Shown: in pieces, positions 1 through 64,000 of the stretch
Position numbering within the stretch: position 1 is the stretch's first letter
Layout of the letters: each line of letters begins with the position of its first letter
From: Henricia sp. BOLD:AAB3569
Taxonomy: Eukaryota; Echinodermata; Asteroidea; Spinulosida; Echinasteridae
DNA: 64,000 nucleotides
Direction: 5' to 3'
NCBI GenBank assembly: GCA_037783545.1
Contig: JBBELK010000539.1
Span: 483,068-547,067, forward strand
Notes under the pieces: generated by a model
What the model was told of the DNA's origin: nothing
Seen by the model: the letters and a program-made list of their open reading frames with translations, nothing else
The model's database searches: none
Made by a program: the position numbers and the translations under genes

Positions 1-189
1 TTTGGAGCCAATGATTTTCTCCTTTGTCAAAAAATCCTTTCATTTAAAAATCACAAGAAATTGCTTTTATTTGAAATGCTTTTTGTACATACACAGATAC
101 TACAGTAAATGGCACTGCATCAAAAGGAACTTCAAGTCTCAAACAGGAAACAGAATTTGAAAAAAAGGTTACTTGTTTAAGCAAACTCA

Positions 190-2573
<2,384 letters not shown>

Positions 2574-3382
2574 GGTAGCATTTTGTGTGTATTTTACATC
2601 AGTTTTCTCAATCTCAGTACAACGACACCGCTGATAAAAGAGCCGCGCACAGATTGCATGTAGTGGAATGTTCTACTATGTAAATGGGGATAAGTAATTC
2701 GTTTTATAAAATATTTTTCAGGAATAAAGCAAATTCAAAGAATATTTTTCACTTAAATATTTTAAAATGTAAAAATTATTATGGAATTATGTATGATTTA
2801 TTTCTCTATTTTCATTCTTTTTGAGTATAGTATTATATATTTTTCAAGACATCACCTTTGCGTGAAATAGTTGACTCCAAAGTATTTTATGACCTTTGAC
2901 ACCAAAGTAAACTGTGCAAACACTTGTGCATTGTGCTTGCACTTTTAATAGTTGAGTTGAGCATGGTACATGTAGACTTTGTTCTGTTGTTCACTATTTT
3001 TCCAAATATATTTTCATATTTTGCCAAAGGTTATCACAGTACGGTTGTTTTGATCAGTGGATGTTTGGATTGTCAACAATGTATCTGAAATAGAACCAAA
3101 ACATTATTCTGATCTTTTGTGTGCACAAAAGTCAAAACAAAAGAATTTGTTTTTTTAGACAACATTGTTGACAGGAAGTGGTCATTAACAATTAAAATTA
3201 TATTTAGCCCTCATATATTATACATTATTATGGTATACCGATACATGTATTTCTAGTAGTAGGTCTAAACAATATTTTCTTTTTAAGATAAACATGGTCA
3301 TGATGGTGCATGCAGTGTTGTAATAATTTAATAATTTAATATAAATAATGCAAATATACACTCCCGTTTTTGTTTTGAACAG
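2574..3382. promoter_or_regulatory. Head-to-head ALDH9A1/RCN2 intergenic region (probable bidirectional promoter)
   Basis: About 0.8 kb separates the ALDH start on the minus strand from the RCN2-like start on the plus strand. The sequence is AT-rich with no repeat or ORF recognised. Its right end, CCCGTTTTTGTTTTGAACAG at 3363-3382, looks like a splice acceptor, so the RCN2 5' UTR may start with a non-coding exon further left. No clear TATA box was identified. Confidence 0.4.
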
Positions 3383-3406
3383 CTGTGAAGACCAGACAAC
3401 TCCAAG

Positions 3407-6400
3407 ATGATGGCAACATTTGGCATCTGTTTGACTGCTTTATATCTAACCAGCATGACCGTCGTATCACGTGATTTCCCGTCCCCACCTCCTGACGTTG
3501 ATATTCCACGCACACGGCCGTTTGATCATGAGATTTTTCTTGGCGGATATGTGAGTATACAGAGTGAGAAAATGTATATTTTTTACAAATATTTGTTAAT
3601 ATTTTGTGATGACACCAAAACACATATGAAATGGCCTTTTACGTGTTTTGCACCAATAGCATCAGGTGTACTGACATATTTCCTTTCATATGCAAATTTG
3701 GTATCCACTTGACCAGACTAAATTTTTGTTGCTATGTGGTGCATGCGGCTGCTGTGAAGTACAGAACCAATACCGTGTTCAAAGTAGGAGAGAGTGGCAT
3801 AAAACAACCAGACTGTTGGTTGCTGGAAAGAATATTATAATTCAGTTTGAGAAAGAAAGCAAAACATTTTTAAAGTTTTGTGTTTCCTTGTATTTTTAAT
3901 TTTTTTCACAGAAAGCTGCTAAGGAATTTCAGACCCTTTCTGCTGAAGACAGTAAAGCTCGACTCCAGGTCATCCTGAAGAAGGCCGACAGTAACCAAGA
4001 TGGTCAACTAGCAAAAGGTTTGCATCTCTTTATCCTTAATTTGTAAGTTACTCTTTCAACCATCATGGAAATGTTCGAATCCTAGTTGATATTATTAGCT
4101 AATTTCCAAGCTTGGTAAGAGTTGAGAAGTTGATCAGAATTGTTTGACTGATTGGAAAAACCAATATTTAGGTCAGTTTCATATGTTGTGTGCACAAGGT
4201 CTGAAGCCATGCATAGTTCCGACCTGTCAATCAACCGAACCCGCCGACCAATCACAACAGAGCTAGCAGGTGCACCCACATAGGTCAAAGTGCACTGTAC
4301 GCTCACAACAACATGATCACGCGATATGTTCTGCCGGCCCTCTACAATTTGTACAGTGTTGTATGCGACGATCCGGGTGAATTTTTGGTTTCAAGGCCGG
4401 TCGTTTCGTTGTTCAAAGGTACGAAAGCTATATTTCGTAATGATATGATATCCCTGCGGGGTTAACTGGGCAAAATCGGAACTGTGCATTCTTTCCCCAA
4501 GGTTTGCTGGTTATGGTTTTTAAGTTTTTTTTTTTAATGTAAAAATGCTCAGATTTCTAAATTTTTAAGTACATTTTGTATGCTTGAAGAAACGGTGAGA
4601 AAAGGATATTACGTATTTTTCCTACATTTTTCAATTTTCACTTTTTTTTGGTCATCTTCTAATCTCCTTCAACAGTCCTTTTCTCCCAGTCCCCTTTTTC
4701 CCGGTATCCCCGTTTTGTCCCCCCTCCAGCCCCAGACTTGCCCTCCGTTCCCCTAAATGGCTTTCCACTCCAACCCATCTTTCTCCAGGGGTGGATTGCA
4801 ATAAAGACAGTTAGGACGTCCTAAACCCTAGGACGTCCTAAGTCTGACATCACTAAGACATCATAGATTATTTTGCCTTGCAATAAACATTTATGTATCC
4901 TAACTTGTGTCCTAGGACACATAACATGTAAGACACCTAATATGTGTCCTAAGTTATGTCTTTGGAAAAAAAATCTAAATTTCCTGCTAAATTTAGACAA
5001 AAGGAGCATTGTGACTAGGATCAAAAGTTTATTTTTTGATAGTTTATCTTTCTTAAACTCAGTTTCCACTAAAAGGAAATTACGATTCAAGCTGGACCTA
5101 TGTTAATTCTGAAAGTTTTCACGATGTTTTTCACGCCACTGTCACGCGTACGTACGGCATCAACAACCGGCAGGTAATGTAGTGCACATGCGCGATGGTA
5201 TGCAAACACACGAATGCGATTGAAACGCCGCTCACAACAGTAAAGACATACAAGCTTTTATGTCTTAGCTAAGACGTACTAACTTTTGAATATTGCAAGG
5301 CATTTTTCAATGTGTCGTAGCTAAGATGTCATAAACTCAGTTAGGACACATGATGTGTCTCAGACTAAAGACGGTTATATTGCAATCCACCCCAGGACTG
5401 CTTTTCTTTGTGTTTCTCCCAGCATCATATTTTAATGTGCTGTTTTTTGCACTTTATGGATCCCTATGGTGTTGTGCTCGAGACCAGCGCATATTTATCA
5501 TTAAACGGTGTTCTTGTTTACAGAGGAGCTTTGTGATTGGGTAACTGGCTCATTGCGCAACATTGATCGCGTCATCGCAGAGGAGCACATGCTAATTCAA
5601 GATAAGAACCAAGATGGCCGCCTGACGTGGGAAGAGTATAACAAACACGTCTTGGGCTCTGTGCCGGAAGATGGCAATGAAGATCCCGATCAAGAAACAA
5701 GATTGGTAAAAACACTCAAACCTCTGCTTATTATAACAAGGAAAATTTAGGTCCTAATTTCTTGTTTCTTCATTGTTTTTATTCCTGATAGTACAAAGTT
5801 CCTGTCATAACAAGGTAATCTCTAGAGTTCCAAGGACGTACGTCTTATTGCGAGGTTTAAGTGTATTATTTTTCACCTGGTAACATATGTAGCAACTGAA
5901 TGTAGTAGTAAGTCTGTGTTCTGGCTTGTGACCTATTCACTTTTAAGTGAATAAGGCTGGGAACAAGATCGATTTAGGCTAGACATCTGTCTAGTGTCTA
6001 GTATGCAGGAGGTCATGTGTTCAAGTCCCACCAGAGCACGCTATGAGCTTTTAGCATGTTCTCGTTAAATGCATTTATTATATATTGCATATACTACGTC
6101 GTCGTGTATGGGCAAAATGCATTCATTTAACACCGAATGGACCAACTTAATAATTTCAGGATTTGGGCAATATTGAGAGTTTTAAGAAGTCCGTGCCCAT
6201 CTATTGAAGGGGGATTAGTTTTCTAATATACAGAACTCAAGATGCTATGCCTGGCTGGAATGTAAGTTTGATTCCTGGCCATGATGGGTTGTACATTTGT
6301 CCTTAAGCAAGGCACTTTATCCCAATTCAGTAATCACATGACTGTGGCAGCCCTTACTTTAAGAATCTTCAATCTTGTGACATTTTTTCCTTCTCTCTGG

Positions 6401-8868
6401 ACACACAGGAAGTAAAGAGCAACCGTAAAATGTTCACGCTGGCCGACAAAAACAAAGATGGATTTCTTGAAGGGCAGGAACTATTGGCTTTCTACAACCC
6501 GAATGCAGTGGAAGATATGCAGGTAAGGCACTGTTGCTGTATGCATTAGGCTTGGGTGACTCCAGCATTTTCGGAGTCGACTCCGATTCTAAAAAAAGAA
6601 TCGCAATTCCATTCGGAATAAATTCCATTTTTCACTCTAATTAAATATAATAAGAGTGTGTTAATAAGTATGTGTACATTGACAATACTAATTGTGCCGA
6701 CGACGACCCAATTATTGGCACCGAGCGGCACTAAACGTCCACGAAATGATCATGCCGGCTGTGCCACACTCACGTTCATGATCAGAAGCCAAGCACTCTG
6801 GCAGAAGTTGGTGTTTTGGCTTCAGAATTGCTAGTGTAGTTTCTGGAATCGGCAGGCTATGACTGGAAATCAAATCTAGATGAAAGGGAATCGATTCCTC
6901 AAAAATCTGGAATTGCGTTTCCGATTCCCAAAGTGGAATCAATTGTACTCGACTCCGGCGTGGAATTGCCCAAGCCTATTGGGTGTTAAGTAGGGTTAGT
7001 TTTGCCCTTACCCGACGTAATTATTAACGCTGTATATTCAGTGCTTTCCCGAGATACTATGAAAAACTTCAAGGCAGTTTATCAACATTATTCTTTAGTT
7101 TATGTCTTTAAAGAGGACTGATTCAGCAAAATCCAAGCTGCATATATTAAAGGAAAATTCCCAAATTTCTAGGGTTGACAGGAATTAAGGAAATCTCATG
7201 ATTTGTTTTCTTATCCTCAATTTCCAGGAAATAGTTATCGAGAGACTGCTGGAAGATTTTGATCACAATGGTGACGGCGCGGTGGAATTGGAGGAATTTA
7301 TTGGCAATTGGGAAGACGTTGACAATACCTTGCCAGGTGAGTTACAGAATCAGGTTAGATAGTGGTATTTTCCTTACCTTCCACCTCTGTGGTCCCGGGT
7401 TCGAATCCCGTCTGGGTCAGTATGTGGATTGGGTTCTCAGTCCCTGCTTGATTCTGTGGGTTTCCCCCATACATAATTGTGTAGGGGTTTCCCTCTTCAC
7501 AGGTTTCTTCAGGCTTACGAGCTACAGTGCCTCGGACATTTTTGAGGAATCCTTGGTTTCAGTACCAGAAAGATTTAAGAATGAAGTGGTCGATGTGGTT
7601 TGACCATTTGACAGCAACTGTTTATTAATTTTGTGGGTGCACATAAACTTGGTAATGCCCAACACACAAGACAATTTATGAAACATGTGAAATAACTTAT
7701 ATTTATTGCTGAGCAGCCTGTCATAAAGCATGAAAGTGAATTTTGATTTTATTTTTCAAACACCCCAGATCTTACAGGAAGACGGAAGGAACCAGAATGG
7801 GTAACTGAGGAACGTGAAATCTTCTACCAGCAACTGGATAAAGATGGGAATGGCAAAATGGAGGGAGAGGAGCTCTTTCATTGGGTCAAACCTCGGTATC
7901 GTGTAACGGCAGAGAAAGAGGTACGTGACTGAGACCTGGGGCCAATTTCACGAAGCACTACGATCCTTCGTAACACCAGTTGCAATGGGTAAACCACCTA
8001 AACGTGCGTCTTGAGTAAGGCGCGAGGTCAAAATAGAAACGGTCTGTATACCGGTAAACGATTCGAGTTAATCCCTCTTCAAATCGTTTTTCTGTTGACA
8101 GAAAACCGTGTGTCGGTTTGAAGGGAATCGTTTCCAACTTGCAGGGTTTGTCGATGATTGACAGGTTTACAACTGGCCACCTGCACGAAGGGAACAAAAG
8201 GCTGCTACTGGCCGACGACTTCAAAGGGAGCCGCCTGACTCTACAGCCGGGTGCACCCGGCCCGGGGCATGAATGGGTTGTGGTTAAACACCCTTGTTCG
8301 GGCGGTCACGTGATAAACCGTGGCAGCGAGTCAGCCCGGAGTAGTCACACAATGGCCTGTAATCCGATAAGCTCTCTATTGTTCAGTGAACGTGGGCCGG
8401 GTTGAACATTGCCAATTATCTATCGTCTGGCCAGACAAGTTGAATTGTTTGCTTGTTCACTGAAAACCATGCAACGGTGTATCGTTTATGTACTGTTTCC
8501 CGGTATACAGTACCGGCTGTTTCGCCTAACATGCATCTCGAGTTACGAAGGATCATAGCACTTCATGAAATCGACCCCTGGTCAAACAGGTTTCGGGAGT
8601 TAGTCCAAAAGTGTCAACTAAACACCAAGACCTGATGTTTGGGGGAAAAAAGTTAGAACTTTGGCCGAACCTGAACTTGCCATGTTTGATTTATTTGTCT
8701 TGTTCTAAACCTTAGGCTGAGCATCTTATCAAAGTTGCTGACGCAGATGGTGATGGAAAACTTAGCATAGAGGAAATCTTAGGCAAGTATGAACTGTTTA
8801 CTGGCAGTAAAGCTACGCATTTTGGTCGGCACATACGCAGTGACAACTTTCCCCACGAAGAGCTCTGA
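3407..8868 (+). CDS. RCN2: Reticulocalbin-2-like CREC-family EF-hand protein
   Basis: Seven exons: 3407-3550, 3912-4017, 5524-5705, 6409-6522, 7228-7336, 7769-7920, 8716-8868, phases 0,1,0,0,1,0, total 960 nt or 319 residues plus stop (human RCN2 is about 317). Residues 1-21 are a hydrophobic signal peptide. Six EF-hand loops begin at D74 (DSNQDGQLAKEE), D110, D157, D194, D242 and D278. All have D at 1, G at 6 and E at 12, so all six look competent for calcium. The C-terminus, FTGSKATHFGR...NFPHEEL, matches the RCN2/ERC-55 end; HEEL stands where vertebrates have HDEL. Role from the family: low-affinity calcium binding in the ER/secretory pathway. Calumenin or RCN1/3 are alternatives, but the GR-x6-F-x-HxEL end favours RCN2. 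The start has A at -3 and a tandem ATGATG. Confidence 0.92.
3690..3831 (+). mobile_element. Fragment of the GTTGCTATGTGGTGCAC foldback family
   Basis: GACCAGACTAAATTTTTGTT, GTGGTGCATGC and GAAGTACAGAACCAATACCG repeat the element at 1811-2141. It sits in intron 1 of the RCN2-like gene, 80 bp before exon 2. Confidence 0.6.
4788..5393. mobile_element. Foldback/MITE with 16-bp GGGGTGGATTGCAATA termini
   Basis: GGGGTGGATTGCAATA at the left is mirrored by TATTGCAATCCACCCC at the right, a perfect 16-bp inverted repeat. Subterminal parts carry several TTAGGACGTCCTAA/CCTAGGACACAT motifs. A CAG occurs at both flanks and may be a 3-bp target duplication. It fills much of RCN2 intron 2. Confidence 0.8.
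5985..6075 (+). repeat. tRNA-like SINE fragment
   Basis: TATGCAGGAGGTCATGTGTTCAAGTCCCACC followed by GCACGCTATGAG... parallels 43378-43500 and 60105-60232 (same family, inverted). GTTCAAGTCCC fits a pol III B box. Confidence 0.5.
6547..6978. mobile_element. Foldback element, TAGGCTTGGG termini
   Basis: Left TAGGCTTGGGTGACTCCAGC and right GAATTGCCCAAGCCTA are inverted; the interior is rich in GATTC/GAATC and GACTCCG. A degenerate relative occurs at 49552-49700. It lies in RCN2 intron 4. Confidence 0.7.
7352..7590 (+). repeat. tRNA-derived SINE (CCCGGGTTCGAATCCCG family)
   Basis: GTCCCGGGTTCGAATCCCG is an excellent pol III B box. The downstream GGGTCAGTATGTGGATTGGG and CCCTGCTTGATTC segments are shared with 56274-56575; the B-box head alone recurs at 26780-26860 and 40608-40685. 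It lies in RCN2 intron 5. Confidence 0.75.
7938..8578. mobile_element. Foldback transposon in RCN2 intron 6
   Basis: GGGGCCAATTTCACGAAGCA at the left pairs with TGCTTCATGAAATCGACCCC-type sequence at the right; arms of about 37 bp with about six mismatches, both ending TCCTTCGTAAC. The centre contains smaller GC-rich palindromes such as GGGTGCACCCGGCCCGGGG. The apparent ORF in its middle has no recognisable product. Confidence 0.75.
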
Positions 8869-8931
8869 TGTCGTTCTCACATCTTCAAACTTTGAACTTA
8901 GGAGTATTTATTTTGTTTTAAAAATCGCTGC

Positions 8932-8937
8932 AATAAA
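8932..8937 (+). terminator. Polyadenylation signal AATAAA of the RCN2-like gene
   Basis: AATAAA lies 63 nt after the TGA stop codon, which would give a short 3' UTR. No better signal was noticed closer. Confidence 0.6.
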
Positions 8938-9004
8938 GGCAACAATCTTTCGGTGTGCTTACATTTTTTTTTCACTAAATTGAGCGATTCGGTTAACTCA
9001 AGAC

Positions 9005-9230
9005 ATAGGTTAATTCTTTTGGCTGTGTGTTCAAATCCTGGCCATGTTCATGGTGTATGCCCCTGGTCAAGGCACTTTGTCATAAGTTGCCTCTCTCCAC
9101 CCAGGAGTAAATGGGTACCTGCAAGGGTTGTAGCCTTTGAGCGCTTGTGTCGGGCTGCGTACTCCCCAGGAAGTTGTGCTCAGTGACCAGGGGTAATAAA
9201 TGTTGTAAAGCAGTATAATTATACTGCAAG
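9005..9230 (+). repeat. tRNA-derived SINE, partial
   Basis: Contains GTTCAAATCCTGG (B-box-like), CAAGGCACTTTGTCATAAG, CCACCCAGGAGTAAATGGG and GTGACCAGGGGTAATAA, the order of the fuller copy at 9548-9870. Confidence 0.7.
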
Positions 9231-9547
9231 GTAGGTATGTGTGCTGTAGAATATCACCATTATTATGATCAACATTTTTCAGAACATTTTTATTAGTATT
9301 TTGTATGAAAACCACTTCTTTTCTGAGTATGATTATCAGATTTTGTGCGAATTTTACCATTTGAGGTAACACAAATATACTTCTCAATAAAAAAACCAAA
9401 AAATTATTTGTAGCAGGCCTCGAGAAAAATGTAGAAAAATGATTGGGTATGCAATAAATATTTCAAATTTTTAAAGCATGTTTTTATATGCACTGGTGCT
9501 ATTTTGTATTCAAAGGTGTATTTAAAAAATATCAATGCAGAACCTAT

Positions 9548-9870
9548 ATGCAGTCTGGTGCATCATCCTCAAGACCTGTTTGATTCTACAGGTCGTGGGT
9601 TCGAATCCAGACTTCGCCATGCATGTGCCCTTGGGCAAGACACTTTGTCATAATTTGCCTCTCCACCCAGGAACAAATAAGTATCTGCGAGAGAAGTGAA
9701 TGTGTTATGTGTTTGATTAGCTCACAAGTGCCTAACAGGCAGCTGGGGCTGAATGCGCCCCAGGGAGTTGAAATTTAATGGAATAATATAGTTGAGCTCA
9801 GTGACCAGGGGTAATGATGCAAGTGCCCTGAGCACCTTGCTTGCGCGATATAAGAATTTATTAAATACAG
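9548..9870 (+). repeat. tRNA-derived SINE, near full length
   Basis: A perfect B box (GGGTTCGAATCC) near 9600 is followed by GCAAGACACTTTGTCATAAT, CCACCCAGGAACAAATAAG, GTGTTTGATTAGCTCAC, GTGACCAGGGGTAATGA and a tail GCGATATAAGAATTTATTAA. This copy is the reference for those at 9005, 10140, 20938, 27605 and 57190. Confidence 0.8.
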
Positions 9871-10139
9871 CGTATTTCTACTGTATGAAATGAAGTTGCA
9901 GTATTAGCGAAAGATATTAATGCATGAGAAAATAGGAAATGCATGGTAGTTATTTTTGTAGCAACAAATTCATAGTTTGAAATGTTTGAATTTTTTTTTT
10001 TTTTCGCAGTTATTGGAATAAAACCAAACCGTTTACATGTATTTGCAGCTTTCTAGTAAGATTTCGGTTGAGAATGTAGTACGAAAATAGTTTTTAACTC
10101 TTGTTTCTGCTAACAAGGTGAGTTTGACTACCTACTTTT

Positions 10140-10300
10140 ACTGTGCCCCTGGGCATGGCATTTTGTCAAACGTTGCCTCTCTCCGCCCATCTGCAGAGGT
10201 TGTAGCCCCTAGGTTGTGCCTAATGACCAGGGTTATGCTGTTGCAATGCACTGTGTGCATCTTGCGTGATATGTGCACTGTATAAATACATATTGACAGT
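10140..10300 (+). repeat. SINE fragment of the 9548-9870 family
   Basis: GGCATTTTGTCAAACGTTGC, CTGCAGAGGTTGTAGCC, AATGACCAGGGTTATG and a CTTGCGTGATATGTGCACTG tail repeat the 9005/9548 copies. Confidence 0.6.
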
Positions 10301-10440
10301 TTAAAGGTAGAACACATGATTGGTAAACTGTTAAAAGGGGCGTTATTTCCACTCGTGATTAGAAGCCCGTGTCGATAAAACTGCCCTGTAGAAATTTCAG
10401 GTAGTAATACTTCTGAAAACTTGAAAATTCCATGCATGGT
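10301..10440. mobile_element. Partial MITE sharing the ACATGATTGGTAAACTGTTA arm
   Basis: Matches 51290-51425 in opposite orientation (CATGATTGGTAAACTGTTA, AGAAGCCCGTG, CTGCCCTGTAGA, CATGCATGG) and shares its end with 12491-12954. Confidence 0.6.
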
Positions 10441-11322
10441 TTTTGTGTTGAGTGAATGGTAAAAAAGTCTGTTGCAAAATACTTTTTTTTAGAAACTACC
10501 TTCAGTTGTTAATTTCTCACACAAAATACCATTTTGGACTGAAATAAAATCATGTGGTGTTTTGTACCATTGTTATTAACTCTTAGAGGAAGGTTTCTCT
10601 TGTCAACTCGTCAAAAAAACATTGGGGTCACTGCAAAGTATGTACTCTACATGCAGTGATTTATTTGCAATCATAAAATACCTCAAACCAGCATTTACAT
10701 AAAACTTGACTGCTAGCAGAGGCTCTTCCTGAAATTGCATTATTTAAGAGAAAGGCTTGTGGGGACACAGAGATAGTTAAATCTAATTTAGGAACTAAAA
10801 ACTATAAAATTACAACTTTGATCTTTTCGACATTATAAAACGACTTTCCCCCCACACATTTAAATGTCATCAGGGATCTCAGGTAGACATTTGAAAAGGC
10901 CAAAGTGTCTTCCTCCTACATAAATTCATTGTTTTTCTCAACAACTGTAGGCTTGTAAAAAACAACTTTGAAATTGTCAGTCAAGCCAAAATTAAATCTG
11001 TTTTCATTACTGACTGTTCGGGTCTTTAGAATTAAGAAGCATTTTTTTTTAGACTAGGTAATACTTTAGCATAATTTGTGATTTTCAGTGCAAAATAACG
11101 ACCTAAACTGTCCGTGTTTGGGTGAAAGGATTACAAAAATTAATTCACACAAGCGAACGAATTTAGAAAGCTTGCGTGTCTCTGTAAAGAAAAATATATT
11201 TGGAGATACAAGCCTTTTTCTTGAAACGGGCTTCACATGTTGTACATGTGCGCATTCGCTCATATGTACATAGTATGTGTACAATGTACGTGCACATGTA
11301 CATTTACGTCATAACCCTGTCA

Positions 11323-11349
11323 AATAAAAGACAGGGCCTGTCTTTTATT
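11323..11349. other. Near-perfect palindrome containing AATAAA on both strands
   Basis: AATAAAAGACAGG, one central G, then CCTGTCTTTTATT: 13-bp perfect arms with a single-base centre. Just upstream, 11240-11310 is an alternating purine/pyrimidine stretch rich in GTACATGTGC/GTGCACATGTAC. Confidence 0.6.
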
Positions 11350-12490
11350 ATTTCTTGTTTTTAATCGACTGGCATTATTCCTTGACGGATTTTTCGTTCT
11401 TGGTACCAAATGAAAGCTAATAACTTTTTTCTATTCTAGAAAAATAGCAATTTAAATTTTTTTTTAAATTTGACACTTAAATCGGCCAGTGTAACTTTAA
11501 AATAGAATTTAGGTCTTTGACTTTTGTCAATATATGCTAATTTCAAGTTCTGCTCAGCGGTCAAAAGTGTTCAGTGTGATTTTTCAAGTATAAAGCAAAC
11601 CTTTCACAGACAACTTGCAACAACATTTAGATGGATTTTGTGTTTGTGCTAAATTGTATTATTTTTCCTAAATTTACTCATTTTACTCCACTCAGATGGG
11701 GCACCTCGGATAAATAACTGCATGGGTAACATGCTTACAGTAAAGTGAAAAACATTTCTTCATTAAAAAATAAAAATCCAGGAGCTCCATATTAACTTTG
11801 ACATTTATTAATATTCATCATTTTTTTTATACAACTGTAATAAGACTTGACCCCGAAATTATAACCTAAATCCTTTATACTAATCTTCAGACATTTTGAA
11901 TTTTAATTGTGTTGAAAAAAAAAAAATCCAGTGTATTTATTTACTCAAATGAAATCAAATTTGAATTTAAATTAACACCTTTAAAGCAAGTTTCACATTC
12001 ATTTAAACACATTTTCAGGTAAAAAAAGGCTTAAGGGTATGCGTAAGTTTTGTTTAAATGCAAGTAAACATGTTGATACAAACTACATGTATACACAATT
12101 TCATTCCACTTTTCAAAACAATTTAGGTAAAAAAAAAATTTGAAATTATTACCCTGAAAAATTAATGCGGAACAACCCTCGGCAATGTTTGGCAACCCAT
12201 GCATGATGCAGGCAGTAAATCAAACGAGGGATGAGAATTTACGGTTAATTCAGAAATCTGTTTGCAATTTTTGTCAGTTAACCGTTCGGCCGACACTAAA
12301 GATTGTTGCTGGCGTTTATAGATGTATGTGCAATGTACACAATAATACCCCTTTGCCCCCAAAATAATCATTAAACTGGTCAACATTTTACTATGGTATG
12401 ACCCCATATGAATTTATTTCAGTTTCATGACTCATTACAAATAACCCTCTGAGTCTGAAACCATTGTAAACTCTATAAAATTGGGTTTCG

Positions 12491-12954
12491 TTTAAAGATA
12501 GTATACATGATTGGTAAACTGTTACTAAGTATTCTGTTTTATTGTTATGCGCCATGAGCGTCATTTATGACGGATACCGGCGCAGTATAAATGTTCGTTA
12601 TTATTATTATTATTAAATAGTTTTATCCCCCTGTGTGATTGAAGATATGCATGATTAAAACCAACCTGAGCAAAAACCAGCTCAGTACTTTTGAGAAAAC
12701 AGTCAAAAAAGGGTTTGCAGTAATTTTGCCCCAAAACCATTTCGCCCTGAACCACGGTTTTGGGGCGAAATGGTTTTTCGTCTCACGAGACGAAAACTAT
12801 TTATTTTGATCATTTCTCAAAGACTATAGCACTTCAGACAAAACCATTTCAGGGGACGTTTTCTACGGTCATCATGTTTATATTGCGTAAGTTAGGCGTA
12901 AATCTGTGAACATTTCTGATTTTCGAGATACCAATCATGTATACTGCCTTTAAA
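12491..12954. mobile_element. MITE with TTTAAAGATAGTATACATGA termini
   Basis: TTTAAAGATAGTATACATGATTGGTA at the left is inverted at the right with 2 mismatches in 26. Inside lie a hairpin near 12550-12585 (GCGCC...CGTCATTTATGACG...GGCGC) followed by a (TTA)n tract, and a palindrome 12723-12778 around CCCCAAAACC/GGTTTTGGGG, suggesting nested insertions. Confidence 0.75.
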
Positions 12955-13529
12955 CGTTCGGCAAAACTGGTTTTTCAAATTTTGTTTAGTTAAACGCCCC
13001 ATCCCTAAATCAAACATTCCCTTTAATGCGTGGCTTTTGGATTATCAATATTAACGCATGATGAATAGCAAAAGTGCAGTTACACGTGATGTGAATTTTT
13101 TTACCAGACAAATTTAATCCATGTCTGCATAGATCAAAAGCCATGAACGGTGGAAAACCATCTGTGAATACAAAATTAATACGAGGTTACATTACGGCCG
13201 AATGTTATCCTAATTATTCACCAATGGCAGTAAATCTTTTTCTCAAAGATTACATGTACCGTAGTTCCAAAGACTGCATAATGTCATTAAGTCTTTTTTT
13301 GTGGAGAATGTGCTTCTAATGTACAGTTAGGATCGGGTGTTTAAATATTACAAAATATTTTTTATGCACAGGTTTAAAAAAGAAGAAAAGATTTTACATG
13401 AATAAATAGCTCATGCAAACATGACCTAGTACTGTTGCTTTCATGAAACTAAAGACCTAATTACACCAAATTTACAAGAGTTAAATAAGGAAAAATAAAG
13501 GTATTAAATTGGTTTTAATGAGACATTAA

Positions 13530-13890
13530 GACCGTGTTTACACTGGTCCATAGCTCGGGATCAATATTGATCCCCTGATAAGAATGCGTCAGTGTTAACC
13601 GCAATGATGCCGCGTTTACATTTTGCAGTTCATCTCGAGCGCGGTGCCAGTCAAAGGTCATGATCAATGTGTGCATAAGTTATGCATGTACAGTGGTACA
13701 ATACCACTTTAATTTCGCGGGCTTTTCCCCCCTCGTTACGGCTGTGGTGCGGATGTGGTGCAAATTAATTGCCTTTCTAACCGCAAACTGATTCCGAGCC
13801 CTCCACCAACTCGGGGCCTGATCCGGGGCCAATTTGGTCCCGAGAGCGTTTACACTCAGTTTGTGATCTGGGATCAAGTGTAAATAGGGT
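13530..13890. mobile_element. Foldback element, GTTTACACT-terminated family
   Basis: Left GACCGTGTTTACACTGG and right AGTGTAAATAGGGT are inverted; GTTTACA/TGTAAAC motifs also recur inside. Same family as 27907-28386 and 46617-46950. Confidence 0.65.
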
Positions 13891-14820
13891 AAATTAAAAA
13901 CGTTTTCATTGGACAATAAACAAATCAGCTAAGTGCAGAGTATTAGAAGATAAGTGTTCACTTTAATTGCAAATGACTCATCTCTGTTTTCACTTTGTTA
14001 GTGGCATGAGAAACGATGTGTACGGTCAAAATAATTGTGTGCGTGGGTTTGTCCACAGTAATGGGGTACATTTGAAAAATAAGTCAATAATTCCTTTCAG
14101 ATGTCTTTAGTTTATCTCAGAATTAAAGAAATTGCTGCCACAACATACATTTTTGAAAAGCTTGTGTACAAATTTTCCTGTAACGTGGACGGACCATTTT
14201 GTGACAATTTTTCCGTCTGTTACATGCGTAATAGGACAATGTATGTTGTAGGACTATTTTTCGTCCTCAGTTTAGCTTGATATTTTAAAGATAAAATTAA
14301 GACATTTGAAGTGAACTGGGACCTAAGATCTTGAATGTTACAGAAATGTACCCCATTACTGTGGAAAGACCCACATGTAAGTAGCACTTTTCTTTAGCTT
14401 TCGAACCTTAGTGCAATTTTAACAGGATTTTGAAATAGTTTGAGCAAAGGAACCATAAACTAAGATAAAATTTGTTTAAATACTCCTGTAAGTATTCCCC
14501 AAATCTTACTGAAATAAAAATGATGTACATTTACCTACTTAATACATACAGATTTAAAAGATAATACATGATTACAATGCTACTTTTTAAATACGAAATG
14601 AACCCCTACCTTATTACAATACAATATTACTACACCAACTCTCAAACACACCATTTTAAACAGAGACGTCATATAAACCAATAAATATTTCTTTTAAGTA
14701 TCTTATTTGCAATCGACCTGAAAGGCTGAAATGACACAATTTACTTATTTTTGGAGAATAGTAGTTTGCTATTATTTGATGGTATACAAGTAATAAACGT
14801 TTATGAGTTTAATGGTACGA

Positions 14821-14888
14821 GTTGAAAGATGGAATGTTCCATTCAACGAGGCGGAGCCGAGTTGAATGGAATAATTCCATCTTTTAAC
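14821..14888. repeat. 68-bp foldback hairpin
   Basis: GTTGAAAGATGGAATGTTCC at the start is mirrored by GGAATAATTCCATCTTTTAAC at the end; about 27-bp arms enclose GAGGCGGAGCCGA. It may be the outer part of a larger element that includes 14932-15260. Confidence 0.7.
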
Positions 14889-14931
14889 AAATGAAAATAT
14901 TTGTTAAAAAATATTCACTATTTGTTTTATA

Positions 14932-15260
14932 TAACGCCCAAAGAGATCGTTGTCATTTGATTGAAGAACATTTGACAGCTTAAGAATATGAAAAAGTACT
15001 CAAGTCCCTCGCATCACAATGACCGAATCCGACACACCTACCACACGTGCGTCTTATGCAAACACATCTGCTCCAGCGTCACGCGCGTACACAAATACGT
15101 GCTGTGCAATGGAAACAGGCGCGCCGTGCAATGGAAAAAATTGCATGTTACAAAAATGCACAGTTAGTGACGTAGCATTAAATGATTAAATTATTTCACG
15201 CCATGTGGACTGCTATCGTCCAATCAAATGACAGGGATCTACTAAGGCATTATATAATAT
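14932..15260. mobile_element. MITE with TATATAACGCC / GGCATTATATA termini
   Basis: TATATAACGCCCAAAGAGAT ... GTCATTTGATTG at the left pairs with CAATCAAATGACAGGGATCT ... GGCATTATATA at the right (about 36-bp imperfect arms). Confidence 0.7.
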
Positions 15261-15630
15261 TGAATGTTGTCCTAATTCATTTCTTCCAAAATGTTTAAAT
15301 AATTAGTTAAGAAACATATTTTGCTTGCATATTTTGTATTTTAAAAAAATAGACAATGCTTTTGACAAATTGGGTACAATTTAATTTAATATACCAGTTT
15401 TAGATTTTTCCTTGCTTGATTTGGAAATACGATAGACAAATGTGACTATCATGGACAATTTTACTGACGAATGTCAACTGCGTAGTATCGGTGGAAATAA
15501 AATATCACATTTATATTAATTACTTTAAAAATAAGTCAATGGATTATGCAATAAAAAGTCAAATTGAAGATAAATTTTAAAAACAAAGTTTTATGCCATT
15601 GCATAATGTTACCATTTGAAAAAAGAGGCA

Positions 15631-16044
15631 TGTTCAACAGTACAATCCCGAATTAAGTATGGCAGCATCGGTATGCTGCAACTGAAATGGCTTATTGAAC
15701 GACTGCATCCCAAAACGTACAATCAAACATGGCCGCGGTTTGCAAGGCACTACGGCTGCACGCTTAACGTGAAGATTCTAACAATTACAATGTACATCGC
15801 AAATCAAAACTGCTACATTGTGTAACTCAGCTGGCAGCGAAAGAGTAAACACTTGACTTGAACAAAATATTGACTTGAAACCCTGAGGTCGTAGCCACAA
15901 TTTATCCGTCCGCCATCTTGGTATGGAAAGCGTACCACGTTCAAGTTGACATTGCTTGGGATGCAATACCGTGCGTTCGGTTGTGTTCAACGTTTTCGGT
16001 ATGCCGGTATCGCCAATACCGGCATACGTATTGTACTATTGAAC
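15631..16044. mobile_element. Foldback element, TGTTCAACAGTACAAT termini
   Basis: TGTTCAACAGTACAAT at the left is inverted as ATTGTACTATTGAACG at the right. A tight inner hairpin, CGGTATGCCGGTATCGCCAA followed by TACCGGCATACG, sits next to the right end. Confidence 0.7.
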
Positions 16045-16130
16045 GCGCCCCTGGTGTGGAGATGGCCAGTGCTTAAAGTGCGAGAAAGATTGACTGACAC
16101 AAAATGAATAGAATTGTTAAAATGTAACAT

Positions 16131-16228
16131 GAACCCTTTGCATGGGCAGCCTTTACAGGGTACACTGTGGATCTATCTTAAATAAGAAAACCTGTCCCCG
16201 TCATGGCCGCCGGTGCAAAGGGTCTATA
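16131..16228. mobile_element. Short MITE related to the 17254-17401 element
   Basis: ACCCTTTGCATGGGCAGCC and GGCCGCCGGTGCAAAGGGTC form imperfect inverted termini. It lies 24 bp beyond the FAM124-like stop codon, in its 3' UTR or just downstream. Confidence 0.6.
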
Positions 16229-16251
16229 CTTAGCAGTGCTATTACTCTGTC

Positions 16252-18553
16252 TCATTTCATCGTTGTGAAAAGCAGCACTGTGTTCCCTTCAGGATCCTTA
16301 AGTTGCCAGTGATCTTCAGCCAGCTTTTCGGCGCCGATGGCCTGCTCGCTCGTTTGAAAGTACAAGTGGTGATTCTCGCTAGTTTGCGGCGACAGCCCCT
16401 GGTAGAAAGCGAGGGTGAATTCCAGTCGATTGGACAGTGGATACGTGCTGCTTTTAACGGTCTCGCCACCGCCTTGCTGCACGGACGAGACTCCCGTAAT
16501 TTTGCCGTAAAACGTGTCCATCTGTTGGAAATTCTCTCCATTCTTCATGAAGAGCGTTATCCGTACGCCGGAAGCGTTAGCGCCGGTTTTGATCCCCCAT
16601 AACGGGAGGCGTAACGTGGTGTGCTTGAAATACGCGGTGTCGTCATTCAGTTCACTGGTGACCGCCTCCGGAAGCAGATAAGGTTTCCACTGTTCACTGG
16701 TAGACAGCACTTTGATGACTTCGACGGCGCGCGACTGGGCCTGGCCGCTGAACATCAACGTAACGGCAACTTGTGGAATGTCGCCCTCGTGGGTCTCGCT
16801 ACTGCTAGTGGGGAATAAGCTCTGTATTTCCAGGATGTTGATGTGCTTAAAGGCACCGGAGAAAAACGAGATGAAAGATACGAGAGCGTCGCGGGTTTGC
16901 GTTCCTTGAAGCGTCTCGATTTCCACAAAGCACCGTGGTGGATTAGAGAGAACAGAAGCTGAAAATACAACAAAACCTTTAGAAATTCACTGCCATGTTT
17001 TAATATAAATAAAGTTTAAGGTCAATAGACTAACCACATTACAAGTAATTTAACTGGAGTCAAAGTTGTAAGTTTGAGCTACAATCCTGACTTGAGTACA
17101 ACTTACGCTCAATGGCATTTACGCGGAATCCCTCGCAGTCATCAAGTTTTTTCTCAAGGAACAACTGACCAAACGCCTCGTAATCGTTTGTTGCCTCAAA
17201 GTACAACAGAATATGTTGCTGGTCCCACCTGGAAAAACAATTGATAAAAGAACAATAGACCTTATGCATGGTGGCCATGACAGAGGGCAGGTTTTCATAA
17301 TTAAATGATGTGACAATAGACCCACAAAGTGCCTACTCGTGCATGACGCACTGTGACAATGTGAATGCCCTCTATCATGGCCGCCGTGCATAAGGTCTAT
17401 TAAGGCCAAGTTCACATTTCAAAGTCAAATTGGGCAGTCCAACACAGGTCTAGTAAGAATTTCTAATTAGTTTCGAATTTTGATTATAAACTTGTTTCTG
17501 AAAAAATGTTTTGTTTTTTATAATTATACATCAACATTTTGCACTTCTTAAAACATAGTTTTAATTGTGTAATTTCTTTAAGTGTTGGGCATTCTCAAAA
17601 AAGGCACAAAAAACTGTAAATGTTTTTTCCACGCTGACCTGAGAAGCTTGCACGCCGTTCCCTTCATCAATTTCTTGATGTGGCCCTCAACTTTGCCCAC
17701 TTTGTGTTCATCCAAACTATGGTTTTCCACGGTGACTAAGGCTAGAATACCGGGACCTTCCTTGAAAGATGACATTCTGTTGCCCCAGTCGGTGCTCAAC
17801 TGTAACACGAGAAGAGATGATGCAAAAAAACATGGTTCTCATTGGGATATGAACCTGGGACCACCAAGATACTGCACAGAGTATCAGCTGAGCTACGAGA
17901 CCCAAGGACCACACCCTTTTTCTTTCAATAAACATGTTCACATCAGGGGAAATTGTTTTATTCGACAAAGACTAGTTAATCATCAAATGTTAACGAAAAT
18001 GAATCGGATATCAATACACTGCCGAAGTGAATACGTCATATTTTGTTCGTTGCCTAGGCAATGGCTCTACGCTAAAAGTCACTGGACCGTGTCCCTGTGC
18101 TTTTGCAATGATATTTTTTGAGACCGCCATGATGTTTAGAGCCAATTACTATGGCAACCACGTCACACTTCGGCTGTCTATACCTTAACATTTTTATCTT
18201 AAAAGTTTTCCCACTTTTAAATTTAATATTTAATTTCAAATCTGCACTCGTGCTATTTTAGGGGAAAACACTAAAACTTTTGACACCACGTGTATTATAC
18301 ATGTAACTAATTGCCAAGAAAAAATAAATGTTACCAGTCTGTACTTGGGTGACTTTTCCGACACTCGTTGAAAGCTACGAGTCATACTCGCTTCCATGGG
18401 CGAGAAAATCTTGGGCCAGAAATACCGCAGCGGAATGTCTGCAGCCCGCGTCAAATTGACCACAGACAGCGAGAAATCGGCCTCATCTTTCGCTTTCGGA
18501 AGCTCATCTTCCAGAAAAATGCCGTCATTTTCCTCCACCCGAGATTTCGCCAT
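16252..18553 (-). CDS. FAM124: FAM124 family protein (glyoxalase-like domain)
   Basis: Four minus-strand exons, 18553-18335, 17799-17639, 17228-17107 and 16958-16252 (phases 0, 2, 1; total 1209 nt, 402 residues plus stop). The chosen ATG at 18553 has A at -3 and G at +4; the same frame is open further upstream but without an ATG. The last exon carries the FAM124-type region: CFVEIETLQ, VAVTLMF, WKPYLLPE, LRLPLWGIK, VRITLFMKN, RLEFTL and HWQLKDPEGNTVLLF correspond in order to blocks of vertebrate FAM124A/B, including the PLWA and TEDHDGN-IL motifs. Residues 1 to about 165 (exons 1-3) are not recognised; they include an acidic start and a GKVEGHIKKLMKG helix-like segment. No signal peptide or membrane segment is visible. 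Biochemical role unknown. The protein is shorter than the vertebrate members (about 455-546). No AATAAA was identified downstream. Confidence 0.82.
17254..17401. mobile_element. 148-bp MITE in FAM124 intron 2
   Basis: AATAGACCTTATGCATGGTG at the left and its inverted copy at the right make 36-bp arms with 3 mismatches. It lies 26 bp from the exon 3 acceptor (17229), so it has moved in next to the branch-point region. Confidence 0.85.
18021..18174. mobile_element. MITE with AAGTGAATACGTCAT arms (copy 1)
   Basis: GCCGAAGTGAATACGTCATA ... TTGCCTAGGCAATGGCTCTA is mirrored by TAGAGCCAATTACTATGGCA ... CACTTCGGC. A second copy is at 24283-24436. It lies in FAM124 intron 1. Confidence 0.75.
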
Positions 18554-19242
18554 GATACGATATCGACTAACCCACGGAGCAAGGTGTTTATTTGTGGATT
18601 TTAAAACGCTCTTCTTCGACTTTTTTTTTCGATCGATAATGTCGCGAGCAAACGGCGTCTCGTCTTTCGATTGCTTCCGTAATCTCGCCAAATTACAGTG
18701 TAGTCTGTTGTCCCTGTGATTTGAGTGATTAACTATTCAACAATGAAAACAGGAACTAGACAAGTTTTGCTTGTGTTTTTTTGCTGCCGACAAATAGTGC
18801 CCTCTACGTCAAACTACGGCCACCAAAATAAAAATCCACCTGTCACCGTTAAACTTGAAGAGCGCCCTCTCAATCAATTATGCAAATTAGAAGACGCTTT
18901 CCATCGCTAAGGCCTGCTGGTGCCTGGACGTCGCATCGCACAAGTGAAAGTGAAAGTTTGGAGAACGCCCTTGGTACCCGCGTATCCAGTCAATCGTTGC
19001 TTGTCGGCCGTTGGACGAAGCCATGCATCGTTTCTCCGTGGAAAAATCGCCTAAAAAGCTTGACCAGGCGGAGAAATCGCGTCGTATTGAGGACTGAATG
19101 CTATTTAATAACTTTGACGATCAAGATTTGGCCAATTCTTCTTGGATTTTTAATCAAAAGGTTGAAAAAGGCTGCCTGGAATTTGACCAACGATTTGACA
19201 GCTCGACGCGCGCGACAGGTGCTGCTGCGGTTTGATTGACAG
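18554..19242. promoter_or_regulatory. CpG-containing region between FAM124 and the receptor gene; candidate promoter and first exon
   Basis: CpG-richer than its surroundings, with no repeat recognised. On the plus strand, candidate donors CGACAG/GTGCTG (19219) and GACAG/GTGGGC (19243) could end a non-coding first exon of the receptor gene. Two short in-frame ORFs start at 19023 (24 codons) and 19098. Inference only: a shared divergent promoter near 18.6-18.9 kb. Confidence 0.35.
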
Positions 19243-19353
19243 GTGGGCACGTCTTATTGTTTTCTTGAGGATGTCACTGGGAGTGTGTTGCTATTAAAAC
19301 AAGCAGAAACAGTACTCAATCACGGTGATTCATGCTTTGGTCATGTATTGTAT

Positions 19354-19577
19354 TAGCTAAGATAATCTCAGCTCTTTTTTTATCATTTTTCATTGGGATG
19401 TGGTCTTTTAGCAGTAGGTTTGGGTGAGTTTTAGGGGGAATTAGTGTGTCACGGTGAGAAAATGACACATTTGTTTTGCGATGGCGGGTTCATGTTCTTA
19501 ACTTCTCTCAGCTCTACTGCTAAAAGACCACATCCCAATGAAAAATGATAAAAAAAGAGCTGAGATTATCTTAGCTA
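19354..19577. mobile_element. Intact 224-bp MITE with perfect long arms and 9-bp target duplication
   Basis: Begins TAGCTAAGATAATCTCAGCT and ends with its exact inverse; the arms match base for base over about 64 bp, through ATGTGGTCTTTTAGCAGTAG. The flanks GTATTGTAT (19345-19353) and GTATTGTAT (19578-19586) are identical. A diverged, truncated copy is at 1544-1687. Confidence 0.92.
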
Positions 19578-19586
19578 GTATTGTAT

Positions 19587-21941
19587 ATACTCCTTCATGA
19601 TCAGAGCAATTAGTACTGTTACAGTATTGGATATTTTCTCAACTGGAACTATAAAGTGTCTTAATAAGTCATGAGTAAATTTCATTTTGTGCTAAAGGAA
19701 AATTGATTTTTTAAGGAAAGAATGTAAACTTTCATTGCAATTTTCGGAGCTTGTACTGTAGATAATATTTTTTGTCAATGTCGTTATAAAAATGAAATGG
19801 TTTTTCACAGCTCCACCATTTTTGTATATAACTGCATATTCTGTATACAATGGGTGAGGTCACAATTTTGTGTGTGTTACGCGTTAGTGTTAGTGTTATA
19901 CAGATCTGTTAGCAGATCGATCTGTTATCTTAATCGGAATTGTGACCTCAGAACAAACACCGTGTTAATAAGATGTGTGAAAAGATTACCATGCACACCC
20001 TCTGAGACCCCATGCGCTAAATCTATGGGACAACTCTAAAAAAATCCACATTTTTCCTCAGTAAATTTATGACACTTTTCCCTCCTAATTTTGCGTTTTT
20101 ATCATCAAACTAACATTTTCACATGGATTGTATGTCTGTAACGAGGAAAATCCTGGGTGTCCGTACATGGTAATGAACCCAAAACCAAGTTTATAAACTC
20201 TGAGCAATTTAAATGTTACCAGTTCCTAACTTTTGCAACTATTTTATTGGGAAAACATGGGAAATGCCTCTTTTACTACTGTTTTGAAACATGACTTGAT
20301 CATAATTCTTGGAATCTTTCTAGAGTTGTAAATTTTCTCAAAACGTATCACCCTCACTACTCACTCGCTAAAAATAAATAGCATGTACTATATACATGTA
20401 TGGCTCATTGCCAAGTTATCGCTGCCTTGTACACAGGGCCATCAGTGGCCTTGGAATGGCTTACTGCCAAAAACCACACATTTTGTTGGAACAGGAAGGA
20501 AATGTAGTTGTGTCCATAGCAGGAAACTAACACAATCAATAGCACAGAAACAATGCACTGTAAGTCCATGGTGTATCAGTACATATTTTGTGAAACTCTA
20601 AACTCGTTTCAGTTTATGTAAACATAATGGTGCTGAGGTTTCATTTTCTTAGTTTTATTGGAAAGAACAAGAAATTTGAGCTCAGATAACAAAACTAGTA
20701 TGTGTACTTGAATGTGAAGTGGTGTACTCCTTTTACTTGTTTATGATCTCCTGAATTAAAGACGCAGGCTCGTCAATGTGTGACAGACAAATTCATGCCA
20801 CGAATTTCGTCCCACGAATATCACCGTGTTCTCATGGATAATAATTTGGGGAGGTATTTTATATGATTGTAAGGTTAGAATGAAATCCATTTTTTGAAGA
20901 AAAAAACTGGTCACGCTCCTTTAAAATAAATAAATGTTGCGCCCAGTGACCAGGGGTAATATGATATGAGACACCCTGAGCGCCTTGCTTGATGTATCAG
21001 TGCATGATATAAGAACTTTATTTATTACTAAGTTCACTCTGCTTACACACATATTGACGTCATCTGCTTGCATACTGGAATTAACCTCGAGCAACAGAAA
21101 TGTTACCAATAGTGTAAAACGTGCCTTTTTTCATGTTGAGGGAAATCTGACAATTTATGTCATTTGTGATGTTTTCTTAAGTTGTAAAAACAACTGGAGA
21201 AAAGATTAAACTATCTTCCTTTAGAATATCAAGAAGTATGTCTGAAGATTGCAAAAAGGCACCAAGATTATAAGACCAGGAACAGGTCAAGACCAGGAAC
21301 AGGCCATGACCTTCGCATCCTGGCTGACTTTATCTTATGAATTCATATTTTTGCCTGGAAGTTTAAAAGTAGGGTGACCATCTCGGGTTTTTCAAGGGCA
21401 ATGCCCCAATTCTTCTCTCATCGCTATGCACGTGTCACTCTAGTATCAAGCATGCTCGCTCTTATAACTACTGACCTCGTATCTTCTTCAAAGCCTGAAG
21501 GCATAGGATAAGATATCTTCAGTGAGTACACTCGCAGAGTTCTCGTGAGGTCACATGAACAATTTTGGGCATTAATTGGCCAGGATTTAGGCGGGTGATA
21601 TCTATAGCTCCTAGGGCTTATATCGGCTACCTCACCCCCTTCCGTAGGCACCGGGGGAGGGGATTATAAGGCTAGAGGGGCAGTTTAAGGGGTGAGAGGG
21701 GGTTAATCCTCGTTTGGGGGTGACTTGACCAAAATGCGGGCCATTTTTGTACATGGTAGATAAATGACTGTAATGTTGTGTTAGTGTGAGGATAATGTTC
21801 GGCTAGCCTGAAGTTAGTATTCTTGTATGTTGTGAGTGCAAGAGAGGGAAGTTAGTGAAACAACAACCTGCAGATGCTGGGATGAAATTGCAGTACTGAC
21901 TTTGTAGCTTACATGTGTCCGTCTTTTGTTTTTCCCACTAG
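19587..21941. other. Upstream or 5' intronic region of the receptor gene
   Basis: No coding exon recognised. It holds AT-rich sequence and a SINE tail (20938-21025). The part 21420-21800 has GC-moderate sequence with AGGGGG runs but no assigned function. Confidence 0.5.
20938..21025 (+). repeat. SINE 3' fragment (9548-9870 family)
   Basis: GCCCAGTGACCAGGGGTAAT, CACCCTGAGCGCCTTGCTTG and GATATAAGAACTTTATTTATTA match the 3' end of the SINE. Confidence 0.7.
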
Positions 21942-22010
21942 TTTGTCAACTATTTGGCTGGGCTGAAAACATTTTCCTGATGCAAGTCTTTGAATTTTGC
22001 TCCAACTTTG
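21942..22010 (+). other. Candidate non-coding 5' exon of the receptor gene
   Basis: A strong acceptor (TTGTTTTTCCCACTAG ending at 21941) and a strong donor (CAACTTTG/GTAAGTAA at 22011) enclose 69 nt on the plus strand, just upstream of the start-codon exon. No ATG in it fits the receptor frame. Confidence 0.6.
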
Positions 22011-22291
22011 GTAAGTAATAAAAATGTATTTATGTGGTTTGATAATTTTTTTAAATAATTAAAATGAAAAAGATGTTTTGACAGACATTTTATATCTGTT
22101 AATTTGTGAAATTGTATTTTATTAGCTGAACAATTAATTGGCTATCAGATCAAATTTTGAAATATTTTCATCTTTGAGAAATTGTTTAAACAATTGCCAA
22201 GGTCAGTGCATGTACTTTATATTATTCTCATGAGTTATGGTATTGAACTTTATTCGGTGTGTACCTAAATTTTTGTCTTTTTTTTATTTAG

Positions 22292-22383
22292 TTGAAACAT
22301 CAAAGTGTCAGTGAGCTGTGACATTTGGAAGATTTCCTGTACAAGCATCTTACGACGTAGTTTTCATCAAGTTCTTTACAACT
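22292..22383 (+). other. 5' UTR part of the receptor start-codon exon
   Basis: TTTTTGTCTTTTTTTTATTTAG is a strong acceptor ending at 22291. The 92 nt to the ATG contain in-frame stops, so coding starts at 22384, where the context is AACTATGG (A at -3, G at +4). Confidence 0.6.
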
Positions 22384-22459
22384 ATGGGACTGCACAAGTC
22401 AAGAATATTTTGTCTTCTATTTCTGGGTGTTCTGCTGGCAGAAACACAAGCTGAAATTG
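22384..22459 (+). CDS. Receptor exon: signal peptide
   Basis: Encodes MGLHKSRIFCLLFLGVLLAE then TQAEI plus one base (phase 1). A basic n-region, a hydrophobic core of about 12 residues and a TQA end suggest cleavage after A23. Confidence 0.88.
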
Positions 22460-25400
22460 GTAAGATTTTAAATAATTTAAAATCATTTAAATAATTTCAA
22501 AATTGTCTGATTTGAAACTAAAATTGTATTGATCCAGTCAAGGAAAATCTAATCTTGCTTAGGTGAGCTCTGAGTGTGAACGCGAAATGGATCAAAATTG
22601 AATTCACATAATTTTGGTTACCAAAAATAGATTGGTGCCAAGTGGTAGCTCGGCTGTTGCTAAGATCGTGTATCAGCAATAGGTTTAGATAGTCACGAGA
22701 CACGGGGGACAATACCAGCTCAAAGGAAATGCTTTAAGTTAGAATAGTCGACGCCAGATGTCAGTCATTTCGCAGCGGAGCGTGGCTTGTTGAATAACAT
22801 TTGCCTTCAGGGGGTTTAGGTCCGATAGCCAGTTTTGCTTTGGGTGGAGAGAGGCGAATACATTTATCCAATTACATGCCCCCTCGCGTTATTTCCTGCT
22901 GTCGTAACTTGGGGTTAGATGAACTGAAAAGGCAGTGAAATGTTTTTCGCTTTGGGGAATAACTTCTTTAGTGGGGCTAATTCTAAGCAGAGATATTACT
23001 TAGCAAGTTTTAATTTAAACCACCTCTTAGATAAGTTCTGATGGCACGCATGGTTTGTTAAACATTAGGGTAAATGATTTATGGTGGCGATATGTAATTC
23101 ATCTTTTTAGTACCCTTTCTTTTTAAGAATCAGACATGAAAACCACCTGTGTGTTGCATAATGCAAGACAGATGTTTTGTTTGTCGAGCATATGTCTTGA
23201 AAATTCCAAATTGTCAGAGGTATTATTATATTTATAATGTAAAGGGTGTTCCCATTGTTTAAACTGGTTGTGTGGTAGAGTTACTAAATTAAGTCCAGTG
23301 GGAACACACAGAAACATCCTTTTCAAGTTACCGCAGCCATGATGTAAAATGTACAGGACAAGAGAGGATATTTTCTGCTCAGCTGTTCTAACAGATTACC
23401 TTGTTATAACAGGAACCCTGTGTTATCGGGAATTAAAACTTTTCCTTGTTTTAGCAAAATGTTGTATTAATAGTGTTTTTATTATCAAGGTTCAACCATG
23501 TACACAACTACTTCGAGCAAACTTTTAAACTTTAAAAACTGTTAAAACCTTTCAAAAGGTTCTGTTCTTAAAACAAAAAAAACTGACCCGGTTTGGGGTG
23601 CAACTCTCCTTCCCCCACCTCCCCCACTCCCATGGGCCTGAATTAGAAATCGATCTGGATAAAATTTCAGTCGTTCCAATAATGTTTGCCCTGCTGAGGT
23701 GCGGATTACTAATCCAGGCCATAGGACACTGTCCACTGTCTCACCTGATCAGCTCAAACATTGAAGAAGGCTGGACTTAGACTGGACAGACTTAATGGCA
23801 CCAAAGCTAAAAGAGGGGCTAGCTTCCAGTGAAGGGGAGGGGAAAGGCTAGGGCTAAAGAGGTCAGCGAACACGGCGATAATTGACGGAATTTTGTGGCG
23901 CATGTGGCTCTTGACAACTAATCAGGAATGTGCTTTCCTGGCTGTTAAATCTAGGGTAGTATAACTTTGGGGGACCTATAATTTTTTTCGGGGATTTGAG
24001 GCATGTTCTCATTGGACGTTCTTTTCCCCTAACTCACAGAAAGTTATGGTGACCTTGCGGGAATATTCCCCATGTATCCTTACCAGGCGTTCCTATTTGC
24101 CGTTTCTTTTCAGTGTTCATGCGTAAAGTTAGTCATGCGCAACCTCGCAGTAAACTTTCCCAGCGCGATCCCATTATTTACATGATGCTGTGAGGTGGAA
24201 CCTAAGTAGCTAAGCCGTACAATTCACAACATGCCTAAATGTGATGAAAATATAAGACGCCGTCCTACTAAATTTTTAAACCCAAAGTGAATACGTCATC
24301 TATTGTTAGTTGCCTAGGCAATAGGCTCTAAACTAAAAATCACTCAACCGTGTCCTTGTGCCTTTGCAATGGTACTTTTTCCGACGGCCATGATAGTTTA
24401 AAGCCAATTACCGTGGCAACGCACGTCACACTTCAGCTGTCTATTCATCGGACTATGTTTCCCTACCTCTATGAGCCAAATATCACAAACACTTGGTGGA
24501 GCTTTTCACTTATAAAAAGCACCACGTCATGATGCCCTGGATTTCAAAGATTATTCCAAGATATTAACGCTGAAGCTGCTTTTCCCGTCCTATGTACATC
24601 CCCAAAACAGACAGAACTGGGCCAAATCACTTAATCCCCCTCCCCTTTCCCCAAAGAGAAACGTATCAAATCGCGCGTGTCAAATTGGGTTTCGTTTAAC
24701 ACAGATAAGGGAACATTTTCCGTAAGACAGTTTTCTATCGTCGTGAATCTTATTGAGGATTAACGAAGGCTTCTGCCGGCTGGCCTATCTAAGCTGGGCA
24801 CAACATCCTCCAAAAATTATTCTGGTATATCATGTACACATGTGTAGTGTTGGGCCGAAAATGTCAACATTATCAAGTGCTATTTATGCGAAGGTTACCA
24901 TGATTCATCAGTATCAAAATTTAGAACAGACAATTTTTTTAAACAAATTGGAGAGTAAAGTTTGTTGGTTTTTGCCAATGTAGAAATTAGTTCCTGTTTA
25001 TTTCTTCCAACATTTTTTTGCATATTAGTTTTACTTCCTGTTAGGATTTTGAACACCGAAAGACACAAGTGAAACACAAAACCGAAAGATTCATAAGCCG
25101 TATTCGCATTGGACTTGTTTTACCCAGACGATGGTAAAATGAAAAATTGCTAAATTTTACTGCTGTCCGCATTTATACTTTTTCGACACGGGAAAATTTA
25201 CCGAGACCATGGGAGAGCATGTGCCGTGTCCCTTCGCAGTATGACCTTTAGGTCTGGATGTACATGTACGCTTCCAGGGCATTTTTACCGACTCGATGTG
25301 TCCGCATTGGACTTATCGTATCAGGAAAAGTTACCTGGTCAATTTTTATGGGCAGCAGTTGACCAGAAAAAGTACCCATCGTCCCAGCAAATTTCCCCCC

Positions 25401-28400
25401 ACCCCCCAAAAAAAACCATTCCAATTTTACAGTAATTTACTGATCTCCTTTAATTGTCCGAAAAGGCATGTGTGCTGTGATCTTTTTCTGGAAGTTTTTC
25501 CAAAAACAAAATATATTAACGTTTTTGTTTCTTTATTTTGAACAGAATTCACAGAGGAGCCATATGACAAAGTTGTCACAAAGGGCCAGCCCATTTGGTT
25601 CGACTGCATTGCGCGAGACACCCAACGCCCGGGCATTATCACCATCCAATGGAAACACAACAGTGCCCCCTTGAGTTCTGGTGGACGCGTAGCCATATTC
25701 CCTAACGGTACGCTTCATCTGTCGTCAACTCATACCGGGGACGAGGGAACGTACTCCTGCCTCGCAAGTCTGACTGCGTCCCAGGGATACGTGGATCAAA
25801 AGGAGAGCTTGCCGGCCATGTTGTATTTTGCATGTAAGTTGTGTTAAAGGTTTTGTGTAAAGTACTAAAGTGTAAAGTCAGTCACCAGGGTAATTGGGTC
25901 TAAACATTCTCTGGTAATCTGAAACGTTCATTGGTAAAATACAAATTTTGGGACATTGTAAATCTTGTATATTGGCTTTAAAGGAAGGGACAACACATGC
26001 AAAGGGTTGCCTAATTCTGTACGCTTCATGTAAGTCGTCATCTTTTGCGGTCGGATTTGAGAGGGCGTGAGTCAGGACACAACAGATTTTTACATACTTC
26101 ACGGCGTATGGGAGTCGGGAAACAAGGCATCAATCTTGACATCATTTTTGTTAACTGGGGCCATTTTCATAGAGCTGCTTAAGCATGAAAAACCTTGCTT
26201 GATAAAATGAGGTTACCAGCAAAAATTTCATGTGATTGTCATGGTAATGAAACAGTCCTCTAAAACTGGTCATATACTATTTCTATCACATGAGGATTTC
26301 ACTGGTAACATACTCTACCAAGCAAGAGTTTTTCGTGCTTAAGCTATTTTTTGTGCTTCAACACCTCTATGAAATTGGCCCCTGGTCATAGCCATTGCAC
26401 CTTACAGCATCCATGCCCCAATAGCCCCATACCGCCAATTCCCAGTTTCCCACCGACCCCTTCCCTCCCATCTGTGCCCCCTCATACACACCCCTACCAC
26501 ATTTCGGCAGCATACCGAAAACAAGGTTATCTAAGTTCCTCTCACAGTGCTTAATGCATAGCGTGCATAGCCTGCAGCTAAAGATCGTTACCTAGCCGTG
26601 ATTATCAACCCACGGTCCAGTTATGCCCCAAGCCAGGCGTGGAGAAAGTTACTTCATTGTGAAGGGAAAAAGGGAAGGGGCTGAAAAGGGGTGTTAGGGG
26701 AGGGGGCAATATCCTTCTGTAAAATGGGTGTAAGCTCTTAGTGTTGACATAAACATTGTCAACACTTGCTCAATCTGGAAATTAGGTTGTCGTAGTGGTA
26801 TTTTGCTTGACTTCTATCTCTGTGGTCCCGGGTTTGAATCCTGTCCTGTTTATAGAAAATTAACTATTAGCCGTATTAGTATTTTTAGGTATGGTGGATT
26901 GACAGGTTAATATGATTGGCACACGCTTGTTTATACGGTAATTACAATGCCTTTAGCATGTCCTTTTATTAAGATTATTCAAACTCTTGTAACTCTTACT
27001 GGATTTCAATATTCCCCTAAGGCCCTACAAAATCTGAATCCGCAATGTGATGAGGCTTAATCCCACACTGAAAGATCTGCTGACAACTTGTAAACGAGTT
27101 AGCTGTAGGCCTACTACAGGAATATCTGGTTAAAACACACCCCTTCCCCATGTTCCTTCCTGGGTCCCCTTTCTCCCCGTGCGGTTTAAGTGGGGTTGGA
27201 TACAGGTGTTGTAAGGCAATGCACCTATCAATTGTTGCAGCACCCAACCCCACCCCCCTCCCCTCTACCACCCTTTAGGTGGGAATTTTGGCGCGTAGAA
27301 ATCAAATTTCTGAGAGCAAATCGTGCATGTTTTGCCCCCATGGGTGGGGATTTTGTCACCTAAATTTTGTCCCAAGGGTGGGGAATTTGTCACTTGAAAT
27401 GTGGGGCAGCCCTGGAGGGGGAGAAGGGGGAGGGGGAGGGGGGGAGGGGGAAGGGGGAGGGGGGGGGGGGGGGGGGGGGGGGGGAACAATTGATAGGTGC
27501 ACAAGTCTATCACAAGTCCCTGCAAGTCCTCAGTTTGTTTCTAAAAAAGGTTGCTGCAAGTCCCTACAAGCCCATCACAGGATCAAAATTAGGTTCTTTT
27601 GCATACTTTAAATTTATTATGTCCATGGTATACTGTACCCAAGACACATTTAATTCTACAGGTTATGGGTGCGAATCCAAGCCATGCTATAGTACATCTA
27701 CATGTGCCATTGGGCAGGGATTTTTGAAAAATGCTGAATAAGAATGCCCAATGTGACCCTCCTCTTTCGTCTGTACAATATCCAGAGGTACCACATGGGG
27801 CCATTAATTATCACAATTAGGGTCACATGACTGTCTTTCCACCCGGGAGCAGATTGGTCCCTGTGATAGTGAAAATGTGTTTGATTAGCTCATGAGTACC
27901 TAGTAACACCCCGTTTACACTCGATTCGCCTTTGCCGAATCGAACTCCGCAATTTCCAAAAAGGGGAGTTGAAGCCGGGTAGGCACTAAGTGTAAACGCA
28001 AAAGGTGAATTGAAAAAGGCGGATCAGACCCGGGTCTGATTCGCCTTTTTCAAGTCACCTTTGGGGTAGGGTTGAACCCCGCAATTGCGGGGTTGAACCC
28101 TGCAATCGTCAAGGTCGCTTGTAGTGTAAACGCTACCCGAATACAGATTCGGCAATTTGAGTGTCTGCAGTGTAGTAGATTTAATTGACCAATCTGGCAC
28201 TAGTGCAGCAACACCTAACAGCTCACGCATGCGCTGCAGTTACATTTAGTATTGACTTTTGCGGTTTCTGAAGAGAGTTGAAGCGATTTGGGGTGTAGTG
28301 TAAACGCAGCAAATGTTCAGTTTTGTGGTCGCAATAAAAATGCTGGATCTGTATCCACCTTTGCCGATTCGAGTGTAAACGCGGTGTAACAGGCAGCCTG

Positions 28401-31400
28401 GACTGCATGTTTCCAGGGAGTTGAGATTTAATGGAATGATATAATTGAGCCCAGCAACCTGGGGTAATACCTTGCTTAGTGGATTTGCGAGCGATAAAAG
28501 AACTTAACATTATTTTATAAACAGATTGAATCAGGTTTTTCAAGTATTGCTTTGAATTTTTGTTTAATGAGGCAATTTTCATCACTTGCGCTAATGAGAT
28601 ATTTCCTCTCTATGCTTGCGGCAATTTCAAGTCAATGCGGCCCTGTGATACCAATTGCAGCACAGCCTTAGCATAGGATACCGTAATTAACTGCCTACGC
28701 GGCGCACATCATCACTCTGCACCAAAAACCACCCACCCATGCTGTTTACGAGACACAATGTCTGGCCAACTTGAGAGGATTTTTGCTCATTTTCTCACTG
28801 ATTGCAACTCATAAAGCGTAAATCCCTCATAAATGACCTAAAAAGAGCGCTCTACATACTGGGGTACTGTATTTGACGTGGTAAATCTTGTCCAAATTTA
28901 GAATTTGAAATTGAGATGGATGTGTTTATGAAAATTGATAATTTCTTGCACTTCCTGATGTTAATTTCATTAACTATCTTCCAAGAGCACCCCCTGTAGT
29001 GTTACATGTGATCAAGAATATTGTATTAACCAGGGTTGGGATGATAGAAAAATCTTAAGGGCCTTATCGGTATTCGAACCCTAGACCTCTGACTCAACGG
29101 GCAGACACTCTACCAGCTGAGCTGGTTTACTCCCTCAGGTTTTCCCTATGGACCCAATTTTTCCCTCAGTGTTGCATGGGAGCGCAACTGGACAAACTTG
29201 GGATGAACCAGGGTATGAAAGTAACATGGATTAGTAACATGGATTAGTAACATGGATTAGTAACATGGATTAGTAACATGGATTAGTAACATGGATTAGT
29301 AACATGGATTAGCGCACACATCACAGATGCAATAGCACCTCACACTATTATACCTGATCATTGCATTCCTTGAATATTGTCTTGGGAGTATACAATTACC
29401 CTGGCTGCCAGTTAGACACTCGTGGGCTAATCAAACACACAGTTCTCGCAGAAGAGAGAGACAATAGACTATAAAGTGTGACGTCAGTTGCCATGGTAAT
29501 TGGGTCTAAACATTCACTGGTAATCTGAAATGTCTATTGGTATAGCGCAGGAAAACAGTTCAATTGTTTTAGTGTAGACCAAAAAAACCATGGCAACACA
29601 CAAAGGGTGACGTTTTCACTTTAGTACTTCTATTATGGTGAAGTATCTTGCTCAAGGACACACACACACCAAAGACCAGTGCTGTAGTAGAGACCTTCTA
29701 CCATTATTTTAAATAATGTTTACGACCAGTTTTGTTGGGGGGAAAGTCTTGAAAAGTCTCGGCAAGACCTTTTCGAGACGGGTTCGAAAAGGGTTGATAC
29801 TGAATTTTCCTGAATTTAGAAGTGCTCAAACTAGTGTTCATATTGTTACCAAGAGAACATTGTGGATGTTGTGCAGCCTTTTTTCAGTGTCATGCAAGGT
29901 CATATAAAGGTCTCATAAAGGTTTCGACTGCACAACTGCCATTGACAAAATCCGGACTTGTTGCACTCTCGGCTTCATAATTACTAACTTTCATCCCTCC
30001 CCCCCCTTGTTCGTACAAAGCTTTTACTTCACAGACGTAACCAATTACAGTCCTAATTATTAACACTTGGCACTGATTCCCCACGATCCCTGTTGGACTT
30101 GCACAATAGTCTCAAGCAGATGGAAGCCATGAAAATGCCTTCCTGATTCCAAGCCCTGCCAGGCAAACATTGTGATTTTTGAAATGCGGCGCAGGTGGAC
30201 CATTTTAAATAATGGTTTTTGACATTATCCACCTGTCGTTTAATAGGTTAGGCTGTCACTTTCTACATGTAAGTTTGGTTTTCATAATAGGTCACATGAC
30301 CAAGCTTTTATGTTGCAAAAGTATGTGTGAACTTTAAGGAGGGAAAAGTTCTCAAATTTGCTGTTGGGGACTGTCCAAAGTTGTCAACATTTTCGCAGTT
30401 GTACAGAGAGTAGTATTTTTCAAGACTCCCCCTCCCCCCTCCACTCCCTCCCCCTCCACTGTCCCCCCCCCCTTCTCCGAGATACTACATGTACATTTTT
30501 CGTCAGTACCATGAAATGACAACATTTTACAGTGCATGTAATGTCTTACGCGGCCCTCAACCCCCCTCCCCCTTCCTATGCTTTGTAGAACCGTGAAAAT
30601 GTTGACAAATTTGGACGACACCTGAATGTTTAGCATTGCAACATTTTAAAGTCAATACAAGCTTCAGATAAGCAAACTTCATCATACAAAACATGGGATT
30701 AAAGAAAAATCATATGGTCCTCAACAGGTTTCGAACCCGAGACCTCTGGCACACTGGACAGATGCTCTGCCCACTGAGCTATGGGGCTCAGTGGTATTGC
30801 TAGTGGTTTTCACTAAACACCAAATTTTTCATCCGAGCTTAAAAACAAAATATTTACTTTGTCTAAAAATAAATTTCAAATTGCCCTCTAAGAAACTGGG
30901 TCCTTTCTTCGTTTGCATGTAAAATTTTCACCACCATAAATTGAACCAGGAAAAGTATACTAATTTGTCCATTAACAAAAACAAGTTGGCCAAAGTGGTC
31001 ACCTAGCCTTCGCTTGCTCCTTGGGAAATTGCCACAAATTGAAAGTGGAAATTTATGTAATTGTTAGATGTTATTTTTAAATCTTGTTCAATGGGTCAAT
31101 TCAGATCAAAAATGTCCTAGTCATTAGGTCATTTAATTTGTCAGTTCCCTTCGCAGGGAAACTGGGGTATCGTGAAAAGGTCAAAGGTAAGGTATTTTGG
31201 GTCAACTAACCTATTTTTCGGTGGTGAAAAAAAGGGAAAAGTTTAAAATTTTGCTTTATTATACTTTGTCAGAAATAGGCATGGTCATTTTCAAACTTAA
31301 ATGTACTATGCATATTTTGGGGCGTGTTTGTTTCACGACAGATCCGAATCCAGATCCCGAGTTTAATACCGCGCAGAAACAAACGAAACTGCTCTGAACT

Positions 31401-34400
31401 AGGAATTCAAGTCACGTGAATTAGATCTGCGCAGATCTGAATCTGGATCTGTCCGAAACAAACTCGCCCTTAGATGAATTGCCCGACTTAGCCGTCTCAG
31501 TCATGTGACCAGACAGCTTCACCTCGCGATACAGGTGAATTGCAATGACAACAGTTGGAGGGAAATTCCCCTAATTGTGACATTCCTGTTTTGATAATTA
31601 ATGGCCCCATGTGGTACCTCTGGATATTGTACAGACGAAAGAGGAGGGTCACATAAAGCATGTTGTCTGGTCAGGGCAATTTGTGATTCAGCATTTTTCA
31701 AAAATGAATCTATGAAAAGGGTCTGATCTGCCATTTTCAATCAAATTTAGGGTGTGACTTCAGTTATCAGAGTAACTAAGTCTAAACATTCGCTGGTAAT
31801 CTGAAATGTCCAATGCCAAAGCGCATTCACTGGTTCACTGGTTTTAGTATAGACCCAGTAACATTAGCAACTCACAAAGGGTAATTTTTTCACTTTATTA
31901 ATCTATTAAACATGGCAATTTCTCTCACCCCCTCCCCTGCCTACATTTCTCTTTTCTCTTGTTTGTCCCTCACCTCCCTGCCCACCCCCACCCCCCACAA
32001 AATGGTAGACATTCATGTGCCAACTCTTCCACAAATTCCCGAAGATTGGTCAATTTTATATCTGCACACATAAACTTGTATACAAATTATCAGCCTTTGT
32101 CATTCATTTGTAGAGAATGTTCCTAAAACGTTAAAGTGAATATAAAAAACATATTTTGTTCTCCTCAGTTTTGAATCCGATCGATTTGTTCAACCCACCC
32201 GGTAACAACACCGTCACAGACAAGCAACTGGACCCCGCGTACTTCCAATGCGTTTCCGGTGAAAGCCGCCCTCTGCCGATCATCACATGGGAAAAGGATG
32301 GAGTACCAGTCACAGATGGGTTATCCTATGGAGAGCAGTTTGGGGGACCAGATTCTCTGAAGCGGTCGCAAACACTACAGATAAACGGCGTCCGCAAACA
32401 GCACGAGGGACGCTATCGGTGTGTTGTTACCAATCCGTTACTGAGGGCGCAAGTTGAAAGGAGTCAATTCACCACTCTTATTGTTCTTCGTAAGTGTATA
32501 AGTCATGTGTTTCCCCCTCCCCCTCCCTTCTTTGGAAAAACTTAAGAGAGTATAACACTGTGTCTCATAGCTCAGCTGGTAGAGCATCTGCCTGGTGTGT
32601 CAGTGGTCTTGGGGAAAACCTGAGGAGCATACCACTGTGCCTCATAGCTCAGCTGATTGAGCATCTGCTTGGTGAGTCAGAGGTTATGGGGGAAAACCTG
32701 AGGGAGTATACCACTGTGCCTCATAGCTCAGCTGGTTGAGCATCTGCCTGGTTTTCCAGAGGTCTCCGGTTCAAATGCTGACAACGACCATATCACTTTT
32801 CTCTCATTTCATGTATATTGTCATTTTTGTAAAGTTTTAATTTTAATTTTTTTCTGCAAATTTACAGCTAATCCCGGGGAGCCGTACATCTCCACAGCAC
32901 CCAGAAGCCAGATCATTCCTGTGGGTCATTCGGCAACATTCCATTGTCTGATCCTGGGCGACCCAGCTCCCGTGGTAACATGGCGACGACTCAGTGAACC
33001 CGACAACCTTCCAGCTACCGCCAACCGGTATGTTCTAGCCAGTGGCAGCCTGTTTTTCCAGAGCATTTCGGATGCGGACGACGGGAACTACATGTGCACT
33101 GGGACAAGCAGGCTAGGAACGATCTCAAGTCAGCCTGTTACCTTGACTGCTGCTAGTGAGTATAACAGTAGCTTAAAACCTGGTTCTAACTTTCACGGTT
33201 CGGGACCCAGAATTCTACGGTTCTTAACTGTGGTAAAACCGATGTGTTTTTTCCATGGATATCATGCATGGTTCTCACTTTCACGGTTTAGGGTGCAGGG
33301 GATTATCCGTGATTATCCTTGATAAATCTGTAGTTATGGCCACAGTGGTCCGGGACAGATCCTCACAATTTCATAGCATATCTGTCGCTTTCTCGTGGTC
33401 AGATGGGACATCCATTTATGTCCCAGAGTGTCTGGTTGTGCTACAGTTTTGTACAATCACGGTTAGTAAACAAAATTAAATTTTCAAACTTTTGAAAATC
33501 AAGCCACAGAGAAAACGAGGCTGCGGAATCGCGAGGGTTTATCTTGGAATAACACGGTCATGTCTATGGATTTGCCAAGGACAATCACGGATAAAAACTG
33601 TGGGCTTCTGGTATCCCGAACCGTGAAAGTGAGAAATGGGCTTAACTTTAGAACAAGAATGCTCTGGAGTTCTTCTTGGGGGCACTGTATGGGCAAGGTT
33701 CTTTAAAAAATGATGGAGTTCTGTGGAGTACTGCAGCTAAACAAAATTGGAAGAAGGGCAAAAACAGTTTGTGTAGGACTGTAGGGGCATAGTGGGGATG
33801 GTCGGTATATGGGTGGGGGAGGTATTGGGGTGGGGGAGGGGGAAGCTATAAGGGGATAAGGAAGGAAGCAGGGGATGGCATGGGGAAAGGAAGAGGGATG
33901 TTCAGAAGACTGACGGAAGGAAGGAATACAGGTTGAAAATGATTAAGCGAAATATTTTTCACATTCAACTGGCTGTCACAACCCAGACCAAACATTTTGT
34001 CTGCTTTCAAGATCATTAGCTTGCCACATTTTGTCAAATGAATTTCATTGGACTCTGCTAGACATTAAGGGGCCTGGATTAGCGACGGAACCATTGTACC
34101 TGGAGTGGTGATAGCTGCATGGAAATCCTGGGATGATTCATTTATCTGGAATTGGTTTGGATCATTCAAATACTGTGAACATGTTTCTAATGCTTGGGGC
34201 TCATCCTCTTAGAGATTTTTTTCAGCTGTTCCTAAAGTGGATCTGATTGGATACATAAACTCCTCAAAAAAAGTTCGGAAACCCAAGTTTGATTGACGAA
34301 TTCTCTCTTGTTGGAAAGCTCTGTTTTTCCTCTTTACAATAATGTGTCATTTGTTATGATTAAGCAATTGGAGGATGTGCAGCACAGCTGAATACGGGGG

Positions 34401-37400
34401 TGGGTGTAAAGTGAAATGTCACAAAATGCATTGCTATTGTCAAAAAGTGCATTGACACATTCCCATCCTCCAAGCAAAAGGGGAATGCACTGTATGACAA
34501 TAGCAGTGAATTTTGTGACAGTTCACTTTACACCCACTCCCGTATTCAGCTGTGCTGCACATCCCCCTTAATCGTAACAAATGACACATCATTGTAAAGA
34601 GGAATAACCAGGCTCTCTAGCGATACCAAATTCAAGGAAAATGAGAAATTGTAAGTCAAGGAAAGAGAAATTGTCAGTCAAACTTGAGTTTTCGGACTTT
34701 TTTGGAGCAGTTTATTTTGTGAAATTTTCAAAGTCAAGTAAAGGATTTTTAAAAAGGTGAGGTGAGGTGGGGATGGCTTGCGCTGACAATGTGAGTTAAA
34801 AATGTAACAATAGAACAAATTCAATCATGGTTTTTTGGCAGAAAAATATTTTATCACTTGTAATGATTAATTGAATTTGCAAAATATCAAATGGATTACA
34901 GAATTATTAATAATTTAATTGGAAAGTGGAAAATAAGTACATCTACCTCTAAAACTTGCCCTTAAAGAAATTATGACAATTTCAAGATTACTTTCCAAGT
35001 TTTACTTTTTCATAATATGAAAAATCCCCTCCAAAAATTTATGAATTGAGTTTTAAATGTTAACATTAGAGTTTGATGAAAATTGGATTTTGATGAAAAT
35101 TGGATTTTTAAAAACTTGTCATCGACCTGCTTATTGTGAGTTTTAATTTTCCCTGGGCTATCTTGAAATTTGCACAACAAAGCATTCCCCCCGATTTGCT
35201 TAATGAAGAACACAAGAATGTCAATAAAATTCGCCTCCCTTGTTGTGACCAATCAACTACAATGTGTTTACCATTAGATTGACCTGTTTTTATCCTGTCG
35301 CACGTGTCTTAAGCCCAGAACGATATACCCATTGTCCATGCAGTTGCCCATATTTGGTTCTTGTCAAATTGAGTGGACAATATGTTTTGACATGTCCGTG
35401 CAAGTTGCCTAACTCCTACACCCAAAGGAAATTGCCCACGCCCAGAAGTAAGACAGACCATTTTGGCCAAATTCTTTTCTCAGAAGTTTGTTTTAATGTT
35501 GAACAAAATGTGCTTTGTTTATTTTCAAAATATGACGCGCTGTGCGAAAATTAGTTGCTTCTCACAAAGCATGGGCTGAGTTTGAACTAAAAATTCAAAA
35601 ACCGATTGGAAATTCTGTCTGGTACCCAGAAATTCTAGACGGTATCCGAGTACAGCCAGAAATTTCCATTATGTGTTCAAATTTTAATGGGCTTCGATCC
35701 GCCACTTATACAAATATTGACTGTTCATGAGGGTGATGGTATAACCTATCGTCCCGAGGTGATCTGGAGATGGCAGGCCTGCTATTTTCCCGAGGCTGCA
35801 GGCCTGCCGTCTCAAGATCACTGAGGGGCGGTAGTTTGCACCATCACCCAAATAAAGAGCAGTCAATATTTGTTTTATGTACCTCATACATTGAATTTTA
35901 AATGATTGGTATTACAGGACAAAATTGAGTTTTCCGAGAGCCAAGCCAAAATGCACATTGTCCGCGCAAACGTGTATACTGGTTGCTGCATGCGAACGCG
36001 TGTGCGCTGTCACACGTGCGCGTGCTGGCACACGCTTGCGCAATATATCGCTAGGGAATAATACTTTAAAAAGTACTATCCTTTGACCTATGACACAAAA
36101 GGTCAAACAATAGTACTTTTTTCAGTTGCGCACGGAAATGGTTGAACTAATCCATATAGCGTGATCTGCTTTTAACCAATCAGTGAATGAGAATCAATGT
36201 AGGAGGTATATCATTATAGTTATGGTCTGCAATACTCGGCCCAGGCTGTGCGAGAAGCGACACATTTTCAAAGAACGTGTCACAAATATTCTAAGCGACT
36301 TAGAAACATATATTAAAATAATATTGTTACATCGTTTTTTTTGTTTATTTCAGGTATGGATTGGTCTTTCATTGAGAGTCCAAGTAACGTTGAAGTAGTG
36401 GAGGGCTCTCCGGCTACGCTGGACTGTCGACCACCAGCTAGCAAACCACCTGCAAATATCACATGGTATCGAAATAACGTGGAGCTGCAGCCTGACCCAG
36501 GTTGGGTCGTACTGGGTGAGTTGATGTGGATTCTTATGTTGTAGTTGAGTCCATCACATGTCCTCACAAGGTCATACCAAATCTCTGCAAGTCCTCAAAA
36601 GCCTCTGCAAGTCCTCACAAACCCCTGCAAGTCCTTACTCCATCTCAAGTCCCTGCTAGTCCTTACAAGTCCATCAAAGTCCATCACAAGTCCTCACAAG
36701 TCTACAACATGTCCCTGCAAGTTCTAACAAGTCCATCACAGGTCCTGGAGCTACCGGGCTTGTGACAGGCTTGTGACAGGCTTGTGACAGGCTTGTGACA
36801 GGCTCGTGACAGGCTCGTGACAGGCTCGTGACAGGCTTGTGACAGGCTCGTGACAGGCTCGTGACAGGCTTGTGACAGGCTTGTGACAGGCTCGTGACAG
36901 GCTCGTGACAGGCTCGTGACAGGCTTGTGACAGGCTCGTGACAGGCTCGTGACAGGCTTGTGACAGGCTTGTGACAGGCTTGTGACAGGCTCGTGACAGG
37001 CTCGTGACAGGCTCGTGACAGGCTCGTGACAGGCTCGTGACAGGCTCGTGACAGGCTCGTGACAGGCTCGTGACAGGCTTGTGACAGGCTCGTGACAGGC
37101 TCGTGACAGGCTCGTGACAGGCTCGTGACAGGCTCGTGACAGGCTCGTGACAGGCTCGTGACAGGCTCGTGACAGGCTCGTGACAGGCTCGTGACAGGCT
37201 CGTGACAGGCTCGTGACAGGCTCGTGACAGGCTCGTGACAGGCTCGTGACAGGCTCGTGACAGGCTCGTGACAGGCTCGTGACAGGCTCGTGACAGGCTC
37301 GTGACAGGCTCGTGACAGGCTCGTGACAGGCTCGTGACAGGCTCGTGACAGGCTCGTGACAGGCTCGTGACAGGCTCGTGACAGGCTCGTGACAGGCTCG

Positions 37401-40400
37401 TGACAGGCTCGTGACAGGCTCGTGACAGGCTCGTGACAGGCTCGTGACAGGCTCGTGACAGGCTCGTGACAGGCTCGTGACAGGCTCGTGACAGGCTCGT
37501 GACAGGCTCGTGACAGGCTCGTGACAGGCTCGTGACAGGCTCGTGACAGGCTCGTGACAGGCTCGTGACAGGCTCGTGACAGGCTCGTGACAGGCTCGTG
37601 ACAGGCTCGTGACAGGCTCGTGACAGGCTCGTGACAGGCTCGTGACAGGCTCGTGACAGGCTCGTGACAGGCTCGTGACAGGCTCGTGACAGGCTCGTGA
37701 CAGGCTCGTGACAGGCTTGTGACAGGCTCGTGACAGGCTCGTGACAGGCTCGTGACAGGCTCGTGACAGGCTCGTGACGGGCTCGTGACGGGCTCGTGAC
37801 GGGCTCGTGACGGGCTTGTGACGGGCTTGTGACGGGCTTGTGACAGGCTTGTGACAGGCTTGTGACAGGCTTGTGACAGACTCGTGACAGACTCGTGACA
37901 GACTCGTGGTGGGGCTTATGATATTTTTCTGACCAGAAAATAGATGCCTTAAAGTAAATTATTTTCTGAAGTTGCCTCGCTCTTTTAAAATTTTGATCAG
38001 TTCCAAATATCTTTCATCAGATATCTCTTTTTCCTGTCAACAGAAGACATTTTCAAATGTCTAGTGAGACACTTGTCATGCACAGGATATGCTTTTTTAC
38101 ACATGACTGCTAATGGCTTTTAAAACTTGTTTAAAACTCAAAGCCACAAATCTAACCACACCCTTTCTGAAGTCTAAAATAGGTTTTTAGCAATTACAAA
38201 GTGAACAATTTGACATAGGTACGACTTCCCAGACTAAATGTTTGCCAGGAAAGTAGTCTGCTTTTGTTCATAACAAAGTCTGGTGCCCTTGTTACCTTTC
38301 AGAATTAAATACATCCTTGGCTGTAAAGCCTATAATTATTATAGAGCACTGACCAAAATAGGCAGTTAATGATGTGTGGCGCCCTCTTTTGGTGCATAAA
38401 TGCTAGTCAATAATGTTGCTAATTTTTGGAAATCAAAGTGGTTTTCCCTCAAATTAAAGTCACTCCCCTGTTCTAGTTAAGATGGGTTGACCCCAGTTTT
38501 TAATTTGGACATAACGCAATATTTGGTATGTGCCTAATAACCAAACATGGAATGAGAGAAAAATCTTCGGGATTTAAACATGAGATCGCCGACACACCAG
38601 GCAGATGCTTTACCAGCTGAGCTGTTAGGGGTTTTTAGGGGGAAAAAACTGAGGGAGTATAAAACTGTGTCTCATAGCTCAGCTGGCATCTGCCCATTGT
38701 CGGAGGTCTCAGGTTCGAATCCTGATGAGGATCATATAATTTTTCTCTCATCCCATATTTGCTTAATTTGAATTATGCAAAAAAAATTAGAAAAATAATT
38801 CTTACAAGTTGGAGACTCTCCAACTTTAAATAATTATTATTATTTTTTTTTTCTCCGAGAGAATATTGCACAGAACGGGAAAACTCAATGGATATTGTAG
38901 AGTTCTTTTTAAGATTTCTCAAATATGAAACAAATCTTAAAGGATATGGTAGAAAATGTTACCTAGTTTGGACTTTCTCTGCCAGCCGATGGAAGGAAAG
39001 GCCAATTTCAAACCCAGGGGTTTTACCTCTCAGCTGTGTCCTTAGTTTATCCCAGTACACGTCCAAAACAACATTCCGTGGAAATGTCACGTGTAGATCA
39101 ATCAATGGGTGGTTTACCTGCAGAATCGGTCCAGAGGAATTACACATCCCCGTCCCCTCGAGCTAAGAACTTGTGTATTAATGAAAGAGTCGGGGTGTAG
39201 TGTTGAAGGATAAAATCCAATGTTGTGGGTGGAGAGAGCTGCTCAAATTCTTCCCTCTTTGCCCCCCCCCCCCCCCCCCCCCACCTCAAACTTTCCCAGG
39301 GGCGGACAACTGCATTTACTTTTAATTAAAATTGTGCGGCTAACGGTTAACCTTCGCACTATGGCTGGTGCTATGCTGTTGGCGTAATTTGTTTTACACC
39401 ACTGCGAGGGGAAACGAGAGGTTTTGTACCTTTTTAGCATCGAGGAGACTATATAATAGGTTAGGGGTTAGGGTTTAGGGTTTGGTATTTTTATGGAATT
39501 TAGGGTTTTGAATGCGGTCAGTTTGCAACCAGCTTCGTGGTCTTGTTAGAAGAGAGCTTGACTTGCAATCAGAAGGTCCCTGGTTCGAATCTCAGTGTTT
39601 GGGATTTTTCAAAATTTTTTGGTTTTCCCTTTTTCTCTAATAATGAGAGTAAGAGTTCTGGCTATTTCCAAGATTGTCACTTGAGAAGTATCAGTCATTG
39701 GAAACTTAGTAGACTCTATTCAGGTTGAAAAATTTGGGTGTACCCCACACTGCAGTGTAAATTAAAAAAACATGCATGCTGTTGTTGCTACATGGTGCAC
39801 GCCACTGCCTAGCAATCAACAGACTAATTGCTTTATGCCATTCTCTCTGACCTTAAATACGAACGGTATTGATTCTGTACTTCACACCTGTCTCGTGCAC
39901 CCTTGACAAATTACATAGCAACACAAATTTGGTCTGGTCATCTGAATACAAAGTGTACATATGAAAGGATGTACATATATCAGAGTATATCCCTCGTTGA
40001 ATTGAACACTGTTAAATATCAGTTTGCAGTACTAAGGTTGGGGGAAGGGGTTTGGTCAATCTCCTAACACATCCCCCCACCCTCCCCTTCCCCTTAGCTT
40101 GTTGTTAAAAATCCAGTCCATTATTGACCATGGATCACCGCTGCAATGAAAGCATTCTCTGCGCACTGTCAAGAATCTCGACCATTCTGGACAAAGTCTC
40201 CTGGCTGCTGTCAAGAACTTATTTTTCATCTTAGACCAGCAAAAGGTGACCTTGATGTGGCGCACATGTGATTCGACTGACAGGTTGTAGAAATGTCGAA
40301 GAGGACGTGTTGTTTTAATCGCATCAAACAGAACAACATTTTTAAAGTAAATTAGGAAGTAAGCCCAACGATTATGGACAAGTATACTGCAGTTAATTAC

Positions 40401-43400
40401 AGGTTGCCATGTTTTTTGATATTTATAACGACACCTTGTGTTTTGTGCTCGGAAAGGTCAGAGTATTCTCGTTTTCTTTTTTAAAGTAACTGTCATTTGT
40501 TAAATTTTTGATCAAGTTCAAGGTTTTGCTCATATGTGATAGGTCAGAGTGCGAGCGGAGTTTGGGAAGTGATGTTGAATTTAAAAAAATTATTTGAATA
40601 GGTTATGTGGGGTTATCAGTTGAAATTTCCTCACCTTCCACTTCTGTGGCCATGGTTCGAATCCTGCCTACATCAAAGTGGTTGAACAGCTAAATATTTT
40701 GCAAGCTTATTTTCATTATTCCACTTTGTGTTTCAGTGACAATAGGGAGGTTTCGGTCGCATACGGTAAGGCAAAACGACGACTATTAGTGAATTTTACG
40801 TCATCGATTTGTGCGTACTTGTGGCGTTTACACAAATATCCCAAGTGTTGTTTTGTTGTTTACACTGATACCAACGCCTCTACACCTTAGTGAAAAACGG
40901 ACAGCGAAAGGTAACGATTTTGAGGTTTGGCTAATCGTAGTTGTAATCACTAACCGTGCACACCGAAACCTCACTATTATTAACCAAATACTGACATTAA
41001 CCTCAAGAGAAACACCTCAAATCTTGAACAGAGTTGTGAGGCAAAATAAACATTTCCTAAAACACCTGGGGGTTCTGTAACAAGCTGGTCTCACGACCCC
41101 GTTTCTCAAATAAGCGTGGATGATTTTATTGGGGATACAGTAACCTTTCCAAGACTGATTGAATGTGTCATTCAGTCACTGCCCAAGATTAGGTTTCAAC
41201 GTGAGCAGACGCCCCGGGTGGACTCGCCTTCACGCACGAGAAATGAAACATTGCGGGACAAATTTCAGACAGGAATGAGAGAATTAGTCACCGCAAATCT
41301 TGACCCTCACTCTCCAGGGTAGACATTTTTCCCGCTTCATGTAAGACCTGCTTTTTATGAAAGACTGACTGCCTATAACCTGGGGCAAGAATATGATATT
41401 TACTGTCCGTTGAGTGAGGGGCTTGTCATGTTTTGAATGGTTCAAAGGCCACCTGTTTGGTACAAAGCGTGTTGCTGAAAAGGCCGACTGGTATGGTGGT
41501 TGGTCTCGGCTTGCATTAGAAATTCAGTCCCACAACAGTGTTCTCCACAGGTCCAAATTTTGTCCCGGCGCGCCGAAGTCGCTCAGCGGGGGGTTGTTAG
41601 CGGTAGCGGTATCATGCAGCAGCGGCCGCGGTGCGCACGCCCCCCACTGTAGCTAGCTATGCCGCTGCACTGAGCAAGCAACGCCCTCAACAGGTGCACA
41701 CAATCGCGCTGTTCAAAAAAATCCATGCAACTGTCATGGTCGTTATTTTTATTGACACGGATTTGGGATCGCCGATCGTATAGATATGCGTGGTAAGTGT
41801 ACGATAATCATGATAATGACACCAGTGGCGAGCGAATCACGTTCAGAGAATTTGAACCGAACTTTGAAATGACATGGCTGTACTTTCATCGTGTTTTAGA
41901 GGGGAAAATTGATTTTTGTTGTTGTTGTTTCTTTTGTCCAGGCGACCAAGTTTTTTTCTTCTGGGCGGAATTGTTTTGTCCGGGCGCTAACGGTACCTGT
42001 GACAAAACCGGCAGTGGAGAACACTGCACAAACCGGAACTGAATTTGATGCAAAATTTCTCCCCTTTAGACTTTAAAGTTGGTCTTTACATAAACACATC
42101 TGTCTGTCTGTCTGGTTTATCTTGAACAAGGGAATACAACAGTGAGTCGGGGGACCAGACTCACAACTTGCATTTTCCTCGCGTTGACAGAGCTTCAAAT
42201 GAAGCAAACAATGATAGTGCTCTAATTAATGCTTTGTCATTAGCTCGATCTTTGAAGCTCAGACACGTTGAGGAAATTAGATTTATTGAGTGGATAATTG
42301 ATCATGACATTGGGCAGCTGCTGAACGTTGTAAGCGTGGCCGAGTTTCGGTACATCTGATATCAAGTTACACGTTTGGGAGGTCTCTTCCTTTTTGGATA
42401 AAGTGTGTAATATTCTGAATAGTGGGTTTGCGGTTATATCCAGGGCTTGGCCGCTAATTTATAAATGATAGACAAAGGCAAGGATATTGCGCCTTTCGAT
42501 TGGTGCATTTAGAAATGAATATTCATATATGGTTAAAAAATAAATTATACTTTGTTTTACTTTGAAAATTATACTTTGACTGAGAAATTAAAGAGACTGA
42601 GAAATGTAACATTTTATCAATGAGTAACATGTATGACCACCTCTTGTGGCAAGGCCGACTGCACCAGCCTCTGTAAGAGCCACTGAGGCAGGGTGTGCCA
42701 CTCTGCCTAAAGTGCCTCCCTGAGCTCCCGCACTTCTGGGGACGTGCCGCACTTCTGGGGACGTGCAGCTCAAGTGGTGCAGGTCATTCCATGCAGGTTT
42801 AATTTATAGCTTGACAACCCAGCAATGGGTTTCCGAGATCTCTCAACTACAGTAAATGTCACATTTTGTCGCTGTAGGAATCACTTTGTTCAAACGGGTC
42901 CTCTTAGACCTGGAGGAAATCACTGAAGTGGAACAGTCTTGAAAGCGATTCCAAAGTAATTGGTTGAGCAGTTAACTGTATTCAACAAACACCTGTTCTG
43001 ATCAAGAATTGATATTTTAAGAAAACTGTTTTTTGTTTTCCCCCCTTTTTTTAAGAGTATATAATTATAATTTGCTATTCACCAATAGTTCATTCAAGTA
43101 CTGAATTAGCTGGTGGGGGCCGGGTATGATGATTAATGACATTTAAACAGACTAATTGATTCGTACATTGGCCTTCTTGGGTCCTTAATTAATTCAGACA
43201 AAATGAGGTCCTCGCAGAAAGCTGAAGGGAAATTGGTTGTCGCTGCCTTATATTTTTTGCTAAATTGGGTTCCCATTGGACGTTGACTGTCGGGTCCTCA
43301 ATTGTAGGGCACTAGACCCCATGTTTTTTGTTGATGAATTATATGCATGTGGTGTTGTATTGTTATTTAACGTTTGTTTTGCCCTTATCTGACGTAATTA

Positions 43401-46400
43401 TTAACTCAGTGCTTTCCCGAGACACTATGAAAAACTTCATAGCGTGCTCGGGTGGGACTCGAACCCAAGACCTCCTGCAAACAAGGCAGACGTCTTGTAT
43501 TATCCTTCAAATTTTTACTGAGGACAAATTTAATGCTGGTTTCATGTTTTTCTTACACAAACATTTTGTTTCCTTAACTTTGTTTGTAATGTACGAAAAT
43601 GCTTTTAAAAAAATGCTTGATTAAATTTGTGGTAAAATGCCTTGCTTGGGGGCACACACAACCTCGTCCTGCAATAGCAAGAGGGTCAACTCACAAAATC
43701 TTCTCTAATAGTTGTCATAGCTTTACTTTTTGCCTGAATTGGGATGACTGCTCTTTGATAATATTTTTCTTGATAAAAGTGTAATTTCTAATGAATATTT
43801 TGTCCTTTTTTTTAAATTTTAACAGCTGTTGGCGATCTGTACTTCTTATCCGTTACCAAGGAAAATGAAGGAGACTATTTCTGCGTGGCAACTAACAATT
43901 TCATTCCTCGGAGCGTAACGTCTAGCACGGCAACATTAACAGCTCGAGGTATGTGCAAACTTAATAGTAGTTTGTTAACAGTCAATTTTGGAAGAAACAA
44001 AATTTGTGAAAAGATGTATGGACCTGTTGAAAAAGGGTGGATACAGTATGCCAACAGGACCAAAATATTTTGTCATTCTTGAAATATTCAGAATGACAAA
44101 ATGACAAAAAAATTATTATATTTGTCTTTTCCAAAAGCACAGATAGATTACATGAGAATTAGATCCCCAATTTTTAGGGTTTTTGTGAATCATGCAAATG
44201 TTTTTTTCCCTTTAAACAAATTCTTAATTTTCTGTACTTTTCTGCATTTTTTTTCTACAGTAATGGCTTCAATAACAAACCCGCCAATAAACAAAGAGGT
44301 GATTTTAGGCGGTGACCTCACATTAACCTGCGAGATCAGAGGTGATCCTACCCCTACAGTCACGTGGAAGAAATATTTGGTCGTTATCGCAGAAGGAGGG
44401 AGAATAACTATTGGGTAAGCAATGAGTCTAAATTCAAGTCACAAGCTATTCAAATGAACTCCAACAAAGGCATTCTTTTTTGCGTGTTCATCCTTTGCTT
44501 CTTGTTACTGGACTTGTGACGGACTTGTGACAGACTTGTGATTTTATCGGCTCTGGACTTGTGATAGACTTGTGATGGACTCGACGTGACAACCCTGGTC
44601 TTGAGTATGCTGCTTGGTCACAGTACTCTGAACATATGATATTTATGATTGCTTAATAGTTTGTTGAAACTTGACTGATTTACAGAAATGCTGGCCAGTT
44701 GTTGCATATTGTGGCTGTAATTGGATTGGACCAGGGAACGTACACGTGTGAGACATCCAATATGTACGGCACAGACACGGCATCAGCATATGTTGACGTA
44801 CTTAGTAAGTGCATATTAACGTACTGTTTATAGGTGAATACTCATAGAATCAAGCAAGGGCTAAAAATCCCATCCACATACTGACCTTGCACAAATCGAA
44901 CCTAGGACCACAGAAGTCAAAGGCAAGTAAAGTACTGCTACTCCAACCTGAGTCCTAAACTGGGAGCGCGTGTGGTTTAGTGGGTATGCACTTGTGGTCG
45001 AGGGGTTATGGGTTCGAGCCCCACTTGTGCTGTGTTTGTGTTCATCTGCCCAGTGTGTCAGAGGTCTTGGATTCGAATCCCGATAAGGGCCATATGATTT
45101 TTGTCTCATCCTAAGTTTGGCATTGAAAGCTAAATAGAAACTGTGACTAGCCAAATATAGATTGATGTTGAGCCTTATGCAGTTTAAGCACCACAGGAAC
45201 AAAAATGATGGCCTAAATCCCAAGATTTATTTTGAGATATTTTTGCCGCAATTTGGTAAACACCCAGCGATGATTGAGGTCTCAAGTTCAGTCAACTGTC
45301 AGATACACATACACCTACACATGCACAATAGTCCATCACGCTCTATTCCGCTCACTGCGGGAAACAATCAATTACGTGCCCCAATCGTCGTGCACTCTGC
45401 GAACCACAGTGTTAACAATTGTAAAGCCGGGCAACGGCACGCCGCAAAGCTGACTAAACCAGTGGCACTGCCCTCGCCTGATGGCAGGGTAGACCTTTGT
45501 CGTCACCGAATGATCGTGATTACTTAAATGGGGCACATGGGGGAAGCGTGATTCATTTGCTAATTGCTGCGAGAGGCGAAGGGAGCTCGAGGGAGATTGA
45601 TGATTGCGTGTGAGCCTCGGAGATTAAGGAATGTTGTGTATTTACTGCAAAATGGCAACGGCTCGGGTGTGGATAATTTTTCTTATGGTCATCATTCTTG
45701 CTGTTTCGAGGGGTAAGGGTTTAAAACTATTATTGACCTTCTTAAATTAGGGATTAAAAGTAGGTTTGGCCAGTTTTACACATACGTTTAAAACCGGATA
45801 GGGTCCTGGGCACTGATAATAGTCCAAGCAGAGGGCGCGGGCCATTATCAGTGCCCAAGACCCTAGCCGGTTTTAAACGGATTGTTTAAAACTGACCAAA
45901 TCTACTTTTAATCCCATTTTGCGTAAATCGGTAAAACTCACCAAAATTAGCTCGTCGTTTTGCATTCACTTTCTACACCCACAGTGTCAACACCGCGTTC
46001 GTACAACTGCTAGCTGTGCGTCGATATGTTTTTGTTCAATCGCGCGCTTAATACAAGCGTGTTGTACGCGCACGCACATGACTGGGTACTTGTCACATAG
46101 CACAGTGCACAATTTGCTTTCGGGAGCGAATTGTTAAAAACTTTGTTTCTCCCCAAATGTGTGCCAACCATGGCCTCCGTGTTGCATTGACGTCATGGTT
46201 CGTCAAACAATGGTTCTAGCTGGCATAAAGTATAAGAGTCTGGTGCCAGCTTTACCCATCCTGTTACTTACATTGTTCAATGTGAACAAAAGTTCTCAGC
46301 AATATTGATTTTCATGCTTGAGTACCTGTTGCTTTCAAGTGACAGATTTTGCCTGGAAGAAAATGTTTATGTCCATTATTATTTTTATAACTTTGGTTCA

Positions 46401-49400
46401 TGATTGAAATATAACAAAATAATCTAACAGACTTGACTCAGAGTTGCCTAGACTTAGTGGAACCCAGATAGATTATTTAGGACAGTTCTTTGGTCAACTC
46501 CAAATTGGACAACATCAGCTGTTAAATGACTAAGACTGACCAATCACGTATTGTGTAGAGGTTGTTAAAAAGATTTCACATAATGAAGCTTCGCTATAAT
46601 GACAAACCAGAACTGATGCTATGTTTACACCGAAGCACGACCAAGTTCGGGTCGACTTACGAGTTGTAAAATTCTGTATTTCTTGGACTCGTGAGTGGTC
46701 ATGACACATTTGTCAAGGGTGCGACCGAGAAAGTTTCCCGACCGTTTTGAACCGTTCCATACGGTAGGAGAACTTGTGCCGAGCGATGGCGATTGCCCCC
46801 GTGTTCAGGACTAACTTACGACCTTCTGACAAGTAACATAGGAGGAACTTAAGATCTTGCCGACCAACTCCTGAGGAAATGCTATTTTGACCAATTTTTT
46901 TTCGTAAATCACTCTCAAGTCCTTCGGGATTTCAGTGTAAACAGGGTATGAACTGATTGAAAGTTTGTTTGCATCACAAATTTGCAGAAAGTTTAACTCG
47001 ATTCAACTTGAGGCTGCTTTTTATTGCCCTCATGTTAAATTAGCTGAGCACTTTTTTTTACTTTGTGAAATGTTTTTGCTTTACAAATTTGGAGAATGTT
47101 TGCTGCAAAATGTATAACATCAATTTTACACAAGATTCGCGTTCTGATTTGCGTGAAGTATGTATCAGTCTTTAGCATGCTGTTACCATTAACTGAGCAC
47201 AATAGAATTACACTGACCACACAAGCATTTTCTGCCCCATGAAACTACTTTTTGAGCCAAATTTTGCTTAATTTTCTTCTTTCTCCTTAATTTTCCAGTG
47301 AGACCACAGATTACGACCGGTCCCGGTGATCTCCGCGCCGGCTTGGGCTCCCCCGTTCTCCTTCCCTGCGTTGCCGTTGGAGATCCCGTCCCAGCAGTCA
47401 CATGGTACAAAGACAACGTACAGATCATGCCGACCTCTAATGACCCCTACTACCAAGTGACCCAGGATGGTTTGAATATTCATGAGGTCAGAGTTCGGGA
47501 TGGAGGCAGTTATCGCTGCCAGGCAACCAACAAGGCGGGGACCAGTGAAAGCTTGGGAACACTGATTGTTGAAAGTAAGTAATTTTTTTTCTAGTTTGAT
47601 AATTTCTATAAAATGTCATTTGGTCGGTTCAGAAAATGTGGCTACATTTTTCTTAAAATTAAGCATACTCCCAACGTTACAGCTAACATGGTTGTATAAA
47701 CAGTTTTAAAAGTCTTTATCTCGGGACTAAAACAGTATTAATTTAATCAACCTGTGTTTAGTGCTGAATAAGAAATTGTGCGAAGTCACGGTCCTATTTA
47801 GGCTGGTTCCCTGGCTTAAAACGTTGCTATACTGCATTGGAGAATGGAGCCATAATACCAAGGTAGTCAGGGGCCTAGATTCATTTACGTGAGGGCGTCC
47901 TTGTAAATAAATATGTGCGCACACCCATTTATATAAATTCATGATCTTCGGGTATCTTTTTCTTGTAAAAAGATATATCAGCTGGAATCATTACATCTTC
48001 TATCTTCTATTTAAGTGAGGTTTTTCTGGTAAAATTATTGATTAAAATTGTGAGACATTGCAAATCCTATTGATAGCTTTACGGTGTCGTCACGCCTTCC
48101 ACCATTTTGACAATCATGACCTATGTGGCCCAGAGTGCTAACCAGCAAAAAGAGCAAGAAATACGCATTGGTTGCACTTACCTCTGTTGCTTAATCTTGC
48201 TTTATGTTGTTGCGCCATGGCTGTTGTATCGAGAAAGATAAAACTGTCTTTCTTCAGGCCAAATTGTGATCAAGTAAAAACACTTTCGTTTTTTACAAGC
48301 TGAGTACATGCTCAATAATTTAAACATATCGCAACGCGCGCGTGCGGCATTTTTGAATGAAAATACGCTGGTGGGTATTTTTTTACGCATGTTCATGTAT
48401 GTCTATTGGCGTGCGCGTGTACGCGCATGGCCGGTGACACCCAAACATTCCCGCATATTGCACGTGGTCAAAAGCTATCAATACACGGGTTTAAAACATT
48501 TCACTACACTCAAACAGTGTCTGAATGCTCGGTACATTTCAGGACAAGCCCCCAGCTGTAAGTAACTGTTTTTGCTGATTTAGCTAACATAGCGTCTGAA
48601 TCTATTGTCTATGATTGACCAAGGCATAGAGGCCTTGCTTGGGTCAATTAAGACTCCTTCGACAAGCTGCCTCGTTGATCGTTTCTTACATTAGATTACA
48701 GCAAACCGACGCTTGAACCCAAAGTCCAGACACATGGGTCGCGATTCGCTGGCATTGTGTTTCAGGTGAAGACTCCATGGTCATGATGAGTCAGGTTTTT
48801 GACGTCAGTGACTGGCCGTTATCTGTCCCTCCGCCTTTCCCTTGTTACGGTTTCATGTTACACTGTTTGTAGCCCTAAGAAGAAGTGTTTCCAGTCAGTG
48901 AGATTATGGTTTACCGTTGGCTTATCGAAGATTGGCTGTCGTTTGGATTAAGGAGTTTAGGCGGACTTTAAGACGTGTTATGTGCATTTGGCACCTGTTG
49001 GGCAAAAGATTTCAGCAGGGATTTGGTATCTTGATGACAATGTGTCTACAGGTTTACCAAAGGACTTTATAAAGTTACTGTATGGCTGTATTATGCATGT
49101 GCAGCAGCCGATTTCACGAATCCTTACGCACTGCATAAGTCCGCTTCCGCAACATTTTATTGCATAGGCTGCGCAACATTCCTGTGAAAATTACACGCAA
49201 GCTATAGGGCTTGCGCCATTTTGCAAAAGTTGCGCAAGCTGCGCACAGGACCTTTTTTTTCTTCAAAAGAATGGAAAGATGAATGAAAACATTTTTTTAA
49301 AGTAAAAATTGTAAAATCAAAAATTTAGTGGACAAAGTGTTCAGCGCATCCAGGTGTAGTTTCCATAAACGTTTGATGAAGTCAGATTTCTGTACACATG

Positions 49401-52400
49401 TTGTGGCAGCGCAAAAAAAAGGTCGGTCTGTAATTGTGGTTGTTTGTCAAACTTGCTCTAGTTTTGAACAGGGAAGAGATAGGCCAGCAAGGGTAACCAC
49501 TAGACTTGGGGAAAATATTTGACGGGTCATTTTCCTGGGTTGCCCACACTAGGCCTGGGGGAATCATGTCTGGAGTCAATAAGAATTAATTCCAAGTTGG
49601 GAATTGGACTCGCGATTCCGTCTTTAGGAGGAATCGATTCCCATTATCTTGGCAATTCTAGAAAGTACCCGGCGATTCTGGGTGTTAATGGATGCAGAAA
49701 TTATAACATTCTAGAAATATAGCAGTGTTTTGTGAGATTATTTTCAATTTTAATGTGGTTTAAATACGCATTGGCTTGGTGAGTTTTACCCAAAAAAAGT
49801 TCAGTGCAAGCAGGACTTTTGCTCTTAGATTGCCCGTGAGCAATAGGATCTGAGTCACCGAAGTGTTAACATTGATGAACAGTCTCAACCTACATATTAG
49901 ACCCGTCCTTGAGGCAAGCCATGCATTGATAGTCACGAGTGTGGAATGTAGATATGCTCCCAGGGTCCAATTAAATTAATGACTTCTTGTGCTCTTGAAC
50001 TAGATATTTAGCCAGGCTTGCTCCAATTTTCGAGCATATACAGTTTTTCAAAATGCAAATTCCATACGATCGAGGATGCTGTTGGATGTAGCTTATTTTA
50101 TTAGTCAGTAGCGTGTATGAACACCTCTCGTGGCAATGCTTGATTGCACCAGCCTCCGTAAGAGTCACTTAGGCTGGGTGTGCCACTCTGCCTGAAGTGC
50201 CTCCCTGAGCTTCTGCACTTCTAGGGCTGCTTTTTAGATGCGTAGCTATTGTCAAAAAGTGCATTGACACATTCCCATCCTCCAAGCAAAAGGGGAATGC
50301 ACTGCATGACAATAGCAGTGAATTTTGTGACATTTCACTTTCCACCCACCCCCGTATTCAGCTGTGCCGCACACCTCCAATTGCTTAATCATAACAAATG
50401 ACACATCATCGTAAAGAGGAATAACAGGGTTTTCCAATTATATAAAATTCAAGAAAAATTATTTTGCTACAAGAGAGAAATCGTCAGTCAAACTTGACTT
50501 TTCAAACTTTTTTTGAGGAGTTTAGTTAAAATAAATATCAGCTCGAGTTTGGCGTGAAAGTCCAATGCCTTGAATAAGCACAAAAAGCTGTGCCGCTGGC
50601 CTGTTTTGATCAAATAGAAATCGGTTATCTGAAGGGGAAAAAAATTGATAGCATCTTGTGGGTAATTGTGAACATATGATACAGGACAGTACAGCTACCA
50701 GTCACAGGTTGACCTTTGGAATATGAGAATAATTAAGTTGCATCTTAGTCTAATAAAAACCACATCGTCAAGGGATACCTGATCTAGAACGATCTGTACG
50801 CTTCCTCACCGCAAGCCGCTCTTAAAAACAACTCGCAGACAGTGTGGGTTTCCTCCCTCATGACCTTTAAAATTAAGACTGTGTTTGTGTCTGTTTGAGA
50901 AAAATCTGAGGTAGAATATTGTGTGAAATCTTGATGTGCCTTGCTTCAAGTAAATGAGCTGAAATTTTGAGTTCAGATTTTAAAGCTAAGCAAAATCAGT
51001 GTTCTTCACTGTACTTCTGATTTCGCACCTTAAAGGTAGTTTGGTAATTTTCCTCCAAAAAAATTACTGAATTATTATCTTTAAGCTTACTTGTTATCAA
51101 GATGGTAATGGTAGTAATCATCCTGTGAAATAATTTTGTCTGAATTGCACCCATTCATGAGAAAAATTACAAAATTATTGGAATCTCCAAAGATCGCCTG
51201 TAACAACTGAAGGTGGTTTTCTAAAAATCTTTTGCAGAATACCTTTTTACCATTCATCTCAACACAAAAGCAATGCATGGATTTTTCAAGTTTTCAGAAG
51301 TATTACTGCACCTATGTGGCTGAAATGTCTACAGGGCAGTCTTATCAACATGGGCTTCAAATCACAAGTGGAAATAACGCCGTTTGTAACAGTTTACCAA
51401 TCATGTGTTCTACCTTTAACTCTTACTACGGAATTGTTTCAAGGTCTCTGACGCTCTGTGATGTTTTTTTGGGATGTGTACAGGCGAGCTGCTTGCAGCA
51501 GCTTTCCGGCCAGAAATAAAACGTTGAGCGGCCCGCTGTTTTGAAAAAGTTAAAGTGAGCATTTTGGAAAACAACGACCTCTACAGGACCCATCAATTAG
51601 CTGGCGAAATGATGATCATTAAAAAAGTGATTAATTACCGGTGGTTGATTTGTTATGGGAGTTACCTTCAGAACAAAGTGTACGGTATACTCCATCTTGT
51701 TAAAGCAGTTAAAGTTCTAATTACCAGGAAACTGACCCATTCTTTCAGCAACAATTACCGCCCATCCTTGTACAAACTCTAAGCTTTAATTCCTCTGGCA
51801 TTGACAAATTCAATTTGCATTCCTTCCTGCAATAGTGTCCTCGGTGTGTTTGTGACCAGTGTCTAGTTTCATTTCCTTAGGTGAACGTTATGTCACTTAC
51901 ATGAAGATGCTCTGGCATCTATGGAGCATACCCTAGCAGGTCCAACCCTAGCGTGCCAACATCTGGAACATCCAATGTCATTCATTGCCTTTAGAATGAG
52001 TTGGAACAGGCACCTGTCCTGATCCTGCGGATGAAACAATCAGTCAAATACCGTTTACAATGGATCAGTGCTCGTAAAACATCCCCAAAAGTCTATCAAG
52101 GAAGAAAATGGTTGTACCCAGGTGTTCTTAATTGGTGGTTGATAGCTAAATTGTTCTCTTTTGTGAAATGCAACCTTTGGAAAAAATGCCAAAGGGGGGT
52201 ACTTGGGAGAGGAATTATGAAGTTCCTAAATACCCCTCCCTATTTCCCTTCCCCGTTCCTCTCCCCCCTCCCCCCACCCCCCCCCCCCCCCCCCCTCGTC
52301 AATCTTTCAGTCTTTCAAACTTCCTTGCAAGTGACACTAGGATTAAAACTTAATTAGGCATTGATAGATGTGTTGGTTTTTTGGATTACCTTGGTGGAGA

Positions 52401-55400
52401 TTGGGTTTCTACACAAAAATTATCAGTTCCTTGTACCCACGTTACCAAAAATTTGCCCCATCTTTAACGTCTTAAGGTCAGGACTTCCCAAAAGTTTCAG
52501 GTTTCTGTGCCCAAGATTTTCTGAATTATTATTTTTTTTCAAAAAAAAATTTATATACCACATCCAAAAGCGGAGGGACCGCCAATTACAAGAATGGGAG
52601 CAAGTGTGGTTGAGTGCCTTGCTCAAGGGCACATGTGCCACAACCCGTCACGGCCAGGAATCGAACCTACATTCTAGTACTAGCACAGGAACTTAAGTTC
52701 GACGCACTAGACCGCTCGGCCATAACACCTAGATAGGCAGTGGTCTTTGGCTTTCTTGATAGTTACGGCTCAATCTCAGGAAATTTTAGATTTTTGTCAA
52801 AACTGTAAGAAAATTGTTGTTAATAATTTGGTTTTTTTAGGTTTTATGGAGCCCATTTTGGTGTTAATTTGCCTTATTTGTCTATTTGACCCATACCCAG
52901 TTTGAAAACCTTTAACTTCTTACTTTATTCTGTGTTCGGTAACTTGACAAGAATATTAGTTGTGTGTGTCCCTATTAACACAACCATAGTAGCTTAACGG
53001 CCCTATAGATGATCTGTTTTTGAGCGATTCCGGGAATAAAACCTTTCTAAATCAAAGGAAAGACATCAACAAACTCATCCGAAGACGTTTCAGCTTTGTC
53101 AAATGTACCACGGTTTCTAAAAACATGGAAATCCATATGCGTTTTGCCGGTCTTGGCGGGGTGTTTCAAATATTCGTTCTCAGTCGGTCGCGTACTCTTT
53201 GGCTCGCGTCATGCACTCTGTGGCGCGTGTCATACTGCATATGCGCTCGACCCATAGAAAATGCATCGCGTTGGAACAGCACACACGCAGTACACGGCGC
53301 CCATTTCGGACCGCCCAGATGAAAAGTAAATCGTTTGCAAACGACCTAAATAATTTCATCTTCATAGATTATTTTCTGGTAAAATTATACCATCTCGGGC
53401 GGAAACATTTTATTGGATAGTTACTACCAATTCAATCTTTACTTTGAGGAAGGTTTTCCCTGTCAACTCGTTGATTAACGTTTGGGGTCATTGCAAATGA
53501 TATAGTCGGCCTTTAAAAAGTCCATTAGAAATATCGGTTTTAGTTTACAGGGAGAAAACGAAAAGGTATAAGGTCACATATTGCCCATATTATGTTTCCC
53601 ATTACGCTGATTAGAACAATATTTTTCCGTGGTTTTAGATAAAATACGATCCGTAGCCCATGTAACCCAGTCCCCAAGTTATCAGGAGTATTTTCCTATT
53701 GGTCATTCACCAGTCCATCTTCCTGTTTCCAATGATAAGATCAAATCCTCCAATTATTTTTTTAAGATTTTTATCATTTTTACTTGATCCTTTTGACCTT
53801 AATGTATCAAGTTTAACTAAAATGCGAGACTGATGACACACAGGTGGTCGTTGGGAATCCAAAATATTATTGGTCAAAACAAGAAATCAAATTTTAAGAG
53901 GATTTTAAGTCATTTAGGAACTGGTGTGGTCTCCAAAGAGTCTCGAAGACAGATCTCATTTCTTAAAGACAGTCCAGGGATTGATTTGCGGTCAAACTTT
54001 GAAAGATAACTGACATACAGTTGTCACTTTTTAAAATAATTAATAAAAGAAAGAAATCCAAGCTCCTATTGCAGTGTGACGTATATTTTGCTGATGAAGA
54101 CCAGTTTGATAACTTAGGAGCCCCTGACTACTATGGCCTTATTTTCCATGCAATATAGTTAGGGTACCAGCCTAAATAGGACAGCGGCTTTGCACAATTT
54201 CTTGAAAGCATGAACATGTTTTTTAATTGTTTTCTTGGAACGTACAGTTAAAGTCAGAAGTTTACATACAACTGTGTTAAAACTGGTGTGCTTAAACTTG
54301 CGTATTCACCATTTTTGTAACAGTCTTTACTAAAGTCTTGATTTTGTGGAATTCCTCACGTGCTTGCAGTACTTAAAACATAGCTTGCACACCTTGCAAT
54401 GGTTCGGGTAGTCCTGTTTACCATTTTGGGTGATGATGGTAGTTGTGTACATGTATGTAAACTTCTGACTTCAACTGTACATGTAGATGAGGTACTGAGC
54501 TGACTTAAACACAGGTTGGTTTTCATCATACACATCCTCAATCACACATGGAGATAACGCCTTTTATATTGTAAAATCTTGCAGCCCCGCCAGTCATTAC
54601 CACTTCGCTGACCAACCAAACCGTGTATCAAGAAGCCGTCGTGTATTTCACCTGCCAAGCGACCGGCGAGCCCCAACCGGACTTGGTCTGGTTCTTTGAG
54701 GACGGTCCAGTGCCTAGCTGGGGTAGCATCTCAAACCAAGGCCAGGTACTGACCATTGTATCGGCTAGCGAGATGACCACGGGTAAAGTGACTTGCCGAG
54801 CCGAGAACAGACGGGGATGGGTTGAGTCGGAAGCCTATCTGCAAGTCAGAGGTATGTAACAATTCCTTGTTCTTCATTGTTATGAAACGGATGTGAGATG
54901 TTTGAAAATCGAAATGAAATACCTGTCAACCAGAGGGCCAAATTTAGTATCTTGAAAAAAAATATCTCTACAGTTTTTTGAGAAATGGCAATGTTATAAA
55001 GTACTTTTCAGCAGAGTTTCAGTTTAATATATATCAAAGTGACAAATCAGCAAAATTGGTGTTACGCATGGGACACTATTGATCACGTTCAAATGACGTC
55101 ACTTCCTACAAATAGTCACGTACATCAGGATTTTGAGCGTATTTTTTTGTGACGCGCATCGGTTGTGCCGTATTTTGAACAAATTTTGAGCAACATGCGC
55201 GTGTGTTTGGAACATTTTCCAGGGTGTGCGTGCGCGTACTTGATGGCGTTTAATACTCAGTAGCATTTTTTCCTACGAAGATGGCGTCTGTGAACGTGAT
55301 CAATTCAGTTGATACAAAAAGCGTTATGCGTGGGAGACACAAGTGGATATATTCCAGACCATTCCAGACTGAAATTTCATTTCATTCCAGAAAGACATTT

Positions 55401-58043
55401 CATGAAACATGAAATAACAGATAGTTATTGCTGAACAGCATGAATTTGAAATGTTCATGTTGATTTGAAACTCCCCTTTTACAAATTACACCATTTGTAC
55501 TAATCTTTATTTTCTTATTTTCATCTTGATGTAGTCGCTCCAGACATTTCAACAATCAACGATTTCACTCTTCAAGAAGGAGCAGGCCTCAGCGTACAAT
55601 GCGTTACCAGTGCCGTCCCCGAACCAACAATTACGTGGCTGAAAGAACAAGACGTCATTATTGCATCCGACAGAATAACGATCAGTCCTTCAAATACACT
55701 GACGATTTCATCAGTCATGAAAACTGATCAAGGTATGAATTGAAGAATCTTGGTTTCATTTTTTGGTCTTGTGAGCACGACATAAACCCTGTTCTCATCA
55801 AGGAGTGAGAATTTCCCCAAATCTGTGATGATTTTTTTCAAATTTTGTGAGAGAAGCCTCGATGTAAATTTTAAAATATCAATTGGAGCAAATGTTTGTT
55901 TTCTTCACATATTTGAATGTTAGCTTTAGCAAACCAACTAAAAAGTATTGTTTCATTTTCTGTTTAGGTGCCTATAGCTGTGTTGCTTCCAACGATGTCG
56001 GAAACACGAGGGAGACTTTTCAACTCATAGTCCTGGGTAAGTTCTCCCTGTTTTTTTTCTCTTCATATCAGGGTTAAAGTTAAGTCTATCACAAGTCCTC
56101 TTAGGCCATCACAAGTCCACCAAAAGTCCTCATAAGCCTTCACAAAGTCCTCACAATTCTTCAAGAGTCGATCACAAGTCTTCACAAGTCCTCACAAGTC
56201 CTCACAAGTCTACCACAAGTCCCTGGGTCTTATCTCAAGTCTCATTTGAAAAAAACTAACAATTGTTCTACATGGGGATTTGCGTTGGTGTAGCGGTTCT
56301 TTCCTCGCCTTCCACCAATGGTTCGAATCCCGTCCGGGTCAGTATGTGGATTGGGTTATCTCAGTCCCTGCTTGATTCCGTGGGTTTTCCCCCATCACGT
56401 TGGTCTGTGGGGTTTTCCTCCCACCTCTAAAACTGAGAATTTCTTCCTGTTCTCTCGCACTTCGTGGCTGAGCTGAAAAACCTCCTAGGTAGCTACAGGG
56501 CAAAGACTTAAGTCGGCAAATCCTTCAGCAACTAGATCCCTTTAGGGGATCATAAAAAAAAAGAAGAAGAAGACATAGGATCTTTCAGAAGGCATCAGCT
56601 GACAGTCATGTTCATTGCATGAGATATGACAATGGGATGCCATGCTTGCACAGATAAGGACCACTCTAACAATTGTTCTACATGCCAAAGGAATTTTCCC
56701 ACTCGCGGGAGGGTTTCTCGAGGGAGAAGTTTCTCGAGGGTTTAAGTTGTCCACCACGATCAATTCTTTGCCGAGAGGTGTAATTTGAGTGATGATTTCC
56801 CACTGTGCCGTTTCTAAATTGGTCCCTCTCTCGAGTGGGTTTCCAAGGACATGGATACGACAATTTTGGACTACACATGGTTCCTATTCTAGTTCACATT
56901 GGCTGTAGGATCCTGATATCAGCACTCAGTATTTCCCTCGAGTCGAGACCAGCAGTCCCAAACGGCCATCAGATCCTTTTCCGCAGGAAATTGATAGCTA
57001 GTGTTGAAAATATATCGTGTCTCGGTAATTGAAGTCTTCAGGTTCCATTACTTCTTGTATTCATCCGTTTACTACATTTTTTCGGACGTTTTTTGCTTTA
57101 ATTTTTCCGTCTGTAAAAAGTCATACGGAGAAAGCTCATAAATTTTGCGGTATTTACAAATGGCGCTGAATGATTTCAGTTTGCACATGGTATCATGGTG
57201 TGGTGTACCGCAACAAACTCTTTGTTAATTCTGCAGGTTGTAAGTTCGAATCCAACCTGACCCACGTCCATATTGCCTTGAGCAAGGCACTTTGTCATAA
57301 ATTGGCTCTGAGACTTCACCCAGGAGCAAATGAGTGCCTGTGATGGTAGTAAATATATCTTGACAATTTGACGATTTTTTTCTCGTGCATTTTTTTTATG
57401 CCCCATCTATGAACCCCCATCTGGAGCTTAGGGTCTGCTTATTGTTTTAGAGTGTGCTTTATGACGTCATTGCTTCTTTTCACGACATCCTAGCATCTTG
57501 TCATGACATAATTGATCCTTGCAAAAGAGAAATTGGTATATTTTGGTAAACAACTCATCCCCTTCTTTCCCACGTCGGGACAACCAGCCTACAGACTGCA
57601 AAAAACACCCCAAACAAACAAAATTTCCACGAGCAGTGCTTTGCTCAGCTTTAATTCGCGACCCTGTTCCAAGGTGGAATCAATTTGATTCCACTTGACA
57701 AAATGATGCTTCCTTCTCTAATTTCTCACATTTCCTCAACCTATTTGCCCCTTTCAACACTTTGTTTCTCCACCGGGTCCTGACACGTTCTTTCTCAAAA
57801 CTCTTCCCCTGAATCTTCCTCACGTTCCGAATCTTCGCCATTCAGTAATAACTCCCAGGTTTTACCGGTTTCAGAGACATTTCCTTCACTAATGAATCTT
57901 CCATTGGAAGCATTGCGAGTCAAAATTTGTCTGCTCCATGCCTGAAATACCATGTGACAAGTGCGTGGCCAATGGGCAGGATTTGTTGAAGGAAGGGTCA
58001 GAGACGTGCTGAGGGGTGGGGGGGGGGGGGGGGAGGGGGAGGG

Positions 58044-58075
<32 letters not shown>

Positions 58076-61000
58076 TAGGGTAGTAGTTAGATAGTTGGAG
58101 ATAGGACCATGAACTCTTCATTTCTGGTCGTAACTGTTGACAAGATTTTGTGTTCAAAGTACATCCCACCATTTTCCCACCTCCAGTTTTTTTAGTGTTA
58201 AAGGCCACCTTCTTCACAATCGCAGATTTCTAGATGGAATTTTTTTTACATTATTTATTCCATGAAAATAAGATAATTTTAACATTTTGATGAATTGGTA
58301 CAATTATAAGTAATTACAAGTTACAAGTACAGTTGGTACAAATGAAACTATGGGATGATAGACAACTAAAGTTATCAGGGTAGCTAGGTCTAAGCATTCA
58401 CTGGTAATCTGAAACGTCCATTGCTAAAGTACAGGGAAACAGTTCACTGGTTTTAAGTGTAGACCCAGTAACCTTGGCAACTCACAAAGGGTGACGTTTT
58501 CACCTAAGTACTCAAAGAAAATCTTCCTAAAAATAACAAAAAAATTGCCGATTATAGTTGTTCCGAACGTAACACACTGAACCACCCACCCCTTCCTTTC
58601 TACAAATTATCAATTCCTTTCTGTCCTGGCTCCCCAAAAGGTTACTTTGTCACGATTTACTTGCAATCGATCATTATCCCATAATGTGATCTCACCTGTG
58701 CCTTTCGCTATTCATAGACCCCAATTTTCAAACCAATTAGGTTAAAGTTCTTATCTCGAGAGCCACTCCGGTTTTATGGTACCTTTTCGCAAACATTAGT
58801 AGCTACGGATATTTTCTATTAATTAAAATTAGTTGAAGGTGGCTGTTAAACAGAGACTTGCCACTTACTGTGTGCACCATTGTGCTGTTTCACTGTTCAC
58901 AAGTACATGATTGAAGGCTACACATTTATCAAAACAAGTGTTGTACACTCAGCCATAAAGTGGGTGTATTAAAGTGTGTTGCCAAGATTACTGGGTCTAC
59001 ACTAAACTGTTTCACTGCACTTTAGCAATAGATGTTTTGGATTACCAGTGAATGTTTAGATCCAGTTACCCCGACAACTGATGTGACACTTTAGTAGTCT
59101 GTTATACTCCATGCAATCATACCCCAAGGCATGAAGCAAATAAACTCCTCAAAAAAAGTTCGGAAAGTTAAGTTTGACTGACGATTTCTCTCTTGTTACC
59201 AAATCATTTCCCTTGAATTTGGTATCATTGGAAAGCCCTGTTATTCCTCTTTACAGTGATGTGTCATTTGTTATGATTAATTGATTGGGGGATGTGCAGT
59301 ATAGCGGAATACAGGGGTGGGTGGAAAGTGAAATGTCACAAAATTCACTGCTATTGTCATGCAGTGCATTCCCCTTTTGCGGATGGGAATGTGTCAATGC
59401 ACTTGTTGACAATAGCAATGTATTTTGTGACATTTCACTTTACACCCGCCCCCGTATTCAGCTGTGCTGCACATCCCCCAATTGCCTAATCATAACAAAT
59501 GACACATCATCGTAAAGAGGAATAACAGGGCTTTCCAATGATATTAAATTCAAGGAAAATTATTTTGCAACAAGAGAGAAATCGATAGTCAATCTTGACT
59601 TTCCGAACTTTTTTTGAGGAGTTTAGTTTAATAACCCTTAGTTCATATTTTAATCCCGATACTGACATGAATCATGGTTATCATTTTCTCAAACATCTTG
59701 ATATGAACGACAACGTCCAACCCCATCTGTTTGTGGTTTGGCGGTCAAACTCAATCCATCTGGACGCCAGGAAACTACATCTGACGTACTGACCCTTCAT
59801 GTTGCCAACAGGCCTTTGTTTAGGGGTCTTGCTGACGTAATTCTAAAGCCAGTCACTTGTCTTCGCTAATAGAAAGCTCTTACGGTGCCGACATTGTCCC
59901 GCAGGGTCCTCGAAGACATTTGGTATTGTTTTGTGGTTGGTTGTTTGACGACACATATCAGAATATTAAAATTGATTCCAGGTTCCTGGGGAAGATTAAC
60001 TGGCTCAGAGTGGCGAGGAAAGAGACGGATAGGACAATATCACCCTGGGGTTATTTTGATTAGATATTTTAAATATCTGATAAAGTTATTTGCCTCACAT
60101 GCCTCTTTGTATGCACTATCAAGTGCTTTTCCAGGGAACATGCTAAAAACTCATAGCATGCTCAGGTTGCATTCGAACTCCAGACTTCCTGCATACTAGG
60201 CAGATGTTTTAACCATTCGACCACTGAGCTTGCCATTGCCAACTGGCTAGTTGGTATTTTTTACAGTGGGCAACTAATTAGGTCTGTATGAAATTGGTTA
60301 TGTCTACATTTTTGAGGCGTTTTGTTTTCTTGAAGTTTTTGTTTTTCTTCGAAAGGATGTTTGGTGTTTTAGGGAACCTCAGATCTTTATAAAATCCCTA
60401 TGCTGCAAACTCACTTTAAAGTGTGTATTTTGATTACATGAAATTGCTTGTAAATTTTCCTCTTTGTCAGATTTGAAATGTAATTTTAAGTTTTCATTTT
60501 GTCATGCCAGGTAACCATCTTTTCTTAACAAAAAATTTAAACGTTACAAAATCTGATAAAACGGTTTTCGTATTTTAATGACTCCCAGGTATTCCGGGTG
60601 CACCGACCATACTGAATGCGGCAGCCATATCCGTTGACTCCATTACTGTGTACTGGTCTGCGACCGGCGACGTTACCGACACAACACACTTTCAACTGCA
60701 GTACAAGTTAAGGTAGAAAACCACTATTTTCTTAAATTTTAGCCACTTAATAAAATCCCACATATACCACATTTGACATTTGAAATTAATACTGAGCTAT
60801 TTAGAGTTGAATTTGTTTTTGTTCTCTTCCCGGGTTTTTATTCCAAACCTCTGCAGTTATTTTTGTCAGGCACTTTTTTTCTTCTTTTTTTCTTCTCAGC
60901 TTCCTTTTTGTCCTGTTTTTGCTCGGGGGCCGTCCAGAGTTGTTACAAAGCATAGGAAGGGGAGGGGGTCGATGGCTGCATAGGACTTTACATGCACTGT

Positions 61001-63231
61001 AAAATTTTCGGGCAGTGGGGGGGTTGGGGGTGGGGGGGTTGGGGGTGGGGGTAGGGGAGAGAGGGGGTCTTGAAAAATACTACGCTCTGTAGAATTGTGA
61101 AAATATTTGTTCGGGTTAGTGATGGGTAAATTTTTGTTACATTATCGATTAGTGATGCATGTTATCCATTGGTTTTACATTATCAATTGTAACAACCTGT
61201 CATATACTGCCTGACATGCCTTTTAAAGTAGCCTTTTTTATTACATGTTTGTATGTGTTTTGAATAACAGCGTGGCCTCAAGTTGGATCACATTCATGGA
61301 CAACATACCACTCGAAAGCAGTCCACCCTCCATCCCCCAGTCACACACCATCTTCGGCCTTGTGGAAAGCCAGACGTACCAGTTAAGAGTCTTGGCTAAG
61401 AATGCGTTGGGTACTTCTCCTCCCAGTAATGTGGTCACTGCTTCTACGCTCTCTGTAACAGGTTTGTAGTTATTATGTCAAAGGCACAGTACTAAATATT
61501 ATGTTTGTTAATTTGTTTATTTGCGCATTCATGTAACATCGAGAGAAAAGTTGGGTCCTATAGAAAATCTGAAGGAGTATAACACTGTATCCCATACCTC
61601 GGCTGGTAGAGCATCTGCCCGGTGTGTCAGAGGTCTTGGGAAAAACCTGAGAGAGTATACCATCGTGCCTTATAGCTCAGCTGGTAGAGCATCTGCTCAG
61701 TATGTCAGACGTCTTGGGTTCAAATCCCAGTGATGACTAGATAATTTTCCTCTTGGGCCAAACAAAATGAATGGTGCGTTTACGGTAACGACCTAAACAA
61801 AATCCAGGTAGGTAGGTAGGAAAATAATTTTATTTTGTATTTTTTTGTTTACACTTCAGTTCATGCATTTGCGTGTTGTTTTGCAATCTTTGAAACTCAC
61901 TATTAACAATATTAAACATGTTCATGTACAAGTGTAGAAAATGTTATATTCGTTGGAAATTATTGCAAATAGTGCTCATTTAAAATTATCAGCTTGAAAA
62001 TTGGCAATAAAAAGTTTGAGGTCGGCAATTTGGCCAAACAAATTCCAGGTAGGTCGGGTTACCGTAAACACACCATTTATTTTGTTTGGCCTTATCTCGT
62101 CTTTGGTTGTTTCAACCTTTAATCCTTTTTAATTCTTAGGGTAGCATTGTGATGAACTGGTAGCATTATTCATAATTGCCACAGAACCTATGGACATGAG
62201 TATTGGCCAAAAAATACCTGGGCTTGTGAAACATCCAAGGAAATCGTGTATGAGTTTTCTCAATATTTGCTCCTCAATGTCTGTTTATTTATATCAGGGC
62301 CTTCGGCTCCAAGAAACCTGCAAGTCATCAACTTCAACGCAACCGCTGTCCGATTACAATGGGAAATACCTGTGCAGAGAAACAGACCCATAGAAATGTA
62401 CACGGTGGAGTACAGAAAGACGGGGACCAATGGTAAGGCAGTGAAGCCAATCTGTGGCCAGTGTTGGCTGAAATGTTAAAAACAAAAACAAGAAATTGTG
62501 GTCTGCAAAACAAGGCTGTAGAATAAACTTTAGAATATTTAAGAAGTTGCTTTCTCTTAGATCTTTAATCAGATGAAGGGAGCTGTATTCACCCTCCAGA
62601 TTTTGACAAACCCCATTATTTTTCCCCAATCATGGAAATAGCACCTGATATTGACTGATTCAGTATTGTCGCGATGCAGACTTGTTCAAGTCTAGTTGCC
62701 AAGTGCCATGACACTTTACTCGTGCCGCGTGGTTGTATACAGGTCTTTCTGTAAATTAGGGGTCCAAAAGTGTTACATTTTAACAGTGTCCGCCATCATT
62801 AAAATGGCTTTTAAAACATTTTGTATGAATTGTACTGTATGTACTCACTCTTTGAGATGGAGAGTATTTAAAGAATGTGTCCTGAATTTACAAAAACAAG
62901 ATGTAAAATGTAACGGGGGACACCAAAATTGGACCACCCTAATGTATAGAAAGAAAGACCCTCACATGCATGCGTGCATGCAAATATATGACACAATATT
63001 CCAAATTACAGTTGTATTTTGTATCTTTTACAACACTCTTGTTTGTTCATTTTTCAGTGTATTCTACCGTACATCAGTCTGGTAATAATCAGTTCACTAT
63101 TGAGGTTATCGTCACCAACTTGAAGCCGTTTACATCCTACCAGTTTCGTGTTGCGGCTGCCACAGGGCACAATGAACAACAACAGTTTGGGAACTACACG
63201 GAATACATCGAACAAACCACGTCACCAAGCG
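22384..63231 (+). CDS. Large Ig/FN3 cell-surface receptor (signal peptide, 8 Ig, at least 2 FN3), 3' end outside window
   Basis: Sixteen coding exons with AG/GT borders: 22384-22459, 25546-25833, 32169-32489, 32868-33155, 36354-36515, 43826-43948, 44261-44414, 44686-44804, 47299-47574, 54585-54851, 55535-55732, 55968-56036, 60589-60712, 61271-61461, 62298-62432, 63058-63231. They total 2965 nt, about 988 residues. Order: signal peptide (1-23), Ig1 26-121, Ig2 122-228, Ig3 229-324, Ig4 325-419, Ig5 420-510, Ig6 511-602, Ig7 603-691, Ig8 692-780, FN3-1 781-885, FN3-2 886-988. All domain borders are phase 1. Every Ig has the C...W...C core. A type I membrane protein for adhesion or guidance is inferred. 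Ig1 resembles the first Ig of DCC/neogenin/protogenin and, less, PTK7. Eight Ig before the FN3 repeats fits none of the standard receptors I know (DCC 4, contactin/L1 6, Dscam 9), so no symbol is given. Confidence 0.88.
22460..25545 (+). other. Receptor intron 1 (coding numbering)
   Basis: 3.1 kb, with one MITE at 24283-24436. The rest shows no exon or recognised repeat. Confidence 0.7.
24283..24436. mobile_element. MITE with AAGTGAATACGTCAT arms (copy 2)
   Basis: AAAGTGAATACGTCATC ... GTTGCCTAGGCAATAGGCTC and AAGCCAATTACCGTGGCAAC ... CACTTCAGC parallel the copy in FAM124 intron 1 (18021-18174). Confidence 0.75.
25546..25833 (+). CDS. Receptor exon: Ig1
   Basis: One phase 1-1 exon of 288 nt. 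Core residues are WFDC, IQWKH and DEGTYSC; PNGTLHLS precedes the F strand. The pattern EP-x2-KVVTKGQP ... DEGTYSCLASL resembles the first Ig of DCC/neogenin-type receptors. NGT is a potential N-glycosylation site. Confidence 0.9.
26157..26383. mobile_element. 227-bp MITE, GGGGCCATTTTCATAGAGC termini
   Basis: GGGGCCATTTTCATAGAGCT ... AAGCATGAAAAACCTTGCTT is mirrored by CAAGCAAGAGTTTTTCGTGC ... CTCTATGAAATTGGCCCC. Internal pairing extends through GGTTACCAG/CTGGTAACA. Confidence 0.8.
26780..26860 (+). repeat. SINE head fragment (CCCGGGTTCGAATCCCG family)
   Basis: GTCGTAGTGGTATTTTGC and GGTCCCGGGTTTGAATCCTG match the head of 7352-7590 and 56274-56575. Confidence 0.6.
27417..27484 (+). repeat. 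G-rich tract, quadruplex candidate
   Basis: Runs of GGGGGA units end in an uninterrupted G tract of about 27 bases. Many G4 runs lie on the coding strand. The length is probably variable or uncertain in the assembly. Confidence 0.85.
27500..27582 (-). repeat. Degenerate CACAAGTCC satellite patch
   Basis: CACAAGTCTATCACAAGTCC, GCAAGTCCTCAG, GCAAGTCCCTACAAGCC: reverse complement of the GGACTTGTGA motif also found in the 36.76-kb array. Confidence 0.7.
27605..28515 (+). repeat. SINE (9548-9870 family) interrupted by two insertions
   Basis: The SINE head (AATTCTACAGGTTATGGGTG..., GCCATTGGGCAGGG) stops near 27720, resumes at about 27832 (CTTTCCACCCGGGAGCAGAT, GTGTTTGATTAGCTCATGAG), stops at 27906 and resumes at 28387 (AACAGGCAGCCTGG ... 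GATAAAAGAACTTAACATTA). The second insert is the element at 27907-28386; the first recurs inverted near 31560-31720. Confidence 0.8.
27907..28386. mobile_element. GTTTACACT-family foldback element nested in a SINE, TAA duplication
   Basis: CACCCCGTTTACACTCG at the left and CGAGTGTAAACGCGGTG at the right are inverted with one mismatch in 17. TAA flanks both sides (27904-27906, 28387-28389), and the intact SINE shows the undisrupted target. TGTAAACG recurs inside. A 3-bp TAA duplication is typical of PIF/Harbinger-type transposition. Confidence 0.82.
29066..29135 (-). repeat. tRNA-like SINE head
   Basis: On the minus strand, CCAGCTCAGCTGGTAGAG-type A box and GGTTCGAATACC B box with about tRNA spacing. 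Same family as 30722, 32556, 38585 and 61571. Confidence 0.65.
29221..29312. repeat. 13-bp tandem repeat, about 7 copies
   Basis: Unit GTAACATGGATTA repeated almost without change over 92 bp, which indicates recent expansion. Confidence 0.95.
29464..29634. mobile_element. MITE, GTCTAAACATTCACTGGTAA family (copy A)
   Basis: AATAGAC/TATAAAGTGTGACGTCAGTTG at the left and CACAAAGGGTGACGTTTTCACTTTAG at the right form imperfect termini. Relatives at 25861-25940 (half), 31741-31908, 58356-58516 and 58971-59105. Confidence 0.75.
30426..30476 (-). repeat. C-rich tract (G-quadruplex candidate on the minus strand)
   Basis: Multiple CCCC(C)TCC runs ending in a 10-base C run; a second short C-rich run lies at 30560-30572. 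Confidence 0.75.
30722..30790 (-). repeat. tRNA-like SINE head, well preserved
   Basis: On the minus strand, CATAGCTCAGTGGGCAGAGC (A box) and CTCGGGTTCGAAACC (B box). The acceptor stem does not pair well, so this is a tRNA-derived relic rather than a working tRNA gene. Confidence 0.65.
31319..31470. mobile_element. 152-bp MITE, GGGGCGTGTTTGTTTC termini
   Basis: GGGGCGTGTTTGTTTCACGA and CCGAAACAAACTCGCCC are inverted; CAGATCCGAATCCAGATCC and GATCTGAATCTGGATCTG extend the stem. Confidence 0.8.
31741..31908. mobile_element. MITE, GTCTAAACATTCACTGGTAA family (copy B)
   Basis: GTGTGACTTCAGTTATCAGA, AGTCTAAACATTCGCTGGTA and CTCACAAAGGGTAATTTTTT parallel copy A in the same orientation. Confidence 0.7.
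32169..32489 (+). CDS. Receptor exon: Ig2
   Basis: One phase 1-1 exon, 321 nt. Core residues YFQC, IITWEKD and GRYRCVV. It is longer than an average I-set domain because of an insert (YGEQFGGPDSLKRS) before the E strand. Confidence 0.88.
32490..32867 (+). other. Receptor intron 3
   Basis: 378 bp, of which about 240 are a triplicated tRNA-like head (32556-32795). Confidence 0.85.
32556..32795 (+). repeat. Triplicated tRNA-like SINE head (about 78-bp period)
   Basis: TAGCTCAGCTGGT-type A boxes start at 32568, 32645 and 32724 (spacing 77 and 79). Only the last unit keeps a B-box-like GGTTCAAATGC. AACCTGAGG(G)AGTATACCACTGTGC joins the units. Confidence 0.8.
32868..33155 (+). CDS. Receptor exon: Ig3
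   Basis: One phase 1-1 exon, 288 nt. Core residues FHC, VVTWRRL and GNYMC; SGSLFFQSISDADDG is a typical E-F strand stretch. Confidence 0.9.
33172..33650. mobile_element. Foldback element next to the Ig3 exon
   Basis: TCTAACTTTCACGGTTCGGG near the left is inverted as CCGAACCGTGAAAGTGAGAA at the right; ATTATCCGTGATTATCC and GGACAATCACGGAT pair inside. It begins about 17 bp after the Ig3 donor. Confidence 0.7.
34256..34714. mobile_element. 0.46-kb foldback element, AACTCCTCAAAAAAAGTTCG family (full copy 1)
   Basis: Both ends carry the about 40-bp arm TAAACTCCTCAAAAAAAGTT ... (right end TTTTTTGGAGCAGTTTA inverted). The whole element is almost one long hairpin: CATTTGTTATGATTAAGCAA pairs with its inverse and the centre is GCATTGACACATTCCCATCC. 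Copies: 59141-59630 (full) and 50244-50524 (one arm). Confidence 0.85.
35711..35872. mobile_element. 162-bp foldback element with about 70-bp arms
   Basis: CAAATATTGACTG(T)TC, GGGTGATGG, GAGGTGATCT and GCAGGCCTG are all mirrored (GCAGGCCTGCC, GATCACTGAGG, CCATCACCC, CAGTCAATATTTG). The compact hairpin could also be transcribed as a long stem. Confidence 0.8.
36071..36121. repeat. Short hairpin
   Basis: AAAAGTACTATCCTTTGACC and AGGTCAAACAATAGTACTTTT enclose an 11-base loop. Confidence 0.7.
36354..36515 (+). CDS. Receptor exon: Ig4, first half
   Basis: Phase 1-1, 162 nt. Contains ATLDC and NITWYRNN (first Cys and core Trp). The second Cys is in the exon at 43826-43948, across a 7.3-kb intron. 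Confidence 0.88.
36550..36750 (-). repeat. Decayed satellite in inverted orientation beside the 11-bp array
   Basis: Many (G)CAAGTCC, ACAAGTCCATCA and CACAAGTCCTCACAAGTC units, i.e. GGACTTGTGA on the minus strand. It stops where the plus-oriented array starts. Confidence 0.75.
36759..37909 (+). repeat. Minisatellite: about 104 copies of an 11-bp unit
   Basis: Unit CTYGTGACAGG over 1151 bp. Units 5-12 and 13-20 repeat the variant order CCCTCCTT (C or T at position 3), an 88-bp higher-order duplication. Units 31-87 (37089-37715) are 57 identical CTCGTGACAGG copies. The right margin has GACGGG and then GACAGA variants. Confidence 0.97.
38585..38760. repeat. Two tRNA-like SINE heads, head to head
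   Basis: ACACACCAGGCAGATGC...ACCAGCTGAGCT (minus orientation) is followed by CTCATAGCTCAGCTGGCATC and AGGTTCGAATCCTG (plus, perfect B box). Confidence 0.7.
39263..39283 (-). repeat. Poly-C run
   Basis: About 20 uninterrupted C on the plus strand; simple sequence. Confidence 0.85.
39781..39965 (-). mobile_element. GTTGCTATGTGGTGCAC family foldback element, inverted copy
   Basis: GTTGTTGCTACATGGTGCAC ... GCCTAGCAATCAACAG ... GGTATTGATTCTGTACTTCA is the reverse complement order of 1811-2141, ending TTACATAGCAACA. Confidence 0.65.
40608..40685 (+). repeat. SINE head fragment (CCCGGGTTCGAATCCCG family)
   Basis: CTCACCTTCCACTTCTGTGG and GGTTCGAATCCTGCC match the 7352 and 56274 copies. Confidence 0.6.
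40742..40979. mobile_element. Foldback element, AATAGGGAGGTTTCGGT termini
   Basis: AATAGGGAGGTTTCGGTCG at the left is inverted as CACCGAAACCTCACTATT at the right. Confidence 0.75.
41536..42026. mobile_element. hAT-like non-autonomous element with CAGTGTTCTCCAC termini
   Basis: Perfect 13-bp inverted ends (CAGTGTTCTCCAC / GTGGAGAACACTG) flanked on both sides by CACAA, a probable 5-bp target duplication. TTTTGTCCCGGCGC and GCGC...GACAAAA extend the arms. No transposase frame was seen. CAGTG ends are usual in hAT elements, though 8-bp duplications are the commoner length. Confidence 0.75.
42174..42275. repeat. 102-bp hairpin
   Basis: TTTCCTCGCGTTGACAGAGC ... and TTTGAAGCTCAGACACGTTG ... form 26-bp arms with few mismatches around a 50-base loop. 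Confidence 0.65.
43378..43500 (-). repeat. tRNA-like SINE (second family), minus orientation
   Basis: CGGGTGGGACTCGAACCCAA and the preceding AGCGTGCTC, TTTCCCGAGACACTATGAAA recur at 6988-7075 and 60105-60232. On the minus strand GGGTTCGAGTCCC is a B box. Confidence 0.65.
43826..43948 (+). CDS. Receptor exon: Ig4, second half
   Basis: Phase 1-1, 123 nt. LYFLSVTKENEGDYFCVATN carries the second Cys; ends TLTAR. Confidence 0.88.
44261..44414 (+). CDS. Receptor exon: Ig5, first half
   Basis: Phase 1 start, phase 2 end, 154 nt. LTLTC and TVTWKK give the first Cys and core Trp. Confidence 0.9.
44509..44583 (+). repeat. GGACTTGTGA satellite patch in the Ig5-splitting intron
   Basis: GGACTTGTGACGGACTTGTG ACAGACTTGTGA, then a gap and GGACTTGTGATAGACTTGTG: the same 11-bp register as the 36.76-kb array. 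Confidence 0.8.
44686..44804 (+). CDS. Receptor exon: Ig5, second half
   Basis: Phase 2 to phase 1, 119 nt. QGTYTCETSN carries the second Cys; ends YVDVL. If the donor were ignored, the frame would stop about 10 codons later. Confidence 0.9.
44950..45100 (+). repeat. tRNA-like tandem relic
   Basis: GTGTGGTTTAGTGGGTATGC with GGGTTCGAGCCCC, then GTCAGAGGTCTTGGATTCGA ATCCCG: two B boxes one tRNA length apart. Confidence 0.55.
45631..45712 (+). CDS. Candidate alternative first exon: second signal peptide
   Basis: ATG at 45652 in context AAAATGG (A at -3, G at +4) starts MATARVWIIFLMVIILAVSR then G (phase 1) and a donor GTAAGG at 45713. An in-frame ATG at 45631 and a stop TAA at 45625 bound it upstream. 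A basic residue, a run of about 12 hydrophobic residues and VSRG form a typical signal peptide. Phase 1 fits the next downstream exon, Ig6 at 47299, giving ...VSRG-VRPQITTG. Interpretation is inference: an internal promoter giving a short Ig6-8/FN3 isoform, or the start of a second tandem gene. Confidence 0.6.
45750..45915. mobile_element. 166-bp foldback element with about 70-bp arms
   Basis: GGGATTAAAAGTAGGTTTGG, TTTAAAACCGG, AGGGTCCTGGGCACTGATAA are mirrored by TTATCAGTGCCCAAGACCCT, CCGGTTTTAAA, CTACTTTTAATCCC. It starts 38 bp after the signal-peptide donor. Confidence 0.8.
46617..46950. mobile_element. GTTTACAC-family foldback element (third copy)
   Basis: GCTATGTTTACACCGAAGC at the left and TTCAGTGTAAACAGGGTATG at the right are inverted; same termini as 13530-13890 and 27907-28386. 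Confidence 0.65.
47299..47574 (+). CDS. Receptor exon: Ig6
   Basis: One phase 1-1 exon, 276 nt. Core residues LLPC, AVTWYKD and GSYRCQATN. It is the first domain after the alternative signal-peptide exon. Confidence 0.92.
50244..50524. mobile_element. Single-arm copy of the AACTCCTCAAAAAAAGTTCG foldback family
   Basis: Starts in the element centre (GCTATTGTCAAAAAGTGCAT) and runs to TTTTTTTGAGGAGTTTAG, the right terminus; the left arm is absent. Confidence 0.8.
51034..51425. mobile_element. MITE with TTAAAGGTAG termini
   Basis: CTTAAAGGTAGTTTGGTAAT at the left and TTACCAATCATGTGTTCTAC CTTTAA at the right are inverted. The right half is shared, inverted, with 10301-10440. Confidence 0.65.
52243..52295 (-). 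repeat. C-rich tract
   Basis: CCCCTCCCCCCACCCC then a run of about 18 C; quadruplex candidate on the minus strand. Confidence 0.8.
52545..52735 (-). repeat. tRNA-derived SINE with Leu/Ser-like head (copy 1)
   Basis: On the minus strand, TGGCCGAGCGGTCTAGTGCG (A box as in tRNA-Leu/Ser), then GTAGGTTCGATTCCTGG (B box), CTTGAGCAAGGCACTCAACC and a GTGGTATATAAA end. Copy 2 at 63265-63457 is nearly identical. Confidence 0.8.
54245..54477. mobile_element. 233-bp Tc1/mariner-type MITE with Sleeping Beauty-like termini
   Basis: Left CAGTTAAAGTCAGAAGTTTA CATACA and right (inverted) CAGTTGAAGTCAGAAGTTTA CATACA differ at one of 26 positions; TA flanks both ends (54243-54244, 54478-54479). It is too short for a transposase. 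It ends 107 bp before the Ig7 exon. Confidence 0.92.
54585..54851 (+). CDS. Receptor exon: Ig7
   Basis: One phase 1-1 exon, 267 nt. Core residues YFTC, LVWFFED and GKVTCRAEN. The usual Tyr two before the second Cys is Val here. NQT near the start is a potential glycosylation site. Confidence 0.9.
54852..55534 (+). other. Receptor intron 9
   Basis: 683 bp. 55070-55340 has an imperfect inverted pair around ATTGATCACGTTCA and a repeated TTACGCATGGGACAC motif, probably an old foldback element. Confidence 0.55.
55535..55732 (+). CDS. Receptor exon: Ig8, first part
   Basis: Phase 1-1, 198 nt. LSVQC and TITWLKE; NTLTISSVMKTDQ ends just before the second Cys, which is in the next exon. Confidence 0.9.
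55968..56036 (+). CDS. Receptor exon: Ig8, last part
   Basis: A 69-nt phase 1-1 exon: GAYSCVASNDVGNTRETFQL then IVL. Last Ig before the FN3 domains. Confidence 0.9.
56081..56235 (-). repeat. CACAAGTCC satellite patch
   Basis: About fifteen imperfect units such as CATCACAAGTCC, CTCACAAGTCCTCACAAGTC; inverse orientation to the 36.76-kb array. Confidence 0.8.
56274..56575 (+). repeat. tRNA-derived SINE, full length (CCCGGGTTCGAATCCCG family)
   Basis: GCGTTGGTGTAGCGGT (A-box region), GGTTCGAATCCCG (B box), GGGTCAGTATGTGGATTGGG, then a body ending GGGGATCATAAAAAAAAAGA and (AGA)n. The A-rich tail implies LINE-type retrotransposition. Confidence 0.85.
57190..57375 (+). repeat. SINE, 9548-9870 family
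   Basis: TTAATTCTGCAGGTTGTAAG TTCGAATCC, GAGCAAGGCACTTTGTCATA, TTCACCCAGGAGCAAATGAG in family order. Confidence 0.75.
58017..58077 (+). repeat. G-rich tract
   Basis: GGGG runs separated by single A, then about 27 consecutive G. Strong quadruplex candidate on the coding strand. Confidence 0.9.
58356..58516. mobile_element. MITE, GTCTAAACATTCACTGGTAA family (copy C)
   Basis: AGGTCTAAGCATTCACTGGT, GTGTAGACCCAGTAACCTTG and CTCACAAAGGGTGACGTTTT match copies A and B. Confidence 0.7.
58971..59105. mobile_element. MITE, GTCTAAACATTCACTGGTAA family (copy D, inverted)
   Basis: GTGTTGCCAAGATTACTGGG TCTACAC ... ACCAGTGAATGTTTAGATCC ... GTGACACTTTAGTAGTCTG is the reverse orientation. Confidence 0.7.
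59141..59630. mobile_element. AACTCCTCAAAAAAAGTTCG foldback family (full copy 2)
   Basis: TAAACTCCTCAAAAAAAGTT to AACTTTTTTTGAGGAGTTTA, with almost continuous internal pairing around a GGAATGTGTCAATGCAC centre. Better conserved than 34256-34714. Confidence 0.88.
60105..60232 (-). repeat. tRNA-like SINE (second family), minus orientation
   Basis: Minus strand: GCTCAGTGGTCGAATGGTTA (A box), AGTCTGGAGTTCGAATGC (B box), GCATGCTATGAGTTTTTAGC. Confidence 0.65.
60589..60712 (+). CDS. Receptor exon: FN3-1, first half
   Basis: Phase 1 to phase 2, 124 nt. GIPGAPTIL, ITVYWSA (core Trp) and FQLQYK fit strands A-C of a fibronectin type III domain. Confidence 0.88.
60990..61070 (+). repeat. G-rich tract
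   Basis: GGGGGGGTTGGGGGTGGGGG-type runs on the coding strand; quadruplex candidate in the FN3-1 intron. Confidence 0.8.
61271..61461 (+). CDS. Receptor exon: FN3-1, second half
   Basis: Phase 2 to phase 1, 191 nt. IFGLVESQTYQLRVLAKNAL then GTSPPSN: the LxxxTxYxxRVxAxN motif of FN3 strands E-F. Confidence 0.9.
61571..61735 (+). repeat. Tandem pair of tRNA-like SINE heads
   Basis: ACCTCGGCTGGTAGAGCATC and TAGCTCAGCTGGTAGAGCAT lie one unit apart; the second ends GGGTTCAAATCCCAG (B box). Same structure as 32556-32795. Confidence 0.75.
61757..62091. mobile_element. 335-bp foldback element, GGCCAAACAAAAT termini
   Basis: GGCCAAACAAAATGAATGGT GCGTTTACGGTAAC is mirrored at the right with 2 mismatches in about 33. 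Contains (AGGT)n near both arms. Confidence 0.85.
62298..62432 (+). CDS. Receptor exon: FN3-2, first half
   Basis: Phase 1-1, 135 nt. GPSAPRNLQV, VRLQWEIP (core Trp), MYTVEYRK. Confidence 0.9.
63058..63231 (+). CDS. Receptor exon: FN3-2, second half
   Basis: Phase 1-1, 174 nt. VTNLKPFTSYQFRVAAATGH is the FN3 E-F motif. The donor GTAAAC at 63232 leads to exons outside the window. Confidence 0.9.
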
Positions 63232-63264
63232 GTAAACAACTTACTATATTTTTTATTATTATTT

Positions 63265-63457
63265 TTTAACATTTATATACCACATCCAACAGCAGAGGGA
63301 CCGCTAATTACAGGAATGGGAGCAAGTGTGGTTGAGTGACTTGCTCAAGGGCACAGGTGCCACAACCCGTCGCGGCCCGGAATCGAACCTACATTCTAGT
63401 ACTATATAGCACAGGAACTTAAGTTTGACGCACTAGACCGCTCGGCCATAACACCCC
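63265..63457 (-). repeat. tRNA-derived SINE with Leu/Ser-like head (copy 2)
   Basis: Near-identical to 52545-52735: minus-strand TGGCCGAGCGGTCTAGTGCG and TAGGTTCGATTCCGGG. The rest of the window (63458-64000) shows no exon. Confidence 0.8.
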
Positions 63458-64000
63458 ATAATATGCTGAAATATAAATTTGTCAAACTCGGCCATCTCAA
63501 AATTACTGTTAAAAATCGTGTTCAGATCACAGAAATTGACCCCTCTCCCCATTTAACTTGTGGGTGTTGTTACATTTATGTCGGCTTCATAATTTTTATT
63601 TAAAATGAACAGAAACCTGCACTTTTGTGCTTAAGAAATTATACCTTACATAAATTTGCATGTTTTTATTTTTACACACTGAGCAAGTGCGATTGAGCGA
63701 CTCCAGTTAACCGTAGTCAACCAGAGTCCCTCAAATGACGTTTTATTTTCATTTAGTCGATCTACAGTCCACTATAGTCATCAGTCGAGTTTGCCCACTG
63801 TCCTGTTTCATTTCCCCTTCTTTACCTAACATTGAAATTGTTAAAAAGTGAGGAAAAAGCATCAAAAATGCAGTATTCAAGGAGTTTTGCGATGAACTTC
63901 AAATTTTGCCCGTTGGATTCAAACTACATTCTACACTTGTCCTACAAATTTGACAAATTTTCGCAGGTATTCAGAAAATGGGTTAAAAGGCCAATCATTT

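Follow-up and report, generated by a model that had tools for sequence, protein, structure and literature searches.

An Ig/FN3 receptor gene within the 64,000-nucleotide stretch of DNA analysed here (the window) contains, in the intron between its Ig5 and Ig6 exons, a short candidate start exon, SP2, which is probably an alternative first coding exon of the gene, giving a short receptor via an intronic promoter. SP2 has an ATG followed by an open frame, encodes a peptide with the quality of a signal peptide, ends at a donor in the phase that matches Ig6, is present in single copy and is rarely equalled when the DNA is shuffled; its promoter, transcription and use are inferred. Upstream ATGs, weak promoter signs and a near-miss ORF on the minus strand count against such use. 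The wider proposal, that one gene gives both an Ig1-8 receptor and a short Ig6-8 receptor with its own signal peptide and intronic promoter, as an Ig/FN3 counterpart of alpha/beta neurexin, is one that we consider evenly balanced.

Splice signals and reading frame were used to model the receptor gene, which is encoded on the + strand, as its own signal-peptide exon, SP1, and 13 further exons that encode Ig1-8 and a single FN3:

22292..22383, + strand, presumed 5' UTR of SP1, following acceptor TTATTTAG, its start placed from the sequence
22384..22459, + strand, SP1, signal-peptide exon of the full-length form, coding portion (MGLHKSRIFCLLFLGVLLAETQAEI, phase-1 donor GTAAGA)
25546..25833, + strand, Ig1 exon
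32169..32489, + strand, Ig2 exon
32868..33155, + strand, Ig3 exon
36354..36515, + strand, Ig4 first exon
43826..43948, + strand, Ig4 second exon
44261..44414, + strand, Ig5 first exon
44686..44804, + strand, Ig5 second exon (Ig5b), phase-1 donor at 44804
47299..47574, + strand, Ig6 exon, phase 1-1, proposed splice partner of SP2
54585..54851, + strand, Ig7 exon
55535..55732, + strand, Ig8 first exon
55968..56036, + strand, Ig8 second exon, weak on its own
62298..62432, + strand, FN3 first exon
63058..63231, + strand, FN3 second exon (FN3b)

All junctions in this gene are in phase 1, except for a phase-2 junction inside Ig5, and the 883-residue modelled product showed Pfam matches to I-set (eight), Ig_3 (eight) and fn3 (one). 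The presumed SP1 leader (22292-22383) contains no ATG, and SP1 itself showed a cleavage score of 11.73 and a core hydropathy of 3.10; like SP2, it is too short for long-ORF searches. The window ends where contig C539 ends, and the gene continues past this point, with its membrane and cytoplasmic parts outside the window; comparison of the window's last 1.9 kb with the genome gave matches only to itself and to repeats. Comparison with solved sequences returned relatives in mixed order (titin, contactins, Robo, Dscam, DCC, sidekick and others) and singled out no single receptor family. Two repeats were also noted along the gene: an 11-bp tandem repeat, GGCTCGTGACA, at 36757-37908 (approximately 105 copies, 98% matches) within the intron that splits Ig4, and a repeat of approximately 200 bp at 63247-63464, just 3' of the last FN3 exon, with at least 39 other genome matches at 91-97% identity.

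The features in and around SP2, which lies in the 2,494-bp Ig5-Ig6 intron (44805-47298), are as follows:

45253..45651, + strand, possible promoter/leader region, suggested by composition
45600..45602, + strand, upstream ATG out of frame with SP2, in weak context, opening a frame that runs over the SP2 start
45631..45651, + strand, in-frame upstream ATG and six further codons (MLCIYCK), preceding ATG 45652
45652..45712, + strand, SP2, candidate first coding exon of the short form (encoding signal peptide MATARVWIIFLMVIILAVSR and ending at phase-1 donor GTAAGG)
45750..45915, no strand assigned, palindromic multi-copy element, approximately 10-40 bp past the SP2 donor and excluding the exon

In the proposed arrangement, a promoter in the Ig5-Ig6 intron would start an mRNA with SP2 as its first coding exon, translation would begin at ATG 45652 or at the in-frame ATG 45631, and splicing of 45712 to 47299 would yield a short receptor in which a cleavable signal peptide encoded by SP2 leads into Ig6-Ig7-Ig8-FN3 and whatever both forms have in common beyond it. 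The full Ig1-8 receptor, with SP1 as its signal peptide, would come from a promoter lying upstream of 22.3 kb.

The first-pass annotation had described a 21-codon ORF starting at 45652 in the context AAAATGG and ending in a phase-1 GTAAGG donor, and direct reading of the sequence bore this out: SP2 is a 61-nt open stretch of 20 complete codons and the first base of a 21st that the splice junction divides, with A at -3 and G at +4 of its start, and it ends at 45712 as GGG/GTAAGG in phase 1. Both of these context bases are present at the SP1 and SP2 starts and at 88 of the 1195 + strand ATGs of the window, and this start context was not a criterion in the scan for signal-peptide exons described below. 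With donor and cleavage matrices whose weights were set by hand, the SP2 donor scored 8.44, a level attained by 29 of 4055 + strand GTs, that of SP2 included, and within the span of the 14 modelled exon donors of the gene (4.65 to 9.34). The claim that Ig6 starts in phase 1 and joins SP2 in frame also held, as splicing of 45712 to 47299 reads open through FN3b, with the junction product MATARVWIIFLMVIILAVS^RVRPQITTGPGD (i.e. ...ILAVS^RVRPQITTGPGD). The encoded peptide has an Arg in a short N-region and a 12-residue core with a mean hydropathy of 3.31, and its A-V-S cleavage site scores 6.55; the highest score given by the matrix, 6.85, is reached four residues further on, at V-R-P, and served for the ranking described below.

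An unused intronic stretch that opens with an ATG, and that by luck is hydrophobic and ends at a strong donor, would account for the same observations, and this was assessed by scanning the window for ORFs with an ATG, 13-40 codons and a phase-1 donor of at least 4.5, which returned 39 combinations on the + strand and 57 on the minus strand. Ranked by cleavage score, the + strand was headed by SP1 (11.73) and SP2 (6.85, appearing twice by virtue of its two in-frame ATGs), with the next at 4.84. On the minus strand, a near-equal ORF at 17298-17229, MKTCPLSWPPCIRSIVLLSIVFP, which speaks for chance, had a cleavage score of 6.84, a donor of 8.01 and a core hydropathy of 2.39, and a second ORF had a cleavage score of 5.36. 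A stricter screen of the whole window, covering three phases with cleavage of at least 5 and core hydropathy of at least 2.5, retained only SP1 and SP2 on the + strand and none on the minus strand, the ORF at 17298-17229 failing narrowly on its core (2.39 against the limit of 2.5, compared with 3.31 for SP2).

Shuffling of dinucleotides in 200-bp blocks (3354 replicates, 213,985,200 bases, SP1 and SP2 excluded) gave 2 phase-1 hits and 4 hits in all phases at thresholds of donor 8.4, cleavage 6.8 and core 3.3; 8 and 16, respectively, at 8.0, 6.5 and 3.1; 17 and 36 at 7.5, 6 and 3.0; and 312 and 709 at 6, 5 and 2.5. At 7.5/6/3.0, near the quality of SP2, the expected number is approximately 0.0002 in the 2,494-bp intron (sense strand, phase 1) and approximately 0.02 per window (both strands, all phases), and three Markov models of 6 Mb each (18 Mb) produced one hit at these thresholds; at the looser 6/5/2.5, approximately 0.4 such ORFs would be expected per window on both strands and in all phases, a rate that leaves room for luck. 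The thresholds were fixed after the candidate had been seen, just below the two top exons, and the candidate came out of a first-stage reading of probably many windows, which bears on the chance figures; because of these two circumstances the figures favour a real exon but fall short of proof. With the start context, the donor and the signal peptide simultaneously good in SP2, and with several upstream ATGs on the other side of the account, we consider a chance origin unlikely, while allowing it an appreciable probability. The signal-peptide reading put forward for this exon in the first pass is, statistically, well supported by the scan, the shuffles and the Markov models.

The region before SP2 gave a mixed picture. 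The 400 bp ending at the SP2 start (45253-45651) have a G+C content of 49.5% compared with 40.6% for the window, and a CpG o/e of 0.90. Of 618 overlapping windows placed in introns, 3% are at least as rich in G+C, 16% have at least this CpG o/e and 3 combine the two. As a promoter sign this composition is suggestive at most, and the 400 bp before SP1 have only 27% G+C, so that composition is no proven guide to the starts of this gene. CpG content considered as promoter evidence was dropped as weak. No match to TATAWA was found in 45120-45660, and the Inr-like and CCAAT matches in the same interval are short and uncalibrated.

Six ATGs at 45481-45631 precede the SP2 start, four of which are out of frame, and the one at 45600 opens a 47-codon frame that overlaps the SP2 start after splicing. 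An mRNA from a distant transcription start would consequently be poorly translated, and either a start close to the ATG or leaky ribosomes would be needed. An in-frame stop (TAA, 45625-45627) lies one codon before ATG 45631. Acceptors at 45054 and 45183 scored 7.32 and 5.72, within the range of the 13 real acceptors of the gene (0.70 to 13.52, leave-one-out), and SP2 could be the 3' end of a longer exon starting at one of these sites, downstream of a further non-coding exon.

The first-pass annotation had offered two readings of the locus, a short receptor from an internal promoter or two tandem genes, and it is the former that better fits the present results. Under the latter, an Ig1-5 gene would end before about 45.6 kb and a separate Ig6-FN3 gene would start at SP2, which would agree with the position of a signal-peptide start exon before Ig6, with the acceptors at 45054 and 45183, and with a 44-residue frame from 44953 (AG 44951-44952, acceptor GAG; mean hydropathy 1.72 over 19 residues) that comes second to the SP2 stretch among the phase-matched frames of the intron. 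However, no AATAAA is present in 44805-47298 (there are 46 on the window's + strand, so this is only mild evidence), and the single ATTAAA, at 45753, lies 3' of SP2. Moreover, intron retention past Ig5b would add only nine residues before a stop, Ig5b joins Ig6 in frame with a normal donor and acceptor, and a search of hydrophobic frames between Ig5 and Ig6 found no clear terminal or membrane-anchor exon, which makes an anchor exon in this intron unlikely. The tandem-gene reading is accordingly lowered, and we regard it as improbable.

The SP2 stretch is the most hydrophobic phase-matched frame in the intron (2.28 over 19 residues), which, together with a length that is a multiple of three and phases that match when AG 45627-45628 serves as acceptor, would also suit an internal 84-nt phase 1-1 cassette exon (45629-45712) inserting a membrane-spanning segment between Ig5 and Ig6. 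This acceptor, however, scores -3.06, a value matched or bettered by 66% of the window's 3477 AGs, as against 0.70 to 13.52 for real acceptors, and such an insert would place Ig6 and the later domains across the membrane. We find a cassette exon scarcely credible.

A complete start exon directly before a shared Ig exon could also be the relic of a receptor assembled by fusion or exon shuffling of two neighbouring Ig genes, in which case SP2 would be what remains of the start of the downstream gene, unbroken in sequence yet little used; phase 1 at all junctions but one would permit such fusions. Against this, the frame, start and splice site of SP2 show no sign of decay, and no close paralogue of Ig6-FN3 in unfused form was found outside the locus and its copy on contig C116 (none above 43% identity among the matches listed, with 110 of 433 candidates scored). 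A relic of this kind appears improbable, and an alternative first exon in use is the explanation that we prefer.

In a comparison with the 741-Mb genome, 45250-45735 had no match other than itself and its C116 counterpart. Repeated pieces occur before SP2 (44829-45119), and the first part of the palindromic element beyond it (from about 45723-45750) has at least 42 further genome matches at 88-98% identity. Derivation of the exon from a transposable element or repeat was considered and rejected, as the exon is without copies elsewhere in the genome beyond the C116 duplicate and repeats only flank it.

The locus is also present, in the opposite orientation, on contig C116. Up to about 42.6 kb, the C116 blocks that align with the window show 83-98% identity; the two contigs diverge before 43.9 kb, and over 43872-56499 they differ by two mismatches and one gap. 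This latter segment, near an end of each of C539 and C116, has the look of a single haplotype that was assembled two times, and its near-identity says nothing on constraint on SP2. In the C116 copy of SP1, 4 of 76 bases differ, with three amino-acid changes, so that variation within the genome affects even SP1.

Arrangements of this type are already known, and the present gene adds a candidate of that type among Ig/FN3 receptors; the literature consulted concerned the arrangement itself. Neurexin genes produce a long (alpha) form from a 5' promoter and a short (beta) form from an internal promoter (PMC11909895). The likeness to the receptor is that a single surface protein exists in two lengths, whereas the neurexins have LNS/EGF domains rather than Ig/FN3 and their promoters are demonstrated, in contrast to the intronic promoter proposed for the receptor. 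A signal peptide of its own is also a feature of beta-neurexin.

The solved sequences closest to the receptor include Robo, DCC and contactins. Roundabout genes (ROBO1/DUTT1, ROBO2a/b) resemble it in encoding Ig/FN3 receptors and in using more than one promoter and first exon. The known Robo alternatives alter the extreme N-terminus and keep all Ig domains, and Robo consists of 5 Ig + 3 FN3, whereas the present gene has 8 Ig before FN3. The IgLON genes Lsamp, Ntm and Opcml have twin promoters, 1a and 1b, and alternative first exons that encode alternative signal peptides (PMC5288359). They are like the receptor gene in being members of the Ig superfamily with alternative signal-peptide first exons, but their alternative exons precede the first Ig domain and the processed N-termini are identical, whereas the receptor would lose five Ig domains. 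The human surface receptor ADGRG7/GPR128 has an intronic promoter from which a shorter form arises that begins with a signal peptide (PMC11039983); unlike the receptor, this is an adhesion GPCR, and its long forms carry a predicted N-terminal transmembrane helix rather than a signal peptide.

If SP2 is used, the gene would provide a second receptor that lacks the outer five Ig domains and whose expression is controlled separately, and promoter choice could switch ligand choice. Start exons of approximately 60 nt are easily missed in annotation, SP2 coding for only 20 residues, and the joint scan for signal-peptide quality, donor strength and phase found both start exons in 64 kb.

Elsewhere in the window, a FAM124-domain gene was identified on the minus strand at 16252-16986 (Pfam PF15067, 8.2e-11), and a CpG-rich stretch at 18300-18800 (o/e 1.33) may be the start region of that gene.
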